Shown here: one piece after another, positions 1-64,000 of the stretch
Numbering within the stretch: position 1 is the stretch's first letter
How the letters are laid out: each line of letters starts with the position of its first letter
Source: Methanofollis sp. W23
Lineage (GTDB): Archaea > Halobacteriota > Methanomicrobia > Methanomicrobiales > Methanofollaceae
Reading direction: 5' to 3'
Assembly: GCF_017875325.1 (NCBI RefSeq)
Contig: NZ_JAGGMN010000001.1
Coordinates: 1,302,001 to 1,366,000 of the forward strand
DNA length: 64,000 bases
Notes under the pieces: model-generated
Database searches by the model: none
Told to the model about the DNA's origin: nothing
The model's input: the letters and a program-made list of their open reading frames with translations, nothing else
Made by a program: the position numbers and the translations under genes

Positions 1-239
1 GGGGTGCGGGCGGCACGCGCCCCCGGCGTAAAGGTGCGGGAAGGCGTGATGATCCGACGGCCCGCCCCAATCGTCGAATCTTTCCCAGTAATCTCTCGCC
101 GGGGGGTGCACCCCCCGACCCCTCCTCAGCGAGGCGGGGTGTTTCCCCTGCTATCCGCTTGTGAGGGCTACGACACCCCACCATCTGTCTCCATCTTCGG
201 CGAGGGGTGGGGATAGGAATGTTCTGGGGTGGCCTCGGG
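1..239. repeat. Repeat-rich intergenic DNA at the window edge
   Basis: No gene is supported here. The stretch carries the GC-rich palindromes seen in every long gap of this window (for example a run of G followed by a run of C near 101-118) and the recurring phrase 'gcgggaaggcgtgatgatccgacg', which recurs almost exactly at about 6738-6762. It reads as part of the dispersed intergenic repeat mosaic. Confidence 0.6.
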
Positions 240-248
240 GTTATAAAA
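240..248 (+). promoter_or_regulatory. TATA box for the lipoprotein hydrolase
   Basis: The sequence GTTATAAAA lies about 63 bases before the chosen start at 307. Archaeal initiation about 25 bases downstream would give a leader of roughly 35-40 nt containing the GGAGG at 293-297. Confidence 0.55.
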
Positions 249-306
249 CCATTTTTTGCTGCATTGTTCAGATAGGATCATACCAGTATTCTGGAGGATG
301 AAGTCG

Positions 307-1164
307 ATGAGAACACAATGGCGCTCATGGTTGATGGCGTCTCTCTGCCTCTGCGTGCTTGTGACCGCAGGATGCACAGGGACGGTCGACAACGAAACTG
401 CAACGACACCGACAGCGACCCCCTTGCCGTCCGCCCCGGCGGTCTCCATCAATGAGACACCAGTCCAGTATGCAGAGGTGAACGGGGTCAGTCTGGCATA
501 CCGTGAGTTCGGCGAGGGCGACCCCCTGCTGCTGATCACCGGGTTTGGCGAGGTGATGGAGGACTGGAACGAGACCTTCGTCGGGATGCTTGCAGAAGAG
601 TACCATGTCTATATGTACGACCACCGGGCGATGGGACACAGCGGCGAGGGCGACGCTCCCTATACGCTCCCGCAACTCTCCGACGACGCGGCAGGGCTCG
701 TGGATGCGCTTGGGCACGAGAGCATGCACATCTACGGCGTCTCGATGGGGTCGTCGGTCTCGCAGCAGTTGGTCGTCGACCACCCGGAGACGGTCAGAAA
801 ACTCGTCCTCTCCTCCCCCAGTTACATCGTTGGACCGAACGAGACGGCGACGCTGTATACCCTGGTAATAGAGAGCGCCGGCGATCCTTCCCTGCCCGAA
901 GGAGTACGAAAAGAGGCGGGGGCGATTCTTGCCTGGGAGGGTACCTATGATGGTCTCTCCGGTATCACCAATGACGTGATGCTCCTTGTCGGAACCGACG
1001 ACGTCATCACTCCCGATTCGATCGCCGTACAGATGGCCGGAGAGATCGAGGGATCGTGGCTGGTGCGGTTCAAGGGCATCCCGCATGTGGGATCGGCCTA
1101 TGCGCCTGAGGAGTACGGGCGGGTGGTCCTGACCTTCCTGGAGGTGGATGAGTCGCCTGAGTGA
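307..1164 (+). CDS. Alpha/beta-hydrolase-fold lipoprotein
   Basis: A predicted surface-anchored hydrolase of 285 residues; its substrate is unknown. The N-terminus is a lipoprotein signal with a lipobox ending VTAGC (Cys23), followed by a Thr/Pro-rich linker and then an alpha/beta-hydrolase core. The nucleophile elbow GVSMGS gives Ser146, the acid is probably Asp231 in GTDD, and His260 sits in GIPHVGS, so the triad looks intact. The lid between elbow and acid is short. I chose the ATG at 307 because GGAGG at 293-297 is spaced correctly for it; the in-frame ATG at 298 abuts that site and leaves no spacer. The gene stands alone with its own TATA box upstream and a T-run downstream. Confidence 0.8.
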   Translation: MRTQWRSWLMASLCLCVLVTAGCTGTVDNETATTPTATPLPSAPAVSINETPVQYAEVNGVSLAYREFGEGDPLLLITGFGEVMEDWNETFVGMLAEEYHVYMYDHRAMGHSGEGDAPYTLPQLSDDAAGLVDALGHESMHIYGVSMGSSVSQQLVVDHPETVRKLVLSSPSYIVGPNETATLYTLVIESAGDPSLPEGVRKEAGAILAWEGTYDGLSGITNDVMLLVGTDDVITPDSIAVQMAGEIEGSWLVRFKGIPHVGSAYAPEEYGRVVLTFLEVDESPE

Positions 1165-1167
1165 GGG

Positions 1168-1196
1168 GTTTCTTTTTTTGTTGAAGGGTTTTTATT
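1168..1196 (+). terminator. U-rich terminator after the hydrolase
   Basis: Two T-runs (a T7 at 1173-1179 and a T5 near 1190) follow the stop codon directly, which is the usual form of an archaeal terminator. Confidence 0.55.
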
Positions 1197-1348
1197 CTGT
1201 TCTGGTTTTGATCGTTGGCAGGGGGTGCGTACGTAGCCAGGAACCATTTGGATCAGAGAGTTCGGTGATTTGAGGATGAGAGGGTGGGCCGAGTTCGTCC
1301 TGGGACGGACCATCGTGATGATCGTGATTATGAGGTACAGGATCTTCT

Positions 1349-1572
1349 TCATTGAGGAGATGAAGGGCGCGAAGGTGGGGAGATTTTTGTATGTACGGAT
1401 TGCAGGTTTTCTCTGATTAGTATCACATTCGGATGATCGGGCCCGTAAACTTTCTCTTCTATTTCGAGTGCTCGCTCGAATGCCTTCTTCGCTCCTTCAA
1501 GGTTGCCGAGGGCACGTAGGGCACTCCCAAGGTTGTTGATATCGGTGGCGACTGCTGGATGTGCTGGCCCGT
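1349..1572 (-). pseudogene. Degenerate tetratricopeptide-repeat fragment
   Basis: Read on the minus strand from about 1572 down to a stop at 1349, the frame gives one recognisable TPR unit of the kinesin-light-chain type. It contains INNLGSALRALGNLEGAKKA, FERALEIEEKVYGPDHPNV and a trailing helix. The upstream part of the frame is not TPR-like, there is no plausible start, and the frame ends in low-complexity sequence. Such units normally occur in long tandem arrays, so this looks like the remnant of a larger TPR protein. Codon choice is less GC-rich than in neighbouring genes. Confidence 0.65.
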
Positions 1573-1996
1573 AGCATGAAACAGTCCATGGAAGACATAA
1601 TCGTGAAGGTGCTGGAGTCTGAAAATTTATCTGGCTTTGTAGAATTCCTCCTCTGGAGCGTGAATCAGTGGCTGATCAAAAATCACCCCCCTTCTGAGCA
1701 GGACACGCTATGAGACCACCTCCTCATCGCCGCCCCCACCTCTCCTCTCTCCGGCGGGGTCCGGGGGTGCAACCCCCAGTGCGAGACGATGGAAAAAGAT
1801 CTCGATGCGGGCGGCACGTTCTGATCATCAGGCCTTTCCAGATATCGGTGCCGGGGGCGCTGCCCCCGGACCCCCGGGATGAAGATAGGAGCGGGAAGGC
1901 AGAGGGCTGATCGTTCAGAGGTTTTACCTGTCCTCTGCTTATCAGTCATGTGGGGAGTACGGATCCAGACATCATGGAGACGACAGAGAAGATCCC
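1573..1996. repeat. Intergenic repeat mosaic
   Basis: This contains a decayed element end at about 1633 (GGCTTTGTAGAATTCCTC), the perfect palindrome CCGGGGGCGCTGCCCCCGG at 1851-1869 followed by the recurring 'gaagatagg..cgggaaggcag' phrase, and a 'gatcgttcagaggt' block that recurs near 5889, 51994 and 61183. I see no gene. Confidence 0.6.
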
Positions 1997-2824
1997 TCAC
2001 CCCATCCCCTTCTCCCACCAGATCATCGCCATCCTCCTCCTCCGCCTGAGAATGTATCCCCCTCTCTCTAAGGGGACAAGCACCCGCGCGAAATGCGCCC
2101 GCACCGTCGCCTCGAGTCCCTCAGGCACCTCATGGAGACGACACCACGAGGCCGCCGCCTCATCGGCCGAGTCGTACCTGGCGGCATGCTCGGTCCTGTA
2201 GATGGTGACATTGGCATAGATCCCCATCTCGTGGAGGACATGCACCACCCAGAGATAGTCAGGGTAGCCGACGTGCTCTTCCTCAAAAACCGCCCTGTAC
2301 AGGGCCATCTCGTCAGGCTCCCGCCACTCCCCCGCGTGCCAGAAGAGATAGACCACCCGGCGTGCGGCGGCGTCCATCTTTGCGAGGGCCGCACGGAGAT
2401 CGGCAAAGCCCAGGACATTCGCGCCCACCACCACGTCGTGGCTCTCGACCTCCGCATCCTCCCACCGCCCCTTGAGGACCACATAATTGGAGAGCCCGGC
2501 CTCTTCCATATGCCGCCTGAGCCGCTCGAGCATCTTCCCGGATGGGTCGAGGGCGGTAACATGGCGCGCCTGGCGCGCAAGCGGGACCGCGAGCCGCCCG
2601 GTCCCCGCGCCGATGTCAAGGACCGTCTCGTTCGGCCTCACACCGATCATGCAGCACTCGACCGGAACCCCGTCGGCGCGGGCCGCCCGGTCGAAGGCCA
2701 CGGATTTTTTGTCCCAGCGGGCGCCGGGATCGCGCTCCTCCCCATGCCGCGCCTCGACCGCCGCCCGCCAGAGTGCATTGTAGTCAGGGAGGTCGTCCAT
2801 GTTCTCCCATTCGAGTGTGGCCAT
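1997..2824 (-). CDS. Class I SAM-dependent methyltransferase
   Basis: A predicted small-molecule or protein methyltransferase of 275 residues with unknown substrate. SAM-binding motif I is clear (VLDIGAGTGRLAVPLA, about residues 68-83), followed by the acidic end of strand 2 (TALDPSG) and a motif corresponding to post-II (GRWEDAEVESHDVVVGANVL). The C-terminal part has no extra domain I recognise. The start is uncertain: an in-frame ATG at 2800 is closely preceded by GGGAG and would give 267 residues, whereas the ATG at 2824 has no visible ribosome site. It is transcribed divergently from the RND exporter across a gap of about 145 bases. Confidence 0.75.
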   Translation of the reverse strand: MATLEWENMDDLPDYNALWRAAVEARHGEERDPGARWDKKSVAFDRAARADGVPVECCMIGVRPNETVLDIGAGTGRLAVPLARQARHVTALDPSGKMLERLRRHMEEAGLSNYVVLKGRWEDAEVESHDVVVGANVLGFADLRAALAKMDAAARRVVYLFWHAGEWREPDEMALYRAVFEEEHVGYPDYLWVVHVLHEMGIYANVTIYRTEHAARYDSADEAAASWCRLHEVPEGLEATVRAHFARVLVPLERGGYILRRRRRMAMIWWEKGMG

Positions 2825-2969
2825 ATCAGTCTGGCGGTCGGCGCCCGGCCCTCACCCCTCCATACCCCGGACCTTCGAAAAGTGCATAGACCTTGGAGAA
2901 GAAAAATTCTTACCGTGAATTCAATGGCCAGACACCAGGATCACCGGGTAACACCCCCACGGAGGGACC

Positions 2970-5222
2970 ATGTTCTTTGAACGAGTGGCCTCGGTCCTCG
3001 TCAGGTACCCCCGTCAGGTGGCCCTGCTCCTCCTCTGCCTTTTCCTGCTCGGCATCGTCGGGATGACCGGCGTCTCGATGGAGACCGGGTCAGACACCTA
3101 TCTCGACAAGTCGTCGCGGGAAGGGGTACTCTATGACAGTTATACCGAACACTTCCTCTCAGACAATGCCGTCCTGCTGGTCAAGTGCGACGACCCCCTC
3201 GACCCCGAATTCCTCAGTTTTCTGGACCGCCTGGAAACCGAGGTGCGGGAGGTCCGCCATGTAGACTCGGCGCAAGGACTTCCTGACGTGCTGAAGGGCA
3301 TCAACCATGGACGACTCCCAGGCTCGAGGGCCGAGGCCGAGATGCTCCTCGGTCACCTCCCTGCAGACCTCAAGGATCGGCTCCTCCCCTCGAACATCCT
3401 CACGCTCGTCCTCGTCGATGTCGAGCAGGGAGTCTCGACCGACGTCTCGCGCGGCGTGCTCCACAGCGTCCAGTCGGTGATCGAGAGCGAGTCACCTCCT
3501 GCAGGCGTCTCGATCGAGGTGACCGGGAACACCGCCTTCGACGAGCAGATGGAGGACGAACTCTCTGGTTCGCTGGCGGTGCTGATCGTCGCGGCGATGG
3601 GGCTGATGGGCGTCACCCTTGCCGTCCTCTTCGCCTCAATGAGTCACCGTCTCCTCCCTGCACTCCTGGTGGCGGTCGGGATGATCCTCACCTTCGGGGT
3701 GATGGGATTTGCCGGGATCAACCTCAACATCGGGGTGGTGGCAGCCTTCCCGGTGCTCCTGGGTCTGGGGATCGACTATGCGATCCAGTTCCAGGCGCGC
3801 CTGGACGAGGAGTGCCGCCATTCGCCCCTGCCTGAGGCGGTGCGCACCACCATCATCCGCACAGGACCGGCGATCCTGGTGGCGATGGCGGCGACCGCGA
3901 TGGGGTTCATCGCGATGTTCATCTCGCCGGTCCCGATGGTCAAGTCCTTCGGGATCGTCAGTCTCATCGGGATCACCTGCTGCTATGGGGTGACGCTCCT
4001 CGGTCTCCCGGCCTATGCGCTGCTGCGGAACTATACACCAAAGCCTGCGGCGTCCGGGCGTGCGGTGGAGATGAAGGAGAAGTACGACGGGGTCCTCTCG
4101 CAGATCGCCGGGAAGATCGCAAAGAACCCGGTCCCGGTTCTCCTTGTCGCCGCCTTCGTGGCGTACGGCGGGGTGGTCGCCGACTCTTCGATCCCGATCG
4201 ACACCAACCAGAATACCTTTGTCCCGCCTGAGATGCCGACCAAACTCTCTCTCAACGAGGTGACCGGGATGGTCGGGGCGGTCAGGCCCCTCCCACTCCT
4301 GGTCCAGGGCGAGGGGGTGGACGACTACGAGACCATCGTCTGGATGGACCGGTTCGGGGAGTATACGCTCTCCCGCCATCCTGAACTTACCGGCGTCACG
4401 AGCGCGGCGACGCTGATCAAAAAATACAATGGGGGCGTCCTCCCCTCTGACCAGGCAGGGATCGACGCCGCCCTCGCACGGGTGCCCCAGGAAGAACTGA
4501 AAGGCTATCTCTCAGGGCATACCGCGGGAGTCATCGATCTTGCGACCATCGATATGGAGATGGGCGCCCAGGACCGGGTCAAGAAGGAAGTGATGGCCGA
4601 CGTCGGGTGGATGCGCCCGCCGCCAGGGATCGAGGTGGACCCGACCGGGGACTATGATATGTTCACCTCGCTCATCGCAAACATCGCGAAGAGCAAGGCA
4701 GAGATGACGTACCTCGGGTTTGCGCTCATCTTCGCCTACCTTGTCCTGGTCTACAGGAAGAGGTATGCGGTCTCTCCGATCATCCCGCTCGTCTGTATTG
4801 TGGGATGGAATGCCGTCGGGATGCTGGTGCTCGGGATCAACTACACCCCCATGACCGCATGTCTGGGCTCGATGACCATCGGGGTGGCCTCAGAATATAC
4901 CATCTTGATGATGGAGCGCTATGGCGAGGAGATGCGCGAGCACGGCGACCCACAACGGGCGATCCGCGAGGGCGTCCAGAAGGTCGGGACGGCGATCACG
5001 GTCTCGGGCCTGGTGACCGCGTGCGGGTTCTCGGCCCTGGTCCTCTCGAACTTCCAGATCATCGCCAACTTCGGGGTCACGACCGTCATCGCCGTCGGGT
5101 TCTCGTTGATCGGGGCGATCATCATCATGCCGGCGGCCCTCGCAGTCGTCGGCGGCGGGAAGAAGGGTGTGGAGACCGAGGCGCAGCAGGACGACGCACC
5201 CTCCTCCACAGGCGGGGCCTGA
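2970..5222 (+). CDS. RND superfamily exporter (MMPL/HAE3 type)
   Basis: A 750-residue membrane exporter of the archaeal hydrophobe/amphiphile family, probably proton-driven; its substrate is unknown (lipids, isoprenoids and hopanoid-like compounds are typical for the family). It has the duplicated RND layout. TM1 (residues about 12-33) and a large exterior loop are followed by a five-helix bundle with the conserved GLGIDYAIQFQARLDEE. A second TM (about 375-395), a second exterior loop and a second bundle with IGVASEYTILMMERYGEE come next. Length matches single-subunit HAE3 proteins. GGAGG stands just before the ATG. The C-terminal tail is hydrophilic and the gene is monocistronic. Confidence 0.85.
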   Translation: MFFERVASVLVRYPRQVALLLLCLFLLGIVGMTGVSMETGSDTYLDKSSREGVLYDSYTEHFLSDNAVLLVKCDDPLDPEFLSFLDRLETEVREVRHVDSAQGLPDVLKGINHGRLPGSRAEAEMLLGHLPADLKDRLLPSNILTLVLVDVEQGVSTDVSRGVLHSVQSVIESESPPAGVSIEVTGNTAFDEQMEDELSGSLAVLIVAAMGLMGVTLAVLFASMSHRLLPALLVAVGMILTFGVMGFAGINLNIGVVAAFPVLLGLGIDYAIQFQARLDEECRHSPLPEAVRTTIIRTGPAILVAMAATAMGFIAMFISPVPMVKSFGIVSLIGITCCYGVTLLGLPAYALLRNYTPKPAASGRAVEMKEKYDGVLSQIAGKIAKNPVPVLLVAAFVAYGGVVADSSIPIDTNQNTFVPPEMPTKLSLNEVTGMVGAVRPLPLLVQGEGVDDYETIVWMDRFGEYTLSRHPELTGVTSAATLIKKYNGGVLPSDQAGIDAALARVPQEELKGYLSGHTAGVIDLATIDMEMGAQDRVKKEVMADVGWMRPPPGIEVDPTGDYDMFTSLIANIAKSKAEMTYLGFALIFAYLVLVYRKRYAVSPIIPLVCIVGWNAVGMLVLGINYTPMTACLGSMTIGVASEYTILMMERYGEEMREHGDPQRAIREGVQKVGTAITVSGLVTACGFSALVLSNFQIIANFGVTTVIAVGFSLIGAIIIMPAALAVVGGGKKGVETEAQQDDAPSSTGGA

Positions 5223-5237
5223 GCCTCCTCCCTGGCG

Positions 5238-5250
5238 TCACATTTTTTTC
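5238..5250 (+). terminator. U-rich terminator after the RND exporter
   Basis: A T7 run at 5243-5249 lies about 20 bases after the stop codon. Confidence 0.5.
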
Positions 5251-7180
5251 TCACATTGGCCAAAGACGGCACCATCGTCTCCGGCAAATATCTCGAGTCC
5301 GCCTTCCCCCCCAGTCGCCACCCCAAAGGTCCGGCGGCTGCGAGCAGGAGCGAACTTGAAAACGCAGGCGGTCGGAGATTTCCTGTGAAGAAAAAATATG
5401 AACTATTTTTTTCGTGCACAGAATATTTGAGACATTCACTTGAGAGGACGATCTTCAATCTTCTGGGCATCTCTGATATTCCAGATATAAGCGGAGCGAA
5501 CACGAGAAGACGAGAGTCTTCAAGTAACCTCGGCGAGAGAATGAGGAAAGGCGATCGGTGCACGCTTTCTCCGGGAATAATCAAAATTTTGGCTCTGTAG
5601 AAATCCTCTGGACAGGTATCTCTGGCGGGGGGTGCCACCTCCCGGTCCCCCGCGCGATTCGAGAGGCGGTGGACGGCATTGAACTCTTCATGGCGATTGA
5701 TTGTGCCTTCCTGACCCTATCTTCTCGCCGGGGGTCCGGGGGCGGAGCCCCCGGAGAGAGTGTTCGAAGAAGGCAGACAGATCGACGTGTCGCCCCACAT
5801 ATAGACTAAAGAACTTTCTCATGCTTTCTTTCGCCGGGGGGAGATCCCCGGCGCAAGACGACAGTGACGGTGCTGCGCTGAGGGTGGGCGATCATTCTGA
5901 GAGGGTGTCTGTAGTTCGTATATCAGGCATGGAGGATCTCGGTAAGGAGAAATCATCATACAGACCTCCCCGATTGATCGTCAGGATCATTTTCATGGAG
6001 TTCATCCCAAAAAGCAGTAAATATGGTGAGGAGATCCTCCCCTTTTCGGTGTGTCCCTATGGGTTCATCCCTTCCCACACCGCCGCACCTGGGGCGCTGC
6101 CCCCGGATCCCCAGGATGAAGAGTGGGTCGGGAAGGCAGCGTGATGATCGTGAAGAGGGGATGCGAACCCCTGCCAATCACCATCCGCAGAGGGTCAGGG
6201 GGGCAGAGCCCTCAGTGCGAGACGGCGATGAAAATTCAACAATTGGGGCGGTCGGTCACTCGTAGGATTTTTCCATCCTCTGCGTATCGCCATCAGTGAA
6301 ATTTGGGGATTTCAAACTCTCATAAAAACCCGAAGAGATAGTTCTGTAGAAACCCTCACCTTTTGTGTGGGGGAGATGTGTGTCACCCGCCGTCCCGCCT
6401 CTTTGGCCGGGGGCTCTGCCCCCGGATCCCCAAGAACAAGATAGGATCAGGAAGGCAGAATAAATAACCATAAAGAGAGTGCCGCTGTCCTTGACCTATC
6501 AGGGGGCGGGGGGTTCGGGGGGCGGCATACCCCCCGCCAGAGAGATTCATCAAGACGATCTACCATGAAAATGATCCAGAAGATCGCCTTTCCAGGTTTC
6601 CATAATGATTTGAGTCCACCAAACACCGTCTGAACTGACACGAAGATTTCGGATACATCTTCCGAATGATCAGGCCTCTGCCTTCCCTGCCCTATCTTCG
6701 TCGTGAGGAGTCCGGGGGCAACGCCCCCGACATGGTGTTGCGGGAAGGCGTGATGATCCGATGTGCCGCCCTGATCATAGAATCTTCCCTGTCATCTCGC
6801 GCCGGGGGGAAACCCCCCGGAACCCCCCACGACGAAGATCGGTGGGGGCGGCGATGAAACACGATCCCCACCGGTTCTCCTCTCTTGAAAAGAGAGAGAA
6901 AGAGAGCACGTGACGAGAAATTTTCATCATGTATGCTTGAACCCCACGTTCATGCCCGATTCTACAGAGCCAAAGAGATAAGCTTCAGGATCATGTTCAT
7001 GGAGCATATCCCAAAACTCCCTCAGACCTGATCGTCCCTCCAAACCGAAGCGACAGGAGGGAGGCACATGGGTCAGGCGGACTTCAAGCATTGGCGAGGA
7101 GGACTACAACGTCGATTCTACATATTTTTCTTCCCGCGTTGAGAGGATTTTCCCTGCACCTCCCCCTCGTGACACCCCCA
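5251..7180. repeat. Two-kilobase intergenic repeat mosaic
   Basis: I find no convincing gene. The stretch holds several copies of repeats seen elsewhere. A left element end GGCTCTGTAGAAATCCTC at 5591-5608 continues into sequence that matches the reverse complement of the right half of the element at 48819-49053. A block at about 5775-5850 is repeated at about 8685-8785. A block at 5845-5982 is repeated inverted at 10663-10800. A decayed element begins near 6341 (GTTCTGTAGAAACCCTC). A block at about 6870-7010, ending in the element-like TTCTACAGAGCC, is shared with 51260-51372 and, inverted, 51698-51790. GC-rich perfect palindromes recur throughout. Confidence 0.7.
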
Positions 7181-7184
7181 TCCC

Positions 7185-7194
7185 CTTATATCTT
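7185..7194 (+). promoter_or_regulatory. TATA box for the gene at 7227
   Basis: CTTATATCTT lies about 33-42 bases before the ATG, predicting a very short leader that begins close to the G-rich ribosome site at about 7214-7219. Confidence 0.55.
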
Positions 7195-7226
7195 AGAAGC
7201 CAGCAAGGAGACCTGGGGGATGTATC

Positions 7227-8030
7227 ATGCAGCAGGCATTTGGAAGACATACCACACATATCACAGAGGGAGAGATCCTTGCCGCCGATTTTCTTGTCCC
7301 GGCACCTGAGGATGAAAAGGCCGGGTTTTCCAGGAGATTCAGGGCGGTGTCAGAACGGGAAGAGTCTCCGGTCGCGGTCATCGGGGTGCCGGAGACCAGG
7401 AACCTTGCCATGCTCCTGGACAAGGACGACTGGAAGGTTCTTGACCCCTTTGTCAGGACCGATATGGAGACGTACGACTTTTTCCTTGTCAGGCTCTGCT
7501 GCTCACTCCATCCTGTGAGTGAAGAGACGGCCCTCCATTCGGCAGAATTCGGGGTTGCCCTGCGTCAGGACGGAAAAAAGAACGCACCCCTGGTTTATGC
7601 GATGTACCCGAGACTGGTCTCGGACATCGTCAGGGAGACGAGTACGATGGGGCTCACCGGTTCACTGGAACTGGTCCCAATGGTCGGGGTGACCGCCGGG
7701 CTCGAGGGGACGATCGAGACCGGAGTCGAGTACTCCAGGCTTGTCCCAAAGGTCACCGCTCACTTCGACACCGGCCAGAGTGGGGGACACTGGGACCTGG
7801 AGAGGACCGAGGTGGAGGAATTGCAGGGGATCCGCTACTTCTACCTCCTGGTCAGGGCTCCAAAGGGGTTTGAGAGTCTCTGGGTGAGGTTCGACCTGAG
7901 TGCGAAGGTGAAGTACAGGGGGCGGTGGCGCGACTTTTTCTTTACGCCCGAGAGGCCTGAACCCGCCACCCTTGAATTCGACCTCCTCACCGGTGAGAAA
8001 AAGGTGGGACGGGCACTGCTCGTCGCCTGA
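7227..8030 (+). CDS. Hypothetical protein, cytosolic, unknown family
   Basis: A 267-residue protein that I do not recognise. It has no signal peptide or membrane segment. The N-terminal third is acidic with EREESPVAVIGVPETR, the middle is mixed, and the C-terminal half is rich in predicted beta strands with repeated aromatic motifs (GIRYFYLLVRAPKGFESLWV, FFFTPERPEPATLEF). That pattern suggests a compact beta-sandwich domain. The start is supported by a TATA box at 7185 and a GGGGGA ribosome site. Codon use resembles the core genes, so it is probably a real, expressed, standalone gene. A T8 run follows at 8051-8058. Confidence 0.7.
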   Translation: MQQAFGRHTTHITEGEILAADFLVPAPEDEKAGFSRRFRAVSEREESPVAVIGVPETRNLAMLLDKDDWKVLDPFVRTDMETYDFFLVRLCCSLHPVSEETALHSAEFGVALRQDGKKNAPLVYAMYPRLVSDIVRETSTMGLTGSLELVPMVGVTAGLEGTIETGVEYSRLVPKVTAHFDTGQSGGHWDLERTEVEELQGIRYFYLLVRAPKGFESLWVRFDLSAKVKYRGRWRDFFFTPERPEPATLEFDLLTGEKKVGRALLVA

Positions 8031-8171
8031 GTCCATCTCATCTCTTCTCCTTTTTTTTCACCCGCATGCCCACTCTTTCAAAAATTGCGTCCCCATCCAC
8101 CCCGCCCATTGGACGCGAGAGTGTGTGTCGCACACGGACAGGAACCTGAATTTCTGCAGAGCCGAAAGTAC
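8031..8171. other. Terminator and decayed element end after the hypothetical gene
   Basis: A T8 run at 8051-8058 is the likely terminator of the upstream gene. A sequence resembling a right element end (ATTTCTGCAGAGCC) stops at 8163, only eight bases before the next element starts, suggesting adjacent insertions. Confidence 0.45.
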
Positions 8172-8385
8172 GGCTCTGTAGAAATCCTCTTAATGAATCT
8201 CTCTGGAGGGGGGGGCGTGCCGCGACACGAGAGGGCGAGAAGGGCAGCACTCTTGCCATAGTCGCCCATGATGCCTTCCCCCCTATCTTCTTCCCAGGGG
8301 TCCGGGGCAGAGCCTCCGGAGGGAAACTATGGGTAGGCGGATGACACGCATTCTTCCCACGAAAAGTGAGGAACTCTACAGAGCC
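8172..8385. mobile_element. Miniature inverted-repeat element, copy A (214 bp)
   Basis: The left end GGCTCTGTAGAAATCCTC (8172-8189) and the right end GAGGAACTCTACAGAGCC (8368-8385) are inverted repeats matching at 16 of 18 positions. The interior encodes nothing and carries the GC-rich palindrome and the 'gccttcc..cctatcttc' phrase common to the family. The immediate flanks (GAAAGTAC and AAAATTGG) do not form a target duplication, so this copy is either old or inserted next to another copy. Confidence 0.7.
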
Positions 8386-9217
8386 AAAATTGGATCTTGT
8401 CCTGTGGGTATCAGTCAGAGGGGATACTTGAGGGGATCGAATCCTCATGCAAACCTGGAGCAAATCCCAAAAGTATCCTGACATGAATCTTCGTCTGGAT
8501 CAAAACCTTTCATTCCAGAAATTCTGAGCACAGATCTTCCGTCGGGTGGTTGGCTGCCCCGCGGTCCCCCCCCACAGAAGAGAGGGGGGAGGACGGTAAT
8601 CCCCTCTTCTGCATCATCACATGCGCCTTCCTGCCCCTATCTTCATCCAGGGGGTCTGGGGGAGCCGCGCCCCCAGGGCGATTGTTCGAAGAAGGCATGA
8701 TGATCTGACGTGCCGCCCCACATGTATAGAGACTAAAGAATGTTCTCCTGGTTTCTTTCGCCGGGGGGGAGACCCCCCGGAACCCCCCCACGACGAAGAT
8801 AGAGGTCGGGCGGCAGAACACCCGGTGAAAAGATAGAAGAAGATGATGAATGGATGTACACGCTACAAAGAGAGGAGAGTTTGACACTATCATCTCTCTT
8901 TATCTTTTGGCAGAGGGGGGAAGACAGGAGAGTTTTGAGATGACCTCTTGGAGAGACGGTTGTGTAGAAATTCTCTCGACAGTGCTCTTCGACGGGGGAC
9001 ATGTTGCCCCCTGAACCCCCCGCGTAAGCGATAATAGGCAGGGGACGGCAATCCCCTCCACATGGTTGTTGATTGTGCCTTCCTGGTCTCATCTCCATCC
9101 AGGGTCCGGGGGCAACGCCCACCTACGTGAGCATCGAGGAAGGCGGTCGAGTCAGGGGTGCACCTCGAAGAGGTGAAGGTATCTGCAGACCCGAAAGTCC
9201 CAGTCCCACCTGCACCT
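8386..9217. repeat. Intergenic repeat mosaic
   Basis: No gene is supported. It includes a block near 8401-8480 shared with 52040-52090, a block near 8685-8785 shared with 5775-5850, and a partial element start at about 8949 (TGTGTAGAAATTCTC). The bases before that start, GGAGAGACGG, also precede a similar start at 45319. Palindromes of G-run/C-run type are frequent. Confidence 0.6.
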
Positions 9218-10138
9218 TCAGCGCCTGCGACGGTCGACCAGGGAGATCAGGTACAGGGGCCGCTCAGAGATCTTGCCCACGGTCAGGAGCACGTCGATCT
9301 CCTCGCCATCGGCCCGCCTGATCACCGCCTCGCACCCCTCAGAAGGAGACGCCGCACCCCCCTTCCTGCACCGGTTGAACTCGTCGAGGACATGCTGCTG
9401 GTCAGGCAGAAATATCGAGGTCCAGCGCCGCCCTATCAGGTGAGTTCTGTCCTCGCCAAGGAGTTCACCACACCGGGTGTTGACATGGATCAGGGCTCCG
9501 TCCTCCCTGACCATCGCCATCGCCGTCCCTGCATGCTCAAAGATTGCCCGAAGATTATTTTCCAGGCGATTCAGACGCTCTTCCACATTTTTTCGTCTCG
9601 CCGCCTCGGTCATGGACCGGTGGAGGTGGGTGAGGTTATGGGAGAGGAAATGGCCAAGGACGATATACTTCTTCCTGGCCTCTTCGACCTCCTTCTCAGA
9701 GAGAACCGAGACCTCTGCAAGGGCATCTTCATAGTCCCTGACAGGATATCCATACCGCTGCGCCAGGCTCAGGAAATATCCAGACTTCGGCTCATTCTCT
9801 GAACGGAAAAACGGGGGTCCAAGGAGGGTCGCCACATGCCGCTCCCCGATGGTGACCGGGACGGCGATCCGCCAGAGATGATAGGGGCAGAGATAGACGA
9901 AAAAACTCCGAGATGAGGCATAGGTGCCGACCTTTGCCATACATTTCCTGCACTCCCTCCCACTGGCCGTATGTTTCCTGTGAAACTCAGAGCAGACTCG
10001 TGCCTCCCCGACAGACACGCACTCACGGCCTTCGAGAGTGAGGAGAGACGACGGGAGACCAAGAAGGTCGCCGGCTTCATCGAGCAGGGTATGCAACCTG
10101 GTGAGTTCAGGGGCCTGGACAACAACTCGTTCGCTCAT
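9218..10138 (-). CDS. PocR-domain and PAS-domain sensor protein without output domain
   Basis: A 306-residue cytosolic sensor. Residues about 10-165 resemble the PocR ligand-binding domain: the cysteine pattern EFHRKHTASGRECRKC and VYLCPYHLWRIAVPV are typical of this metal- or small-ligand-binding fold. A coiled linker (about 165-195) leads to a PAS domain (about 190-300: NNLRAIFEHAGTAMAMV, then LLGEDRTHLIGRRW). In this family PAS domains usually continue into another PAS or a histidine kinase, but here the protein ends directly after the last PAS strand (LISLVDRRRR). It may be a truncated kinase or a stand-alone sensor. No obvious ribosome site precedes the ATG. Confidence 0.75.
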   Translation of the reverse strand: MSERVVVQAPELTRLHTLLDEAGDLLGLPSSLLTLEGRECVSVGEARVCSEFHRKHTASGRECRKCMAKVGTYASSRSFFVYLCPYHLWRIAVPVTIGERHVATLLGPPFFRSENEPKSGYFLSLAQRYGYPVRDYEDALAEVSVLSEKEVEEARKKYIVLGHFLSHNLTHLHRSMTEAARRKNVEERLNRLENNLRAIFEHAGTAMAMVREDGALIHVNTRCGELLGEDRTHLIGRRWTSIFLPDQQHVLDEFNRCRKGGAASPSEGCEAVIRRADGEEIDVLLTVGKISERPLYLISLVDRRRR

Positions 10139-10992
10139 AGTGTATCAATCAATGTGTTCCTGGGTACATTTCAGGCACTGACCTGGTGGTGGATCTGGTT
10201 CCTGATATAGAGAAATAATCACTGTTCCCCCATATAGTTTCTTTGAATAATCCTGATCTCTGGAGAGAAGCATAATGTAAAAAGAAAGAATGGAGAACTG
10301 CTTAAAATGCGGAACCATCCCCCTGACAACTGCATGACATCAGGACAGCGCTCATGAATATGGAAGCACCTTCGAGAAACAGGCCCTGAGGCCATCCCGG
10401 ACGTAGTCACGGCGTGGACCCTCTCAGGGATCAAAAATGGTCTTTGACTCTGTGAAAGGGCGTCCCTGCAGTGCGAGTACGGGGGGACTCGCCGCTCGAA
10501 GGTGTTTGACCTTCTCAAGGTCGCGGGTGTTCATACCGGTCATCCATTCGAAGTCCCTGAAAAGGGAGGGCCGTCCTCGACCTCTCGTGTGGCGGGGAAG
10601 GCGGGGCGGGGCGGTCACGCTCGCGCCAAAAAGTGGCGAGGGATTACCATGAAAACGGCCCTGACGATCGACCAGGGAGATTTGTATGATGATTTCTCCT
10701 CGCCAGGATCCTCCACACCAGACATACGGACTACAGAAACGCTCTCAGAATTATCGGGCGCCCTCAGCGTAGCATCTTCACTGATGTCTCGCACCGGAGA
10801 CGGAGAGAGGGGCGGGGCGGCAATGAGGCGGCGGTCTCACAAGGTGTCCTGTGTGAAGGGGCGGGCACAGATCCACACACCCTGGAGACCCACGACCATG
10901 TTTCAATCATGTATGCGTGGGCCGGGGGTTCATGCCGGATTCTATAGGGCCTGAAAAAAAGAGACACACGGCGGTCTGCCATATGCCTTCCC
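10139..10992. repeat. Intergenic region with inverted copy of a dispersed repeat
   Basis: I see no credible gene. The segment 10663-10800 is an inverted, clearly related copy of 5845-5982 (about three quarters of positions agree by eye). The end of the region, about 10900-10951, contains 'gttcatgccggattctatagggcc', a relative of the element end seen at 6950-6971 and 51353-51372. The segment 10430-10650 is GC-rich and not recognised. Confidence 0.5.
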
Positions 10993-11004
10993 AGAAAAAA
11001 ATGT
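10993..11004 (-). terminator. Terminator at the end of the surface operon
   Basis: On the minus strand a T7 run (10995-11001) follows the WtpA-like stop codon within ten bases. It marks the probable 3' end of the operon transcribed from about 24 kb. Confidence 0.5.
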
Positions 11005-12000
11005 TCAGAGGGGTGAAGGCCAGCCTTCGCCATGCCCCTCAGAGAACTCTGCAACCATGTAGTCCATGAACTCATGGGCAAGGTCAGGGTGCGGGGCGGT
11101 GTTCGGGACCGTCGCCGCATAGACGATCGGGTTACCGATCCGCTCGCTCCCGATGGACCCGAACCGCTGGAACCCAAGTTTCACCACTGCCTTCTTGTAG
11201 TCGTCGGCATATGCCGCAGCACTGAGGTCGATCTCGGTCGGGAGGGTGACATAGTTCAGGCCATGCCCCTCGGCGACACTCAGGTACTCGAAGGCATAGT
11301 CCACTCCGCCGGCGTCCAGGAGCGAGAGGAGATAGATGCTCCCGTCCCGCACCCGGACCTTCTCGCCCTCTGCCTTGAGGACTTCAGGGAGGGTGATCAC
11401 CGTGGCGTCCCCGTCCTGAGAGACCTCTGGTGCGGGATTGAGATAGTCGCCGAGGATGGCGTCATAGATGGTGTCGTTGTCATAGTAGTCCTCGGCAAGC
11501 GTCGTCACCATCAGCGAGCGGTAGCCCGCGGCATCGAGCATCGGGTTCGAGATCCCGACGACGACGTCTGGCCTGGCAAGGACTTCATGCCAGTTCTTGC
11601 TGGAGATCTCGTCGGCATACAGGCTGTGGTTGGTATAGGCAACGACCACCTGGTTGGTGGCAAAGGTGGTGTACGAGTCGGTGTAGTTCCCTTCGCCTTC
11701 CTCCATCGGGCGGTACATCATATCAGGGATGAGTGCCTCGTCTGCGACCACCACCACGTCGATGGCGCGGTGGAGGTCGGTCACCTGCCTCACGCACTGG
11801 ATGGACCCGTGCCCCTCGATCTGGACATCCACCCCAGGATGGGAGGCCTCAAACCCGGCCTCCACCTCTTCCATAGGAAGAAGAAGACTCCCGGCCGGGA
11901 CGACACGGAGAGTGGTGGGTGCGTCGTCGCCGCCGGTACACCCGGCAGTCAGGACGCACGCCGCCGCAAGGAGGAGGAGCATGAGGGGGAGGCCCCTCAT
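11005..12000 (-). CDS. wtpA: WtpA-like tungstate/molybdate-binding lipoprotein
   Basis: A 331-residue extracytoplasmic solute-binding protein of the WtpA branch, which captures tungstate or molybdate for ABC import. A lipoprotein signal ends in VLTAGC. The family's signatures follow: VVPAGSLLLPMEEVEAGFE, then GSIQCVRQVTDL, then ADEALIPDMMY, then TFATNQVVVAYT, then SNPMLDAAGYRSLM. I chose the ATG at 12000 because it overlaps the upstream stop as ATGA, as is the rule in this operon. No WtpB permease or WtpC ATPase is adjacent, so this is an orphan binding protein. Its place at the end of an operon of molybdopterin-oxidoreductase-fold surface proteins suggests a shared ligand or cofactor, but that is inference. 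Confidence 0.8.
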   Translation of the reverse strand: MRGLPLMLLLLAAACVLTAGCTGGDDAPTTLRVVPAGSLLLPMEEVEAGFEASHPGVDVQIEGHGSIQCVRQVTDLHRAIDVVVVADEALIPDMMYRPMEEGEGNYTDSYTTFATNQVVVAYTNHSLYADEISSKNWHEVLARPDVVVGISNPMLDAAGYRSLMVTTLAEDYYDNDTIYDAILGDYLNPAPEVSQDGDATVITLPEVLKAEGEKVRVRDGSIYLLSLLDAGGVDYAFEYLSVAEGHGLNYVTLPTEIDLSAAAYADDYKKAVVKLGFQRFGSIGSERIGNPIVYAATVPNTAPHPDLAHEFMDYMVAEFSEGHGEGWPSPL

Positions 12001-12575
12001 GAACGTTCCACCTCGATCGTGTCCACCCACTTCACCCAGGCGCTCCCTTCAGTGATGGTGCCAGGGTCGTCGGTGCCGACCACGATCCTCAGCGGGCCGC
12101 CATCCCCTTCTGGGACCGCCGTGCCGTTGAACTCGTAGGCAAGGACCAGGGTGAGGTCTGGCGAGGTTTTCTCCTTGAGATCCTCGTCAAAGGTCACAAA
12201 CCCCTTCCCGGCCACCTGCTCGTCGTCGAAGACCCAGTAGTAGCCGTCAGGCGCCGAGATCCCGACCTGGTCGCCGGTTTCAAACCCACCGATCTGCTCG
12301 AAGAGCGTGGTGAGAGGGACACCTTTCACCGTATAGGGGCCGTATTTGATCCCGACCGTGGAGACCGCATAGCCATAGCCCTCCCAGGCAGGGAGTGCCT
12401 TGACCTCATCGAAGGTGAGCACCTTCTCCTGCGTGCCGTCGGTGAGCGTGAGGTTCCAGGCGACCTTGTCCTCGACCTGAGCACCAGGATCGTTCGTCCC
12501 GGTACACCCGCAGACTGCGGCCGCCGCGCAGACGAGCGCAACGAGGGCCAGGCACTGGATGATACGGGCCTTCAT
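11997..12575 (-). CDS. Sulfite-oxidase-fold (molybdopterin-binding-like) lipoprotein
   Basis: A 192-residue secreted lipoprotein; the signal ends AAVCGC. The mature part resembles the oxidoreductase molybdopterin-binding fold: LTFDEVKALPAWEG, then YTVKGVPLTTLFEQIGGFETG, then ISAPDGYYWVFDDEQV, then the closing WVKWVDTIEV. I do not see the conserved catalytic cysteine context of true sulfite oxidases, so redox activity is doubtful and ligand binding is more likely. The ATG at 12575 overlaps the upstream stop as ATGA, and its own stop overlaps the WtpA-like start in the same way, so the three genes are translationally coupled. Confidence 0.7.
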   Translation of the reverse strand: MKARIIQCLALVALVCAAAAVCGCTGTNDPGAQVEDKVAWNLTLTDGTQEKVLTFDEVKALPAWEGYGYAVSTVGIKYGPYTVKGVPLTTLFEQIGGFETGDQVGISAPDGYYWVFDDEQVAGKGFVTFDEDLKEKTSPDLTLVLAYEFNGTAVPEGDGGPLRIVVGTDDPGTITEGSAWVKWVDTIEVERS

Positions 12576-13423
12576 CGGCGCATCCTCCATACCAGTCCGG
12601 CAACACCAAGTCCGGTCAGCAGCCCGAAGACCGGTGCCGGACTCTCTGTGGGTTCTGTGGTCGCCGGAACCCCGGTCGTCTCAGGTAAGGCAGAGCCCTG
12701 GAGTGACTTGACAGGGACATTCTTGGCCCCGCCGTAGCCGTCCTCATAGACCCGCACCTCGTCGATCCACTTCACGGTATAGCCTGAGGTAGAGGGGTAG
12801 AGGTTGTTGAAGAGGTGGAGGCGTTCGGGCGGGAAGCACTCGCGCATATCCTGGTTCCCGAAGACATGTTTGCCCTCAGGGTTGGTGGAGTTGTCGGCAA
12901 AGAAGACCAGACGCATGGCGGCATGATAGTCAGACGGATAGCCGACACCCTGCCGTTCACCGACAGCGGCGTCCTCGCCATTGTACCAGCAGATGCCGAT
13001 CGGGCCCTGGCGCGGCTGGGGTTCATAGACGTTCTCGTACCCGAACTCGATATGGTACCCGTCGCCCGCCTTGATCATCACTTCGTCGCCGGGTTCCATC
13101 CCACCGACCAGGTCGCAGAGGTCGGCAAGGTCAGTCCCCTTCACTGCCCCGCGGTCCTTGAAGTTGGTGGTCTCGTTCCTGTCCCACTGGGTCTCTTTGT
13201 CTTCAGCAAAGACCGGGCCCTGATGGTAGTAATGGGTCACGCCGTCGCCGAGGACAGGGAGGTTCGTCTCCATCCACTGGTAGTCGACGGTCGTCTCATT
13301 GAGCACCGTGGTGCCGTTGTCTCCAAGCTTTACCACATACACCGAGTCGGTCGGTGCGGCCTGCACCCCTGCGAAACATGCGCAGAGGAGCAGGATTAGA
13401 AATATACTCTTTGTTTCGTTCAT
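12572..13423 (-). CDS. Secreted SUOX-fold-like protein with C-terminal membrane anchor
   Basis: A 283-residue surface protein. A signal peptide (about 1-22) is followed by a single domain with the signature WMETNLPVLGDGVTHYYHQGP, then GTDLADLCDLVGGMEPGDEV, YENVYEPQPRQGPIGICWY, MRLVFFADNS and KWIDEVRVYE. It ends in a Thr/Pro/Glu-rich stalk and a C-terminal hydrophobic helix with a basic end (VFGLLTGLGVAGLVWRMRR), which resembles an archaeosortase-type sorting signal. The domain is paralogous to the N-termini of the proteins at 14696, 17739 and 18599. Its order of motifs matches the sulfite-oxidase fold of the next gene. It starts a few bases after the upstream phosphatase stop. Confidence 0.75.
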   Translation of the reverse strand: MNETKSIFLILLLCACFAGVQAAPTDSVYVVKLGDNGTTVLNETTVDYQWMETNLPVLGDGVTHYYHQGPVFAEDKETQWDRNETTNFKDRGAVKGTDLADLCDLVGGMEPGDEVMIKAGDGYHIEFGYENVYEPQPRQGPIGICWYNGEDAAVGERQGVGYPSDYHAAMRLVFFADNSTNPEGKHVFGNQDMRECFPPERLHLFNNLYPSTSGYTVKWIDEVRVYEDGYGGAKNVPVKSLQGSALPETTGVPATTEPTESPAPVFGLLTGLGVAGLVWRMRR

Positions 13424-13427
13424 ACAA

Positions 13428-14699
13428 TCACCATATTTTTCTCAGCCACAGAGTCGCGAGACCAAATGCCGCGCATGCGCTGAACGGAGAGAGCGGCGTC
13501 TGTGCGGGCTCTCCCCCTCCACGTTGCGGCGTCATCACCACGGTCTCGAAGACGGCGTCAGGGGGGTGGAGGGCCACGACCTCCTTGCTGTCCTCAGAGA
13601 GCGTTGCCACCGGCACCAGTTCGGCGGTGACATTCTCAGCGGTCACGTGGACCCGGAGGTAGGCGAGGGTGTGCTCAAGACTGTTCGCATACCCGGCCAT
13701 TTTTTCCTCTGCAAGCGGGTAGAGCGCTTCCCCGCCGCAGGGGACTACGAAGTATTCGGTCCCGTTCACTTCGTAGCGCTCGTAGGCATGGACATGCCCG
13801 CTGAAAACCCCGGCAACACCGTAGCGCTCGAAGAGCGGGGTCCAGGCCTCGCGGAGAGTGCGGTCCCCGCCCCGGTGGCGCTCATTGGAGGAGAAGACCG
13901 GGTGATGGAAGGCGGCAAAAGTCCACTGCTCCTCGGCACCGGCAAGGTCGTCTTCCAGCCATACGGTCTCTTCGTCGAGCCGCCCCTTCGCCCAGTCATT
14001 GGAGTCGAGGACCGCAACGTGGGCCCGGCCGCAGTCGAAGGAGTACCACTCAGGCACCTCGAAAGTCTCGTAGTACACCGAACGGTTCCCTTCGTGGTTG
14101 CCGAGGGCCGGGTAGAGGGTGGTGTTCGAAAGCATCTGCCGTCCTGACGCGAAGAACTGGTTCCACTCGTCGAGGTCATGCCCGAAGGTGACGAAGTCCC
14201 CGCAGTGGAGGACAAACGAGAGGCTCTCCTCCATCGCAATCCGGTCGGCGACCAGTTTATGCCGTTCCATGGGGGTGAAGTAAGGGGCCTGGCCTCGCGT
14301 GTCGCTGTAGACCACAAAGGTGCATGCCCCCTCCCCGAAAGTCCTGAACCGGCAGTCAGGGCCGGTCGCCCCGTCGGTGTTTACCGCGTAGTGATAGACA
14401 GTCCCAGGGGTCAGATCGGTGAGGGCGACGTGGTGGAGCGAGGTTGTGACGTCGTCGGTCACCTCCGCGGTGTATCCCTCCTCCTGAAAGGTTGTCTCAT
14501 CGGCGTAGGCCACCACACCCCCGGCCGTCGGCCCGGCGGTCTTCCATGAGACGACCGCCGAGGTCTCGTCGGTCCCGGTGACATACGGCCCCCAGAGGAG
14601 GGCGTCCCCCGCTGCCGTCGCTGCGGCAGGGAGGAGGAGCATGGCAAGAAGGAGCCATGCGACGCCGCCCTTCTGCTCAGAAGATCTTACGCCAATCAT
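13428..14699 (-). CDS. Secreted purple-acid-phosphatase-like metallophosphoesterase
   Basis: A 423-residue predicted extracellular phosphoesterase. A signal peptide (about 8-30) is followed by a fibronectin-type domain (about 32-120: SAVVSWKTAG, then TPGTVYHYAV) as in purple acid phosphatases, and then the catalytic domain. Metal-ligand motifs are in order: YSDTRG (Asp133), HCGDFV (Asp168), GNHEG (Asn201, His202), FHHPVFSS (His265/266) and SGHVHAYER (His302, His304). A C-terminal hydrophobic helix follows a Pro-rich stalk, as in the neighbouring surface proteins. The ATG overlaps the stop of the upstream gene as ATGA, so it is coupled to the surface operon and probably acts on phosphate esters outside the cell. 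Confidence 0.85.
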   Translation of the reverse strand: MIGVRSSEQKGGVAWLLLAMLLLPAAATAAGDALLWGPYVTGTDETSAVVSWKTAGPTAGGVVAYADETTFQEEGYTAEVTDDVTTSLHHVALTDLTPGTVYHYAVNTDGATGPDCRFRTFGEGACTFVVYSDTRGQAPYFTPMERHKLVADRIAMEESLSFVLHCGDFVTFGHDLDEWNQFFASGRQMLSNTTLYPALGNHEGNRSVYYETFEVPEWYSFDCGRAHVAVLDSNDWAKGRLDEETVWLEDDLAGAEEQWTFAAFHHPVFSSNERHRGGDRTLREAWTPLFERYGVAGVFSGHVHAYERYEVNGTEYFVVPCGGEALYPLAEEKMAGYANSLEHTLAYLRVHVTAENVTAELVPVATLSEDSKEVVALHPPDAVFETVVMTPQRGGGEPAQTPLSPFSACAAFGLATLWLRKIW

Positions 14700-17600
14700 C
14701 TCCTCAACCTGACCTCACAGGTCGCCACCTGGTCCGGGTGGACCATCACGTCTTCAACGGTCTTTGAGTCAGAGCGCCCGACCACCTTGACAGAGTACTT
14801 TCCGAGGTCCATCCCGGTGAAGAGGTGCGGGGTGACCTCTCCGGTGTTCTTCTCGTAGAGATAGATCCGCCCTCCCGCCGGGGTGCTGTTCACATACAGA
14901 CTGCCGTGGGCATAGGTATCCAGGGTGAACTTTATCGCGCGGTCGTCGATCCTCTCAGGGATGAAGACCTCATCCTCTTTGGGGAGATACCCCGGCTTTG
15001 TGACCATCACGCCATGCCGCCCGTACGAGACATTCTCGATGAGGGCAGGTGTCGCGTGACCGGTGGCAAAGCCGTCGATGAAGACCTCGGCCCCGCCCGG
15101 AGTCGAGTCGACCCTGAGGGTGGTCAGAGCAGGCACGTCATCAAGCGTCACGGTCCCGCCATCCTCCGCCCGGTCCGAGACCGGGAAAGAGAGGAAGGTG
15201 GCGTTATGGCAGAGAGAGACATATGCCGTGAGCGGCGGAACCTTCACCTTTGCCGGGATCTTCTTGCCGGTCGCATGCCCATTGACGGCACACATCTCGC
15301 CCTTGAAGCCAGGGGCCTCGATGGTGACCGCACGGTCCATGGAACCGCCTTCATAACGGCTGAAATAGGCTGGGACGATCTTACCGGCGATGACCCAGAC
15401 CTCCTTGGTGTCGACATTATACGAGATCTTGTCTTTTTTGATCTTCACCTTGTGCCGCCCTTCCTTGAGGCCGTTGACCACCTTGGGAGTTTTTCCCTCG
15501 ATCTTTCTGCCGTCGATATAGATCGTGGCCCCTGCGTCAGAGGCGTCGACATAGATCCCACCAGAGCGCAGGTCGCTCCCCTGCGTGGCAAGGAGGTCCA
15601 GGCCGTTCGGGTCGACTTTCCTGTTGGGGTTGGTGGATTCAAGGGCAACGGTCACATCGGTCTCCTCGGTGAGGTCAAAGGTGGTCTCGTAAGGGCGATA
15701 GCCCTCAAGGACCAATTCGAGGGAGTGGGTGCCGGTGGACACGTCCTCCAGTCTGGCCGGGGTGATCGTCCCGAGATACTCCCCGTCAAGGACGACCTGT
15801 GCTCCGGCCGGGGCGGTGATGATGGTGAGGGATGCGCTCTCAGGGAGCGCAGGTGCGGGCGTGGGGGTCGAGACTGGTTCAAGGACCGGAGGCGGCGTGG
15901 GTACCGCAGGAATATCGGCCTCCGGTGCCGGGAAGAGCGAGCCAACGAGCGGGAGGCCATGAAGCCAACCAAAAAGCCCGGACCAGAGATCTCCTTCCTC
16001 GGTGTCCTCGCCATCTCCTGCCGCAAGTTGGGTGGTGGGCGGGAGCGTGGCGGTGGTCTGGACGACGGTGGGGGGTGGCGTTGTCTGTGTCGGCGTCGGC
16101 TCAGCCTCCGGCTCTGCGTCGCCGACGACCAGGACCGCAAGACGGTTCTCCAGATAATCGCCGCGTTCATCATAGGAGACGCTGGAGACGGCAAGGGTGT
16201 TCTCCACCGGCCTGAGGTACGGAGTCACCTCAGCCTCTCCGATCGAGATCTTCTCTTCACCTGCATTGAGGAGGTTCATCCACTCTCCGTCATGGAAGGT
16301 GAGAGCGTTGGTGTAGGTGTCGTTCCCGCATGCCCCGGTCACGACCGAGAAGACCCTGGCCTCGATATCCCCGTTTCGCATGACCTCTTCGGCAAACTCC
16401 GCCTTGCTGGTCGCGGCTTCTTCCTTGACACCCGCAGCCTGGTCGGCCTCGATGGCGTCCGCACCCTCGGCCACCCAGTAGGTAGTGGTCGTTTCATTCT
16501 CCCTGACGACCGCAAAGAGCACCCCGCCGTACAGGGTGAGCCCGGTCTCTTCAGGGCCATGATAGTTCATGTCAAGTGAGAGGTTGCCTGCCGGCACCGG
16601 AGCCTTGAGATCATAGCACCAGGTCTCGACGGCAGGTTCGTCGTCGTCAGGGCCGAGGTCGGCATAATATTCGGCGAGAGTGAGTGTCTGCGAGTCGAGC
16701 ACGGCAGAGAGATCGTCCTTCTTGGCCTCGTCCTTTGCGGTGTTGTTGGTCCCGAAGAGGTACAGGCGTGCGGTCTCGACGTCCTCAAGCCCGGTGGTGT
16801 TGAGCGTGAAGTGTGCGGTCTCGCCGGAGGTGATGTTCTGTGCACCGCCATCGGTCTGGAGAAGAGAGACCGAACCGTTCACTGTCCCATGAAGGGCCTG
16901 GGTGAGCATTGCGCCCTCGAACCCGTGGGACTTTGAGAACCCTCCGCTATCGCCGCCCCCTCCGCTACCAGAGGAGGAACCGCCCTGGCTGGGATCGATC
17001 TGGCTGAAGATAGTGATCCGATCGACATGATAGACTGAGTTACCGCTTGCTGAGGGCAACTCGTTATTATAGAAATACCAATACTCCTCATCCCACGACT
17101 CGTGCATGTCCCAGTTGCCCCAGACATGCATCCCGGCATCGTTCATAGTCTCGGAGAGGAAGTAGAGGCGCATGCCATTTGAAAATCCTTCGTCGATGTA
17201 GCCATAACCATGCCCCTCATCTTCTTTTCCATGATACCAGGCAATCACCATCGGGCCCTGCCTGGGGTTGGGAGAATTGACGTACTCTGCCGGCCACTTT
17301 TTATACATCCCGTCACAGGCCTTGATCTCGATCATGTCTCCCTCTGCCGCCCCACCGACGAGGTCGCAGAGGTCTTTGACGTCAGTGCCCATGAACTCGC
17401 CATAGTCCTTATAATCAAGGTTGATGTCCTCGGTCGGGTTCCAGTAGTTATACTCCTCGCCAGGATGGGCCTCTTTCCAGCCCCCCTCAAAGATCGGGCC
17501 CTGGTTGTAATAGGTCGTCTCGCCGTCGCCCTGCACAGGGAGATTGTCTCTCATCCACTCCCAGGTGACGGTCTTCTGGTCGAGGACTGTCTTCTCGTCG

Positions 17601-17731
17601 TTTGCCAGTTTAGTAATTGTCAATTCGGTCGTCGGCGCCGCAGAGGCAGGGACCGCGATCAATGCTGCAAGAAAAAGAAAGAGTGCGGCGACGGCCAGGC
17701 ACCTGGCCGTCGTGCTGTGCATGCTCTTCAT
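14696..17731 (-). CDS. Large surface protein: SUOX-fold-like, DUF3344-like and PEGA domains
   Basis: A 1011-residue secreted protein. It has a signal peptide (about 1-31), then a domain of the WMRDNLPVQGDGETTYYNQG type (about 32-245) ending at a Ser/Gly-rich linker. A DUF3344-like region follows (about 270-540: LHGTVNGSVSLLQTDG, then ARLYLFGTNN), then a Thr/Pro-rich linker. The C-terminal third holds several PEGA-type beta domains (SLTIITAPAGAQVVLDGEYL; LRVDSTPGGAEVFIDGFATG; SLYVNSTPAGGRIYLYEKNT). Unlike its neighbours it has no C-terminal membrane helix, so its anchoring is unclear. The start at 17731 follows GGAGGTGA, which contains the stop of the upstream gene. Cell-wall or surface-layer attachment through PEGA domains is a plausible inference. 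Confidence 0.8.
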   Translation of the reverse strand: MKSMHSTTARCLAVAALFLFLAALIAVPASAAPTTELTITKLANDEKTVLDQKTVTWEWMRDNLPVQGDGETTYYNQGPIFEGGWKEAHPGEEYNYWNPTEDINLDYKDYGEFMGTDVKDLCDLVGGAAEGDMIEIKACDGMYKKWPAEYVNSPNPRQGPMVIAWYHGKEDEGHGYGYIDEGFSNGMRLYFLSETMNDAGMHVWGNWDMHESWDEEYWYFYNNELPSASGNSVYHVDRITIFSQIDPSQGGSSSGSGGGGDSGGFSKSHGFEGAMLTQALHGTVNGSVSLLQTDGGAQNITSGETAHFTLNTTGLEDVETARLYLFGTNNTAKDEAKKDDLSAVLDSQTLTLAEYYADLGPDDDEPAVETWCYDLKAPVPAGNLSLDMNYHGPEETGLTLYGGVLFAVVRENETTTTYWVAEGADAIEADQAAGVKEEAATSKAEFAEEVMRNGDIEARVFSVVTGACGNDTYTNALTFHDGEWMNLLNAGEEKISIGEAEVTPYLRPVENTLAVSSVSYDERGDYLENRLAVLVVGDAEPEAEPTPTQTTPPPTVVQTTATLPPTTQLAAGDGEDTEEGDLWSGLFGWLHGLPLVGSLFPAPEADIPAVPTPPPVLEPVSTPTPAPALPESASLTIITAPAGAQVVLDGEYLGTITPARLEDVSTGTHSLELVLEGYRPYETTFDLTEETDVTVALESTNPNRKVDPNGLDLLATQGSDLRSGGIYVDASDAGATIYIDGRKIEGKTPKVVNGLKEGRHKVKIKKDKISYNVDTKEVWVIAGKIVPAYFSRYEGGSMDRAVTIEAPGFKGEMCAVNGHATGKKIPAKVKVPPLTAYVSLCHNATFLSFPVSDRAEDGGTVTLDDVPALTTLRVDSTPGGAEVFIDGFATGHATPALIENVSYGRHGVMVTKPGYLPKEDEVFIPERIDDRAIKFTLDTYAHGSLYVNSTPAGGRIYLYEKNTGEVTPHLFTGMDLGKYSVKVVGRSDSKTVEDVMVHPDQVATCEVRLRR

Positions 17732-17738
17732 GGCTGGT

Positions 17739-18539
17739 TCACCTCCTCAGGGCGGCGACGGCACAGAGGGCAAGGAGCCCTGCCAGGGGAGAGAGGGGAG
17801 ACTCGGTGGCCGGGGTCGTCGGGAGATCGCCGGTATCGTTCCCGGCGTCATGTGCCGTGATCGCGAGTTCGCCCACATGCTTGACTGAAAGCCCGCTCGT
17901 CGAGGGCCAGTCGCCGCCGAAGAAATGCCACTCGTTCTCAGGGAGGGTCTCTTTCATATCATTGTTCCCAAAGACATGCCAGCCCCAGGGATTGGTCGAG
18001 GTGTCGGCAAAGAAGATCAGGCGCATGCCGTCATAATACTCAGGGACATACCCTGACCCCTGCGGGTCGCCGGTGAGGGAGTCCTCGCCCACGTACCAGG
18101 CGATCCCCATGGATCCTTTTCGTGGGTCTTCCTCGTAGACGCTCTCGTAGGAGAATTTCTTGTAGAACCCGTCTTCAGCCTTGACCTTGAGGGTATCGCC
18201 GGCGGTCATGCCGCCGACAAGGTCGCAGAGGTCGCTGACCGCGGTCCCTTTCACCGCACCCAGATCACGTGTGTCGACGTTCTGGTATTCGGCAGGGTCC
18301 CAGAGGTCAGACTCGTTGAAGGTCGGGCCCTGGTGGTAATAATGGGTCTTGCCGTCCCCAAGGACAGGCAGGTTCTCCTCCATCCATGTGTAATCTACAG
18401 TCCGCTCGTCCAGGACGGTGGTCCCGTCAGGGGCGTACTTGACGACATGCACCTCGCTCGTCGCGGCGGCCGCCGGTATCATGAAGACCAGCATGAGCAG
18501 CACGAGTGGGGCGATTTTCAATACGCCGTGCTCTTTCAT
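17739..18539 (-). CDS. Secreted SUOX-fold-like protein with C-terminal anchor
   Basis: A 266-residue surface protein paralogous to the one at 12572-13423. It has a signal peptide (about 1-27), a domain with WMEENLPVLGDGKTHYYHQG, GTAVSDLCDLVGGMTAGDTL, YEDPRKGSMGIAWY-like and MRLIFFADTSTNP motifs, and a hydrophobic C-terminal helix ending in RR (LSPLAGLLALCAVAALRR). AAAGGAGTTG lies shortly before the ATG. It follows the giant gene at 18599 after 59 bases that include a T-run on this strand, so read-through may be partial. Its function is unknown; a surface ligand-binding role is inferred from the fold. Confidence 0.75.
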   Translation of the reverse strand: MKEHGVLKIAPLVLLMLVFMIPAAAATSEVHVVKYAPDGTTVLDERTVDYTWMEENLPVLGDGKTHYYHQGPTFNESDLWDPAEYQNVDTRDLGAVKGTAVSDLCDLVGGMTAGDTLKVKAEDGFYKKFSYESVYEEDPRKGSMGIAWYVGEDSLTGDPQGSGYVPEYYDGMRLIFFADTSTNPWGWHVFGNNDMKETLPENEWHFFGGDWPSTSGLSVKHVGELAITAHDAGNDTGDLPTTPATESPLSPLAGLLALCAVAALRR

Positions 18540-18581
18540 TTGTCATTCAACTCCTTTTTCAAATCCGGAAAAATTCATGTT

Positions 18582-18598
18582 GCATAAAAAAATGGGGA
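18582..18598 (-). terminator. Possible internal terminator or attenuator in the surface operon
   Basis: On the minus strand a T7 run (18586-18592) follows the stop of the giant gene within 15 bases, in the only sizeable gap of the operon (59 bases). It could lower expression of the downstream genes. Confidence 0.35.
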
Positions 18599-21500
18599 TT
18601 ATTTTCTCCTGAGGACCAGGAGTGCACCGAGGGCGATGAGCGGCAGGCCCCAGAAGACCGGGGTCTTGGTCGGTGCGGTGGTCGGCACCGTCGTCTCATC
18701 TGCCGTCTGGTTCACCGGCATGGTCGGGGTCTCGACCGGGGCCTCGACTGCCGGCTGCGTCTCCTCAGGCTCTGCGGCCCCGCCCGTCATGGTGACGATG
18801 GCGAAGTACGAGAACCCTGGCGAGTCGGCGCGGTAGACTGCCCTGTCATTCTCCTCGCTGACAAGGGTGGTGTCGAGGTGCTTCCAGGCGCCGTCGACAT
18901 ACCTCAGCATGACCACGTCGCCTGCCTCGACATCATGACTCTCAAGCCAGGTCGATGGCACGGCGAACTCGAGGGTGATCCCGTCGAGCGCCGCAGGGTC
19001 GGCATGGTAGAGGGTGACCTCCTGGAGTTCATACACCTGGCCGTCAGGCATCTGGACGTCGTTTCCGAGATGGGCCTTCTTCACTGTGACCAGGAAGTCT
19101 GAAACTTCTTCGTAGGCGGTGACCGTGATCTTTTCGATCGCCGTCTCGCCTACCAGGAAGGTCTTCGTCTCGTCGGGCTTGAATGAAGCGGCAAAGGCGG
19201 AGACATCGGAGGAACCGCTGCTGGAGGAAGAAGTATGGCTGACCGGTTTTGGATCTGGTTTGGGTTCAGGTGCTGCACCGCCGACCGCGAAGTAGCAGAA
19301 TTTGTCGGTGGTTGCACTGAAGTACGCTCTTCCATTCTCCTCCTTGACATATGTGGTCGTGAGAGTCTGCCAGGCACCGTCGGTGTACCGCATCAACTTC
19401 ACATCGCCGGCCTTCATCCCGTGGTCACACAGCCAGCTGACCGGGAGGTCAAAGGTGATGACGGCCTCGTCGATGGTGTTCTCTGGGGCCGGGTAGACGA
19501 CATGGAGGTACTGGTAGATCCTCTCTGCCGGTGTGTCGATGTAGTTAGGGAGTTCTTCAGGGGTTCTGATCGCGAGTTTTCCATCTGTGATGTCACCGGC
19601 GGCCTTGATGGTGATCGCCGAGAACGCTCCCTCTTCAAGGTCGAGCGTCGTATTCTCACCGGCACCGATGTCACCGATGGCGACGACCTCGTCTTCCATG
19701 GTCGACGGGATGAAGGCGATCTTGACGACGCCCTTGATGGTGTCCATGCCGCTGACATTCTCGCCCACAAGCCTGAGCGGCCAATTTTCATCGTCACCGT
19801 CGAGATGCAGGCCGTTCAGCGAGTTTGCAAGGATGTAGTTGTCGCTGTACATCGCATCGCGGCTGTTGATGACTGTCTCTGAACCGTCGCGGCCGATGAT
19901 ATGGACATCATAGCCTTCTCTTGCAAGGTCGGCATTGAATGACTTACCAGTATGGAAGTTCTCGTCGTCGACATAGCCAAGGAGGAACCAGAGGGGCATA
20001 CCAGACCATTCTCTACCTTTCTTGTCGATATAGGACTTCTCATGGTTGGCGCCCATGGTGCAGGCAAGACCGCTCTCAAAGTAACCCTTGCTGATGGCCT
20101 TGTCTATGGCCCCTTCGAGCTGGAGGTTCCAGTCTGGTTCAGGCACGTCGTAGATCCTGATCTCTGAGACATATTTGGCCGAGAGACCGGCGCAGGACGG
20201 GAGGCCGGAGTTGTAGTGCCAGTACTTCTCGTCGATGCACTCGTGCATGTCCCACTGGCCGAAAATGCGGTCTTCGGGCGTGAAGAAGAGCCGATACCCG
20301 TCATTGTAGTCAGGGACATAGCCCTTCCCTCCGGAGTACCAGGCAAGGACGGCCTCGCCCTGCCGCTCATCCGGAGCATAGATGTTGTCGTAATGGAGGG
20401 TCGTCTCCCATCCGTCAGGGGCGGCGAAGGTGATCTCGGTGTCCGGGCCCATACCGCCAACAAGGTCGCAGAGGTCACGGACTGAGGTGCCCATCATCTG
20501 CTCTTCGATCTTGAAGTAACCATGAGGATAGGTCTCGTCCTGGTCCCATGGGTCGTTGGGTGGGAAGTTCAGGCCTTCATAGCGGTAATATGTCTCGCCA
20601 TCTCCATAGACCTTGAGGTTCTCCTTCATCCAGGTGTAGTCGACGGTTTTCTCGCCGATGACCGTCGTGCGATCTTCGGCGTACTTGACGATCCGCACCG
20701 TGGGGATCTCGGTCGGTTTCTGGAACTCGGTCAGTTCGATGCTTTTGATACTGGCAACACTTTGAGAGCCTTCGGTCAGTGCAGAACCGACCAACCTGAC
20801 TGGGTAACCGTTTTCGTTAGTCAGAGGGGTCCCGTTCAGTTTGTTGGCAATGATGAAATCGTTGTTCTTCGAGATCGCTTCGCTACTGAACTCCTTGCTG
20901 TAGTCCCCAGACCCGGTGACTATCACCGTGTAACCCTGTGCAGCAAGTTTTGTGTTAAATGCGCCAGAGCCATGGATGGTGTAGTCGTCGACCCATCCGC
21001 AGAGACTCCAGAGTGAGATACCCGACCATTCACGGTTCTTATTGTCAGTCCAGGTGACGGTGTGGTATGGACATGCCGCTGCCGCCTCAAACTCGCTCTG
21101 GGTGAAGGTATCGGTGATCTCACCCTTCAGAGTGAGGGTCCATTCGCCGGGTTTCGGGCCTCCCGGCAGGCCGACAAGTGAGATCTCACTGATGGTTCCG
21201 ACTTTCTGTTTCCCAGAGGTGACGTTCTTCCCTACCAGTTTGAGCGGGAAGTCTCCCTCTGCAAGCGGTTCTCCGTTGAGAGTGTTGGCCACGATATAGT
21301 TGGGACTCTTTGCGACGTCGGCGCTGTCGAAGGTTGCATTGAATCCGTCTGGCGCACTCACCTTCACAGTATAGCCATCTGCAGCGAGATTGTCATTGAA
21401 TGCATCCTGACCATGGACGATGTGGTCGTCGACCCATCCGGCGAAGTACCAGAGTGGAATGCCCTTCCACTCACCGTCCTCGTCGGTGTAGGTGACGCCG

Positions 21501-24052
21501 TGGCACCTGACAGACTCTTCGAAGAACGCCTGCGTAAAGGTGTCTTCGATATCACCCTTCAGGGTAAGTCTCCAGCCTTCTGAAGGATCAGGGAGACCGA
21601 CAAGTTCGATGGTGCCGATATTCCCGATCTTCTTGCCCATGGTTACATCCGGGCCCACCATCTGGAGCGGCCAGCAGGGTTTGCCTCCAGAGGTCAGTTC
21701 AGGCAGGGGCTCCCCGTTCAGGGTGTTGGCCACGATATAGGTGTCGTCCCTGGCAATGGTTTCGCTCGGGAAGTTGATGTCGTATGGACTTGTACGGTTC
21801 CGGTCGGTGACCTTCACCGAGTAGCCTTCAGCGGCCAGTTCGTCGTTGAAGGTGTAGTGGTCGCCGCTCTCCTCGTCGTCGACTGCTCCCACGAGGTACC
21901 AGAGGGGCACGCCCTTCCATTCGCCGTCCTCGTTGGTGTAGGTGGCGACATGGCCGCAGGCCACTGCCTGTTCAAACTGTGCCCTGGTGAACGAGAGCGG
22001 GGTCTTGCCCTTCAGCGTAAGGGCCCAGTTCTTTTCAACTGGTGGTTCGCCACCGATGAAAATTCTAACTTTGGCGATGGCTTTTTCGGGACCATAACCA
22101 TCCTGCTTGATGTCGCCATAGTAGAAGAGGACATCATTGTCGTTCTCAAGCGGGTAGATATTCAGACCCTCGGTGGAGGGGTTGCCGTAGTCGTCAAGCG
22201 TGGCGCCGTCGACCGAGCATGTCCATGCCCACTGCTCGACAGTTTTTCCACCCTCGTCCTTGACTTTTCTGAAGGTGTACTCCCCGACGTCGTCGAGCAT
22301 CAGGATGCCGCTATCTGTCATCTTCTTGTCGGTGAGCACATAGTCAAAGCCGCCCACCTCTGCGGCTGCGTGTAACGCTCCGAGAGGGGTGAAGTTGTTG
22401 ACCTGGTAGACGTTGGTATTGACCGTCTGGTCAAATGTGCCCTCTTCAAGGATTACACCGCCGTCATAGAGAGAGTCGATGCCATCGCTGATCCTGACGG
22501 TGATTCGCACGATCGCGTCTGCCTTCTCAGGCCCGAAGTTCTCGATCTTCGTGTCACCGTAATAGAAGAGGAGACGGTCGCCGTCGTGGAGTTCGTAGAC
22601 ATTGACCGCCATCGGGTTGTTGTCATACCCGTCAAGGACAGTGTCGTCGTTCAAGAGGCAGGTCCAGGTATACTTGTAACCAGGCGTTGCATCTTTGGCA
22701 CTCCTGTTGTAGGCGTACTTCCCGATGTCGTCAAGATAGAGCGTCGGCCAGTCTTTGTCGCCGACCTTGTAGGTGAAGGCCTCGATCTCCGATACCGCAT
22801 CAAGGGCACCGAGAGCAGTCAGTCGGTTGACCTCACGGTCGGTCTCGACATCGCCATTATAGGCCATGACAGTAAAGGTCTCTGGCGTGAGCGTGACTTC
22901 GCCGTCATAGAGTACGTCGACGTCCCCGCCAGGCTGATCTGGCAGGTCGAGTTCGATCTTCGAGATCCCTTCAAGTGCCCGCTGGGTCCCATCCACACCG
23001 GTCCCCTGCAAGTAGAGGGGGAAGAAGACGCGGCCGTCAATCCCGGTCTTGTTCAGTTCGATGCCGTCGAGTCTGTTCCCGAGGACATAGGTCTTCTCGC
23101 CGTCCGTCACTTCGGTGGAGTAGAAGGTAGAGATCTGTTCTGTGCCCTTCTTCTCACCGTAGACCGTGATCGTGTAGTTCTGCGCGGCGAGGGCTTTGTT
23201 CACGGTCGCGGGGTCGTCGTCGTCGACAAGACCGATGACCGCAGAGAGGTCAGCGCCTTCAAGAAGACCAAATTTGTTTGTCTGGAATGAAGCAGGGTGT
23301 GCCGCAGCAAGGGTGATGAACTCGTCCCTGGTGAGGGTGCGGTCGGTCGAACCGTTGAGGGTGATGGACCAGTCCTCTGGGGCGGGGTCACCACTCTGGA
23401 CGGTGATGTTGGTGACTGCCTTTGAGGAGAGGCCCTTTGAGGAGGGGAGGCCGTCATTATAATGACAGTTGTCAGGGAGGCAGTCCTTCATGTCCTGGTT
23501 GCCGAAGACATGCTTGCCGTCTGCATTGGTGGTCTCGGCAAAGAAGACCAGGCGCATCCCATCATAATACTCAGGCACATCTGCCCCATCCTTGTACCAG
23601 GTGACGACCATCTTCCCCTGTCTGGGGTCGGGGTTGTACACATTCTCGTAAGGGTAGGTCTGTGGGTCATAGTTGTCGATGGGGGTGACCGTCACCGTGT
23701 CCCCTTCATCCATGCCGACGACCTCACAGAGATCCTTGAGATCGGTACCCTTCAGGGCGCCCATGTCCAGAAGGTTCTGGTCCTCGGCAAGGTTCCAGGG
23801 ATCTGAGGTGACCGGACCCTGGTGATAATAGTGGGTCTCACCATCTCCCTGGATGGGGAGGTCTGGTCTACCTGCTTTCAATGTGTTGAGGCTGATCGGT
23901 ACCTCATCAAGTTTGGTACCGTCTTCAGCCAGTTTTATCACGGTCACTTCGGTCGTGGGAGTTGGGTCTCCCGCAGCCACAGGGGCGACAAGCATCCCTG
24001 CAACGGCAAAGACCAGAAGTGCCAGGATTATAAATCGGTTCTTCATCTTCAC
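18599..24052 (-). CDS. Giant surface protein with repeated SUOX-fold-like, DUF4430-like and PGF-pre-PGF domains
   Basis: An 1817-residue secreted protein; positions are approximate. It has a signal peptide (1-27) and an N-terminal domain with GDGETHYYHQGP (28-225). The next unit is a SUOX-fold-like repeat (226-378), followed by two DUF4430/transcobalamin-like domains (379-530 and 531-670). Three more repeats follow (671-822, 823-963, 964-1110; signature WKGIPLWYFAGWVDDH, then YIVANTLNGEPL). A second WMKENLKVYGDGETYY domain (1111-1305) and a fifth repeat (1306-1452) come next. Two PGF-pre-PGF domains (1453-1590 and 1620-1760) end in GFSYFAI or FCYFAV. A Thr/Pro stalk and anchor (TPVFWGLPLIALGALLVLRR) close the protein. 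GAGGTGA precedes the ATG. It is probably the first gene of the operon. Confidence 0.8.
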   Translation of the reverse strand: MKMKNRFIILALLVFAVAGMLVAPVAAGDPTPTTEVTVIKLAEDGTKLDEVPISLNTLKAGRPDLPIQGDGETHYYHQGPVTSDPWNLAEDQNLLDMGALKGTDLKDLCEVVGMDEGDTVTVTPIDNYDPQTYPYENVYNPDPRQGKMVVTWYKDGADVPEYYDGMRLVFFAETTNADGKHVFGNQDMKDCLPDNCHYNDGLPSSKGLSSKAVTNITVQSGDPAPEDWSITLNGSTDRTLTRDEFITLAAAHPASFQTNKFGLLEGADLSAVIGLVDDDDPATVNKALAAQNYTITVYGEKKGTEQISTFYSTEVTDGEKTYVLGNRLDGIELNKTGIDGRVFFPLYLQGTGVDGTQRALEGISKIELDLPDQPGGDVDVLYDGEVTLTPETFTVMAYNGDVETDREVNRLTALGALDAVSEIEAFTYKVGDKDWPTLYLDDIGKYAYNRSAKDATPGYKYTWTCLLNDDTVLDGYDNNPMAVNVYELHDGDRLLFYYGDTKIENFGPEKADAIVRITVRISDGIDSLYDGGVILEEGTFDQTVNTNVYQVNNFTPLGALHAAAEVGGFDYVLTDKKMTDSGILMLDDVGEYTFRKVKDEGGKTVEQWAWTCSVDGATLDDYGNPSTEGLNIYPLENDNDVLFYYGDIKQDGYGPEKAIAKVRIFIGGEPPVEKNWALTLKGKTPLSFTRAQFEQAVACGHVATYTNEDGEWKGVPLWYLVGAVDDEESGDHYTFNDELAAEGYSVKVTDRNRTSPYDINFPSETIARDDTYIVANTLNGEPLPELTSGGKPCWPLQMVGPDVTMGKKIGNIGTIELVGLPDPSEGWRLTLKGDIEDTFTQAFFEESVRCHGVTYTDEDGEWKGIPLWYFAGWVDDHIVHGQDAFNDNLAADGYTVKVSAPDGFNATFDSADVAKSPNYIVANTLNGEPLAEGDFPLKLVGKNVTSGKQKVGTISEISLVGLPGGPKPGEWTLTLKGEITDTFTQSEFEAAAACPYHTVTWTDNKNREWSGISLWSLCGWVDDYTIHGSGAFNTKLAAQGYTVIVTGSGDYSKEFSSEAISKNNDFIIANKLNGTPLTNENGYPVRLVGSALTEGSQSVASIKSIELTEFQKPTEIPTVRIVKYAEDRTTVIGEKTVDYTWMKENLKVYGDGETYYRYEGLNFPPNDPWDQDETYPHGYFKIEEQMMGTSVRDLCDLVGGMGPDTEITFAAPDGWETTLHYDNIYAPDERQGEAVLAWYSGGKGYVPDYNDGYRLFFTPEDRIFGQWDMHECIDEKYWHYNSGLPSCAGLSAKYVSEIRIYDVPEPDWNLQLEGAIDKAISKGYFESGLACTMGANHEKSYIDKKGREWSGMPLWFLLGYVDDENFHTGKSFNADLAREGYDVHIIGRDGSETVINSRDAMYSDNYILANSLNGLHLDGDDENWPLRLVGENVSGMDTIKGVVKIAFIPSTMEDEVVAIGDIGAGENTTLDLEEGAFSAITIKAAGDITDGKLAIRTPEELPNYIDTPAERIYQYLHVVYPAPENTIDEAVITFDLPVSWLCDHGMKAGDVKLMRYTDGAWQTLTTTYVKEENGRAYFSATTDKFCYFAVGGAAPEPKPDPKPVSHTSSSSSGSSDVSAFAASFKPDETKTFLVGETAIEKITVTAYEEVSDFLVTVKKAHLGNDVQMPDGQVYELQEVTLYHADPAALDGITLEFAVPSTWLESHDVEAGDVVMLRYVDGAWKHLDTTLVSEENDRAVYRADSPGFSYFAIVTMTGGAAEPEETQPAVEAPVETPTMPVNQTADETTVPTTAPTKTPVFWGLPLIALGALLVLRRK

Positions 24053-24235
24053 GTACTCACCTCATAATCAGGAGGGGGAGCCTCCATTCCAGTGATCTAC
24101 ACAATAAATCTCCCAGCAGAGGCATAAAAAGGGTTACCAGATTCAAAATGTTAAATTAACGTGTTTTACGGAATATCTGGGGAATCCACAAATGCCAGCA
24201 ATTTCCGAAAATAGCTAAAATTCACACAAATCGAA

Positions 24236-24258
24236 AAGAAAAAAATATTTATATCTAT
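24236..24258 (-). promoter_or_regulatory. Candidate promoter of the surface operon and upstream terminator
   Basis: On the minus strand the AT-rich stretch contains GATATAAATA (TATA-like, 24246-24255) followed by a T7 run. The T-run would end transcription of the 749-residue gene. The TATA-like box could start the giant-gene operon with a leader of about 170 nt. The surrounding 220-base gap is markedly AT-rich relative to the genes. Confidence 0.4.
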
Positions 24259-24272
24259 TACTTGCTCAGATC

Positions 24273-26522
24273 TCAAGAATTCTGCCTGATCAGTAGCGCC
24301 GCACCGGCGGCAGCCAGAGAGAGCGCCCATGCGGGCGAAGATTCCTGTGGGGAGGTAGGGGGGATGTCGTTTCCATCTGGTCCGCCTGCGGCCCCTTCCT
24401 GCGCGACCTGCACATCAGCGCCCGGCACACCGGCCACGGCAAAGAGGGAGAGCGTATCTGACGATGCCGAGAACTCCTGGTACCCGTCTCTCACGCTCCC
24501 TGCATCGGTGGCGAGTGCGGTCCAGGCGGTGCCGTCATGGCACATCAGAGCGACGTCACGAGCTTCGAGTTCCTGGTCCTCGATCCAGGAGAGGGGCACC
24601 CTGAACGTGACCGTAAGTGCGGTGGGATCGGCCCTCGCACCATTCAGGCCGATGTCGAGATAGCGATAGACCGGGGCATCAGGGGCCTGCACCGCACCGG
24701 CGGACTCCTGGTCATGCACTTCGAGATGGATAGGGGAACGCTGCTCAGGGAGGGTTGCCGAGACCTTCTTGACAACCTGGTTGTCGGTGATGAAGGCCCT
24801 GGTCATCGGTGCGGTCGAGGATGCGGCACCCGAGTCACTGCGGCCCGGGGGAGTGCCGGCGGTCGTGACCAGGACCGCGACCCTGCTCTCCAGCACCCCA
24901 CCGGTGGCGGCGTCCTTCGTCGCCCGCATCATTGCGGTGTTCTCTCTCGGGAAGAGCACCGGGAGGACGTCGAGGTCTGCCATTAAGAGCCTGCCGTCGG
25001 CGTGCAGGGCGTCAGTCCACTCGCGGTCATTGAACCCGAGGATCGAGGTCGGCCCGGTGCCCGCCACAAGCAGACGGGCGGCGGCCGTCTGGTCGAGGTC
25101 GAGGGGGTCGTCGAAGATGGCCTGGCTCATGGCGTCGTCCTCGAAGACTCCGCCTTCCTCATCGATGGCCAGGGCATCGCACCCGGCCACGACCTGCCAG
25201 GTGACCTCAGGGAGAGCCAGGTCTTCACGCACCACCAGGAGCGCCCCGCCGTCGAGGGTGCAGATGCCGTCACCATTCTCGACGGTGACAGAGGTATCAC
25301 CAGGCGTGATCTCTTCAAGGTTGAAGAGATAGGTCGCCGCCACCGCTGCGTCCTTCTTCCCTGCCCGGTCGGTGAAGGTCTTGTCAGGCGTGACCGTCGT
25401 CCCGTCGATCAAGACGGTCAGGTCGGGTTCAGTCCCGGTGCCGTCCTCTTTATTCTTTGCATCGCTCACGAAGAGATAGAGGACTGCGCTCTCGACAAAA
25501 CCTGTTTCATTTCCCGGGTTGAAGGTCAGGGTCGTCCGCTCTCCCGCACCCAGAACTCCACCGGTTCCGGTGACAGGGAGGAGAGAGACCGAGCCGTTCA
25601 GGTAGTTGCCGGGTGGAGCGGTTGTCTCTTTTCCAGAGAGACCTGAGGCATCTGTGGTCCCGTCGCTCCCTCCGTCAGGGGAGACATCGCCCGTGCCCGA
25701 CGGCGCCGTCCCGACAACCGAAAACCCGCTGCTCCCCGGACCTGAGACGCGGTTCGTCCATGAGATCCCGAGGCCCTGGTTGGACTGGTTGCACCAGCCA
25801 TAGGAGTTGAACGCAGCATAGGTGGGGAGGTTCTCGAACTCGTACTCCACCCTGACCGCACCGTCGTCTCTTAAATCGTTGAGCCGGGAATTTTCGCCGA
25901 GTGTCCCTGCATTGAGATCGATGAAGACGAGATGGAAGGGGTTTGAGCCGTCAGAGACGTCCTGGCCATAATAGATCGGGTATGCCCCTGGCTGGTTGTT
26001 CCCTGCGGGTTTCCAGGTTTGGGGGCTGTACACGATGTCTTCCTTCGTGATCGTCCCCTCGTACGACCCCTCGACGTACTCGACCTCATCTGCCGCAGGG
26101 GGCATGTTCAGGACCGTCGTCGGGGTCCACCGGTAACCGCTCGCCCTGATGTGGAGAGCGAAGTCGTCGGGGATGGTGCCGTTGACCGCGACCATCAGGA
26201 TCATGTCGTCGGTGAATCCTCTCCCCCCCGTGTTGGTGAGATAGAAGACACCCGACTGTTCTTCGGTGTTCGTCACCTGCCCGAACGGCTCATTCTCAGG
26301 GTCGGTGCTGATGTGGAGGGCGTTGAGCCCGCCGCCATCGAACTTGAAGTACTTGGTCAGCCCGTCGGAGAGCTGGAGGTCAAAGTGGTTGGACCCCGGC
26401 ATCGTGATCCCGCCTATGTCCTCGGCCGCGGCCGGGACGACACAGGCGATGAGAAGGGAGACCGCCAGCACCGTCAATACAAGAAGTGATCGTCCAAATT
26501 TTTTTCTGATATCATTCATCAT
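24273..26522 (-). CDS. Secreted surface protein with paired beta domains, DUF3344-like and PGF-pre-PGF-like domains
   Basis: A 749-residue surface protein. A signal peptide (about 1-33) is followed by a domain containing FDGGGLNALHIS and FYLTNTGGRG and ending near SGYRW (about 40-135). A second domain has EDIVYSPQTWKP, VRVEYEFENLPTYAAF and ISWTNRVSGPGSSGFSVVG (about 145-275). A DUF3344-like region (about 300-560) and a PGF-pre-PGF-like domain (about 575-700, VYRYLDIGLNG, then SLFAVAG) follow. The stalk and anchor are AWALSLAAAGAALLIRQ. The first two domains recur in the same order at 26659-31113 and in reversed order at 37444-38244. GGTGGGAAT precedes the ATG. It appears monocistronic. Confidence 0.8.
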   Translation of the reverse strand: MMNDIRKKFGRSLLVLTVLAVSLLIACVVPAAAEDIGGITMPGSNHFDLQLSDGLTKYFKFDGGGLNALHISTDPENEPFGQVTNTEEQSGVFYLTNTGGRGFTDDMILMVAVNGTIPDDFALHIRASGYRWTPTTVLNMPPAADEVEYVEGSYEGTITKEDIVYSPQTWKPAGNNQPGAYPIYYGQDVSDGSNPFHLVFIDLNAGTLGENSRLNDLRDDGAVRVEYEFENLPTYAAFNSYGWCNQSNQGLGISWTNRVSGPGSSGFSVVGTAPSGTGDVSPDGGSDGTTDASGLSGKETTAPPGNYLNGSVSLLPVTGTGGVLGAGERTTLTFNPGNETGFVESAVLYLFVSDAKNKEDGTGTEPDLTVLIDGTTVTPDKTFTDRAGKKDAAVAATYLFNLEEITPGDTSVTVENGDGICTLDGGALLVVREDLALPEVTWQVVAGCDALAIDEEGGVFEDDAMSQAIFDDPLDLDQTAAARLLVAGTGPTSILGFNDREWTDALHADGRLLMADLDVLPVLFPRENTAMMRATKDAATGGVLESRVAVLVTTAGTPPGRSDSGAASSTAPMTRAFITDNQVVKKVSATLPEQRSPIHLEVHDQESAGAVQAPDAPVYRYLDIGLNGARADPTALTVTFRVPLSWIEDQELEARDVALMCHDGTAWTALATDAGSVRDGYQEFSASSDTLSLFAVAGVPGADVQVAQEGAAGGPDGNDIPPTSPQESSPAWALSLAAAGAALLIRQNS

Positions 26523-26638
26523 ATTCCCACCATTGAGAGAAAGAGGGGTTCAAGTATGCTTCTGTATCTCCGTGTCCCCTGATGAAGTTTGTTTTTTTAC
26601 CGAGGTTCAATAGATGTGTTGAACTCGGTCCTACTGCA

Positions 26639-26650
26639 CAGAAAAAAAGG
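26639..26650 (-). terminator. Terminator after the 1484-residue surface gene
   Basis: On the minus strand a T7 run (26642-26648) lies about ten bases after the stop codon. Confidence 0.5.
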
Positions 26651-26658
26651 AGATGATT

Positions 26659-29600
26659 TCAGTCCCTCTTCACGAGGAAAAGGGCGCCGATCGCGGCGAT
26701 GGAGAGGAACCAGGGGACCGGTGACTTCTGCGTCGTCGGCGCCGCCTTCGCCGGCACGGTCGTCTCTTCGACCGGTGCAGGTGTATCGGTCACGACCGGA
26801 GTCGGCGTCTCCGTCTCATCGGCCTGTCCGGTGGCAGAGGTGGTCTCGCCGCTCGCGATTGCGAAGTACGAGAACCCGGAGGCCTCGGCCGAGTACAGGG
26901 CCTGGCCGTTCTCTTCCTTCACGAACGTGGTCTTGAGCGGCTTCCACCCATCGTTCTCGTACCCGAGGAGAACGATCTTGCCGGTGGAGAGGTCGTGCTC
27001 CTTGAGCCAGGTCGTCGGCACCGCAAACTCAAGGGTCACCGTGTCGATGGCCGATGCATCGGTGTGGTAGAGGGCGGTCTCGATGAGTTGATAGGTCGGG
27101 CCCTCCGGCGCTGGCACGTCCTTCGTGAGAGACGCCTTCTGCACCGTCACCAAGAGGTCGTCGATCGCGTCATAGGCCTCGACCGTGATCCTCGTGATCG
27201 CTGTCTTGCTCACCGCAAAGGTCTGCGACTCCCCGGCAGGGATGGAGCCAGAGATCGCGGCGACGTTGGAACTTCCGCCACTGCTGGAAGAGGAAGAGTG
27301 CGATGCTGGCGGTGCTGCTGCATTTGTGACCGCAACAAGTCCAAAGTCACAGAGACCTTCCGGCGAATCGGCACAGAACCCATATCCATACTGATCATTC
27401 AGACCGGCACAGATAGTGTTCAGGACACTGCTGCGGCCATCTTCGCCGAGACGGAGGATCCTGACATTGCCGGGCCCACCGACTGCATCGACCCACGCCT
27501 TGCTCACATTCATGACGATCGTGGCATTGGCAATCTCCGCACCGTCTTCAAGCCCAGTCTTCTCGACATGAAGGAGAGAGGCGATGCCCCTGTTCTTCAG
27601 GCCCTGCTTGTTGAGAGTTCTGGTAAACGCCGATTCGACCCCTGCAGAGGGGTGGACACTGAGCGTGGCGGCGAGCACGGCATCCTCAGGAAGAGCAGTG
27701 AGGTTTACGACCATCGACCCGCCGACCAGGCCGGCTTCAGCGGACTCAAGGACGAGCTGCCGCGGGATCAGCGAGATGCCGGTGACGTTCCCGGTGATCT
27801 GCCCACCCGCCATGGTAGCACTGCCGTCGGTCATGAAAACCAGGGTGTAGGCACCCCGGTAGATCGTGACCTCACTCCCGTCGTCAGAGAGGGTGCTGTC
27901 CACAAGGGAGGTGTCGACGGCGATCTTCTTCCCCCCTTCACCGGCAGAGAACGTGCATCCCGGTACCTTCAGCGAGACCTTCCCGGACGCCGTGCCGTTC
28001 TCAGGCTGGGCTGATACAAGGTAGTTCTCCTTCGGCTTTACAAGCGGGCCGAATTGTTCGTTCACACCGTCGATCTGATAGACCTCGTCTCCGATCCCGT
28101 CGCCTTCCTTATCGACACCGGTGTAGGTGTCCCAATAGTTGCCGAGGCGGGCGGTGTAGGTGTTCCCTTCATAGGTGTAGGTGACTGGTTCGGGGGACAG
28201 CCAGACCTGCTTGACCTCGGCAGAGGTCGGGGTTGGGACGTTCACGAAATCGTTCAGATAGAAGACATTGTCCTTTGTCGTGGCTCCACCGAGGTAGAGC
28301 GCCCAGTACGTCGGGTTCGAAAAGACGTTCCCGACGAATACATTGTTGTAACCGCCGATCAGACCGACTGCTCTGGCGGATGCATTGATCACATTGCCGG
28401 TAAAGACGTTGTCACCGGTGTTCTGGAGATAGATCCCGTAGAAGGGAATATCGTCGATGGTGTTGTTCGTAAATCTGTTCTCAGCACCATCGATCCTGAT
28501 CCCGGTTGACGAGATGTGACAGAGGGTGTTTTCAGCAACAAGGTTGTCGGTGCACTCTCTCCCGATGTTGATCCCGGTCGCTCCACCGGTGAACGTGTTC
28601 CCACTCACGGTGAGCCCGGTGCATCCGTTCAGGATATAGGCCCCATAGTTGTTGTCGACGCCTTCGTTGCCGACGATCGTAGAGTCGGAGGTCCGTTCAC
28701 AGTGGACGCCGAAGGCGTTCTTGACAAAGGTGTTGTCGCGGACGACGCAACCGGAACACCCGTCGAAGAAGAGCGCGTTCCAGTTATTCTTGATGATGTT
28801 GCCTGAGAATGTGACTCCTTCAACGTCTTTCACCAGGACCGCAAGGCCCCTGTAGGACTGCGAACTGCCGGTGATGGTGAGGTCTGAGATGGTGACGTCT
28901 TTGGTGGTGATCAGCAAAACTTTTGCAGTCGGATCCGGGGCATTGAGAATGGTCTTCTCAGGGCCGTTCTCTGATCTGATGGTCAGACATTTGTCGACCG
29001 TCACGGTCTCGTTGTAGGTTCCGTCCCTCACAACGATGGTATCCCAGTCATAGGCCGCGGTGACCGCGTCCTGGATAGTCGTGTAGTCGCCACTGCCGGA
29101 GGCGTCGATATACAGGGTTGCGGGTTCATGACCTGCCGGCACAACCCGTACCGCCGCCGTGCCGGTGGCACCGGCATATGTTGCCGTGACATTGAGCGAC
29201 CCGCCTGCGACGGCAGTGAAGAGTCCGTTCTCATCGATGGTGCCGAGGCTCTCGTCGTCGGTCGACCAGGCAAATGGCGTGTCCGGGATTGCGTTGCCGT
29301 ACTGGTCGAAGGTCTCTGCACTGAACGTCGCGGTCTCACCGACCTTCAACACCGCCTCAGAGGGGGTGACTCTGATCTCGGAGGGTTTGGGGAGAGAGAG
29401 TTCGATTTCGGTGAGGGCGGAGATCTCGCGCGATCCGCCGAGGAACTTCAGGGGCCAGTAGACTTCCCTGCCAAACGTGCCGGGCCTGATCTCCTGGCCG
29501 TTCATGGTGTTGGCAACGACCATCTGCTTCTCACCGATCAGGTCGGTGCTCGGGATCTCCAGGGTGAAGGGACGACTGCGCCGTTCGCCCTTGACAATGA

Positions 29601-31113
29601 TCGTATAGCCCTTCTCTGCGAGGGCGGTGTTGAGCGTGGCTGGGTCGTCGTCATCGACCATTCCGACAAGCACCCTGAGGTCAACGCCACCCCAGGTGTT
29701 GGAGGAGTAGTCGGTGTACTCTGCAGGATGCTCGTTTGCAAGGTCGATGAATCCAGACCTGCTGACATTCTTCTCTTCGGCACCGCTGAGGTCGAACGAC
29801 CAGTCCGGCGGCGTCTCGACGGGGATCTCGACTGTTCCGTTTACTGCACCGTTTTCCGCAGTGATCGTCGTGGTGCCGGCAACCAGGGCCTCGAAGCACC
29901 CGGTCTCATTCACGGTACCGACCGTCTCGTTGCTGCTCGACCATGCGAAGGTGATGCCAGGCATCTCATTGCCTTCCTGGTCATAGGCGGTGGCGGTGAA
30001 CTGGTGTCCCTCGCCGGGGTACAGGACCTGTTCCGGTGCTGCAGAAACCTCGATGGTGGTCAGTTCCTGGGGAAGAGCCGTGACCGTGACCGCCGCGCTT
30101 CCTTCGACATCACCGCTCACAGCAAAGACTGTCGTCGTTCCTGAGGAGAGAGCCTCAAAATATCCAGTCTCATTGACTGTGCCGACCGTCTCATTACTGC
30201 TCGACCATGCAAAGGCGACCTCAGGCATCTCATTCCCGTCCTGGTCATAGCCCATTGCGGTGAAAGTCTGGTTCTCGTTGACGAGGAGGGTGGCAGTCTC
30301 GGGAGAGACAGTGATGGTAGTCAGCGTCGGTTCCGTCGGGGCAGGCACTCCGATGACGCTATATCCACTGCTCCCTGATCCGGCCACACGGTTCGTCCAG
30401 GAGATGCCTTCATCCTGGTTGGAAGCTTTGCAGTAGCCGTAGTTGTCAAAAGCCGCAAAGGTCTCCAGGTTCTCGAATGAGTAGTCAATCCTGACTGCAC
30501 CGAGGTCTGTCGTGTTTTCATCACCATAGAACTGCCCGAGGCAGAGGTCAATGAACATGAAATTGAAGGTGTTCTCAGTATCAGTCATGTCCTGGCCATA
30601 GAAGAAGGGATAGTCAGGCTGAGTGGATGGCCTCCAGATCTGCGGGCCATAGATGAAGTCTTCTTTGCCGAAGGATTCGTCAACAGCTCCTGCGACATAC
30701 TCCTTGTCATCTATAGAACCAGGTTCCCACCTGTATCCACTGGACTTGATATGGACAGCAAAGTCGTCAGGAATGGTCCCATTCACTGCAAGCAGCAGGA
30801 TGACTTCGTCATTATAGCCTCTGCCACCGGTGTTCGTGAGGTAGAAGGTGCCGGACTGGTCAGACGAGATCGTGACCTGACCACCTCTGACTGAAGCGTC
30901 ATTGGTGATGTGCATGGCATTCAGGCCCCCGCCATCACATTTGACATAGTAGGTGTCGTTCCCGAAGGTGTTAAATCGTGCATTTCCGTCGTTTGATACC
31001 TGCACATGGATGTGCCGGTAGTCGGTCAGCGGTTCGGCCGCTGCCGGTGTGATGACAAGAGTTAGCAGGAGGAGGAGCATCGCTGCAGCGATGACCATTC
31101 CCACTAACCTCAT
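26659..31113 (-). CDS. Giant surface protein with Ig-like, SUOX-fold-like and NosD beta-helix domains
   Basis: A 1484-residue secreted protein. A signal peptide is followed by the paired GGGLNAMHIT and EDFIYGPQIWRP domains (about 25-270). Next come two BIG2-type Ig-like domains (each with AFAWSSSNETVGTVNETG or a close variant), one SUOX-fold-like repeat with VGMVDDDDPATLN, and a third Ig-like domain. A NosD/CASH parallel beta-helix (about 660-1050; many NxFxxN turns) follows, with two PGF-pre-PGF-like domains and a Pro/Thr stalk ending in WFLSIAAIGALFLVKR. The frame is open to an ATG at 31182. I prefer 31113 because it begins a canonical signal peptide and fits the TATA box at 31208. The composition suggests adhesion or carbohydrate binding outside the cell. 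Confidence 0.8.
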   Translation of the reverse strand: MRLVGMVIAAAMLLLLLTLVITPAAAEPLTDYRHIHVQVSNDGNARFNTFGNDTYYVKCDGGGLNAMHITNDASVRGGQVTISSDQSGTFYLTNTGGRGYNDEVILLLAVNGTIPDDFAVHIKSSGYRWEPGSIDDKEYVAGAVDESFGKEDFIYGPQIWRPSTQPDYPFFYGQDMTDTENTFNFMFIDLCLGQFYGDENTTDLGAVRIDYSFENLETFAAFDNYGYCKASNQDEGISWTNRVAGSGSSGYSVIGVPAPTEPTLTTITVSPETATLLVNENQTFTAMGYDQDGNEMPEVAFAWSSSNETVGTVNETGYFEALSSGTTTVFAVSGDVEGSAAVTVTALPQELTTIEVSAAPEQVLYPGEGHQFTATAYDQEGNEMPGITFAWSSSNETVGTVNETGCFEALVAGTTTITAENGAVNGTVEIPVETPPDWSFDLSGAEEKNVSRSGFIDLANEHPAEYTDYSSNTWGGVDLRVLVGMVDDDDPATLNTALAEKGYTIIVKGERRSRPFTLEIPSTDLIGEKQMVVANTMNGQEIRPGTFGREVYWPLKFLGGSREISALTEIELSLPKPSEIRVTPSEAVLKVGETATFSAETFDQYGNAIPDTPFAWSTDDESLGTIDENGLFTAVAGGSLNVTATYAGATGTAAVRVVPAGHEPATLYIDASGSGDYTTIQDAVTAAYDWDTIVVRDGTYNETVTVDKCLTIRSENGPEKTILNAPDPTAKVLLITTKDVTISDLTITGSSQSYRGLAVLVKDVEGVTFSGNIIKNNWNALFFDGCSGCVVRDNTFVKNAFGVHCERTSDSTIVGNEGVDNNYGAYILNGCTGLTVSGNTFTGGATGINIGRECTDNLVAENTLCHISSTGIRIDGAENRFTNNTIDDIPFYGIYLQNTGDNVFTGNVINASARAVGLIGGYNNVFVGNVFSNPTYWALYLGGATTKDNVFYLNDFVNVPTPTSAEVKQVWLSPEPVTYTYEGNTYTARLGNYWDTYTGVDKEGDGIGDEVYQIDGVNEQFGPLVKPKENYLVSAQPENGTASGKVSLKVPGCTFSAGEGGKKIAVDTSLVDSTLSDDGSEVTIYRGAYTLVFMTDGSATMAGGQITGNVTGISLIPRQLVLESAEAGLVGGSMVVNLTALPEDAVLAATLSVHPSAGVESAFTRTLNKQGLKNRGIASLLHVEKTGLEDGAEIANATIVMNVSKAWVDAVGGPGNVRILRLGEDGRSSVLNTICAGLNDQYGYGFCADSPEGLCDFGLVAVTNAAAPPASHSSSSSSGGSSNVAAISGSIPAGESQTFAVSKTAITRITVEAYDAIDDLLVTVQKASLTKDVPAPEGPTYQLIETALYHTDASAIDTVTLEFAVPTTWLKEHDLSTGKIVLLGYENDGWKPLKTTFVKEENGQALYSAEASGFSYFAIASGETTSATGQADETETPTPVVTDTPAPVEETTVPAKAAPTTQKSPVPWFLSIAAIGALFLVKRD

Positions 31114-31207
31114 GGATTTTCGTTGATCATCAAACAAGTAAATCGCTCCATATATCAGATTAAACAATAAAATGAGCAACAATAATGCCAGATATGGCAG
31201 AATGTCC

Positions 31208-31218
31208 CTTATAAAATT
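31208..31218 (-). promoter_or_regulatory. TATA box for the giant surface gene
   Basis: On the minus strand AATTTTATAAG stands in a strongly AT-rich segment. Initiation about 25 bases on, near 31187, would give a leader of about 70 nt to the ATG at 31113. A second TATA-like site (GATATATGG) lies near 31150. Confidence 0.45.
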
Positions 31219-31643
31219 CTTAATGTTCGATCAATTAAAGATTGTTACTTGATGTCATAGGTAAATTAAATAAGATTAACTTACTTGAATTCAGGGAGAC
31301 TGAGGTTTTTACTTCATATTAAGGATGAAAATAACATGAATCACGACAAACAAGAGCGCCAGGGAGACCCGCGTCGTCTGAACCAGCGCGGTGATTCGAA
31401 GATAGGATCTGGAGAGTTCCTCTTGATGCCCCTCTTTGACGGGAGACTGGCCGCTTGATGATCTCCAATCTTCTCAACTCCTTCCGGTCGTCCTCCCAAC
31501 CTCCCCAACTGGTGAGAGACGAAAAATAGTATTCTCTCATTTGAATCATCTAAAGAACTTTTTCCAACCCTGAATTTATAGAACTCATCACTCATTCCTG
31601 ATATCAGAGTGACTCAATCGCCTTCCCAGATCGATCGTGCCAG
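31219..31643. other. AT-rich upstream region, no gene seen
   Basis: This is promoter-distal AT-rich DNA upstream of the giant surface gene, followed by GC-mixed sequence. I see no conserved protein, RNA or clear repeat between 31320 and 31640. Confidence 0.4.
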
Positions 31644-31834
31644 GGCTCTATCGAAAATTTTCATAAGTTCCTTCCAGCCGCATCCCCTGGACTCCAACGA
31701 TGACAATAGGGAGGGAAGGCACAATTAATGGACCTGAAGAGAGATTTACCGACCTCGGCCTATCGTGTAGCGGGGGGCCCGGGGGGCGGCACGCCCCCCG
31801 CAGAGATAGTCACTGTAAGGATTTCTACAGAACC
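31644..31834. mobile_element. Decayed miniature element, copy B
   Basis: The right half is clear: the palindromic 'ggggggcggcacgcccccc' block near 31780-31800 and the end GGATTTCTACAGAACC (31819-31834) match the right ends of the copies at 41484 and 48819. The left end is only loosely preserved (GGCTCTATCGAAAATTTTC at 31644), so the left boundary is tentative and no target duplication is visible. Confidence 0.45.
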
Positions 31835-32343
31835 GAAAATAGGGTATTCATACCGATGAGTCCCTCTTCCCCAAAAGGGGAGAGGACAGGGGATGCCCCC
31901 GGGGGCAGATAATGGAGGGTCTAAACCTTGAGACCGGCCAGGACGATGATAGCAGTGCAATGGTCTTCATGAAACCAGGGATATTATACCCGATTTCCGC
32001 CTGGCCCGAGGATTCATGGAGTGTAAGTCTGCCCCCAGACCCCTGTACGTGAGTGTCTCCCCTCAAAGGTGTGTGGTCTGCCTATTTGTTCAAGGATGTT
32101 GATTGACCTCTGATGCCAATCAAACAATTATGTTTAATGTCGGGGGATGAAATATAGTTTTCGCTTTGTCCCTGTGCCCGAGGAAAATCCATTTTTATCG
32201 GCCCAATTTGGAAAATATGTATACATCGCACCAATAACGCAGGCGGGACCGCACGAGTTAACCGCCAATCGTTAATCCTGGCGACAGATCAATATCATAA
32301 TATCGCTCCATACCAAAAGATATGACATTAAGGCTGTGGTCCT
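31835..32343. other. Intergenic region and leader of the MoxR operon
   Basis: No gene is seen. The distal part has repeat-like GC-rich phrases (near 31855-31915). From about 32080 the sequence becomes AT-richer and non-repetitive, and it probably holds the operon promoter, with a weak TATA-like site (ATCATAATATCG) near 32293-32304. Confidence 0.4.
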
Positions 32344-33339
32344 GTGCAGAATAACACAATACAGACAGAAGAAGGAACCGCACAGATACAGGAATGCAGA
32401 GACGCCCTCATACAGGTAAAAAAGGAGATGCAACAGGTGATCGTCGGGCAGGAGGAGACGATCAGAGACCTCCTCACCGCCCTCGTCGCGGGGGGCAACG
32501 TCCTCCTCGAAGGAGTGCCGGGCCTGGCAAAGACCCTCACCGTCCGGACACTCGCCGCCTGCACCGCCTGCTCATTCGCGCGCATCCAGTTCACCCCTGA
32601 CCTCCTCCCCTCGGACATCACCGGCACGACCGTCTACCGCCAGCACGACGGCGTCTTCTCCCTGGTGAAAGGACCGGTCTTCCACCACATCGTGCTGGCA
32701 GACGAGATCAACCGCGCCCCGCCGAAGGTCCAGTCGGCCCTCCTCGAGGCGATGCAGGAGCGGCAGGTCACCATCCAGGGTGAGACCTGCGCCCTGCCCG
32801 ATCCCTTCTTCGTCCTGGCCACCCAGAACCCGATCGAGTCCGAAGGGACCTACCCCCTCCCCGAGGCCCAGACCGACCGCTTCCTCTTCAAACTCATCAT
32901 GGACTATCCAGGAGTGGAGGACGAGGTCGAGATCCTCGACCGGTTTGCCGCCAGGACCGAGGTCGCCCCCGCCTGCATCCTCGGCGTTCCTGAACTCAAG
33001 ACGATCCAGGCCACCGCGCGCGCCGTCCGCGCCGACCCGGCGGTGCGAGAATACGCCGCCAGGATCGTGGACGCCACCCGACACCCGGACAGGTATGCCC
33101 TCGAGAGCGGGGAGTACATCGAGTGGGGCGCCTCGCCGCGTGCCACCCTCTCGCTGGTGCTGGGGGCCAAGGCCCGCGCCCTCCTGGAGGGGCGTGCCTA
33201 CATTGTCCCCCACGACATCAAGGCCGTCGCCCACAATGCCCTGCGCCACCGCATCCTCCTCACCTACACCGCAGACGCCTGCGGGATCAGGAGTGATGCG
33301 ATCATCGACGAGGTGCTCGGCGTCGTCGAGGTGCCATGA
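32344..33339 (+). CDS. MoxR-type AAA+ ATPase
   Basis: A 331-residue AAA+ ATPase of the MoxR family, acting as a chaperone-like partner of VWA proteins. Walker A is GVPGLAKT (about residues 59-66), Walker B is IVLADEINRA, and sensor 1 lies around FFVLATQNPIESEGTYPLPEAQ-type sequence. The C-terminal lid region IEWGASPRATLSLVLGAKA is typical. The frame begins with GTG at 32344; there is no ATG upstream, and the next ATG would cut into the ATPase N-terminal helix. Its stop overlaps the DUF58 start as ATGA. It is the first gene of a four-gene operon. Confidence 0.9.
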   Translation: MQNNTIQTEEGTAQIQECRDALIQVKKEMQQVIVGQEETIRDLLTALVAGGNVLLEGVPGLAKTLTVRTLAACTACSFARIQFTPDLLPSDITGTTVYRQHDGVFSLVKGPVFHHIVLADEINRAPPKVQSALLEAMQERQVTIQGETCALPDPFFVLATQNPIESEGTYPLPEAQTDRFLFKLIMDYPGVEDEVEILDRFAARTEVAPACILGVPELKTIQATARAVRADPAVREYAARIVDATRHPDRYALESGEYIEWGASPRATLSLVLGAKARALLEGRAYIVPHDIKAVAHNALRHRILLTYTADACGIRSDAIIDEVLGVVEVP

Positions 33340-34202
33340 TGGAGACAGTCGCCGACCTGATCGCACGGGTGAGACCGGTGCCGCTGATGGCCCTCCTCGA
33401 GGCCGGCGGCACCTTTGCGGGCGGGCACCGCTCCCCCCTCATCGGACAGGGGATCGAGTTTGCCGGGATCAGGGCCTATGTCCCGGGCGACGACGTCCGC
33501 GCCATCGACTGGAAGGTCACCGCCCGTCGTGCGGATCCATATGTGAGGGTCTTCACCGAAGACCGGGAGATGAGCCTGTACATCGCCGTCGACTGCTCGG
33601 CCTCAGGAGGTTATGCCGGGGCCGGGCAGAAAGACCGGACGATCATCGACGCGGCCGCGGCCCTCGTCCTCGGCGCCGAGTCGTGCGGCGACCGGGTGGG
33701 GCTCTGCCTCTTCTCCGACAAGATGGAAAACCTCATCCCGGCACGCCGGGGACGGCGACATGTGGCCGTCCTCCTCTCCGCCCTGCGTGCGCGGATGCCC
33801 TTCACCGGCCGCACCGACCTCCAGGCCGCGCTTGGCGCCCTTGCCCCGTCCCTTCCCCCCCTGAGCACCGTCCTCATCATCTCAGACTTTGCCTCCCCTC
33901 CTTTCATAAAGGCCCTGAAGGCACTCAGGGGGAAGCACCGGGTGGTGCTCCTCAGCGTCGCCGATCCCCATGAACAGGAACTTCCCGACCTCGGCCTCCT
34001 CTCTCTCGAAGACATCGAGAGCGGGGAACAGGTAATCGTCGACACCTCAGACCCGGCCGTCAGGCAGCGTTTCCGTGAGGCCTCGGTCGGACGCACACAC
34101 GACCTGGCCATGGCCGCCGGCGAGTGCATGACCCCGCTGATCCCACTCACGGCAGGGGACGACCTTGGTGAGGCGTTGATAAGAGCGCGGGGGTGGCACT
34201 GA
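33336..34202 (+). CDS. DUF58 domain protein
   Basis: A 288-residue protein with the DUF58 signature GIEFAGIRAYVPGDDVRAID followed by WKVTARR, and a VWA-like fold (YIAVDCSAS, then DRVGLCLFSD). DUF58 proteins accompany MoxR ATPases and are thought to help assemble or regulate membrane complexes. No membrane segment is seen. Translation is coupled on both sides: it starts in the ATGA overlap with moxR, and the next gene begins with GTG immediately after its TGA. Confidence 0.85.
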   Translation: MMETVADLIARVRPVPLMALLEAGGTFAGGHRSPLIGQGIEFAGIRAYVPGDDVRAIDWKVTARRADPYVRVFTEDREMSLYIAVDCSASGGYAGAGQKDRTIIDAAAALVLGAESCGDRVGLCLFSDKMENLIPARRGRRHVAVLLSALRARMPFTGRTDLQAALGALAPSLPPLSTVLIISDFASPPFIKALKALRGKHRVVLLSVADPHEQELPDLGLLSLEDIESGEQVIVDTSDPAVRQRFREASVGRTHDLAMAAGECMTPLIPLTAGDDLGEALIRARGWH

Positions 34203-35153
34203 GTGGCAGGGTTTTCTCATCCCCTCTGGCTCCTCGCTCTCCTCGGCCTGCCGGCCCTGTACCTTCTCTACCTCAGGGCAGAGAAGACACGGAAGAGAGA
34301 GGCCCTCCTCTTCTCAGGAGTGTCCACCGCTAAGGAGGCGATCGCGGATACGAAACCCTCAAGGCGGCCTCGGATCCTCTTCCTCCTCACCCTCCTCGCG
34401 ATCGCCCTCCTGATCACCGGCCTCGCCGCCCCCCACCTGCCACTGGAAGGGATGCATGAAGGGGTCTCAGTGGTGCTCGCGATCGATACCTCAGGAAGCA
34501 TGGCAGCGACCGACTACCCACCAGACCGTCTCTCGTCTGCAAAGTCAGCCGCAGAAAAACTGCTCGACGGACTGGAGCGCGAGGACTACGCCGGCGTCGT
34601 TACCTTCGAGAACGGTGCGATGAGCGCCGCCTATCTCTCGCCAGACCACGACCGCGTCGTCGGAAAACTCAGGGCCATCAAACTCAAGGACGGCCCCACC
34701 GCCCTCGGCGACGGCCTCGCCCTCGCCGTGGACATGGCCGACGCCATCCCGAACCGGAAAAAGATCGTGGTCCTCCTCTCAGACGGGATGAACAACGCAG
34801 GCATCATCTCCCCGACGCAGGCCGCCGGGTTTGCCGTGGAGCGGGGCGTGCAGGTCTACACCGTCGGCCTCGGGTCCTCTGGGCCGGTTGCTCTCGGGAC
34901 CGCAGAGGACGGCTCCACTCACTATGCCCGCCTCGACGAAAAGACACTCAGGGAAGTGGCGAGCACGACCGGCGGGATATATTTCAGGTCAGTCGACGGC
35001 GACACCCTCCAGGAGATCTATGCCGCCCTCCCTGACGAGATCGAGCGGGAACCCGAGGAGACCGATGTCGCCTGGGCCTTCTTCTTTACAGCCATCCTCG
35101 TTCTCCTTGCTGAATGCTGGCTGCGATATGGAAGGGGGAGGATCCTCCCATGA
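34203..35153 (+). CDS. VWA-domain membrane protein, BatA-like
   Basis: A 316-residue membrane protein. It has an N-terminal hydrophobic segment (about 5-25), a second TM (about 58-78), an exterior von Willebrand A domain with an intact MIDAS (AIDTSGSMAATD, then GPTALGDGL, then LLSDGMNN) and a C-terminal TM (about 290-308). This is the BatA/BatB layout of the Bacteroides aerotolerance-type operon. The start is GTG at 34203, directly after the DUF58 stop, and keeps the conserved FSHPLWLLALLGLPALYLL N-terminus. Confidence 0.85.
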   Translation: MAGFSHPLWLLALLGLPALYLLYLRAEKTRKREALLFSGVSTAKEAIADTKPSRRPRILFLLTLLAIALLITGLAAPHLPLEGMHEGVSVVLAIDTSGSMAATDYPPDRLSSAKSAAEKLLDGLEREDYAGVVTFENGAMSAAYLSPDHDRVVGKLRAIKLKDGPTALGDGLALAVDMADAIPNRKKIVVLLSDGMNNAGIISPTQAAGFAVERGVQVYTVGLGSSGPVALGTAEDGSTHYARLDEKTLREVASTTGGIYFRSVDGDTLQEIYAALPDEIEREPEETDVAWAFFFTAILVLLAECWLRYGRGRILP

Positions 35154-36619
35154 CCAGGCGGTTCATCCTTGTCCTTCTCCTCCTCTTCGCCGTCGTGGCC
35201 TGCAGCGCCGAAGCGGCGGGGGAGGTCACCCTCTCAGCCCCGCAGAGCGATTACGTCTTCCAGATCGGGGAGACCGGAGAGATCACGCTCGACGTCGCCA
35301 GTTCCTTCGGGGCCGAGGTGCCTGGCACCCTCACCGTGGCACTGAGACCGACCGATGGAACAGTCGGTGCCGGACGGAACCAGGTACGGAGCATCAAGGT
35401 CGGGAGCGGGGAACGCACCCTCGCCGTTACGCTCGGCACCTCTGAGATCCCCGCGACCTTCGGGCTCGCGGTCACCTTCGAGTACGAGGGGAAGGCGGCG
35501 CACCTCTCAGGGGTGACCGTCCGCTTTGTCGAGGAGATCACTGATGAAGAGACCCAGTCCGAGCAGGAAGCCAGGGTGACTTCGGTCGAGACATCGGCGG
35601 CGCAGTCGCAGGAAGGGACCGGCGGCAGCCAGAACACCGCCTCGACCGCCGACCGGATGGTCCAGGCCGGTCAGATGCCGCAGGACGCCGACGCCCTCAG
35701 GGCCGGGATGGCAGAGGAGGACCAGCAGATCAGGGAAGCACAGGACGACCTCCTCGCCAGGGTGATGGCCGACCCCGTAGTCCTGCGCCTTGACCACCGG
35801 TTGAAGATCGACGGCTTCGAGCAGGCCGGGCAGGAGGGCGAGCCTGAGAGTGGGGAGTTTACGCTCACCTATCTGCGGGGCGAAGGTGAAGAGGCCAGGA
35901 TCGACGGTGTGATGGCCGACGACCTCGCCTATGCCTGCCTGACCTCGGCCTCTCCCCTCCAGATCCCCGGCCTTGTGGCCGGGAACCAGACCTTCCAGGA
36001 GTACGCCGGTCAGGTGACCGGGGAGGGACTTGCCCGCGGCAGGACGGTCATGAACCTCACCCCAGAGGAACAGTTTTATTCCTTCTCGTACGGCGATGGG
36101 ACCGCAGAGATTCATGTCACGCTCTTCGGGGGAGCGGTCAGAGAGGTCACCCTCGACTGGCAGATGAACTGGCTCCCGCTCATCGGGCTGATGGCCGGAT
36201 GCATCCTCCTGCTGGCAGCGGCCTACACAGCCTCCAGGCGGCGGCACGAGAAGACTCCGTCTCCCCTCCCTCCAGAAGAAGAGAAGCCCACGCCGCCCCC
36301 CGGACCCTCCCCTCTCGCCCTCCTTGCCAGGGCCGAGGCCGACTATGAAGCCGGCGAGGAGGTGCAGGCCTACCGGGGGGCGGCGCGGGCCCTCAGGGAG
36401 CAGGTCTCCATGACCCATGGCGCAGGCACCGAACTCACCGACGAAGAGACGATCGCCCTCCTCTCTGAGGCCGATCCCACGACGGCAACGGTCAGAGAGG
36501 CACTCTCAAAATGCAGCAGAGTTTCTTTTGGCGGGAGGTCTCCAGAAAAGACTGAATTCATATCGATTGTCAGGGTGATCAGGGAGATCATCACGAAAAA
36601 TAATGGAGAAGTTCAATGA
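35150..36619 (+). CDS. Bat-operon membrane protein with secreted beta-rich domain
   Basis: A 489-residue protein with a signal peptide (about 1-23), a long exterior region and one TM (about 342-362, LPLIGLMAGCILLLAAAYTA). The exterior part begins with a beta-rich domain reminiscent of BatD. The cytoplasmic tail has a Pro-rich linker and a helical domain (ALLARAEADYEAGEEVQAYR), probably contacting the MoxR/DUF58 partners. I chose the ATG at 35150 because it overlaps the preceding stop as ATGA and begins a clean signal peptide (MTRRFILVLLLLFAVVAC). It ends the operon. Assignment to BatD is by context rather than strong similarity. Confidence 0.65.
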   Translation: MTRRFILVLLLLFAVVACSAEAAGEVTLSAPQSDYVFQIGETGEITLDVASSFGAEVPGTLTVALRPTDGTVGAGRNQVRSIKVGSGERTLAVTLGTSEIPATFGLAVTFEYEGKAAHLSGVTVRFVEEITDEETQSEQEARVTSVETSAAQSQEGTGGSQNTASTADRMVQAGQMPQDADALRAGMAEEDQQIREAQDDLLARVMADPVVLRLDHRLKIDGFEQAGQEGEPESGEFTLTYLRGEGEEARIDGVMADDLAYACLTSASPLQIPGLVAGNQTFQEYAGQVTGEGLARGRTVMNLTPEEQFYSFSYGDGTAEIHVTLFGGAVREVTLDWQMNWLPLIGLMAGCILLLAAAYTASRRRHEKTPSPLPPEEEKPTPPPGPSPLALLARAEADYEAGEEVQAYRGAARALREQVSMTHGAGTELTDEETIALLSEADPTTATVREALSKCSRVSFGGRSPEKTEFISIVRVIREIITKNNGEVQ

Positions 36620-36737
36620 CTCTATTGAACATCCATCCTCCCCCACACTTCCAAAATGAAATGATTTCACCGAGAATTCCGGGATTAAATCCTGCATCCT
36701 TATTATCCATCCACGCGAAAAAGTACACCAGATTACT

Positions 36738-37442
36738 ATGACAGTCTACGTAGCCATGGACGACACCGACAACCTCACCTCCCGTGGGACCGGGAGACTC
36801 GCCAGAGCGGTTGCCGCGACCCTCTCCAGAGAATATAATGTCTACGGCGTCACACGCCACCAGCTCTTCGTCGACGACGCGATCCCCTATACCTCGCACA
36901 ACTCCTGTGCCGTCATCCACCTCCCCCATGCCGAGAAACAGGACGTCCCTGCGATCTTCGCGATCGCAGAGAAGTGCATGCTCGACGACTTTGTCGAGGG
37001 GAGCGACCCCGGACTTGCCGTCGCCTCTGCCAACCAGGTGACGCCTGCTCTCATCGCATTCGGGAAAGATGCCAAGGCGAATGTGCTCACGCAGGAGACG
37101 GCGCGAAACCTTGCACAGAACCTTGACATCATGCTCAAGGGACTCGGCGGAACCGAGGACGGGGTCATCGGGTCCATGGCAGGGATCGGGCTTGCCCGTG
37201 CCGGGAACGACGGGCGGTTCCTCCAGGTCGGGAAGATCAGGGAGATCACCGGCCTGTGCACCGCCGCCGAACTTTTCGAGGCCGGGATCGACGCGATCAT
37301 CACCCGGGACGGCCGGCAGATCACAGAGGGGGTCATCGAGGCCCCTGAAGGAAAATCAGTAAAGCCCTGCCCGATCGGCGGCTGGATCGTCCTCATCGTC
37401 GATGAACAGGACGGGCACCTCATCCCTGTGAAAAGAGATTAA
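36738..37442 (+). CDS. TiaS N-terminal-domain-like protein
   Basis: A 234-residue protein beginning MTVYVAMDDTDNLTSRGTGR, the double-aspartate motif of the kinase-like domain of tRNA(Ile2) agmatinylcytidine synthetase. It lacks the OB-fold and zinc-ribbon domains of TiaS (about 400 residues or more), so it is not that enzyme. Short relatives occur in methanogens with unassigned function. Further motifs include GSDPGLAVASANQVTPALIA and GVIGSMAGIGLARAGNDGRF. It is followed after one base by the secreted protein at 37444, so it may be part of the ECF transporter operon. Confidence 0.65.
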   Translation: MTVYVAMDDTDNLTSRGTGRLARAVAATLSREYNVYGVTRHQLFVDDAIPYTSHNSCAVIHLPHAEKQDVPAIFAIAEKCMLDDFVEGSDPGLAVASANQVTPALIAFGKDAKANVLTQETARNLAQNLDIMLKGLGGTEDGVIGSMAGIGLARAGNDGRFLQVGKIREITGLCTAAELFEAGIDAIITRDGRQITEGVIEAPEGKSVKPCPIGGWIVLIVDEQDGHLIPVKRD

Positions 37443-37443
37443 G

Positions 37444-38244
37444 ATGGAATTTCGTACCAGAGTCGTCGTTGCCTTTGCGCTCCTCATCGCAATCGCAGCA
37501 GCGGCTCTGGCAGTCCAGTTCTCTGCCGAAGGGCTTTACGGCCCTGAGACCGGCCTCGAACCCCCGGTCAGTTCAGACATGACCTTCTCGCGGGCCGACT
37601 TCATCTACGGCCCGCAGGACTGGCGCCCGTACCTCATCCCCCTCTCCCTCAACACCCTCCCTGCCGCAGACGATACGAGAGAGTGGTACTTCATGTTTGT
37701 CAGGGTGAACGAGACCCCGCAGGGTGGAAACCCCGCCCTATACACCCTCCGCTCCGTCGCCGTCGACTACGCCTTCAACGACCTCTCAGGGACCGCGTCC
37801 TTCTACCTGTACGGGAAAAAATTCGGGAGCGGGAGGGCATGGACCAGCAGACAGGACGGTTATGGGTCCTCCGGCTTCCTCGTCACCGGGACAGCCGAGC
37901 CAGGCCGCGGGATGCCCCAGGCCTCCCCACTCAGGCACACCGGCGAGTGGGTAGAGATGAGGCTTGCCAATGTCCACGGCCTCGGGCCTGACGAGATCCC
38001 CACCTCAACCGTCTCTCTCTGGTTCCCGCAAAACAAAGTGGGGCAGGACGCCCTTCATATCACCACCGACCCTGCAGAGCGCAAGGGCCAGGTCACCACC
38101 GACGCCCCGACCTCAGGGCGTTTCTATATCACCCACACCGGGGGGAGCCGTGTCGGAGCTGTGTATCTCCTTGTCGCTGTGGACCAACCCCAGCCGGACT
38201 CCTTCTCGCTCAGGCTTCAGACCAGTACAGAGGCGGTATCATGA
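37444..38244 (+). CDS. Secreted two-domain protein linked to an ECF transporter (swapped domain order)
   Basis: A 266-residue exported protein with an N-terminal hydrophobic signal or anchor (about 6-24). The first domain has DFIYGPQDWRPY, VAVDYAFNDLSGTASFYLYG and QDGYGSSGFLVTG. The second has GQDALHITTDPAERKGQVTT and GRFYITHTGGSR. The same two domains occur in the large surface proteins at 24273 and 26659, but there the LHIT domain precedes the YGPQ domain. There is no C-terminal anchor. Its stop overlaps the start of the S component as ATGA, so a role as an exterior partner or ligand scavenger of the transporter is a reasonable inference. The ligand is unknown. Confidence 0.7.
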   Translation: MEFRTRVVVAFALLIAIAAAALAVQFSAEGLYGPETGLEPPVSSDMTFSRADFIYGPQDWRPYLIPLSLNTLPAADDTREWYFMFVRVNETPQGGNPALYTLRSVAVDYAFNDLSGTASFYLYGKKFGSGRAWTSRQDGYGSSGFLVTGTAEPGRGMPQASPLRHTGEWVEMRLANVHGLGPDEIPTSTVSLWFPQNKVGQDALHITTDPAERKGQVTTDAPTSGRFYITHTGGSRVGAVYLLVAVDQPQPDSFSLRLQTSTEAVS

Positions 38245-38792
38245 CCAGAAAAGAATCTTACTTCTCCCCCTATGAGATCGCAGTCCTCTCCCTCTGCGGC
38301 GCCCTTATCTTTGTCTCAAAAGTGCTGATCAAAGTCCCGCTTCACTCACCCGGCCACTCCTGTCTCTTTGTGGTGATCCCCTTCCTTGTCGGGTGCGGGG
38401 TGGTACGCAAACCTGGGGCCGCGACCTATATCGGACTGATCACCGGACTGCTCGCCTCATTTTTCGGGCTCGAAGCACTCCACCTCTTCGACGTCTTCAA
38501 GTATCTTGCCATGGGTCTGGTCATCGATGCCACCGCCCTGGTCTTCAACTTCAGGATGGACAACCCCGCCGTGGGATTCATCGCCGGCGCCGCGGGAAGT
38601 ATCGCAAAGATGGCAGTGAACTACAGCGTCCACCTTCTCCTCGGCGTCCCGGCCACTTTCATCGTCCTCGGGGTCGGCGTGGCCTCGGTGACTCATCTTG
38701 TCTTTGGCGGGATCGGGGGGGTGATCGGCGCCCTTGTCATCGCTCGTCTCATCAGGGCAGGGGTGATCGCGGGTGCGCCCTCCTCGACCTGA
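38241..38792 (+). CDS. ECF transporter S component, unknown substrate
   Basis: A 183-residue integral membrane protein with about five or six hydrophobic segments, typical of substrate-binding S subunits of energy-coupling-factor importers. It lacks the N-terminal histidine-containing MHI motif of CbiM, so it is not a standard cobalt subunit. The N-terminus SPYEIAVLSLCGALIFVSKV matches the helix-1 region that docks on the EcfT subunit. It lies in an unbroken run: ATGA overlap upstream and a 20-base overlap with the ATPase downstream. Substrate could be a vitamin, metal or methanogen cofactor precursor. Confidence 0.8.
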   Translation: MTRKESYFSPYEIAVLSLCGALIFVSKVLIKVPLHSPGHSCLFVVIPFLVGCGVVRKPGAATYIGLITGLLASFFGLEALHLFDVFKYLAMGLVIDATALVFNFRMDNPAVGFIAGAAGSIAKMAVNYSVHLLLGVPATFIVLGVGVASVTHLVFGGIGGVIGALVIARLIRAGVIAGAPSST

Positions 38793-40218
38793 CCCTGTCA
38801 TCGAGATCCAAGGCCTCTCATGCACCTACCCCATGTGGGGCACGGTCCTGAGAGACCTCGACCTCTCAGTCAGACCAGGGGAATTTATCCTCCTCACCGG
38901 TCCTTCTGGTGCGGGAAAGTCCACGCTTCTCAGGTGCATCAACGGGCTCTTCCAGCACGGGGATCTGGGTGAGGCCACAGGGAAGGTGCGGGTATGCGGG
39001 AAAGACCCTGGGGTCACCAGGGTCTGCGACCTTGCATGCCAGGTCGGCACCGTCTTCCAGGACCCCGACCACCAACTTTTCTCCAGCGATGTCGAGAGCG
39101 AGATCGCCTTCGGACTCGAACAACTCGGTATGGAACCTGCGCAGATGCGGGGACGAATCGAGGAGGCGGCCGAGGCCGTCGGGATCATGCATCTTCTCCA
39201 GAGAGAAGTGAACACCCTCTCCTGGGGAGAGAGACAACGGGTCGCCATCGCCTCGGTCGTTGCCATGCACCCGGTGGTCCTCCTCCTCGACGAACCGACC
39301 TCGGGGATCGACCAGAGTGGTGCCAGACACCTCGTCTCGGTCTTGAAGAGGTTGAACCAGGAGTCCGGGCTGACGGTCGTCGTCGCCGAGCACCGGTACG
39401 AACATTTTTCCAGGGTGTGCTCCAGGCTCATCTCGGTCCAGGACGGTGCGATCTCTTATGATGGGCCGCCGGTGAGGGCAGGCCTTGAGGCAGAGGTGCG
39501 TGAGCAGGGCGATGGGACTGAAGTAGAGACTCCTGACCGCCCCCCCATCCTCTCCTTTGAAGAGATCGTCTATACCTATCCTGGGGCCGCCCGCCCGGCT
39601 CTCAACGGCGCCACCCTCTCGGTCCACACCGGCGAGGTCGTCGTCCTCGCCGGCCCGAACGGGTCAGGGAAGAGCACCTTGCTCAGGCATGCGAACGGAC
39701 TTCTCACGCCAGACCAGGGGGTGGTCAGGATCAGGGGGGAGACGATCGCGGGGAAGTCGGTGGCCGAGATCGCCTCGACAGTCGGGTTCCTGGCGCAGCA
39801 TGCCGACACCCAACTCTTTGCCGAGACGATCGGGGACGAGATCGCCTTCGCACCAGAGAACCTTGGGTTTTCTCATGAGAAGAGGGAGGCCGCGGTCGCA
39901 CGGGTGATCGACATCCTGGGCCTGGAGCGGCTTGGCCGCCTGGCTTCTCCTCTCAACCTCTCGGTCGGCGAGAAACAGCGGGTGGCCATTGCAGGTATCC
40001 TTGCCATGGAGACGTCGGTGCTCGTCCTCGACGAACCCACGCTCGGCCTCGACCCTGCCCGCAAGGCAGGACTCGCGGAGGGGTTGCGTCGCCTTGCAAA
40101 GGAAGGGAAGGCGGTGCTCGTCACCACCCATGACCATGAGTTTGCCGCACTCCTCGGCGGGCGCGAGGTCATGATGCAGGACGGGCGGGTCGTCCCATCG
40201 GAGGGAGCGTGGGGATGA
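38773..40218 (+). CDS. ECF transporter ATPase, fused A1-A2
   Basis: A 481-residue protein with two complete ABC ATPase domains. The first has Walker A GPSGAGKST (43-51), a Q-loop and Walker B VVLLLDEPTSGID. The second has Walker A GPNGSGKST (near residue 295) and Walker B VLVLDEPTLGLD. Both signature motifs deviate from LSGGQ: LSWGERQR in the first and LSVGEKQR in the second. Fused ATPases occur in some archaeal ECF systems. The start is GTG at 38773, inside the S-component gene, and gives the usual short N-terminus before IEIQGLSCTYP. Its stop overlaps the EcfT start as ATGA. Confidence 0.9.
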   Translation: MRPPRPDPVIEIQGLSCTYPMWGTVLRDLDLSVRPGEFILLTGPSGAGKSTLLRCINGLFQHGDLGEATGKVRVCGKDPGVTRVCDLACQVGTVFQDPDHQLFSSDVESEIAFGLEQLGMEPAQMRGRIEEAAEAVGIMHLLQREVNTLSWGERQRVAIASVVAMHPVVLLLDEPTSGIDQSGARHLVSVLKRLNQESGLTVVVAEHRYEHFSRVCSRLISVQDGAISYDGPPVRAGLEAEVREQGDGTEVETPDRPPILSFEEIVYTYPGAARPALNGATLSVHTGEVVVLAGPNGSGKSTLLRHANGLLTPDQGVVRIRGETIAGKSVAEIASTVGFLAQHADTQLFAETIGDEIAFAPENLGFSHEKREAAVARVIDILGLERLGRLASPLNLSVGEKQRVAIAGILAMETSVLVLDEPTLGLDPARKAGLAEGLRRLAKEGKAVLVTTHDHEFAALLGGREVMMQDGRVVPSEGAWG

Positions 40219-40994
40219 AACGGGAGCGAGGGGTGCACTATCTCAAGGGGAGCACCTGGCTCCACCGCCTCGATCCCAGGACAAAACTTGTCGCTCTTGT
40301 CCTCCTCAGCATGGCGGCAATGGCGACCGAAGAACCCTTCCCCCTGCTTCTCGTCTTCGTGACCGTGCTTGCCGTCGCCGCGCTCTCGCACCTGACCCGC
40401 CCCTTCCTCTGGTCGTTGCGCCTCCTCGTCCCTGTCCTCCTCTGTATCTTCATCATCGATGCCTTCGTCCCACGGGTCGCCTGGGGCACGACCTACTTCT
40501 CGGCCGAGTTCCTGGTCTTCAATCTGGCCCTCTCCACTGGCGGAATCCTATTTTCAACAGCAATGTGCCTGCGTCTCCTCTCGGTCGGAGGGTTCTCGTT
40601 TCTTTTCATCATGACGACCGCCTTCTCCGATTTTGTCAGGAGCCTGCGGGCTTCCGGCCTCCCTAACACCCTGGCCTTCTCCTTAGGGTATGCTCTCAGG
40701 TCGGTCTCGGCCCTCACCGAGGATATCGGGAATATCATGGATGCCCAGCGTTCCAGGGCCCTTGAATTCGACAGAGAAAATCTCTTCAAAAATCGGCACA
40801 AGATCCTGGCTCTCGCCGTGCCGGCGACCATCTCGGTCCTCTCCAGGGCACGCCAGGTCTCAGAGGCGATGCAGTGCCGGGGCTTTGGGGCCTCTGCACG
40901 CCCGACCTGTTATCAGATGCAGCAGACCGGGTGGGAGGATGTCGCGCTGATCGTGTGCGTCTTCCTCGGCGCTGCGATATCCTTTCTGTTATGA
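40215..40994 (+). CDS. ECF transporter transmembrane coupling protein (EcfT/CbiQ family)
   Basis: A 259-residue membrane protein that couples the ATPases to the S component. The family start GSTWLHRLDPRTKLVALVLL is followed by several TMs, and the cytoplasmic coupling helices contain two alanine-arginine signature motifs: DAQRSRALEFD and the later EAMQCRGFGASARP. The ATG at 40215 overlaps the ATPase stop. It is the last gene of the probable operon starting at 36738 and is followed by repeat-rich DNA. Confidence 0.9.
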   Translation: MKRERGVHYLKGSTWLHRLDPRTKLVALVLLSMAAMATEEPFPLLLVFVTVLAVAALSHLTRPFLWSLRLLVPVLLCIFIIDAFVPRVAWGTTYFSAEFLVFNLALSTGGILFSTAMCLRLLSVGGFSFLFIMTTAFSDFVRSLRASGLPNTLAFSLGYALRSVSALTEDIGNIMDAQRSRALEFDRENLFKNRHKILALAVPATISVLSRARQVSEAMQCRGFGASARPTCYQMQQTGWEDVALIVCVFLGAAISFLL

Positions 40995-41483
40995 ATGCTC
41001 TGGAGAACTCCTCTGGATTGGGCTGTGTTGAATCGGGCATGAACCTCGGGCTCAAGCATACATGGAGCATATCCCAAAAGTATCCAGGGCTCGATCAATC
41101 ACCTTGATCAGGACTATTCTCAGCCATTCCACTGCTTTCCCCACTTCAATCGCCGTCCTGGGGGTTCCGGGAGCAGCGACCACGACGTGATTGATGGTAG
41201 TGGGCGAACCGATCAGACGGGCCGCCCCACTGGAAGGACGAGGAATGTTAAACGATTTTCTCCCGCCGGGGGGCGCTGCCCCCGGACCCCCCCACCACGA
41301 AGATAGGGGCGGGGCCGCAGCACGGTCTTGAACGACGCTGTACTTCAGAAACCTCCTCCGCTCAAATATCAAGGCCGAAGAATTTTGGGATGACCTCATG
41401 ATGAAAATTCTTGTGGCTCCTTGGTGTGAGGATGGATCGATCCTTGATCCTTCTTCTTGCGTTCGATGAGTGAACAGAAATCA
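40995..41483. repeat. Intergenic repeat mosaic
   Basis: This holds a block at 41028-41090 ('gaatcgggcatgaacctc..' followed by 'atggagcatatcccaaaa') shared with 6940-7015 and 51710-51740, and the palindrome CCGGGGGGCGCTGCCCCCGG at 41266-41285. No gene is seen. Confidence 0.55.
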
Positions 41484-41715
41484 GGCCCTGTAGAAACCCT
41501 CACCAATTCCAGATGTGCGCGTGACTCACCCTCCTTCCCCATCATCTCACCATGGGTTCTGCCCCCGGACCCCCGAGATAAAGATTGAGCCGGGAAGGCA
41601 TATCCGAACTCCCTGAAGAGGGATTGCCCCGTCCACGACCTATCGTAGTGCGGGGGGGGTGCGGGGGGCGGCACGCCCCCCGCCAGAGAGAGGTCCAGAG
41701 GGTTTCTACAGAGCC
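41484..41715. mobile_element. Miniature inverted-repeat element, copy C (232 bp)
   Basis: The ends GGCCCTGTAGAAACCCTC (41484-41501) and GAGGGTTTCTACAGAGCC (41698-41715) are inverted repeats matching at 17 of 18 positions. Flanking octamers AGAAATCA and TGAAATTG share the core GAAAT in register, consistent with a decayed 8-bp target duplication. The interior is non-coding and carries a GC-rich palindrome near its right end. Confidence 0.8.
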
Positions 41716-41934
41716 TGAAATTGATCATCGTGCCGCCCTCGCATATCCTGGGTCCGTGGGGGGTCCGGGGGGCACTCGCCCCCCGGCACGAGATTGGAAT
41801 GAAAATTCTGCGATGAGGGCGGCACGCCTGATCATCACGCCTTCCTCACATGCTCGTACGGGGGGCAACACCACGGCGAAGCCCACGAGGGACAGCAGAT
41901 CATCAGAGATTTCCTCACAAAAAAACACGGACCC
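41716..41934. repeat. Repeat-derived intergenic DNA after the nitrogenase-like cluster
   Basis: This carries the 'gtccggggggcac..ccccccggcacgaga' palindrome and the 'gggcggcacgcctgatc' phrase that recurs near 1808, 51895 and 61500. No gene is seen. Confidence 0.45.
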
Positions 41935-43032
41935 CTATGTCCGCCCGCAGGCATTGAGCACCGATTCCATCAGGGCCAGGGTTCCCTCGACCCCGACGAT
42001 CGGCCTGGCATGGAGACGGGCCTGGCCGCGCTGCGGGAAAGTGAGCCCAACGTACGGCACGTGAGGGGCGGCAGCATGCTCATATGACGAGCCAAGGATG
42101 AGGTCGGGGTCGGTGGCGGCGATGCGGTCCTGCATCTCTTCCAGGGAGACAGCCGCGCCCTCGCCATTGCGCGGAGCAAGGCTGACGATCTCGGCGTCAA
42201 GATAGCGCCGCAGGGCGCGGGCGGCAAAGTCGGCATATGCCCGACCCCCAAAGACCGCCGCCGACGGGGGGTCGTGACGGGCAAGGAACTTGTCGCAGAG
42301 ATGATCGATCCGCTCCTCTGCCGCTTGCGCCTCCTTTGCCACCGGCGTGGAGTCGAGACCACAGTGGTCGGCGGCCTTCGAGACCGTGGCGACCGTCGCC
42401 TCCAGGCCAAGGAGCGAACCTGCGGTCCTGCCAATCCCAGAAGGCAGGTCAGGATCGGTCTGGAGGGTCACCGGGCCGCACCGCTTCACCTGCTCGAACG
42501 GCCCGGCGGCAAGTGCGGCGGCCACCCTCCCTCCGGCCAGGGCCACGAGCCGCTGGGTCTCGTAGAGGTTACCCTTGTAGAAGGGGTCGACCGGGTTGAG
42601 GCCATCGATGGTGACGCCGTCCTCCCCTTCTTCCACCTCAGGGGCGACAGCCGCAAGCGCCCGCATATATCCTTCCTCCATCCTCCCGGCAAACCCCGGG
42701 CTGTCGACGACGATGACGTCCATCCCGTCGAGCGCTCCTCTGATATCCTCGCCGAGCACCGCCGGGACGCAGGAGAGGACGACCGCCACCGGGAGACCTG
42801 ACGAGGCCACCTCTGAGACGACCGAACGGAGGCGATTCTCAGAGCCCATGATCACCTCGTCCTCGATGATGAGAGTGGCATGGACCGGGCGCTTGAGAAG
42901 GGAGGCCGGATAGAAGTAGCACCCCGACGAACCGTGGATCACCACTTCCAACCCTGAAAATCCTGAGAGGCAGGCGACCGCCCCGGTCATCGCGCACGGC
43001 CAGAGCGGGTCAGGGCACGGGCACTCAGGCAT
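41935..43032 (-). CDS. Nitrogenase-like reductase subunit, NifK-type
   Basis: A 365-residue NifD/NifK-family subunit, third gene of an H-D-K trio. Three cysteines stand at the P-cluster ligand positions: Cys13 in WPCAMTGA, Cys38 in HGSSGCYF and Cys88 in LSCVPAVLGED. The C-terminal domain keeps a NifK/N-like stretch (DLILGSSYEHAAAPHVPYVG). It is far shorter than nitrogenase subunits (about 480-520 residues). The ATG at 43032 overlaps the upstream stop by 8 bases. The frame extends further upstream, but only into Gly/Ser-rich sequence that overlaps the neighbour. The substrate is unknown. CfbD of F430 biosynthesis is normally a single subunit, so this pair differs from CfbCD. Confidence 0.75.
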   Translation of the reverse strand: MPECPCPDPLWPCAMTGAVACLSGFSGLEVVIHGSSGCYFYPASLLKRPVHATLIIEDEVIMGSENRLRSVVSEVASSGLPVAVVLSCVPAVLGEDIRGALDGMDVIVVDSPGFAGRMEEGYMRALAAVAPEVEEGEDGVTIDGLNPVDPFYKGNLYETQRLVALAGGRVAAALAAGPFEQVKRCGPVTLQTDPDLPSGIGRTAGSLLGLEATVATVSKAADHCGLDSTPVAKEAQAAEERIDHLCDKFLARHDPPSAAVFGGRAYADFAARALRRYLDAEIVSLAPRNGEGAAVSLEEMQDRIAATDPDLILGSSYEHAAAPHVPYVGLTFPQRGQARLHARPIVGVEGTLALMESVLNACGRT

Positions 43033-44068
43033 GGACCCGCCTCCTCCACCGGTGGAGCAGCCGCCTGATCCCGGCCGTCCCGACCGGCGGGCTGTACGGG
43101 AGACTGACCCCGGCACCGTCAGCGTCGACCTGCAGGTCGAGGGCCTCCATCACCCGCCGCACCGGGGTGCACTCCAGGGCCTTGAAGGTCATGGGGTCGA
43201 TGGAGAAGACCGAGCCACGTAGGTCTGCAAACGAGTCCATCATCGCCTGCTGCCGTTTTTCCTCCTGCCGTACTGCCGCTTCGGTCTGCAGGTCCAGGAG
43301 CGCACCCACCTCCTCGAGAAAGGCGGTGCTCCCCTCAAGACTGATGGGAAACGAGGAGATGTACGGCGTGCCAAAGCGCTCCTTCAGCGCCTCGCCCACC
43401 GGGGCGAGGGGCGGCTCCCTGAGAATATTGAGCCGCCCGGCACCGATCTGCTTGAGGTCGGCATAACGCGCGTCCCTGACAAACCGCAACCCGACCTCAA
43501 GACCCAGGGACGCAAGCAACCGTTCCACCTCGGCGAAGTTCTCCTCCACCTCGTACTCCAGGTTCTTCTCCCCGATGATGGTGACCGTCTCCCCGGCCTC
43601 CTCGACCGGGTCGGCCAGTCCTGCAAGGGTCATGAGGGCCTCGTTCAGCCCGTCGGAAAAACATCCGCCGAGAAACCCGGCGGTCGGGAGCATGACCACC
43701 GGGACGCCATAGTCCTCGCTGCAGACTGAGGCGGCGTCGTCCCCGATCGTCTCGGTGATGCAGGTGGTCAGGACAAAGATGACACCGGGCTTCCTTGACG
43801 CCACCGCCCTGAGGGCCGCCGCGAGGTCCTCCTCGCCGCCGAAGATGACGCCCTCTTCGGTGAGTCCGGTCGGGACGATCCTCGGGAGGGCGGGGCGCCC
43901 CTGCTCGGCCATGACGGCATGAAGAAGAGAGACATTGTGATGGGCGCATCCCTCAGGGCCGTGGACCACCGTCACCGCGTCCTCTACCCCGCTCGTGATC
44001 GAGAGGGCGCCGGTGAGGGTGCACCCCTCATATCTCTGCGAACTGGAGTGCAAGGTCTTCGAGTTCAT
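43025..44068 (-). CDS. Nitrogenase-like reductase subunit, NifD-type
   Basis: A 347-residue subunit with the three cluster-ligand cysteines of the family: Cys16 in [10 protein letters not shown], Cys41 in [10 protein letters not shown] and Cys103 in [12 protein letters not shown] typical [12 protein letters not shown] stretch follows. The C-terminal domain is short and lacks an obvious counterpart of the FeMo-cofactor His region of NifD. The first available ATG (44068) lies inside the H gene and gives a 41-base overlap; an in-frame TTG slightly downstream is an alternative. With the H protein and the next subunit it should form a two-component, ATP-driven, low-potential reductase. No nifB, nifE or nifN is nearby. 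Confidence 0.75.
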
Positions 44069-44846
44069 CCATCTCAAGGGGTGTGGGTGTCGACGTCTGA
44101 TCGTTGGCAAAGATCCGTCCGGCAAGTTCGCGGTATACCGCCGCCTGCTCTGAGTCGGGGGCGTACTCCATCACCGTCTGCTTGTGGACCTCGGCAAGTT
44201 GCACGGTGCGTGAGCGCGGGATGTAGGCCACCATCTCTGAGTTGATCCGCCTGGCAAACTCACGGACCAGATCCTCTTCGCCTGCCATGTTCTTCGCGTT
44301 GCAGATGACGCCGGCAAGACTGCAGGTCGGTTTCGAACGTTTTGCAAGGCGTGCCACGGCCTTGGCGATGTTGTTTGCCGCGTACAGGGACATCAGTTCG
44401 CCCGAGGTGACCAGATAGACCTCCTCGGCATACCCCTCCCGCATCGGCATCGCAAACCCACCGCAGACCACGTCGCCGAGGACGTCGTAGACAATGACGT
44501 CACCGTGAAGCGCTCCAAGCTGTTCCAGAAGCCTGAAGGTGGCGATGATCCCACGGCCGGCACACCCGATCCCGGGTTCAGGGCCGCCGGCCTCGACACA
44601 CCTCACACCGGCAAACCCCTCGCGGACCACCTCCTCGATCGAGATGGTGTCCTCGCCCCTCTCCCGCACCAGGTCAAGGACCGTCTGGATCCATGCCCCA
44701 TGCATCAGCATCCTGGTGCTGTCCCTCTTCGGGTCGCACCCGATCTGGAGCACGTCGAGGCCTTTTGCTCCAAGTGCTGCGGAGAGGTTTGCGGAGGTGG
44801 TGGATTTCCCGATCCCACCCTTCCCGTAGAGGGCGATCTGTTTCAT
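44028..44846 (-). CDS. NifH/CfbC-like ATP-dependent iron-sulfur reductase
   Basis: A 272-residue homodimeric Fe protein. The P-loop is GKGGIGKST (8-16), switch sequences follow, and the two [4Fe-4S]-ligand cysteines are Cys95 (GIGCAGRG) and Cys128 (GDVVCGGF). [11 protein letters not shown] matches the family's nucleotide-responsive segment. It would deliver electrons one at a time to the two downstream subunits. A TATA box (44872-44880) about 30 bases before the ATG predicts an almost leaderless transcript. In methanogens the nearest characterised relative is CfbC of coenzyme F430 synthesis, but the presence of two partner subunits argues for a different substrate. Confidence 0.85.
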
Positions 44847-44871
44847 ATCCAGGTACTATAGGGAGGCATCT

Positions 44872-44880
44872 GATATATAG
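44872..44880 (-). promoter_or_regulatory. TATA box for the nitrogenase-like operon
   Basis: On the minus strand CTATATATC is centred about 30 bases upstream of the ATG at 44846, so transcription should begin within a few bases of the start codon. Confidence 0.6.
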
Positions 44881-45801
44881 CCGGTTGGTTTTAACACAAA
44901 TAATGTAGTCCAGATAGAGGGAGAAGGACGGCACCCCCTCTTTTGGGCCTCTCCCTGCAAGACATTGCAGAACCCGGCCATGTCGCACCCTTTCTATTTC
45001 TCACCGCCCCTCAACCCCCAGGATAACTCATTGTGGCGAAGATCCTCATGCTCGGCGGCACTTATCCTCGTCGACCAGAGAAGGTGATCCAGTAAATGAG
45101 TGAATAAGTTACTCTGGAAAATCTGGCATGAGCCTTTGGATCACGCATACAGGATGAACATTTTTCACCACCGATCTCAGGGGGGCGGGAGGAACTCTGA
45201 TCCTTCTCTTCGTCTGTGAAGATGCCGGAGGCGTTGCCTCAGGGCCCCTGGGACAAAGAAAGATAAGAGAGGGGAAGACAGAGGACGAATTGTTCAGAAA
45301 AACCTGGAGAGACGGCAGTGTAGAAATCATCTTGATGGTTCTACGGGGGGCTGGCTGGCCGCCCTCCTACCCCTCACACGAGCGATAGACGGCAGACAGC
45401 AATTTCCTCTGCATGGCTATTGATTGTGTCTTCCTGGCCCCATCTTCATCCCGTCCCTATCGCCATCCCGGTGCAGTGGTGCGGGAAGGCACGTCGATCT
45501 GATCGGCCGCCCTCCTCATCGCAGACTCTTTACCGTTGTCTCGCGCCGGGAGGGCACCCCCGGACCCCCTACGACGAGGAGAAGGGTGGGGCGGCAATGA
45601 GACAGTGTTCTCCCTGTGGTGTCCTGCGCGAAAAGGGGGCACAGGTCCACACGCCCTGGAGACCCACGATCATGTTCATTCGCGTATGCGTGAGACCGGA
45701 GTTCATCGGAGTTCATGCTCGATTCTACAGAGCTGGAGAGGATGGCGATGGGGACGGAAAGGCATCTTTGATAATCCAGAAGAGAACCTCGTTTTCTCCC
45801 T
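44881..45801. repeat. Intergenic repeat mosaic
   Basis: No credible gene. A 20-codon open frame at 45033-45095 (MAKILMLGGTYPRRPEKVIQ) could be a gene remnant. Repeats include an element-like start at about 45319 (GTGTAGAAATCATC, preceded by GGAGAGACGG as at 8940), a block ending CTACAGAGCTGG at about 45737, and several palindromes. The segment 45113-45170 resembles 61024-61080. Confidence 0.5.
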
Positions 45802-47262
45802 TCACTCAAATCCTCTGGCAAGGCCGAAGATGAGGACCAGGATCGGGACGATCTCCAGACGACCAAACCACATCAGGAAGATAAAGAGCCACTTGGAACC
45901 CAGACCCATATCAGACGAGACAAAACCGGTGCTGATGCCGTTGTTACTAAATGCCGAGACAGTATCAAAGATCACATGAGAGGTCTCGAAGGGGGCGTCG
46001 GGTTCGAGATGGAACATAATGATGGTGGAGATGAAGATGGTGAGGAAGTAGAGGACGATGATCAGCATGTTCTTCGAGACCTCGACCTCGGCGATGTTCT
46101 TCTGCACTGTCTTACCCCCGTGCCTGAAGGGGACGACGACCTTGCCTGAGACAAAGATCCGCTTGAACCACCAGGCAAGACTCTCGAGCCCGATGATCAC
46201 CCTGGAGATCTTCATACCACCTGAGGTCGATCCCGACGACCCGCCGATGAGCACGAAGATCACCAGGAAGAGGACCGTGACCGACGGCCAGGTATAAGGC
46301 GAAGTGTTCTGGAACCCGGTGCTGGTGATCGCCGCGGTCGCCATGAAGATTCCGTGGCGGACCGCGTCTATCGTCTCGGCACCGGTCAGGAAGATGAGGT
46401 CGAGGGCGACGACCAGAAACCCGATCCCGGTAAGCGCGAGGAGCGCAATGGCCTGGCGGTCCCCGAAAAACCCGAACTTCCGGTGGTGATACATCAGGTA
46501 GTAGAGTTTGAAGGGCATCGCGCCTGCAATCATCACCGGGACGAGCAGGAACTCGAGGGTCATATTCTGGTAGAAGGGGATCCCCTCAGAGTGGACGGTG
46601 AACCCCCCGGTGGCGATCGCCGTCATCGCAAGATTTGTGGCGTCCCAGAGCGTGACGCCCGAGAGGAGGACAAACCCGATGGAGAGGATTGTGATGATGA
46701 TATAGATCCGCCACATCGCAAACCCGGTCGCGACGACACTCGGCATGAAGGCCTCGGTCCTGGCCTCTGAACGGTACAGCCCCCGCTGAACCAATCCAGA
46801 GCGGCTTGCCAGGGCGATGGTAAAGGCGACGATCCCGATCCCGCCGAGCCACTGCATGAAGGTCCGCCAGAAGAGGAGGGTCTTTGGAGTGGCGTCGACG
46901 TCGGGGAGGAGGGTCATACCGGTATCGGTCCATCCCGACATCGCCTCAAAGATGCTGTCGGTGACCGGCATCCCGAGGCCGACGATGAAAGGGACTGAAC
47001 CGATAACGGCCGAGAGGAGCCAGATAAGTGCAACAGCGGCAAGGGCAGCCGAGAGCCTGGGCTCACGTGCAGGCCTTGGCACCTGCATCATCAATGACCC
47101 GAGCACCACATAGATGAGAGGGACAAGCCCCATAGGCAGGAGCATCTCCCACTCCTGATAGATGCCGGCGACAAGGAGGGGGACGCAGGTGACGAGTCCT
47201 ATAAACCTGAGGATCCTCCCGATATCCGGAGCGATAGAGGAGATGTACTCTGACCGGTCCAT
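45802..47262 (-). CDS. trkH: TrkH-family potassium uptake channel subunit
   Basis: A 486-residue membrane protein with four repeated M1-P-M2 pore modules. The selectivity-filter segments are visible in order: SGWTDTGM, TAIATGGF, ITSTGFQN and SAFSNNGIS. The family's GGSSGSTSGGMKISR precedes the third/fourth module junction. It imports K+ and normally needs a TrkA-type regulatory subunit, which is not adjacent. The start is ambiguous: the frame is open to an ATG at 47328, which would overlap the upstream kinase by 40 bases and add a basic 22-residue tail. I prefer the ATG at 47262. Confidence 0.85.
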   Translation of the reverse strand: MDRSEYISSIAPDIGRILRFIGLVTCVPLLVAGIYQEWEMLLPMGLVPLIYVVLGSLMMQVPRPAREPRLSAALAAVALIWLLSAVIGSVPFIVGLGMPVTDSIFEAMSGWTDTGMTLLPDVDATPKTLLFWRTFMQWLGGIGIVAFTIALASRSGLVQRGLYRSEARTEAFMPSVVATGFAMWRIYIIITILSIGFVLLSGVTLWDATNLAMTAIATGGFTVHSEGIPFYQNMTLEFLLVPVMIAGAMPFKLYYLMYHHRKFGFFGDRQAIALLALTGIGFLVVALDLIFLTGAETIDAVRHGIFMATAAITSTGFQNTSPYTWPSVTVLFLVIFVLIGGSSGSTSGGMKISRVIIGLESLAWWFKRIFVSGKVVVPFRHGGKTVQKNIAEVEVSKNMLIIVLYFLTIFISTIIMFHLEPDAPFETSHVIFDTVSAFSNNGISTGFVSSDMGLGSKWLFIFLMWFGRLEIVPILVLIFGLARGFE

Positions 47263-47288
47263 CCAGACAAGGTTCTGCTCATAACGTC

Positions 47289-48287
47289 TTATCCTTTTTC
47301 TCTCCCGGTCATGGACGGGCCGATCCATTCTCCGCTGGTGAGCACGAACCAGCGGTTGATGATCCGCCAGGCAAGGATGAGTTCGACCACTTCGCCGGCC
47401 GTGAGAGTGTGGCGGTGCTGGTAGACCTCCACGCCTTCGGCGCAGGTCTGGCGCCCGATGGTCCTGGCGAGTTTTCTGATGGCAGAGTGGTTCAGGGCGC
47501 CGTCAAGGGTGATGGCGCTCATCTTCCTGTCGTCAAGGGTGGTCACCTCGTAGCTGAGAGTGAATGGACGGTCTGAAAGCATCAAGATCTCACCAAGGTC
47601 GATGGAGAGCCCGATCTCCATCGTCTGCCGCACCAGGGGTTTCTGGAAGAGCGTGACCTGGTAGATGTCCTGGTCCAGGGTCACGTCGCGCCCATACCCT
47701 GAGCAGGCGATCCGGATCACGGTGTCGGCATATCTTCGTTGAGGGGCGATGTAGCGCTCGTAGTCAGGGAGGCGGGTCTCCATCTCGGCGAGCACTTCTT
47801 CTTTCTGGTAGCCACGCCGTTCCATATCGCGCCGCAGTTTCCAGAGCCTCTTGACTTCTGGGTCAGGGTCGACAAAGAGCGAGAAGTCGAGGAGGGCGCG
47901 CAAGGACGGGGTAAAGAAGGTATGGAGGCCTTCCAGGATGAGCACCCGTGCCGGAGAGAAGGGGACCGGGTCGGCAAAGGTGCCGGACGTATGATCATAA
48001 ACCGGTTTCATGACCGATTCTCCGTCTTTGAGGCGCCCGACATGTTCGGCCAGGAGGTCGAGGTCGTTTGCGTCAGGGACAAGGGGGGTGATCCCGAGTT
48101 CTCGACGTTCTTTGCGGTCGTATCGGTGGTAGTCATCAAGGGTGACGGTGGCCACAAGGTCGGGGCCGAAGATCGCCCTGATCGCGCGAGTAAAGGTGGT
48201 CTTGCCCGACCCGCTGTCGCCTGCCACCCCGATGGTGAAGATCCGGTCTGAGTTGGCAAGTTGTTCCCTGAAGGTGGATGGTCTCAT
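47289..48287 (-). CDS. prk: Archaeal phosphoribulokinase / uridine kinase family
   Basis: A 332-residue P-loop kinase (GVAGDSGSGKTTF, about residues 20-32) of the uridine kinase/phosphoribulokinase family. Length and motifs (TLDDYHRYDRKERRELGITP; LEGLHTFFTPSLRALLDFSLF) match the methanogen phosphoribulokinases of the reductive hexulose-phosphate pathway, which make ribulose 1,5-bisphosphate for type III RuBisCO. That assignment rests on family knowledge. The ATG at 48287 is preceded by an in-frame TTG that is less likely. Its stop lies close to or inside the start of trkH, so the two genes are probably co-transcribed. Confidence 0.8.
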   Translation of the reverse strand: MRPSTFREQLANSDRIFTIGVAGDSGSGKTTFTRAIRAIFGPDLVATVTLDDYHRYDRKERRELGITPLVPDANDLDLLAEHVGRLKDGESVMKPVYDHTSGTFADPVPFSPARVLILEGLHTFFTPSLRALLDFSLFVDPDPEVKRLWKLRRDMERRGYQKEEVLAEMETRLPDYERYIAPQRRYADTVIRIACSGYGRDVTLDQDIYQVTLFQKPLVRQTMEIGLSIDLGEILMLSDRPFTLSYEVTTLDDRKMSAITLDGALNHSAIRKLARTIGRQTCAEGVEVYQHRHTLTAGEVVELILAWRIINRWFVLTSGEWIGPSMTGREKG

Positions 48288-48818
48288 CAACCGGAACTAT
48301 GGGGCCTGAGGAATAAGGGTTGCGCACATGTCTTCTTCTGGTGGGAGAGAGTGTTCAGGGGCGAGGGACGAGATGGGACTGGATTGGGCGCCTTATGAGA
48401 GGGTGGTCGAATCCTGAACCATAACGTCGCCATCTCATGACAGGTCTGGCCGGGAATTTAGTACAGAACATATCCTAATACTCCCTGAGGCTTGACCATC
48501 ATCTTGAACTGAAGTCTTTCGTTCCTGAATTTCTAAACCCTATCCTCCACCGGGAAGCATGCCGCCCCCCGGACCCTTGCGGATGAAAATTGGCGGGGAA
48601 CCGCATCTCCTCATCACGATCATCGCTCTGCCTTCCCGTCCTCATTGCTATCCCCGGGATCCGGAGGCAACGCCCCGGTATGGTGGAGTTGGAAGGCATG
48701 AAGGAATGGTTGGGCAACGGAGAGAGGGAAGATTCTCCACCAAATCCAGTGCTCTCTTCTGAGAAGGAGAGGGCGGGGAAGTTTTGGAATAACCTCAAAG
48801 CCAAAAAAAGGATTTTGT
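48288..48818. repeat. Intergenic repeat mosaic
   Basis: This contains a block near 48470-48540 ('ctccctgaggcttgaccatcatcttgaactgaag') that recurs at about 56450-56485, and further GC-rich palindromes. No gene is supported. Confidence 0.5.
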
Positions 48819-49053
48819 GGCCCTGTAGAAACCCTTGCCTTTTCTGGGTTCGAACTTGATTCAACCGCCTTCCCCCATCTTCTCGCCGGGGGCGAATGCC
48901 GCCCGGACCTCCAGAATGAAGATAGGGCCGGGAAAGCACACTCAATCGTCATGAAGAGTGTAATGCCCTCCACCGCCTCTCGAATCGCGCGGGGGACCGG
49001 GGGGCGGCACACCCCCCGCCAAAAATAACTCTCCAGAGGATTTCTACAGAACT
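48819..49053. mobile_element. Miniature inverted-repeat element, copy D (235 bp)
   Basis: The left end is GGCCCTGTAGAAACCCTT (48819-48836) and the right end GAGGATTTCTACAGAACT (49036-49053). The flanks GATTTTGT (48811-48818) and GGTTTTGT (49054-49061) agree at 7 of 8 positions, which I read as an 8-bp target-site duplication. The right half is nearly identical, inverted, to the sequence starting at 5591. The interior is non-coding. Confidence 0.85.
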
Positions 49054-49371
49054 GGTTTTGTAGAATTCGGCATGACGCGAGATCACGCCTCACGCATAGG
49101 GGATGAAAATTTTTCGTGACCTGATCTCCCATATGAAGTCAGGAGAATCGGTGAGGACCGTGTTCAATTCGCTGCCCCCTCTCCTCATCATGAAGGGGTT
49201 TGACCCCGGGACGAGATTGCAGGAAAGAGCCTACAATGAAGGGCGGGCGTTCTGATCGGCGTGCCTCCGCCATCACTCTCGCTGGAGGCGCGGCGCCCCC
49301 GCATCCCGGGGGTCTGGGGGGCGGGACACCCCTTGCTACGGGGAGGCATCCCGGGGGTTTCTACAAAACCG
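49054..49371. repeat. Intergenic repeat remnants
   Basis: A block at 49060-49120 ('tagaattcggcatg..' followed by 'gatgaaaatttttcgt') is shared with 51700-51755 and 61024-61080. An element-like right end GGGGGTTTCTACAAAACC lies at about 49352-49369, abutting the desulfoferrodoxin stop. No gene is seen. Confidence 0.5.
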
Positions 49372-49755
49372 TTACTTCCGGTTTGTCCAGAGCCCGTGGA
49401 TGTTGCAGTAGATACGGGTCTTTGCGTCGGTGTCGTCCACCGGGAACCCGGCCTCAGGCACATCGCCGGGTTTGAGTTTGTGGACATAGAGTTTGCGCCC
49501 CTTGCGCACCTCGACCCACTCGATATAGTGCTTCTCCTCCATCGGATGGGGTACACTCCCGATCTTGACCTTTATGCCACCTGACGCGTTTTCGAGGACC
49601 GGGACATGCTTTTCGCCCGCCCCGGCCTCCTCCCACTGTTCCTCCATTCTGACCATCGGCCGACCGCAGCAGACCAGTTCGCCGTCGCCGGCATGGGCGA
49701 TCTTCACGACATTCCCGCATTCTTCACACTTGTAAACATCCAGAATTGTGGTCAT
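49372..49755 (-). CDS. dfx: Desulfoferrodoxin (superoxide reductase)
   Basis: A 127-residue two-iron superoxide reductase. The N-terminal desulforedoxin-type centre has CEECG and VCCGRPM. The catalytic Fe(His)4Cys site is represented by EKHVP, the PHPMEEKHYIEW histidines and CNIHGLW near the C-terminus. It reduces superoxide to hydrogen peroxide with electrons from rubredoxin, encoded in the same cluster. I chose the ATG at 49755 over the GTG directly before it because GGAGAG is well spaced. It follows the FprA stop by about 18 bases. Confidence 0.92.
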   Translation of the reverse strand: MTTILDVYKCEECGNVVKIAHAGDGELVCCGRPMVRMEEQWEEAGAGEKHVPVLENASGGIKVKIGSVPHPMEEKHYIEWVEVRKGRKLYVHKLKPGDVPEAGFPVDDTDAKTRIYCNIHGLWTNRK

Positions 49756-49773
49756 CACACATCTCTCCTCTGA

Positions 49774-50955
49774 TCACGGGACTACATCCTCATGCTTTTT
49801 AACGATTGTGTCGGCAAGATCGGCCAGCGCCGCCAGGTCTTCGCCGCCAGGATATCCTCTCACATAGACCGGTTCGATCATCTCTGCATTCAGGCGGGAG
49901 AGCGTCTCCTGGAGGTGCTGCACCGTCTTTCCCCCCCATCCATACGAACCGATGACCGAGACAAACTTTGTCTTCGGCCTGAGGACCGAGATGAGGTACG
50001 AGGCATGGACCGCTGCCGGATGCGGGCCAAAGAGCACGGTCGGTGCCGCCATGACGATCGTCGCGGCGTCGACGGCCGCCATCGCCACTTCGCCGAGGTC
50101 GGCCCTGGTGAGGTCGTAGGGTTGCACCTCGACCCCCCGTTCGATGAGGGCGTCGGTGAAGAACGAGACCATCTTCGCGGTGCTCCCGTGCATCGAGACA
50201 TAGGGAATGAGGACCAGGTTCTTGACCGCATCAGAGGTCCACTCTGCATAGGCGTCGAGGATGGGGGAGGAGTTGCGGTACAGGGGGCCGTGACTCGGGG
50301 CGATAACCTTGAGGTCAAGGGCGCTCACCCGTTCAAGGGCCGCCCTGACACTTGCCCTGAACGGCATCATGATCTCGGCATAATAGCGTTTGGCCGCCGG
50401 GAAGATCTGCATGAAGTCGTCGGCATAGAGTTCACTTGTGGCAAGGTGAGAGCCGAAGAGGTCACAGGAGAAGAGGATCCCGTCCTCGCGTGCATAGGTG
50501 ATCATCGTCTCAGGCCAGTGGACCCATGGCGTGATCATGAACTCAAGGGTCTTCCCGCTAAGATCGAGACTTTCCCCGTCCTTGACCGTCTGGATACGGT
50601 CTTCTGGCACGAGCAGCAGACGCACCAGGAGGTCGCGACACTTCTCGTTCGTGATGACCGTCGCCCCCGGAAACATCTCAAGGAGGAGTGGGAGCGTTCC
50701 TGAGTGGTCCTGCTCGGCATGGTTGATCACGATGTAGTCAAGTGACCCGAGTCCGAGCCTCATCAGGTTCTTGAGCAGATCTTCCTCGAACTTCGGGTCG
50801 ACCGTGTCGATGAGTGCGGTCTTCTCGCGTCCCTTCACCACAAAGGCATTGTAACTTGTCCCCTGCGGGGTGCCGATGAGGGCGTCGAAGAGGCGCAGGT
50901 CCCAGTCGATGGCTCCCACCGCATAGACACCCGGGGCGATCTCGCGTACCGCCAT
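49774..50955 (-). CDS. fprA: FprA-type flavodiiron protein (F420H2 oxidase)
   Basis: A 393-residue A-type flavoprotein that reduces oxygen to water, in methanogens with F420H2 as donor. The N-terminal beta-lactamase-like domain carries the di-iron ligands NHAEQDHSG, WVHWPETM, SCDLFGSH and PSHGPLYR. The C-terminal flavodoxin domain has the FMN loop SMHGSTAKM and GSYGWGGKTV. It begins three bases after the rubredoxin stop, with GGGGTGA spanning that stop as its ribosome site, so translation is coupled to rubredoxin. Confidence 0.93.
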   Translation of the reverse strand: MAVREIAPGVYAVGAIDWDLRLFDALIGTPQGTSYNAFVVKGREKTALIDTVDPKFEEDLLKNLMRLGLGSLDYIVINHAEQDHSGTLPLLLEMFPGATVITNEKCRDLLVRLLLVPEDRIQTVKDGESLDLSGKTLEFMITPWVHWPETMITYAREDGILFSCDLFGSHLATSELYADDFMQIFPAAKRYYAEIMMPFRASVRAALERVSALDLKVIAPSHGPLYRNSSPILDAYAEWTSDAVKNLVLIPYVSMHGSTAKMVSFFTDALIERGVEVQPYDLTRADLGEVAMAAVDAATIVMAAPTVLFGPHPAAVHASYLISVLRPKTKFVSVIGSYGWGGKTVQHLQETLSRLNAEMIEPVYVRGYPGGEDLAALADLADTIVKKHEDVVP

Positions 50956-50958
50956 TGT

Positions 50959-51120
50959 TCACCCCACCGGGTTGAACTTTGCCTTCACGGCCCCGCAGAC
51001 CGGGCATCTCCAGTCGTCTGGTAGGTCTGCAAAGGCGGTGCCTGCCTCGATACCCTGGCCGGGTTCTCCCTTTGCCGGGTCATAGATATGACCGCAGATC
51101 GAGCACTTGTATTTCGTCAT
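50959..51120 (-). CDS. Rubredoxin (first copy)
   Basis: A 53-residue one-iron electron carrier with CSICG and CPVCG ligand pairs and the family core [19 protein letters not shown]. It probably supplies electrons to FprA and desulfoferrodoxin. I chose the ATG at 51120, preceded by GGAG nine bases away. The longer open frame upstream would add 28 residues derived from the mobile element at 51167. Confidence 0.93.
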
Positions 51121-51166
51121 GGTATCATCTCCACAGTCATCATTTTCTGCTATAAGTCTTCGTATC

Positions 51167-51372
51167 GGCCCTGTAGAAGCCCTTACCAATTCCTGGTTGA
51201 GCATGCCTCACCCGCCTCCCTGCATCTTCCCGCGATGAGGAGAGATGGGGGCGGCGAATTGAACATTGTCTCCACCGATTCTCCGGTCTTGAAATGAGAG
51301 AAATAAGCACGCGATGAGAAATGTTCATCCAATATGCGTGAGCCAGGAGTTCATGCCAGACTCTGCATAGCC
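51167..51372. mobile_element. Miniature inverted-repeat element, copy E, between two rubredoxin genes (206 bp)
   Basis: The left end GGCCCTGTAGAAGCCCTT starts at 51167 and the right end CTCTGCATAGCC stops at 51372. The flanks TTCGTATC (51159-51166) and TCCGTATC (51373-51380) agree at 7 of 8 positions, again an 8-bp duplication. The interior differs from copies C and D and matches the block at 6870-6971, so it defines a second subfamily. It separates the two rubredoxin genes. Confidence 0.8.
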
Positions 51373-51445
51373 TCCGTATCAGGAAAGACCTGGACATGCA
51401 GGGAAGGGAAGGCCTCCCCGCCGCCGGGCAGTATCTTGTGTCGGC

Positions 51446-51607
51446 TCAGTCCATCTTCACAAAGTCACTCTTCGCAGCGCCGCAGACCGGGCATGTCCAA
51501 TCCTCGGGAAGATCCTCGAAGGGAGTGCCTGGTCCTACAGCGCCATCAGGGTCTCCTTTCTCAGGATCATAGATGTACCCGCAGATAGTGCACTGATAAC
51601 GGTCCAT
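51446..51607 (-). CDS. Rubredoxin (second copy)
   Basis: A 53-residue rubredoxin with CTICG and CPVCG pairs and [20 protein letters not shown]. It shares about 60 percent of positions with the first copy. GGTGA lies just before the ATG at 51607. It is on the same strand and upstream of the FprA cluster, and the intervening gap is almost filled by the miniature element at 51167. It may have been the first gene of the cluster before the insertion. Confidence 0.92.
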
Positions 51608-52286
51608 AGTTCACCGTTCTTCACCTCGAACGTGTACTCATATATTTCTAACGAAATGACCCTGGCCAATTCCCCGTGCCTGAAGAAATCCCTGAACTCT
51701 GTAGAATCGGACATGAACCTCCGGCTCAAGCATACGGGATGAACATTTCTCGTCACTCGCTCTCTCTCTTTTCAAGAGAGGAGAATCGGGGGGGATCGTA
51801 TTCCATCGCCGCCCCCACCTATCTTCGATCCATGGGAGGTCCTGGGGGTGCAACCCCCCGGCGCGAGATAGCGGCGAAGATTCGACGATGGGGGGCGGCA
51901 CATCGGATCGTCGTGCCTTCCTGCACCCCCATGCCGGGGGCGTTGCCCCCGGGATCCCCAGGATGGCGATAGAGGTGGGAAAGCAGAACGCCGATCACAC
52001 TGAAGGCGTTTCTGTCATCTGCATATCATCTTCAACGAGATCTGGCTGGTTCAAATTCTCATGCAAACCTGGAGAGATAATCGTCAGGATCATTTTCATG
52101 GTAAATCCTTAACGAGGTAGTCTCTGACGGGGGACGTGCCGCCCCCGAACCCTCGCGTCAAGAGACTATAGGAAGACAGGTGACACACATGCTTCCCACG
52201 ATAAGTGAGGGGTTCTCCAGAGCCGAAAGTTCATCATTGTCAGGTCAACCACCCTGGCTGTTAGGTCCAGTCTTCTGCTGACCACT
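51608..52286. repeat. Intergenic repeat mosaic
   Basis: This includes an inverted copy of the 6870-6971 block (51698-51790), the palindrome CCGGGGGCGTTGCCCCCGG at 51934-51952, a block 51994-52110 related to 5889-6010 and 61183-61290, and a right-end-like sequence GGGTTCTCCAGAGCC at about 52211-52225. No gene is seen. Confidence 0.6.
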
Positions 52287-53117
52287 TCAGAACGGGAGGC
52301 CAATCAGGGTGAAGACCCCGGTCATCTTCAATCCAATGAAGACGGTAAGCGCAACAAAAGCATATTTCAGGAACTGTTGGGGGATGCGGTGGGCGATGAG
52401 AACCCCCACCTGTGCAGCAGGGATGCTCGCCGCCACAAGGACCGCCGCCTGGAGGAGGTCGACATAGCCAAGAGCAGTGGACGGCAGGCCAGGCGTCCCG
52501 AGGCCGTTGAGAATGTACGAGGCGACCCCTCCGGCCGCGGTGAAGACCATCACCACCATCGAGGTGGCAACGGCATGGCGCATCCCGAAGTGCATGGCCA
52601 CGACCAGGATCGGGACCAGGAGGACGCCACCCCCGATCCCGGTGAGCCCCGAGACCAGACCGACCGGGAGACCCCAGAGAAGGCAGGCGCGGACGTTGAC
52701 CTCTGGAGCACCGTCCACCTCCCCCTCAGGCGGAGAGAGAAAGGTGCGGGCGCCTGCAGCAAGGACGACGAAACCGAAGAAGATCTCGAGGGGTGCGGCA
52801 GGGATATGCGTCGCAATATACGCCCCCGTGACCACTCCCGCCAGACTGGAGAGGCCAAGAAGGATACCAGCCCGCCAGACGACGGCCCCTTTTCGGTGGT
52901 GACCGATGGCCCCGCTCACCACGGTGGGGAGGATGACCGCCAGACTGGTCCCGAACGAGAGCCTGAGCGCGAGGTCTTCAGGGACGCCAAGGGACGAAAA
53001 GAGCCCGAACTGTATTGGGACCATAAAAAATCCCCCACCTACGCCAAGGAGCCCTGAAAGTACTCCGACAAGGAGGCCGGTGACGACAAGGACAAGGAGG
53101 TAGATGAGGTCGGTCAT
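52287..53117 (-). CDS. TauE/SafE-family permease
   Basis: A 276-residue membrane protein of the sulfite exporter TauE/SafE family with about eight hydrophobic segments in two homologous halves. Each half starts with the glycine-rich signature: GVLSGLLGVGGGFFMVP in the first half and GLVSGLTGIGGGVLLVP in the second. Members move sulfite, sulfoacetate or other small organic anions; the substrate here is unknown. It stands alone. Confidence 0.85.
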   Translation of the reverse strand: MTDLIYLLVLVVTGLLVGVLSGLLGVGGGFFMVPIQFGLFSSLGVPEDLALRLSFGTSLAVILPTVVSGAIGHHRKGAVVWRAGILLGLSSLAGVVTGAYIATHIPAAPLEIFFGFVVLAAGARTFLSPPEGEVDGAPEVNVRACLLWGLPVGLVSGLTGIGGGVLLVPILVVAMHFGMRHAVATSMVVMVFTAAGGVASYILNGLGTPGLPSTALGYVDLLQAAVLVAASIPAAQVGVLIAHRIPQQFLKYAFVALTVFIGLKMTGVFTLIGLPF

Positions 53118-53530
53118 GATCTATCTATGCGCGTCCACTGAAGGTTCTTCATTTCATCTTTTCGGAGATTGCATCACCCTGCGGGGTCAAGAGGGCTATA
53201 TGACTCTAACCCGGATAGCAGAAGAGATGAGAGATCATGCTGGACTGAAAAGCGCCTGATTGGTCCCAGGTCGGTGCGGGTGTCCGGAGAGAGGGGCGGC
53301 CAGGTGGCAGGTCTGGGATTCGCAGAAATTTTCAATTGTATTGCTTATTATATATGCCTTGCGCGTGTCCCCGGTCCACGACACTCCCCCTTTCATTCTG
53401 GCATCTGTTCCAGATTTTTTTATGGGGCGATTTATCTGGAAACGATCCCTGGAGATTCTGATAGCCTTCCTGATACCTGTAAGCAGAGATAACTTCAGCA
53501 TTACTCCAGGTTCTGGAATTTCAGGATACA
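53118..53530. other. Intergenic region upstream of the structured RNA
   Basis: No protein gene is seen. The stretch is less repetitive than other gaps. A TATA-like TTATTATATATGCC at 53345-53358 and a T7 run at 53415-53421 could bound a very short transcript, but the evidence is weak. Confidence 0.35.
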
Positions 53531-53538
53531 TTTATATA
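53531..53538 (+). promoter_or_regulatory. TATA box of the structured RNA
   Basis: TTTATATA, continuing into TC, is one of the strongest TATA boxes in the window, and no reading frame follows it. Initiation is expected near 53558-53563. Confidence 0.6.
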
Positions 53539-53557
53539 TCAGATACCCCTAGGGGTG

Positions 53558-53914
53558 CTTTGCCCCAGAGACACTATGTAGTGCGTAAGTGGGGGGACGC
53601 GCTTCATCCTCGATGACGGGGTGTCGGAAAGTAGGAGAAGTACAGGCTTGCCGGGCCTGCCAGGTCGTCCCAACCCAGGGACGATATGGACATGCTTCCA
53701 TCGCACATCAGTGCGCTGGCGGACGGCACCATGCTGGTTGCCGGAGTTCATCACAGCACAGCCACACAGGTGTGCAGGATATAACAGGCGGAGGCTCTTT
53801 TCACCATACCTCCAGGCCTGTTGGCGGGAAGGGCTGCGGTCCATTTCTGGGGGGGCGTGGACCCGCCCCATCCCCGCCGTCTCTGCCCAACCTCACCTGA
53901 CTTCAACTTTTTTT
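53558..53914 (+). ncRNA. Probable structured non-coding RNA, family not recognised
   Basis: About 355 bases with no credible protein frame, bounded by a strong TATA box (53531) and a T7 run (53908-53914). Many local hairpins can be drawn. TCGTCCC/GGGACGA lies near 53665-53684, and CGCAC/GTGCG near 53702-53715. GGCACC pairs with GGTTGCC near 53725-53742. A long stem pairs ACAGGCGGAGG with CCTCC..GCCTGT (53784-53821). GGTCCA/TGGACC lies near 53838-53863. I compared it by eye with archaeal SRP RNA and RNase P RNA and did not find the conserved GGAAGGGAGCA-type or ACAGAA-type cores. The 5' end is approximate. It faces the convergent moaD-like gene. Confidence 0.55.
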
Positions 53915-53915
53915 C

Positions 53916-54194
53916 TTATCCACCGCCGACCGGCGGGAAGAGCGAGAGCACGTCATTGTCGGAAAGGAGAGTCTCAAGACCGTCTTCAAAATGGATATTT
54001 CTCCCGTTCCTGAGAATATTGACGTGGTCCTGGAGAACTCCCGGTTCTTTGAACATCTCCTCCCTGAGAGGAGGACGTTCCTGGATGAGCATGTCGAGGA
54101 GAGTGGCGACGGTCGTCCCCTCTGCCACCTCCATCTCACGTTCGTTCTCAAGATGATTTCTGAATGTCGCAAATGCCTTTATTTTAACTCTCAT
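53916..54194 (-). CDS. MoaD/ThiS-family sulfur carrier protein
   Basis: A 92-residue ubiquitin-like protein (MRVKIKAFATFRNHL, then TVATLLDML, then LRNGRNI) ending in a Gly-Gly tail (PPVGGG), the site of adenylation and thiocarboxylation. It could be the small subunit of molybdopterin synthase or another sulfur carrier. Its start overlaps the stop of the DUF1894-like gene as ATGA. Co-location with fdhD points to maturation of the molybdenum or tungsten cofactor of formate dehydrogenase. Confidence 0.85.
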   Translation of the reverse strand: MRVKIKAFATFRNHLENEREMEVAEGTTVATLLDMLIQERPPLREEMFKEPGVLQDHVNILRNGRNIHFEDGLETLLSDNDVLSLFPPVGGG

Positions 54195-54463
54195 TTTCTG
54201 GACCTCAGTTTTTTTATTTCCTCTTTCCCCTCGACCTTCAGGACGAAGGTGCCGTGGCAGGGTTTGGTATACGGGAAGATCACAGAGTCTCCCTCGACCC
54301 CGATGGGTATCGGCGGCACCCCGATGAGGGTCAGGTCAAAGATCTTGTACCCAGGCTGTACCTCATACTTTTCTCGGTAATGCTCCTTGATAAATGCTCG
54401 GTATTCTTTGAATGAGCAATACCTGAGAAGTATCTCGTAGTTGAGAGCCTCTACACATCCCAT
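54191..54463 (-). CDS. Small methanogen protein, DUF1894-like
   Basis: A 90-residue cytosolic protein beginning MGCVEALNYEILLRYCSFKE and containing LTLIGVPPIPIGVEGDSVIF and a final basic helix. I associate it with the methanogen-specific DUF1894 family, which often neighbours DUF1890, as here; its function is unknown. It overlaps the DUF1890-like gene by 13 bases and the moaD-like gene by 4, so the four genes from fdhD onwards form one operon. Confidence 0.65.
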   Translation of the reverse strand: MGCVEALNYEILLRYCSFKEYRAFIKEHYREKYEVQPGYKIFDLTLIGVPPIPIGVEGDSVIFPYTKPCHGTFVLKVEGKEEIKKLRSRK

Positions 54464-54918
54464 TTCATCACCCTGTCAATCGCCTTCTTCAGTGGCATGG
54501 GGTTATGGACCACCTGAGCGACCACTTTCTCGCACTCAAAGTCGATGAGCGATGCGAGAACCTCTGCTTCCTTCCCAAAGACCACCGCGATCACACGCCC
54601 TGTTGAGACCACACTCAGCGTCCCGGCATAACTGACCCCGCTCTCCCTGTGCACCAGCACAAAGGTAAGGGCATAGTCATGTTCACCTGCGGCGATATCC
54701 TCGATACATCTGTCAAGGTCGAGCATCTCACCGATATAGTGGTGCTCAGGGTCGGCCATCGCAAGGAGGTGCCGTGCCGAGGGGTTCCCGGTGACCACCG
54801 GCACGTAACCCGAACGCCTGAGGCCATGCGCCAGGTGGACGGCGAGGCTCACCTGCGCCGGGGCCTCAGGGCACCCCAGGACGATCAGGCCCTCTTTTCT
54901 TGTGTCATCTCTTTCCAT
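54451..54918 (-). CDS. Small methanogen protein, DUF1890-like
   Basis: A 155-residue protein (LIVLGCPEAPAQVSLAVHLA, then VPVVTGNPSARHLLAMADPE, then DYALTFVLVHRESGVSYAGT). This fits the methanogen-specific DUF1890 family, whose function is unknown; the pattern suggests a Rossmann-like fold. It starts 5 bases after the fdhD stop and overlaps the DUF1894-like gene. The operon context suggests a role in formate dehydrogenase or cofactor maturation. Confidence 0.65.
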   Translation of the reverse strand: MERDDTRKEGLIVLGCPEAPAQVSLAVHLAHGLRRSGYVPVVTGNPSARHLLAMADPEHHYIGEMLDLDRCIEDIAAGEHDYALTFVLVHRESGVSYAGTLSVVSTGRVIAVVFGKEAEVLASLIDFECEKVVAQVVHNPMPLKKAIDRVMKWDV

Positions 54919-54923
54919 ACTTC

Positions 54924-55655
54924 TTACTCCTTCACTCCCGCGATCCGCTCAGGATGGGTGTAGATGGTGAACCGGTTCCCTCTGGAAAAGCAGATGAGGG
55001 TGATCCCGGCCTCTTCTGCGGCCTCGATCCCGCGGTCGGTCGAGGCCGCCCGCGAGATGACGACCGGAACGCCCGCGTGTGCGGCCTTGGCCACCATCCC
55101 TGCAGGTTGCCTTCCTGTGCACCCGATGACACAGCGCGAGCGGTCGAGACCGTCGAGGACAGCGCGGCCGATCACCTTGTCGACGGTATTATGCCGACCA
55201 ACATCACAGGCCTTTGCGACAAGGGTACCGTCGCAGAAGAGGACCGAACAGTGGAGCCCACCGGTCCGGCGCCAGTCTTCAGACTCAATGGCGGCGGTCA
55301 TCTGGTAGACCTCATCGATGTCGACCTGCAGGTCTGAGATGACAGAGGGCAGGGGGTGAAGAAAGGATGTCCCCCCTGAGGATCCGACGACCCCGTCGCC
55401 CCCTGATCGAAGTCCGGCGGTAACCCTGATCTCCTCCCCCTCCACCTCGACGGCGTCGACATGATCGGCAAGTCCTTCTGCGACGACAAAACCCGCCCCC
55501 AACTCCTCGAGTTGCTCGGCCGAGGCGACCATCCTGGTGACCGGCATGCCATTCACCATAAGACGATACTGCCGCTCGGCACAGACCTCATCGACGATCT
55601 CATGCGCCTCTCTCCCCTTCACCTGGATACACCGGCATTTATAGAGATCCATCAT
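54924..55655 (-). CDS. fdhD: FdhD-family formate dehydrogenase accessory sulfurtransferase
   Basis: A 243-residue protein of the family that transfers sulfur to the Mo/W cofactor of formate dehydrogenase. Conserved features are RRTGGLHCSVLF, CDVGRHNTVDKVIG, GCTGRQPAGMV (where most members have SGR) and the C-terminal ITLICFSRGNRFTIYT. The CxxC pair that carries the persulfide in Escherichia coli FdhD is not visible; that region reads GSSGGTSF. Cysteines occur instead at TGGLHC, FCDG and ACDVG. Two consecutive ATG codons open the frame (55655, 55652). It is divergent from the HTH regulator and is probably the first gene of a four-gene operon. Confidence 0.85.
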   Translation of the reverse strand: MMDLYKCRCIQVKGREAHEIVDEVCAERQYRLMVNGMPVTRMVASAEQLEELGAGFVVAEGLADHVDAVEVEGEEIRVTAGLRSGGDGVVGSSGGTSFLHPLPSVISDLQVDIDEVYQMTAAIESEDWRRTGGLHCSVLFCDGTLVAKACDVGRHNTVDKVIGRAVLDGLDRSRCVIGCTGRQPAGMVAKAAHAGVPVVISRAASTDRGIEAAEEAGITLICFSRGNRFTIYTHPERIAGVKE

Positions 55656-55707
55656 ATCGTACCTGCATTGATGATTTCAAGGATCCTGGCGTTGACACGT
55701 TCCCAAC

Positions 55708-55740
55708 CCTTATATGATATCCCCATTAACAATTGTTAAT
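55708..55740. promoter_or_regulatory. Divergent promoter with palindromic operator
   Basis: A shared TATA-like segment (CCTTATATGATATCC, about 55708-55722; on the minus strand CATATAAGG) is followed by the perfect 16-bp palindrome ATTAACAATTGTTAAT (55725-55740). For the plus-strand regulator the palindrome covers the expected initiation zone. For fdhD it lies just upstream of the TATA box. It is a good candidate for autoregulation and fdh-operon control by the adjacent HTH protein. Confidence 0.6.
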
Positions 55741-55772
55741 CATAACGCTCTGAATTTATGGATTGTGATTCT

Positions 55773-56147
55773 ATGAAACTCCCATGTGAGACTGGTGTCT
55801 GGTTGATCCTCCCGTGTATCCGAGCATGCCTTGTGCAGGAACTGATCACTAAAGGGTTGCCCCAGAAGCAGGTTGCCCAGATGCTCGGTGTCACGCCGGC
55901 ATCGGTTTCGCAGTACGCCTCCAAAAAACGCGGCTGCAAGATCGAACTCGGCACCGAGGTGATCAGTTCGATCAGGGTACTTGCCGACGACATGGTGGCC
56001 GACCGTGTGGAACATATGGGGCTGCGCATGTGCGACATCTGCATGCAGGTGCGTTCCGGCGGGTTGATCGAAGATGACGGCAGCCCCTGTGCCCGCACCA
56101 TGTTCTGCAATATCTCCCCTGGCCAGGGTACCAATGAACGGACTTGA
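55773..56147 (+). CDS. HTH transcriptional regulator with C-terminal cysteine cluster
   Basis: A 124-residue predicted DNA-binding protein of the archaeal COG2522 type. The helix-turn-helix is LPQKQVAQMLGVTPASVSQY (about residues 30-49). The C-terminal half has CDICMQVR and two later cysteines (SPCARTMFC), arranged like a metal or iron-sulfur site. I chose the ATG at 55773 (MKLPCETGVWLILPCIRACL) because it matches the usual family start; an ATG 15 bases upstream is in frame. It is divergent from fdhD, with a palindrome between them, suggesting metal- or redox-responsive control. Confidence 0.75.
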   Translation: MKLPCETGVWLILPCIRACLVQELITKGLPQKQVAQMLGVTPASVSQYASKKRGCKIELGTEVISSIRVLADDMVADRVEHMGLRMCDICMQVRSGGLIEDDGSPCARTMFCNISPGQGTNERT

Positions 56148-56956
56148 ATAGATCCTCTTATGGCCCTGTAGAAACCCTCATTTTTTGTGTGGGGATTTTG
56201 TGTGGGGAGCATGTGTGTCACCCGCATTCCCCTATCTTCCCACCGAGGACGCTGCCCCGGACCCCCGGGATCACGATGAGGTCGGGGAGGCAGAATCGAC
56301 GACCATGACGAGAGGGGAGGGATCCTCGACCAATCGTACGGTGAGGGTTCCAGGGGTGCAACCCCCAGTGCGATTGAAGTGGGAAGGCACGCGATCAGAA
56401 GGCTATTCTGACAGATCTATGAAGGCCTACCATGAGCAGATCCCACAACTCCCTGTGGCCTGACCATCATCTTGAACTGAAGGCTTTCCTTCCGAAGTGT
56501 GACGCCCTCTCCTCCACCTCGCCGTGGGGGTGTTCCGAGGGCTCCGCCAGGCGCGAGAGAGTGATAAAAATGTCTTCGTTTTTCTTCTGTAGGGCGGCAA
56601 TGATGATCGACGTCGCTTCCCATTCCATACGCCCCAAAAGGCGCGACTCGCGGATCCCTGAGATCATTAAGAGGGTGAGGTCTTTTCCTATGTTTTCTTC
56701 ATGCAAGGAGAGAGGTACTTCGTTTTTTGCATTGTGGTGACGACATTTCGTTCTTGAATGAACACTAACCGCCCCCCGCACCACCCACGACGAAGACAGG
56801 CGGGGGCGACTATTCATTTGATGGTGCTTCTATGTGGTGTCGTGCTCATTTTCAAAAACATGCATGGATCGTGTTTTCCTCTCATGCCCATCTTTACAGG
56901 GCCCGTTTCTCTTCTCTCTCTGACCACCCTCCCTCCATGCCGCGGGAAGGGTGCGA
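56148..56956. repeat. Intergenic repeat mosaic
   Basis: A left element end GGCCCTGTAGAAACCCTC at 56162-56179 is followed by an interior resembling 6341-6450 and 61290-61420, but no right end is found. The block at 56440-56500 recurs at 48470-48540. Between about 56560 and 56740 the minus strand has an open frame with protein-like composition (HEENIGKDLTLLMISGIRES), possibly a gene fragment. Confidence 0.5.
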
Positions 56957-56957
56957 A

Positions 56958-56968
56958 CTTAATTATCC
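56958..56968 (+). promoter_or_regulatory. TATA-like box for dapL
   Basis: CTTAATTATCC is centred about 28 bases before the ATG at 56991, so the dapL-lysA transcript is probably leaderless or nearly so. Confidence 0.45.
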
Positions 56969-56990
56969 TTGCCACACGAAAACTAGGACG

Positions 56991-58139
56991 ATGTACTCAC
57001 AGAGACTGGATAACCTGCCACCATATCTCTTTGCCAGAATTGACGCGTTAAAAGCCCAGAAAAAGAGTGAGGGCGTCGACGTCATCGACCTGGGTGTCGG
57101 CGATCCCGACCTGCCGACCCCTGCCCATATCGTCGAGGCGATGGTCAGGGCGGTCCAGAACCCTGAGAACCACCACTACCCCGCCTACGACGGGATACTT
57201 CCTTTCAAAGAGGCGGTCGCGACATGGTACCAGAACCGCTTTTCGGTCTCCCTGGACCCAGGCAACGAGGTCGTCGCCCTGATGGGGTCAAAAGACGGGA
57301 TCGCCCATATCCCCGAGGCGTTCGTCAACCCGGGCGACTATGTCCTGGCCACCGACCCGGGCTACCCGGTCTACAAGACCTCAACGCTCTTTGCCGAGGG
57401 GAAGACCCACCTCCTGCCCCTGCGTGCCGAGAACAAGTTCCTCCCTGTCCTCGACGACATCCCGGCAGAGGTGCTGAAGCGGGCAAAAATCCTCTTCTTC
57501 AACTACCCGAACAACCCGACGGCTGCGACCGCGCCCATGTCCTTCTTCAACGAGGTCGTGGAGTTTGCCCGCGAGCACGACATCGTCGTCGTCCACGACA
57601 ATGCCTACTCTGAGATCACCTTTGACGGCTACAAGGCCCCCTCCTTCCTGGAAGCGGACGGGGCCGAGGAGGTCGGGGTCGAGATGCACTCTCTCTCCAA
57701 GACCTACAATATGACCGGATGGCGGATCGGGATGGCCGTCGGCAACCCCGAGGTGCTCTCCGGCCTGGCGCGGGTCAAGTCCAATGTCGATTCAGGGGTC
57801 TTTGACGCCGTGCAGCACGCCGGGATCACCGCACTCACCGGATCGCAACAGTGCGTCGCCGACGCCTGCGCCACCTACCAGGAGCGGCGTGACGCCCTGG
57901 TGAAAGGACTGCGCGAGGACGGGTTCGATGTCCAGGCCCCCAAGGCGACCTTCTATGTCTGGATGCCGGTCGACGACTGCATGAAGGCGGCGGCAAAGTT
58001 CCTGGACGAGGCTGGGATCGTCGTCACCCCAGGGGTCGGGTTTGGCGAGAGTGGCGAGGGCTATGTACGCTTTGCCATCACCAGGTCGGTCGAGCGGATC
58101 GAGGAAGCCGCCGAGCGGATCGGGAGGGTGAGCCTGTGA
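56991..58139 (+). CDS. dapL: LL-diaminopimelate aminotransferase
   Basis: A 382-residue fold-type I aminotransferase that converts tetrahydrodipicolinate directly to LL-diaminopimelate in lysine biosynthesis. Family motifs are VIDLGVGDPDLPTP, HHYPAYDG, FNYPNNPTAA, the DNAYSEITFD stretch and the PLP-lysine motif SLSKTYNMTGWRIG. The ATG at 56991 is chosen because it gives the normal family N-terminus (MYSQRLDNLPPYLFARID) and fits the TATA box; upstream sequence in frame is repeat-derived. It overlaps lysA as GTGA. Confidence 0.92.
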   Translation: MYSQRLDNLPPYLFARIDALKAQKKSEGVDVIDLGVGDPDLPTPAHIVEAMVRAVQNPENHHYPAYDGILPFKEAVATWYQNRFSVSLDPGNEVVALMGSKDGIAHIPEAFVNPGDYVLATDPGYPVYKTSTLFAEGKTHLLPLRAENKFLPVLDDIPAEVLKRAKILFFNYPNNPTAATAPMSFFNEVVEFAREHDIVVVHDNAYSEITFDGYKAPSFLEADGAEEVGVEMHSLSKTYNMTGWRIGMAVGNPEVLSGLARVKSNVDSGVFDAVQHAGITALTGSQQCVADACATYQERRDALVKGLREDGFDVQAPKATFYVWMPVDDCMKAAAKFLDEAGIVVTPGVGFGESGEGYVRFAITRSVERIEEAAERIGRVSL

Positions 58140-59428
58140 AACTCCCATCCCACCTCACCGTCGAGGACGGTCACCTCCACCTCGGCGGCCTCGACCTCGT
58201 CGACCTTGCCGGGACCTATGGCACGCCGCTGTACGTCACCGACTTCGACCGCATCGTCGGAAATTTCAAGAGATTCACCTCGGCGCTCACCGCCCACTAC
58301 CCCGCGGTCCAGGTGCTCTTTGCGGCCAAGGCAAACGGCAACCTTGCGGTCATGCGGGCACTCGCCGAGCAGGGTGCGGGCGCCGACGTCTTCTCGTCAG
58401 GCGAACTCAAACTCGCCATGCAGGCCGGGATGCAGCCAGACCGCCTCCTCTTCAATGGGAGTTCCAAGAGCCCGGCAGACCTCGCTCTTGCCGTCGAGAC
58501 AGGCGTGCGGGTCTCAGTCGACTCGGTCGACGAACTCCACCAGCTTGAGGTGGCGGCCGCCGAGGCCGGGAAGAGTGTCGAGATCGCCTTCAGGGTCAAC
58601 CCGGCCCTCGAGGTCCCGACCCACCCGAAGATCGCCACCGGGCTGAAGACGAGCAAGTTCGGGATCCCGGCAGAGGAGATCGTCGGGGCCTATGCCGAGG
58701 CGCTCGCCTGCGAGCATATCGACCCGGCAGGGATCCACTGTCATATCGGCTCCCAGATCCTTGAGGTCGAACCCTTCGCCCGGGCGGCTGAGGTGATGGT
58801 CGAGGTCGCAAAGGAGGTCACCGACCTCGGTGCCGAGATCAGGTTCCTGGACATCGGCGGGGGGCTCGGGATCCCGTACCGCCACGAGACCGACACCGCC
58901 CCAACTCCTGAAGAGTACGCCGACGCCGTGATGCCGGTCTTCCTGCAGGGGATCAGGGACGCCGGGATCGACCCGGCTCTCTGGGTTGAGCCAGGCCGCT
59001 GGCTTGTCGGCGACTCTTCGGTCCTCCTTGCCAGGGTCAACTCGGTGAAGCGTGCGCACCGGACCTTTGTGAACGTCGACGCCGGCTTCAACCTCCTGGT
59101 CAGACCGGCGATGTACGACTCATACCACGAGGTCGTCGTCGCGAACAAGGCCGACCAACCTGCCGACGGCACCTATACGGTCGCCGGCCCAATCTGCGAG
59201 ACCGGCGACCTCCTGGCCCAGGACCGCGCCCTCCCTGCACCTGTAGCAGGAGATCTCGTCGCCGTCCTCGACGCTGGGGCCTACGGGTTTGCGATGTCTT
59301 CGCAGTACAATAGCCGGCCGCGCTGCGCCGAAGTGGCGGTGCGCGGCGGGAAGCACGCCCTGATGCGCCGCACCGAAGAACTCGACGACGTCACCGCCGC
59401 AATGCAGGAGCCTGCCTGGCAGGACTGA
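58136..59428 (+). CDS. lysA: Diaminopimelate decarboxylase
   Basis: A 430-residue PLP enzyme catalysing the last step of lysine synthesis, meso-diaminopimelate to lysine. The alanine-racemase-type barrel has FAAKANGN (PLP lysine) and the glycine-rich phosphate loop IGGGLGIPY. GIHCHIGSQI and the C-terminal DAGAYGFAMSSQYNSRPR are family signatures. It starts with GTG in the overlap with dapL, so the two lysine genes are translationally coupled. Confidence 0.93.
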   Translation: MKLPSHLTVEDGHLHLGGLDLVDLAGTYGTPLYVTDFDRIVGNFKRFTSALTAHYPAVQVLFAAKANGNLAVMRALAEQGAGADVFSSGELKLAMQAGMQPDRLLFNGSSKSPADLALAVETGVRVSVDSVDELHQLEVAAAEAGKSVEIAFRVNPALEVPTHPKIATGLKTSKFGIPAEEIVGAYAEALACEHIDPAGIHCHIGSQILEVEPFARAAEVMVEVAKEVTDLGAEIRFLDIGGGLGIPYRHETDTAPTPEEYADAVMPVFLQGIRDAGIDPALWVEPGRWLVGDSSVLLARVNSVKRAHRTFVNVDAGFNLLVRPAMYDSYHEVVVANKADQPADGTYTVAGPICETGDLLAQDRALPAPVAGDLVAVLDAGAYGFAMSSQYNSRPRCAEVAVRGGKHALMRRTEELDDVTAAMQEPAWQD

Positions 59429-59440
59429 GGAGCGTCGCGA

Positions 59441-60751
59441 GTGCAGTTTCACTACGCCCTTGTCGACGACCTCATCAGCCGTGAAGAATTTGAACAGCGG
59501 GTCAGAGCACGGATGAGCGACGCCGGGGGGCTGCTCGATGAGAACGCCGCGGCTCTCATGGTCGTCAGCGACTGCGGGAGGCAGCACCTCACAATCGCAG
59601 AGATCCGCCCTGGCCCTTCTCTCTTCTCTTTCTTCGGCAAGGTGATTGCGATCGGTGAGCCTGAGGAATTTACCCGGGCCGACGGCGACCTGGGCGTGCG
59701 TGCCACGCTTCTCCTCGGTGATGCCACCGGAAAGGTCGAGGTCGTGCTCTGGGACGAGAAGACCGGGGCGGTGGCCGAGATCGAGGAAGGAGAAGTACTC
59801 GAGGTGATCGGTCGGCTCTCTGGCAGGAGCGGATGGAGCCTCTCGGCCATGGCCCTCAGGAAGTCCACCGTCGCCATCGAGTGTCCCTTCGGCACTGAGA
59901 GGAACTGCGCCTCCCCGGCAGGGTCCGGCGACCTGGTGGTGCGGGTGCTGGGGATCGAGGAGCAGAAGATCTTCACAAGACGGGATGGGTCGGCGGGGGC
60001 GATGGTACCTGCGGTGATCGGTGACGAGACCGGGACGGCAAGGCTCGTCTGCTGGGAACCTACCCTGCTCGCAAAAGTCTATCCTGGCGAGTCGGTCAGG
60101 ATCGTCGGCGCACGTCCGGGGGGCAGGGACCGGCGTTATGGGACCGAGTTCAGTCTCGGCGAAGGGGGACAGATCGAACCGGCCGGGCGCGAGGTGGAGG
60201 TCATGCTCACACCGGCCAGGGACGTGCGCCCGGACCTGACGGTGTCGGTGACCGGGGAAGTCACCGGCGTGCAGCCGCCGCACGGGTTCACGACCAGGAA
60301 AGGGACGCGCTCATGGGTGCGGAACCTCGATCTCGTCGACGACTCGGGTACGGTGCACCTGGTCCTCTGGGGAGACCAGGCCCTCGAGTCCATCAGTCCC
60401 GGCGAGGAGGTGAAGGTCTATCATGCCCGCACCAGGGAGGGGCGATACGGGGGGGTGGAGGTCTCGGTCGGGCGCGGGAGCATGCTCGTCCTCCCGCAGG
60501 CAGATGAGCACGAGATCTCCTTTGAAGGGACGGTCGTCCCCTCCCCCCTTGGGACGACGCTCGACGACGGGCACGAGACCTATCTCCTCTCCTGCGATCT
60601 TCTCCCTGGCCAGGAGGTGCGGGTGGACGGCGTCCTGAAAGGCAGACTGATCACTCCCTGCGCGGTCGAACCGGCCGGGGTCAGTCGCTCCTCCCTGGAG
60701 CACCGCCTGGAAGACCTCGATGAAATGCTCGGGAAGATGAGAGGGATTTAG
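59441..60751 (+). CDS. rpa: Replication protein A-like single-stranded DNA-binding protein
   Basis: A 436-residue archaeal RPA with several OB folds. After a helical N-terminus (ISREEFEQRVRARM), OB folds lie at about 60-160 (IAIGEPEEFTRADGDLGVRA), 165-265 and 270-355 (GFTTRKGTRSWVRNLDLVDD), with a shorter beta-rich C-terminus. I see no zinc finger, which some archaeal RPAs have. The start is GTG at 59441 with GAGGAG about eight bases before it, 12 bases after lysA. Its TAG stop (60749-60751) abuts the miniature element at 60752 and forms part of the target duplication. Confidence 0.85.
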   Translation: MQFHYALVDDLISREEFEQRVRARMSDAGGLLDENAAALMVVSDCGRQHLTIAEIRPGPSLFSFFGKVIAIGEPEEFTRADGDLGVRATLLLGDATGKVEVVLWDEKTGAVAEIEEGEVLEVIGRLSGRSGWSLSAMALRKSTVAIECPFGTERNCASPAGSGDLVVRVLGIEEQKIFTRRDGSAGAMVPAVIGDETGTARLVCWEPTLLAKVYPGESVRIVGARPGGRDRRYGTEFSLGEGGQIEPAGREVEVMLTPARDVRPDLTVSVTGEVTGVQPPHGFTTRKGTRSWVRNLDLVDDSGTVHLVLWGDQALESISPGEEVKVYHARTREGRYGGVEVSVGRGSMLVLPQADEHEISFEGTVVPSPLGTTLDDGHETYLLSCDLLPGQEVRVDGVLKGRLITPCAVEPAGVSRSSLEHRLEDLDEMLGKMRGI

Positions 60752-60972
60752 GGCCCTGTAGAAACTCTCTGGCGGGGGGTGTGCCGCCCTCAGAACCTCC
60801 CGCACCAGGCTGGGTCGTGGACAGCACTCCCACTTCATTCATGAATTTCGAATATGCCTTCCCGGCCCCATCGTGATCCCAGGGGGCCGGGGCAGCGCCC
60901 CGGGCGTGATTCATGAGGGAAAGCAGGAGAATCACGCGTGCACCCATAAAGGGGGAAGGTTTCTACAGAGCC
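60752..60972. mobile_element. Miniature inverted-repeat element, copy F, with perfect target duplication (221 bp)
   Basis: The ends are GGCCCTGTAGAAACTCTC (60752-60769) and GAAGGTTTCTACAGAGCC (60955-60972). The octamer GGATTTAG occurs immediately on both sides (60744-60751 and 60973-60980), a perfect 8-bp target-site duplication. The left copy includes the RPA stop codon, so insertion left the protein unchanged. The interior is non-coding and carries GC-rich palindromes that may act as a transcript end. Confidence 0.9.
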
Positions 60973-62578
60973 GGATTTAGACCTTTTTTAATCTCTTCGT
61001 TGCACGAATATCCATTCTCTGGATCCTGTAGAATGAGCATGAGGCGAGAACACGCCTCAAGCATATAGGATGAACATTAAGACCGGAGAATTGGTGAGGA
61101 TCATGTTCCATCGCCGCCCCCACCTATCTTTGTCGTGGGGGGTCCGGGATGAAGAGAGGGTGGGAAGGCAGAGAACCTGATCGTTCAGAAGGTGTCTCTT
61201 TCCTCTGTGTATCGGTTTTGAGGATTATCAGTGCGTTCGAATTCTCATCCATAAATCCAGAATAGAACGACTGGATCATTTTCATGTAAACCCCACTTTT
61301 TGTGGGGGGAGGATGTGTGTCATCCGCTTTCCCTCCTTTTAGGCCGGGGGTGCAACCCCCGAACCCCTTGGATCACGATGGGATCAGGAAGGCAGAATCG
61401 ACGACCATGACGAGAGGGGCGGTGTCCTCGACCAATCGTGCGGCGCGGCTCAGGGGTGTAATCCCCGACGCGAGATGTTGGTGGAGATTCTGCGATTGAG
61501 GGCGGCACGCCTGATCGACGTGCCTTCTCAGACTGTCATGCTGGGGGATGCTGGGGGCAAGTGACCCCCGCGCCTCCGTGAGGACGATGGGGAAGGCAGA
61601 TTAGATGATATCATGACGAGGGGTCTGCCGTCCTCGACTCAATCGTGTGGCGGGGGTCCGGGGGTGCAACCCCCGATGCGAGACGACAGAAAAGATCCTA
61701 CGATGATGGCCCCTGTTCTGATCGACTTGCCTTCCCACACCATCATGGATGAAGATAGAGTCAGGAAGGCACAGTCGGTGAACCTGAAGAGAGATTTACC
61801 ACCTGCCACCAGTCTTTGCGTGGAGAACAGGGAAGCGGCCTGCACCCTGCCAGAGAGTTCTGTCCAGTGGGTTTCTACATAGCCAAATTTCTTGAAGATC
61901 TGTTCTGATCCAGCAGATTGTACAGGCACCGCATACTTCTGAGATGTGTTCAATCGCGTATACTCTCACGCCACGGACCATATCCGATTCAACAAGAACA
62001 TATCTCAAAACTCTCCAGGGTTGGATATCTCCTCAAACTGAAGTGTTTCCTTCCTGAAATTCTAAACTCTCTCCTCGACCGGGGGGCTTAGCTGCCCCCA
62101 GGACCCCCCGCCGATGAAGATTGACGGAGTTGGCGGAGGATTGCGTCCCGTCTACATGGTCTTTTCTCTGCCTTCCCGTCCCCATCGCCATCCCGGGGGT
62201 CCGGGGACAGCGCCTCTGGCATGGGCGAGGGGGAAGGCGACGAATGTATGGGCGCGCGATGAAAAAAGTTGGGATCTCTTCATTGTCATCCATCGCTCTC
62301 AATCGGTGGGGAGGAGGGCCGGAGAGTTTTGGGATGACCTCCATGATTGATCTCTAATATCTTCGCCAGCGCGAATGTCAGGAAGAGACCTCGCAAAGGA
62401 GAGGGCACCGACCCCCCACCCGCGTGTTCACTTTCACACCGCGCACGGGAAGGAGACTATAGGGGGGAGTGCGAAAATGATATGTGTGCCTGGAGACCAC
62501 CATCTCGCGTGTATTTTTCCGGCATTCCGCACCTCTTCTGCTGGTGTGAGACCACATATCAAAAGGAGTGAAAAAAAT
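60973..62578. repeat. Intergenic repeat mosaic between RPA and radA
   Basis: No gene is supported. The blocks include 61024-61080 (shared with 49060-49120), 61183-61290 (shared with 5889-6010 and 51994-52110), and a tandem pair of 'gtgcaaccccc..gcgagac' palindromic units at about 61430-61690. An element-like right end GGGTTTCTACATAGCC lies at about 61864-61879. The last 200 bases before radA are not repetitive and should contain its promoter. Confidence 0.6.
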
Positions 62579-63559
62579 ATGTCCTCTGGTTCACTGGATC
62601 TTGAAGACCTCCCTGGAGTCGGCCCGACCACGGCCGACAAACTCAGGGAAGCTGGGTATGCAACGGTTGAGAGCGTCGCCACCGCTTCGCCCGCCGACCT
62701 CGCCGAAGCGGCGGAGATCGGGGAGGCAAGTGCAAAGAAAGTCATCAAGGGCGCCCGAGAACTCGCCGATATCGGGGGATTCAAGACCGGGATCGCCGTC
62801 CTCGAGGACCGCAAAGAGGTCAAGAAACTCAAGACTCTTGTTCCTGAGTTCGACGACCTGCTCGGGGGCGGGATGGAGACCAAGTCCATCTCTGAAGTCT
62901 ATGGTGAGTTCGGGTCGGGCAAGAGTCAGATCGCCCACCAGATGGCGGTCAATGCCTACCTCCCCGAAGAGTTCGGGGGCCTCGAGGGGTCGTGCGTCTA
63001 TATCGATACCGAGAACACCTTCCGCCCGGAACGTATCGAACAGATGGTAAGGGGCCTTGAAATTGAGGGATACGACGTGCCGCCCTTCGAGGAGTTCCTC
63101 GAACATATCCATGTGGCTAAGGGCTACACCTCAGACCACCAGATGCTCCTGGTCGAGAGCGCGCGCGACCTTGCCACCGAGATGAAGGAGACCGAGTATC
63201 CGGTCAGGCTCATCATCATCGACTCCCTTACCGCTCACTTCAGGGCAGAATATGCAGGCAGAGGAACTCTCTCGGTGCGGCAACAGAAACTGAACCGGCA
63301 CATGTACGACCTGGCCAAACTGGCCGAGGAGTTCAATGCGGTCGCCCTGGTGACCAACCAGGTCCAGTCCAACCCAGGTGTCTTCTTCGGCGACCCGACC
63401 AAACCGATCGGCGGCAACATCGTCGGTCATGCCGCCAAGTTCAGGCTGTATCTCCGCAAGAGCAAAGGCGGCCGCAGGATTGCAAAACTGGTGGACAGCC
63501 CGAACCTTCCCGAGGGCGAAGCAGCATTCGTCGTCGAAGAAGGCGGGCTCAAGCCTTGA
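62579..63559 (+). CDS. radA: DNA repair and recombination protein RadA
   Basis: A 326-residue archaeal RecA/Rad51 recombinase. The N-terminal helix-hairpin-helix domain ([20 protein letters not shown]) is followed by the ATPase core with Walker [10 protein letters not shown] and Walker B LIIIDSL, then [20 protein letters not shown] and the L2-region [10 protein letters not shown] chose the ATG at 62579, preceded by AAAAGGAGTG at good spacing; it gives the usual family N-terminus. Upstream in-frame sequence is not conserved. The gene is followed after 12 bases by phosphoglycolate phosphatase. Confidence 0.95.
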
Positions 63560-63571
63560 GGGTGGTCAGGA

Positions 63572-64000
63572 GTGCTCAGGGCGGTTGTCACTGACGTCGA
63601 CGGGACTCTCACCGACCAGAGGCGGCGGATCTCCACCGCCGCCATTCTGGCGATCCGTGACCTGGTGGATGCCGGCATACCGGTGGTGCTTGCAAGCGGC
63701 AACACCACCTGTTCGCTTGACATTCTCTGCAAGATGATCGGGACAGACGGGAGCATCATCGGCGAGAACGGCGGGGTCTACCGCCACCAGTTCGACGGCA
63801 CCCTCCATGTCGCCGGCCACCAGGAGGTCTGCTGGGACGCATACCACCGCATTGAGGATCACTTTGCAGAAGAAGGCAAGGCCCTCACACTTTATTCTCC
63901 TGAAAACCGTTTTGCCGACATCGCCTTCGCCCGCACGGTCAGTCCGGCAGAGGTCTCAGAGGTCATTGCCGATATGCCGGTCAGGGCCATCGACACGGGA
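63572..64000 (+). CDS. pgp: Archaeal phosphoglycolate phosphatase, N-terminal part (runs off the window)
   Basis: The first 143 codons of a HAD-superfamily phosphatase of the archaeal PGP type. Motif I with the nucleophile aspartate is VVTDVDGTLTD, motif II is VVLASGNT, and the cap region begins at IIGENGGVYRH. It hydrolyses 2-phosphoglycolate in the archaeal family; sugar-phosphate or sucrose-phosphate relatives exist. The start is GTG at 63572, close after radA. The C-terminal metal-binding motif lies beyond the window end, so completeness cannot be judged. Confidence 0.85.
   Translation, partial: MLRAVVTDVDGTLTDQRRRISTAAILAIRDLVDAGIPVVLASGNTTCSLDILCKMIGTDGSIIGENGGVYRHQFDGTLHVAGHQEVCWDAYHRIEDHFAEEGKALTLYSPENRFADIAFARTVSPAEVSEVIADMPVRAIDTG

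Follow-up and report, generated by a model that had tools for sequence, protein, structure and literature searches.

The sulfite oxidase (SUOX) fold is shared by the PF00174 enzymes (SUOX, SorA, SorT, and MsrP) and by PruR (PDB 7kos, 7kou, and 7kom), a secreted periplasmic signaling protein of ∼170 amino acids that lacks the molybdenum-ligating cysteine, binds tetrahydropterins, and is paired with DcpA/DTB regulators (PMC13259868). Asn/Asp102, Tyr104, and Trp160 have been noted at the pterin site of PruR, and this site is reported as probably not large enough for the molybdenum cofactor (PMC13259868). A further group comprises the SLBB-type proteins (with DUF4430). In 2007, a scavenging role was proposed for them, with B12 as the target in bacteria and “a distinct metabolite” in archaea, and the same paper noted the fusion of SLBB to a sulfite oxidase-like domain in Syntrophomonas (PMC1796856). 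This is the nearest published precedent found for the locus analyzed here. Tungstate is transported by WtpABC. The Isd heme relay, built with NEAT domains, comprises a large multidomain anchored receptor, small single-domain anchored proteins, a lipoprotein, and an ABC importer.

Here, an operon of seven genes from Methanofollis was analyzed within a window of 64,000 nucleotides, the whole stretch of DNA under study. As in PruR, the best structural match to two of its protein types, secreted SUOX-fold domains occur without the molybdenum-ligating cysteine, and the Asn/Asp-x-Tyr pattern of the PruR site fits an invariant DGY in one lipoprotein; unlike in PruR, anchored surface proteins carry the domains in arrays, in the company of a phosphoesterase and a WtpA-type importer component, and pterin binding is predicted. 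The fold is also that of the PF00174 enzymes, of which family the S repeats and the lipoprotein are members, but the shared domain X and the lipoprotein have no SUOX cysteine motif, export appears to be of the Sec type, and the operon contains no electron-transfer partner. The final gene passes the WtpA family model and is followed by wtpB and/or wtpC in some relatives, whereas its product forms a type separate from canonical WtpA. Surface-exposed ligand-binding domains near ABC-type transport genes are likewise a feature of the SLBB/DUF4430 proteins in the passages available (PMC1796856), although the transport genes there are of the CbiO/CbiQ (cobalt/B12) type and not accompanied, as here, by Wtp-type components, X, and a phosphoesterase. 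The layout resembles Isd in organization alone, the domains being unrelated and the ligand probably different. The genes form a genuine, widely conserved, and apparently undescribed set: in agreement with the initial annotation, which knew of no such system, no description was found in the titles, abstract openings, and passages of the open-access literature searched.

Results

Organization of the Locus

All seven open reading frames that had been grouped into one surface operon were found on the minus strand between positions 24052 and 11005 of the window (Table 1), in a host genome of 2.9 Mb. They encode surface proteins, one metallophosphoesterase, and two lipoproteins, and they are tightly packed. 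Genes are named here by their lower coordinate. A gap of 59 nt separates 18599 from 17739, followed by a 7-nt gap (17739 to 14696), a 4-nt overlap (14696/13428), and a 4-nt gap (13428 to 12572). Counted from the first start codons, the last two overlaps, 12572/11997 and 11997/11005, are 19 and 34 nt long; they become ATGA if the internal Met6 (12575) and Met11 (12000), respectively, are used. Coupling by ATGA overlaps or gaps of 4-7 bases, as originally proposed, therefore describes every junction but the first. A stem with a T-run lies just past wtpA (10988-10962); such sites are not above chance frequency in the region. Pfam and NCBIfam recognized nothing in the 266- and 283-aa proteins, DUF3344 and four PEGA domains in the 1011-aa protein, and PF00174 repeats and two PGF-pre-PGF domains in the 1817-aa protein.

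Table 1. Features of the seven-gene operon, in window coordinates
Feature	Position	Strand	Remark
Giant 1817-aa surface protein with the domain order X - S - 2x DUF4430-type - 3x S - X - S - 2x PGF-pre-PGF, ending in a hydrophobic segment + RRK (archaeosortase-like anchor)	18599..24052	-	
X copy 1 of giant, aa 33-219	23396..23956	-	
S (PF00174-type) repeat 1 of giant, aa 226-373; the weakest of the five, lacking the conserved Cys	22934..23377	-	
Two DUF4430/SLBB-type domains of giant, aa 378-672	22037..22921	-	Identified via relatives
S (PF00174-type) repeats 2-4 of giant, aa 675-1112	20717..22030	-	
X copy 2 of giant, aa 1116-1302	20147..20707	-	
S (PF00174-type) repeat 5 of giant, aa 1306-1449	19706..20137	-	
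Single-X surface protein (266 aa) with a Sec-type signal and an anchor-like segment at the C terminus; source of the X domain modeled with AlphaFold	17739..18539	-	
X - DUF3344 - 4x PEGA surface protein, 1011 aa	14696..17731	-	
Secreted metallophosphoesterase, 423 aa; purple acid phosphatase-type N-terminal domain; metal-binding motifs conserved	13428..14699	-	
Single-X surface protein, 283 aa	12572..13423	-	
Predicted Cys-less SUOX-fold (PF00174, PruR-like) lipoprotein, 197 aa; lipobox-like AVCGC; internal start possible at 12575	11997..12590	-	
Operon-type WtpA lipoprotein, 341 aa; lipobox-like LTAGC; internal start possible at 12000	11005..12030	-	

Domain X and the Surface Proteins

The initial annotation recognized one paralogous secreted domain in four genes (18599, 17739, 14696, and 12572). 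This domain, X, is present in five copies because the 18599 gene holds two; the copies are 42-57% identical with 32 invariant columns, and chance is therefore excluded. Only scattered weak Pfam matches were obtained, none common to more than 2 of 76 copies, and X is also absent from NCBIfam; a sequence search of the PDB with the 76-member alignment gave no direct match. Comparison of profiles related X to the PF00174 lipoprotein of the operon (97.6%, E 3.7e-12) and, more weakly, to the S repeats (93%). The AlphaFold model of X from the 266-aa protein (pLDDT 95.6, pTM 0.91) was searched against the PDB with Foldseek, and the sole credible matches were the PruR entries 7kou, 7kos, and 7kom (probability 0.99-1.0, E 1e-3 to 3e-2, target TM 0.57-0.64). 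The match is moderate, with a best E of 1e-3 and a query TM of ∼0.43. According to this model, X has a SUOX-type fold, and its closest solved structure is a cofactor-free pterin binder and no oxidoreductase. Thus, the parallel in motif order to the sulfite oxidase fold had been drawn correctly, and an unrelated fold is not what the structure prediction returned.

In the 76-member alignment, no cysteine occupies the SUOX molybdenum-ligand position of X, the sole well conserved cysteine being located in a DLCDLVGG helix. A [DN]G pair followed by Phe, Tyr, or Trp is found in 59 of the 76 domains; the putatively corresponding pattern of the PruR pterin site is Asn/Asp-x-Tyr. A regular-expression scan of 308 X/S proteins detected a twin-arginine-like motif in a single one, and the signal peptides look to be of the Sec or lipoprotein type. 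Such export makes a cofactor preloaded in the cytoplasm unlikely, so the X/S surface proteins are probably cofactor-free binders rather than enzymes, with binding being predicted. Their designation as molybdopterin oxidoreductase-fold proteins consequently holds for the fold, whereas the PruR matches and Sec-type export speak against the function implied.

Besides its two X copies, the giant protein encoded by 18599 contains five PF00174-type (S) repeats, three of which pass the family model alone (82 bits in total). A cysteine near the start of the domain is conserved in 40 of 56 S repeats; the alignment to MsrP stops short of the molybdenum-ligand site with which it would be compared. The other repeated domain of this protein is assigned by sequence to DUF4430, of the SLBB/transcobalamin type. 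Among 32 copies taken from related loci, 7 matched PF14478 (best E 8e-6), and the copies in the window are assigned only via these relatives. The DUF4430/SLBB-type domains, on which the initial annotation was silent, point to small-molecule scavenging.

The 197-aa Lipoprotein

The 11997 product, previously regarded as a more canonical member of the oxidoreductase fold, does belong to PF00174 (39 bits against a cut-off of 24). Its AlphaFold model (pLDDT 94) matched PruR 7kom first in the PDB (E 3.8e-7, target TM 0.73) and sulfite oxidases next. A cysteine at the SUOX position is absent from the 28 aligned lipoproteins. By contrast with the earlier view, the model indicates a Cys-less PruR-like SUOX-fold protein. 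DGY is invariant in all 28 sequences, a WVKW-type motif is present in nearly all, and the loops are highly conserved. The DGY motif appears to fit Asn/Asp102-x-Tyr104 of PruR, and by its position a lipoprotein Trp is putatively equated with the Trp of the PruR site.

The Metallophosphoesterase

The 13428 product matches PF00149 and PF16656, and the residues of its five dinuclear metal-ligand motifs are 93-100% conserved over 54 proteins. In true purple acid phosphatases, the Tyr of the GDxxY motif belongs to the purple iron site. No conserved Tyr was found at this place among the 54 proteins, the window protein reading GDFVTF. The earlier description as a purple acid phosphatase-like enzyme is thus apt for the N-terminal domain and the metal motifs but not for the purple-type site, and the protein is best described from its sequence as a metallophosphoesterase with a purple acid phosphatase-type N-terminal domain, not a true purple acid phosphatase. 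Fusion of X to a phosphoesterase was observed in 12 distinct loci; in some loci (e.g. L088), no phosphoesterase was seen.

Further X clusters, without WtpA, are located elsewhere in the same genome (L136, 424-444 kb; L137, 1572-1592 kb; L138, 2.60 Mb). These contain X/S proteins, one DUF4430-S-X protein, and two proteins in which X is fused to a phosphoesterase (1389 and 1577 aa), the larger of which adds beta-helix, PKD, Big_2, and CARDB domains.

The Operon-type WtpA

The 11005 product is assigned to TIGR03730 WtpA (332 bits against a cut-off of 243). When 107 sequences were placed in a maximum-likelihood tree, the canonical WtpA of the order, together with the solved AF_0094, MA_0280, and MJ1186, were split from all operon-type WtpA by a branch supported at 100/99. 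Four WtpA for which no operon linkage had been flagged fall within the operon type and carry its characteristic His. This residue, beside the oxyanion-site Ser, is present in 68 of 68 operon WtpA, from bacteria to Methanofollis, and in 0 of 28 canonical proteins. The operon type also differs at chain positions 61, 123, and 126; the site Ser and Asp residues are kept (the Asp in 68/68), and Glu at chain position 207 occurs in 55 of 68 operon-type and 28 of 28 canonical sequences. The oxyanion-site carboxylates of AF_0094 are presumably Asp153 and Glu218. A Glu218-to-Ser change was considered as an operon-specific trait hinting at a new ligand and was dropped because 27 of the 28 canonical WtpAs of the order share the Ser. 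Tungstate, molybdate, or a related compound may be the ligand of the operon WtpA. One contig labeled Clostridiaceae (L075) groups closely with a Methanoculleus-type sequence in the tree and is probably misbinned.

Neither wtpB nor wtpC was found beside wtpA within the window or adjoining it in the Methanofollis and Methanoculleus loci read; a canonical WtpA and ModABC/WtpBC-type genes occur elsewhere in the host genome. Of the 60 loci with room downstream of wtpA, 13 have wtpB and/or wtpC there; these belong to Methanoregulaceae, ANME, and bacterial relatives. The lipoprotein gene immediately precedes wtpA in 67 of 72 loci. A few genomes are represented twice. These neighbors scored about 310 bits with the WtpB family model, just below its cut-off of 340, and 322-447 bits with the WtpC model, one being over the cut-off of 440. 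In Methanocorpusculum-type loci, wtpC/wtpB adjoin the operon on the opposite strand. Three sampled genomes (G005, G008, and G054) have no WtpA above the family cut-off other than that of the operon. Given this linkage in relatives and the genomes with a sole WtpA, the protein, an “orphan” by the initial annotation and indeed one locally, resembles an importer end that has become detached or reduced.

Distribution of the Gene Set

Of 199 genomes from the order, 80 were found to contain X, distributed over 24 of 38 genera, and presence is patchy within genera. The lipoprotein was detected in 71 of the 199, all among the 80 with X and with one copy each save for one genome with two; the Fisher p value for co-occurrence (2e-44, 199 genomes) is not corrected for phylogeny. 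Phylum-wide sampling found the lipoprotein outside the order too, and the set recurs in ANME and further archaea of the Methanosarcinales type as well as in bacterial records. Archaeal loci with X include Methanoculleus, Methanoregula, Methanolinea, Methanogenium, Methanocorpusculum, Methanospirillum, and Methanosaeta, and also Methanophagales (ANME-1), an ANME-2c record, and Argoarchaeum. Bacterial records comprise Peptococcaceae SCADC1_2_3, Dehalococcoidia UBA5760, and Bacillota/Firmicutes metagenome-assembled genomes, the last two assignments resting on record titles. The Peptococcaceae contig has an [FeFe]-hydrogenase upstream, which supports its bacterial origin. Across families, a recurrent order was observed of giant, X protein(s), phosphoesterase, X protein, lipoprotein, and WtpA, the last three being constant. 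The synteny survey called for at the outset has therefore found the genes to be co-conserved, and, as judged from these comparisons, the set is ancient and co-inherited.

Discussion

The binding of an oxyanion or pterin by a surface complex, as first suggested, is still the best working idea. In the form preferred here, to which we give somewhat less than an even chance, the operon would be a surface capture-and-relay uptake system whose likeliest ligand is a tungsten/molybdenum-bearing pterin, or tungstate/molybdate released from a pterin; capture, relay, order of events, and ligand are what we infer. Cofactor-free X and S SUOX-fold arrays and DUF4430/SLBB-type domains, on large and small anchored proteins, would bind the external ligand, from which the tethered or secreted metallophosphoesterase would trim a phosphate or phosphodiester. 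The membrane-anchored SUOX-fold lipoprotein would then take over the ligand and work with the operon-specific WtpA-type lipoprotein. The latter would deliver the oxyanion to a WtpBC-type ABC importer, encoded adjacently in some relatives and presumably elsewhere in the host genome.

A metal-pterin ligand would jointly explain the SUOX-fold binders, the phosphoesterase, and the Wtp components. Against it, by analogy, the site of PruR is likely too small for the whole cofactor (PMC13259868). Salvage of the molybdenum cofactor in place of its biosynthesis was rejected, since MoaE is present in all 132 high-quality genomes of the order (132/132), with or without the system; the system would therefore supplement cofactor synthesis, not replace it. 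A bolder proposal is that of a dedicated prokaryotic scavenger of extracellular tungsten/molybdenum cofactor, for example from dead neighbors, in which the cofactor would be captured by the SUOX-fold arrays and opened by the phosphoesterase, with the metal then passing to the WtpA-type importer; this we consider unlikely.

Scavenging of plain tungstate or molybdate (or thiotungstate/thiomolybdate), with no pterin involved and with X/S binding or concentrating the oxyanion or merely presenting WtpA, is the leading competitor, if still an improbable one. It accords with a WtpA that scores above its family cut-off and retains the Ser and Asp residues of the site, with the wtpB/wtpC genes of relatives, and with the three genomes that have no other WtpA over the cut-off, but it leaves unexplained both the pterin-binding type of fold in the partners and the X-fused phosphoesterase, and a canonical WtpA is already present in the host and many other genomes. 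That PruR is the closest solved structure to both X and the lipoprotein could instead reflect uptake or sensing of an organic metabolite (a reduced pterin or a methanopterin-type or corrinoid-like ligand), from which the phosphoesterase would remove phosphate, the freed phosphate or anion then being bound by WtpA. The ligand-scavenging class of DUF4430 and a PocR-PAS protein downstream in the window are in line with this account, which is nonetheless distinctly unlikely: a DcpA/DTB-type partner is missing from the operon, linkage to WtpB/WtpC points to an importer of the tungstate/molybdate type, and, in an unsystematic look at related loci, the PocR-PAS gene was no recurrent neighbor.

The uptake reading as a whole is challenged by the consideration that SUOX-fold domains could serve a structural or adhesive role. 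X and S would then be building blocks of the envelope and the WtpA linkage incidental, as might be surmised from large multidomain proteins with PGF-pre-PGF, PEGA, DUF3344, and anchor-like ends, and from X clusters in the same genome that carry beta-helix and CARDB domains and no WtpA. Such a surface layer is rather improbable in view of the lipoprotein-WtpA adjacency maintained from bacteria to Methanofollis, the single lipoprotein per genome (one genome excepted) in strict co-occurrence with X, and the highly conserved lipoprotein loops. Least probable by far is an array of surface molybdo- or tungsto-enzymes, with metal cofactors held in the SUOX-fold domains for extracellular redox chemistry. 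PF00174 membership of the S repeats and lipoprotein and the Cys of 40/56 S repeats would suit such an array, but that Cys is not placed at the molybdenum-ligand site by the short MsrP alignment, the Cys motif is lacking from the lipoprotein and from the SUOX position of X, export is of the Sec type, and the operon has no heme or electron-transfer partner gene.

The set is old and widespread among methanogens, ANME archaea, and certain anaerobic bacteria; for many of these organisms, one-carbon chemistry relies on enzymes containing tungsten or molybdenum. X defines a large family of SUOX-fold domains that neither Pfam nor NCBIfam contains and suggests that the sulfite oxidase fold has been turned into a surface binding module. 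Capture and relay by such modules would be a testable route by which anaerobes might obtain tungsten/molybdenum or pterins at the cell surface.

Several genes border the operon. No DcpA/DTB-type regulator is encoded within it, and the nearest regulator-like gene is that of the PocR-PAS protein downstream of wtpA (9218-10138), whose PocR sensory domain and PAS domain make it a possible regulator or sensor. In Methanoculleus (L126, L127, and L128), wtpA is followed by genes for two PaaK-like CoA ligases and an ACT-domain protein; in Argoarchaeum/GoM-Arc1-type loci (L073, L092, and L063), it is followed by a sodium-translocating membrane pyrophosphatase gene, identified in L073, or by a gene of the same length. 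Both were excluded as parts of the system, being lineage-specific. Directly upstream of the giant gene (24273-31182) are two further large surface proteins, one with DUF3344/PGF-pre-PGF and one with Big_2/NosD/beta-helix domains, the former being found at the same place in several other members of the genus.

Follow-up and report, generated by a model that had tools for sequence, protein, structure and literature searches.

Auxiliary parts have been described for the ECF importers of nickel and cobalt, among them CbiN, NikN and NikK/NikL, which are small extra membrane proteins encoded with, and co-occurring with, an ECF S component (PMC2667541). In Staphylococcus lugdunensis, the haem ECF importer LhaSTA lies inside the isd operon among genes for surface-anchored proteins; these are haem receptors, and the importer works without them (PMC7299338). 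A Methanoperedens plasmid carries DUF3344 genes beside Cbi and Ecf transporter genes (PMC9674854), and YkoEDC is a thiamine importer of Bacillus subtilis (PMC5037267). Here we describe an operon of the archaeon Methanofollis sp. W23, found in a 64,000-nucleotide stretch of DNA that was analysed as a whole (the window), in which a protein with surface-protein domains, YL, is encoded within an ECF importer operon. The operon and the cassette upstream of it comprise the following:

32344..36619, + strand: MoxR, DUF58, BatA/VWA and membrane protein cassette, four genes upstream of the operon (AAA_3, DUF58, BatA/VWA)
36738..37442, + strand: MM11L, first gene of the operon, a TiaS/TCKD-like kinase-type protein with a DDTD motif (weak similarity to methanogenesis marker 11 and TiaS)
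37444..38244, + strand: YL, a protein of 266 aa with an ATG start, made of an N-terminal membrane anchor, a Y domain and an L domain
38241..38792, + strand: EcfS, PF09819-type substrate-binding membrane subunit (PF09819, 28.6 bits, cutoff 25.2)
38773..40218, + strand: EcfAA', fused pair of ECF ATPases (TIGR04521 and TIGR04520 above cutoff)
40209..40994, + strand: EcfT, CbiQ family (PF02361, 96 bits)

An S component, a T component and two EcfA ATPases are thus encoded together, as in an ECF-type ABC transporter. The YL reading frame is real and conserved, with an orthologue 92% identical in a Methanofollis metagenome-assembled genome, and it is tightly packed against its neighbours: it starts 1 base beyond MM11L, and, as the initial annotation had stated, it overlaps the start of the S component, the two genes sharing the 4 bases ATGA at 38241-38244.

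How does this locus compare with the known systems? Like the nickel and cobalt auxiliary proteins, YL is a small extra membrane protein that accompanies an S component; it differs from them in having two surface-protein-type beta domains, and no sequence relation to them was found. YL and its 25 aligned orthologues matched none of the known auxiliary ECF subunit families in Pfam, and NCBIfam returned nothing for YL. The S component is also different, as CbiM and NikM carry an N-terminal MHIPDG-type start, which EcfS lacks. As with LhaSTA, the importer lies among genes for surface proteins, but here a protein with surface-protein domains is embedded in the ECF operon itself. The Methanoperedens locus and a group of Methanosarcina-type loci likewise have archaeal surface proteins beside ECF genes, with DUF3344 present there as in the window; neither has YL, and the S component of the Methanosarcina-type loci is fused instead to an Ig-like domain. 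These distant EcfS relatives, of 363 aa, consist of a signal, a weak NPCBM-associated (Ig-like) match and then the S component, which falls below the PF09819 cutoff; a fused ATPase and EcfT are encoded nearby, and four DUF3344 proteins surround them. One such S component, with an extracellular domain weakly matching NPCBM_assoc, is at L115:8059-9150, among four DUF3344 proteins. In the Methanosarcina-type fusion, an S component of this kind is joined to an outside domain independently of YL. Together with the Methanoperedens case, this makes the combination of such S components with extracellular domains and surface proteins wider than the YL family.

The association of YL with this importer is strict. 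Orthologues of YL (~265-275 aa) occur in 34 of 150 genomes of Methanomicrobiales, and this EcfS family occurs in the same 34 (Fisher P 2e-34, uncorrected for kinship). In most loci, the spacing between YL and EcfS is -7 to +5 bases, and in the neighbourhoods of 33 relatives the order MM11L-YL-EcfS-EcfAA' is kept wherever the contig reaches, with YL frameshifted in the draft L088. EcfT usually follows; four relatives (L072, L076, L078 and L088) have YL-EcfS-EcfAA' with no EcfT found next to it; in L072, L076 and L078, only about 400 bases separate the end of the operon at EcfAA' from the next gene. A genome of another order (G175, from a phylum-wide sample) also has YL and EcfS, adjacent to each other. 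The initial annotation had proposed that this gene links the surface-protein family with one ECF uptake system, and it had named the lack of conserved linkage in other genomes as grounds for rejection. The search of other genomes for YL beside ECF S components bears the proposal out: the two are found in the same 34 of 150 genomes and are adjacent in every locus.

Could YL be a small envelope protein that is simply inherited with a surface-protein island and that plays no part in transport? Surface proteins of the family that we call LY, described below, lie within 10 kb of nearly all YL loci of the 33 relatives, the MoxR-DUF58-BatA cassette is close to most of them, and the block as a whole seems to move together: the similarity matrices of the five operon proteins correlate (r 0.80-0.93), and in G009 (locus L065) each of the five has its nearest relatives in another genus, which suggests either block transfer of the operon or misclassification of the genome. 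It is because all five share these unexpected nearest relatives that we regard the operon proteins as moving together, and their matching divergence also speaks for the link between the surface-protein family and this one importer. Such passive inheritance would nevertheless be hard to square with the position of YL inside the operon, between MM11L and EcfS and with overlapping genes, and with the fact that YL, alone among the LY-type proteins, always accompanies EcfS. Moreover, the two are still together in G175, a genome in which no LY surface protein was detected, which argues that YL is independent of the LY surface proteins. We therefore consider a bystander role for YL unlikely. LY matches without YL were found in four genomes, among them the fragmented drafts G010 and G144; the G010 contig that bears MM11L breaks off within the MM11L gene. 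In G022, LY is present and the ECF operon is absent.

YL has the same two domains as the LY surface proteins of Methanomicrobiales (by BLAST, profiles and trees), and these domains stand in the opposite order. The features concerned are:

37456..37527, + strand: hydrophobic N-terminal segment of YL, probable uncleaved anchor (aa 5-28; helix 2-29 in the predicted model)
37573..37902, + strand: Y domain of YL, with YGPQxWRP (aa 44-153; profile match)
37942..38226, + strand: L domain of YL, with LHIT (aa 167-261; profile match)
24273..26522, - strand: surface protein with L-Y, DUF3344 and PGF-pre-PGF (L at 26357-26139, Y at 26057-25701)
26659..31182, - strand: surface protein with L-Y, Big_2, NosD helix and PGF-pre-PGF (L at 31017-30739, Y at 30681-30340)

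With domain profiles made from the YL orthologues (the frameshifted L088 copy excluded), L is found at aa 56-128 and Y at aa 156-274 of the protein encoded at 24273-26522, and L at aa 56-148 and Y at aa 168-281 of that encoded at 26659-31182. A BLAST search of YL against its own genome matched both surface proteins in two segments with their order reversed (E 1e-9 to 1e-11). The swapped domain order noticed in the initial annotation is thus confirmed, and it extends well beyond this genome. The ECF-linked copy is invariably Y-L, in 33 further Methanomicrobiales genomes and in the one of another order, and L never precedes Y in it; the surface proteins in the examined loci are L-Y, LYLY or LYLYLY, with one LLY. 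Since a Y-L junction also arises inside the tandem LYLY surface proteins, the swap is best described in terms of which domain leads. In a tree of Y domains, all those of YL proteins form one clade (support 100/99); the one row labelled LY inside this clade, from L088, is the frameshifted YL. The L-domain tree, built from a shorter domain, is less resolved, and it places the G175 copy among the surface copies. Because the Y-domain tree unites all YL copies, the most likely history is that the YL arrangement arose once and was then retained.

The LY module has varied company. It is joined to NosD, Big_2, PKD, PEGA, DUF3344, PQQ-like and dockerin parts. Many LY proteins begin with a signal peptide and carry a hydrophobic segment at the C terminus; several others are short and unanchored. 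Dockerin-like repeats end the LY proteins at L070:14683-15702, L082:3725-4780 and L073:3-1763; the L082 protein passes the cutoff of Pfam Dockerin_1, the L070 protein falls short of it, and the L073 repeats were recognized by eye only.

YL itself has a basic N terminus followed by one hydrophobic segment, and the chain stops directly after the L domain. By a motif count, which is a crude way of telling an anchor from a cleaved signal, a Pro..AxA cleavage pattern is present in 0 of 26 YL proteins and in 42 of 59 LY proteins; a looser AxA pattern is present in 11 of the 26 and in 55 of the 59. Because the Pro..AxA pattern is missing from YL and present in most LY proteins, these counts suggest that the N-terminal segment of YL is an uncleaved anchor, with the two domains outside the cell. 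The protein was initially labelled as secreted, which now seems doubtful.

What, then, do the Y and L domains do? It had been suggested that the two domains together bind the ligand that is transported, such that the surface proteins would collect the molecule and YL would hand it to EcfS. Domains shared by surface proteins and by the importer's neighbour, the strict linkage of YL to the ECF genes and the outward-facing placement of both proteins would all be in keeping with this idea, and a receptor relay like that of Isd and LhaSTA can be imagined. The details of the sequences point elsewhere. Of the 16 columns that are invariant in YL, most hold Gly, Pro, Thr, Val, Leu or an aromatic residue, so that conservation is mostly structural, and R61 and H205 are the only charged or potential-ligand residues among them. 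In the surface proteins, the attachment of LY to parts as disparate as NosD, PEGA, PKD, Big_2, PQQ-like and dockerin domains is what would be expected of a general attachment module on adhesin-like proteins, and G022 carries LY without the ECF operon. YL had no match in Pfam, NCBIfam or PDB, searches of Pfam and PDB with YL and its 25 aligned orthologues gave nothing usable, and none of the searches pointed to a ligand-binding family or fold. The AlphaFold models, which were built from shallow alignments, are mostly beta and of low confidence for both YL (pLDDT 57.5, pTM 0.62) and an LY protein (pLDDT 61, pTM 0.70); their best structural matches (a CorA copper protein with E 0.011, SdrG, PrgB, CfaE and integrin) are insignificant and were set aside as evidence. 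We thus found no support for ligand binding by the pair and consider it improbable. A docking or accessory role for the L and Y domains would fit these sequence features at least as well and is the simpler reading. Separately, 5 of 28 LY segments show weak similarity of the L domain to a part of the model for ArlG, the archaellum stator (E down to 0.008); at about 16 bits against a curated cutoff of 110, the L domain is not a member of that family.

Because YL is always encoded beside this ECF importer, it is probably an outside part of it. Our preferred reading, which we hold to be reasonably probable, is that YL serves one Methanomicrobiales ECF importer as a dedicated subunit, anchored in the membrane and extracytoplasmic. 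YL would be co-produced with EcfS through the overlapping genes, and its N-terminal helix would hold it in the membrane, Y lying close to the membrane and L farther out. It may sit on EcfS and couple the importer to LY proteins of the cell surface or to the S-layer, and it may present or guide the substrate, much as CbiN, NikN or NikK/NikL assist nickel and cobalt ECF importers; gene adjacency alone, of course, need not mean physical contact between YL and EcfS. A subunit of this kind would also make sense of the swapped domains. YL is anchored at its N terminus and many LY proteins at their C terminus, so L could be outermost in both arrangements, and the order may be swapped because the anchoring end differs; this argument extends only to those LY proteins with a membrane segment at the C terminus. 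How substrates pass through the archaeal S-layer and what the giant surface proteins of methanogens do are both poorly understood. If YL does dock on LY arrays, surface capture and import would be physically joined. A surface-domain protein strictly linked to an ECF S component offers a small complex that lends itself to testing.

Clues to the substrate come mainly from MM11L, whose DDTD motif is kept in 29 of 30 orthologues. Relatives of MM11L occur in many genomes without YL, and at 20 of 32 such loci MOT1, WtpA, TupA or MoeA is encoded within about 8 kb, as Pfam and NCBIfam confirmed for representative loci. In a tree, the YL-type MM11L proteins separate from the molybdenum/tungsten type, and most of the copies linked to molybdenum/tungsten genes belong to a sister subfamily; in G015 and G074, however, an MM11L without YL is nested in the YL-type clade and lies beside molybdenum/tungsten genes. 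The YL cluster itself is flanked by MoeA genes and a Tup/Wtp/MOT1 group in G012, G017 and G037, and in 6 of 11 genera WtpA is no more than 35 kb away from YL (binomial P about 6e-5, ignoring kinship between the genera). Molybdenum/tungsten genes lie within 10 kb of YL in only 2 of 34 relatives, and the presence of MOT1 was of no use in telling genomes that have YL from those that lack it. On balance, we propose only tentatively, at somewhat less than even chances, that the imported substrate belongs to molybdenum/tungsten metabolism. The fuller version of this proposal, a new ECF importer for molybdate, tungstate or a molybdenum/tungsten pterin in which YL docks on LY arrays and MM11L acts on the imported compound, would be rather unlikely. 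The genomic link between MM11L and molybdenum/tungsten genes nonetheless makes a role for this TiaS-like family, and a possible new class of ECF substrate, testable. As an aside, the MM11L genes of loci L149-L180 adjoin MOT1, Wtp, Tup, MoeA and an amino-acid-kinase-family protein, and they may represent a new molybdenum/tungsten gene family.

The operon could also encode a vitamin importer, with EcfS being a YkoE-type thiamine or pyrimidine transporter and the molybdenum/tungsten neighbours being incidental. EcfS passes the cutoff of PF09819, a Pfam family that we take to include the thiamine transporter YkoE, and EcfAA', as a fused ATPase, has the architecture of YkoEDC of Bacillus subtilis. 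The likeness does not go much further: although a YkoE structure has been published, the EcfS profile misses it and finds no match in PDB; nothing in the context points to thiamine; neither a thiamine riboswitch nor any other known RNA element was found near the operon (one sub-threshold SgrS match was ignored); and the kinase partner MM11L is tied to molybdenum/tungsten genes elsewhere. A vitamin as the substrate is therefore doubtful, though conceivable.

The surroundings of the operon include further genes of molybdenum/tungsten type, several of them in a run of surface-protein genes:

18599..24052, - strand: surface protein of 1817 aa with Oxidored_molyb-type domains (PF00174, 82 bits, 3 stretches), which starts a tight run to WtpA
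14696..17731, - strand: surface protein with DUF3344 and PEGA, in the same run
11997..12590, - strand: small lipoprotein-like protein with an Oxidored_molyb-type domain
11005..12030, - strand: WtpA, tungstate/molybdate-binding protein, last gene of the run (TIGR03730, 332 bits, cutoff 243)

This run (11005-24052, - strand) also encodes a purple-acid-phosphatase-like part, and its WtpA is an orphan without WtpB or WtpC; the run recurs, with gaps, in other Methanofollis and in G099, G052 and G100. We do not count the Oxidored_molyb domains of the surface proteins as cofactor binders because a consistent Cys ligand seems, by eye, to be absent from them. Two surface proteins of the full window carry DUF3344, which cannot be called a constant partner of YL, as only 4 of 34 loci have it no farther than 10 kb from YL (the window was counted over its full length). 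Another molybdenum/tungsten-related gene of the window is that for FdhD, the formate dehydrogenase sulfurtransferase (54924-55655, - strand; Pfam FdhD-NarQ). Finally, 41935-44846 (- strand) holds a nitrogenase-like trio, consisting of two short Oxidored_nitro proteins (366 and 393 aa) and a NifH/CfbC-type reductase, in which the CfbC model scores above its cutoff and the CfbD model far below.
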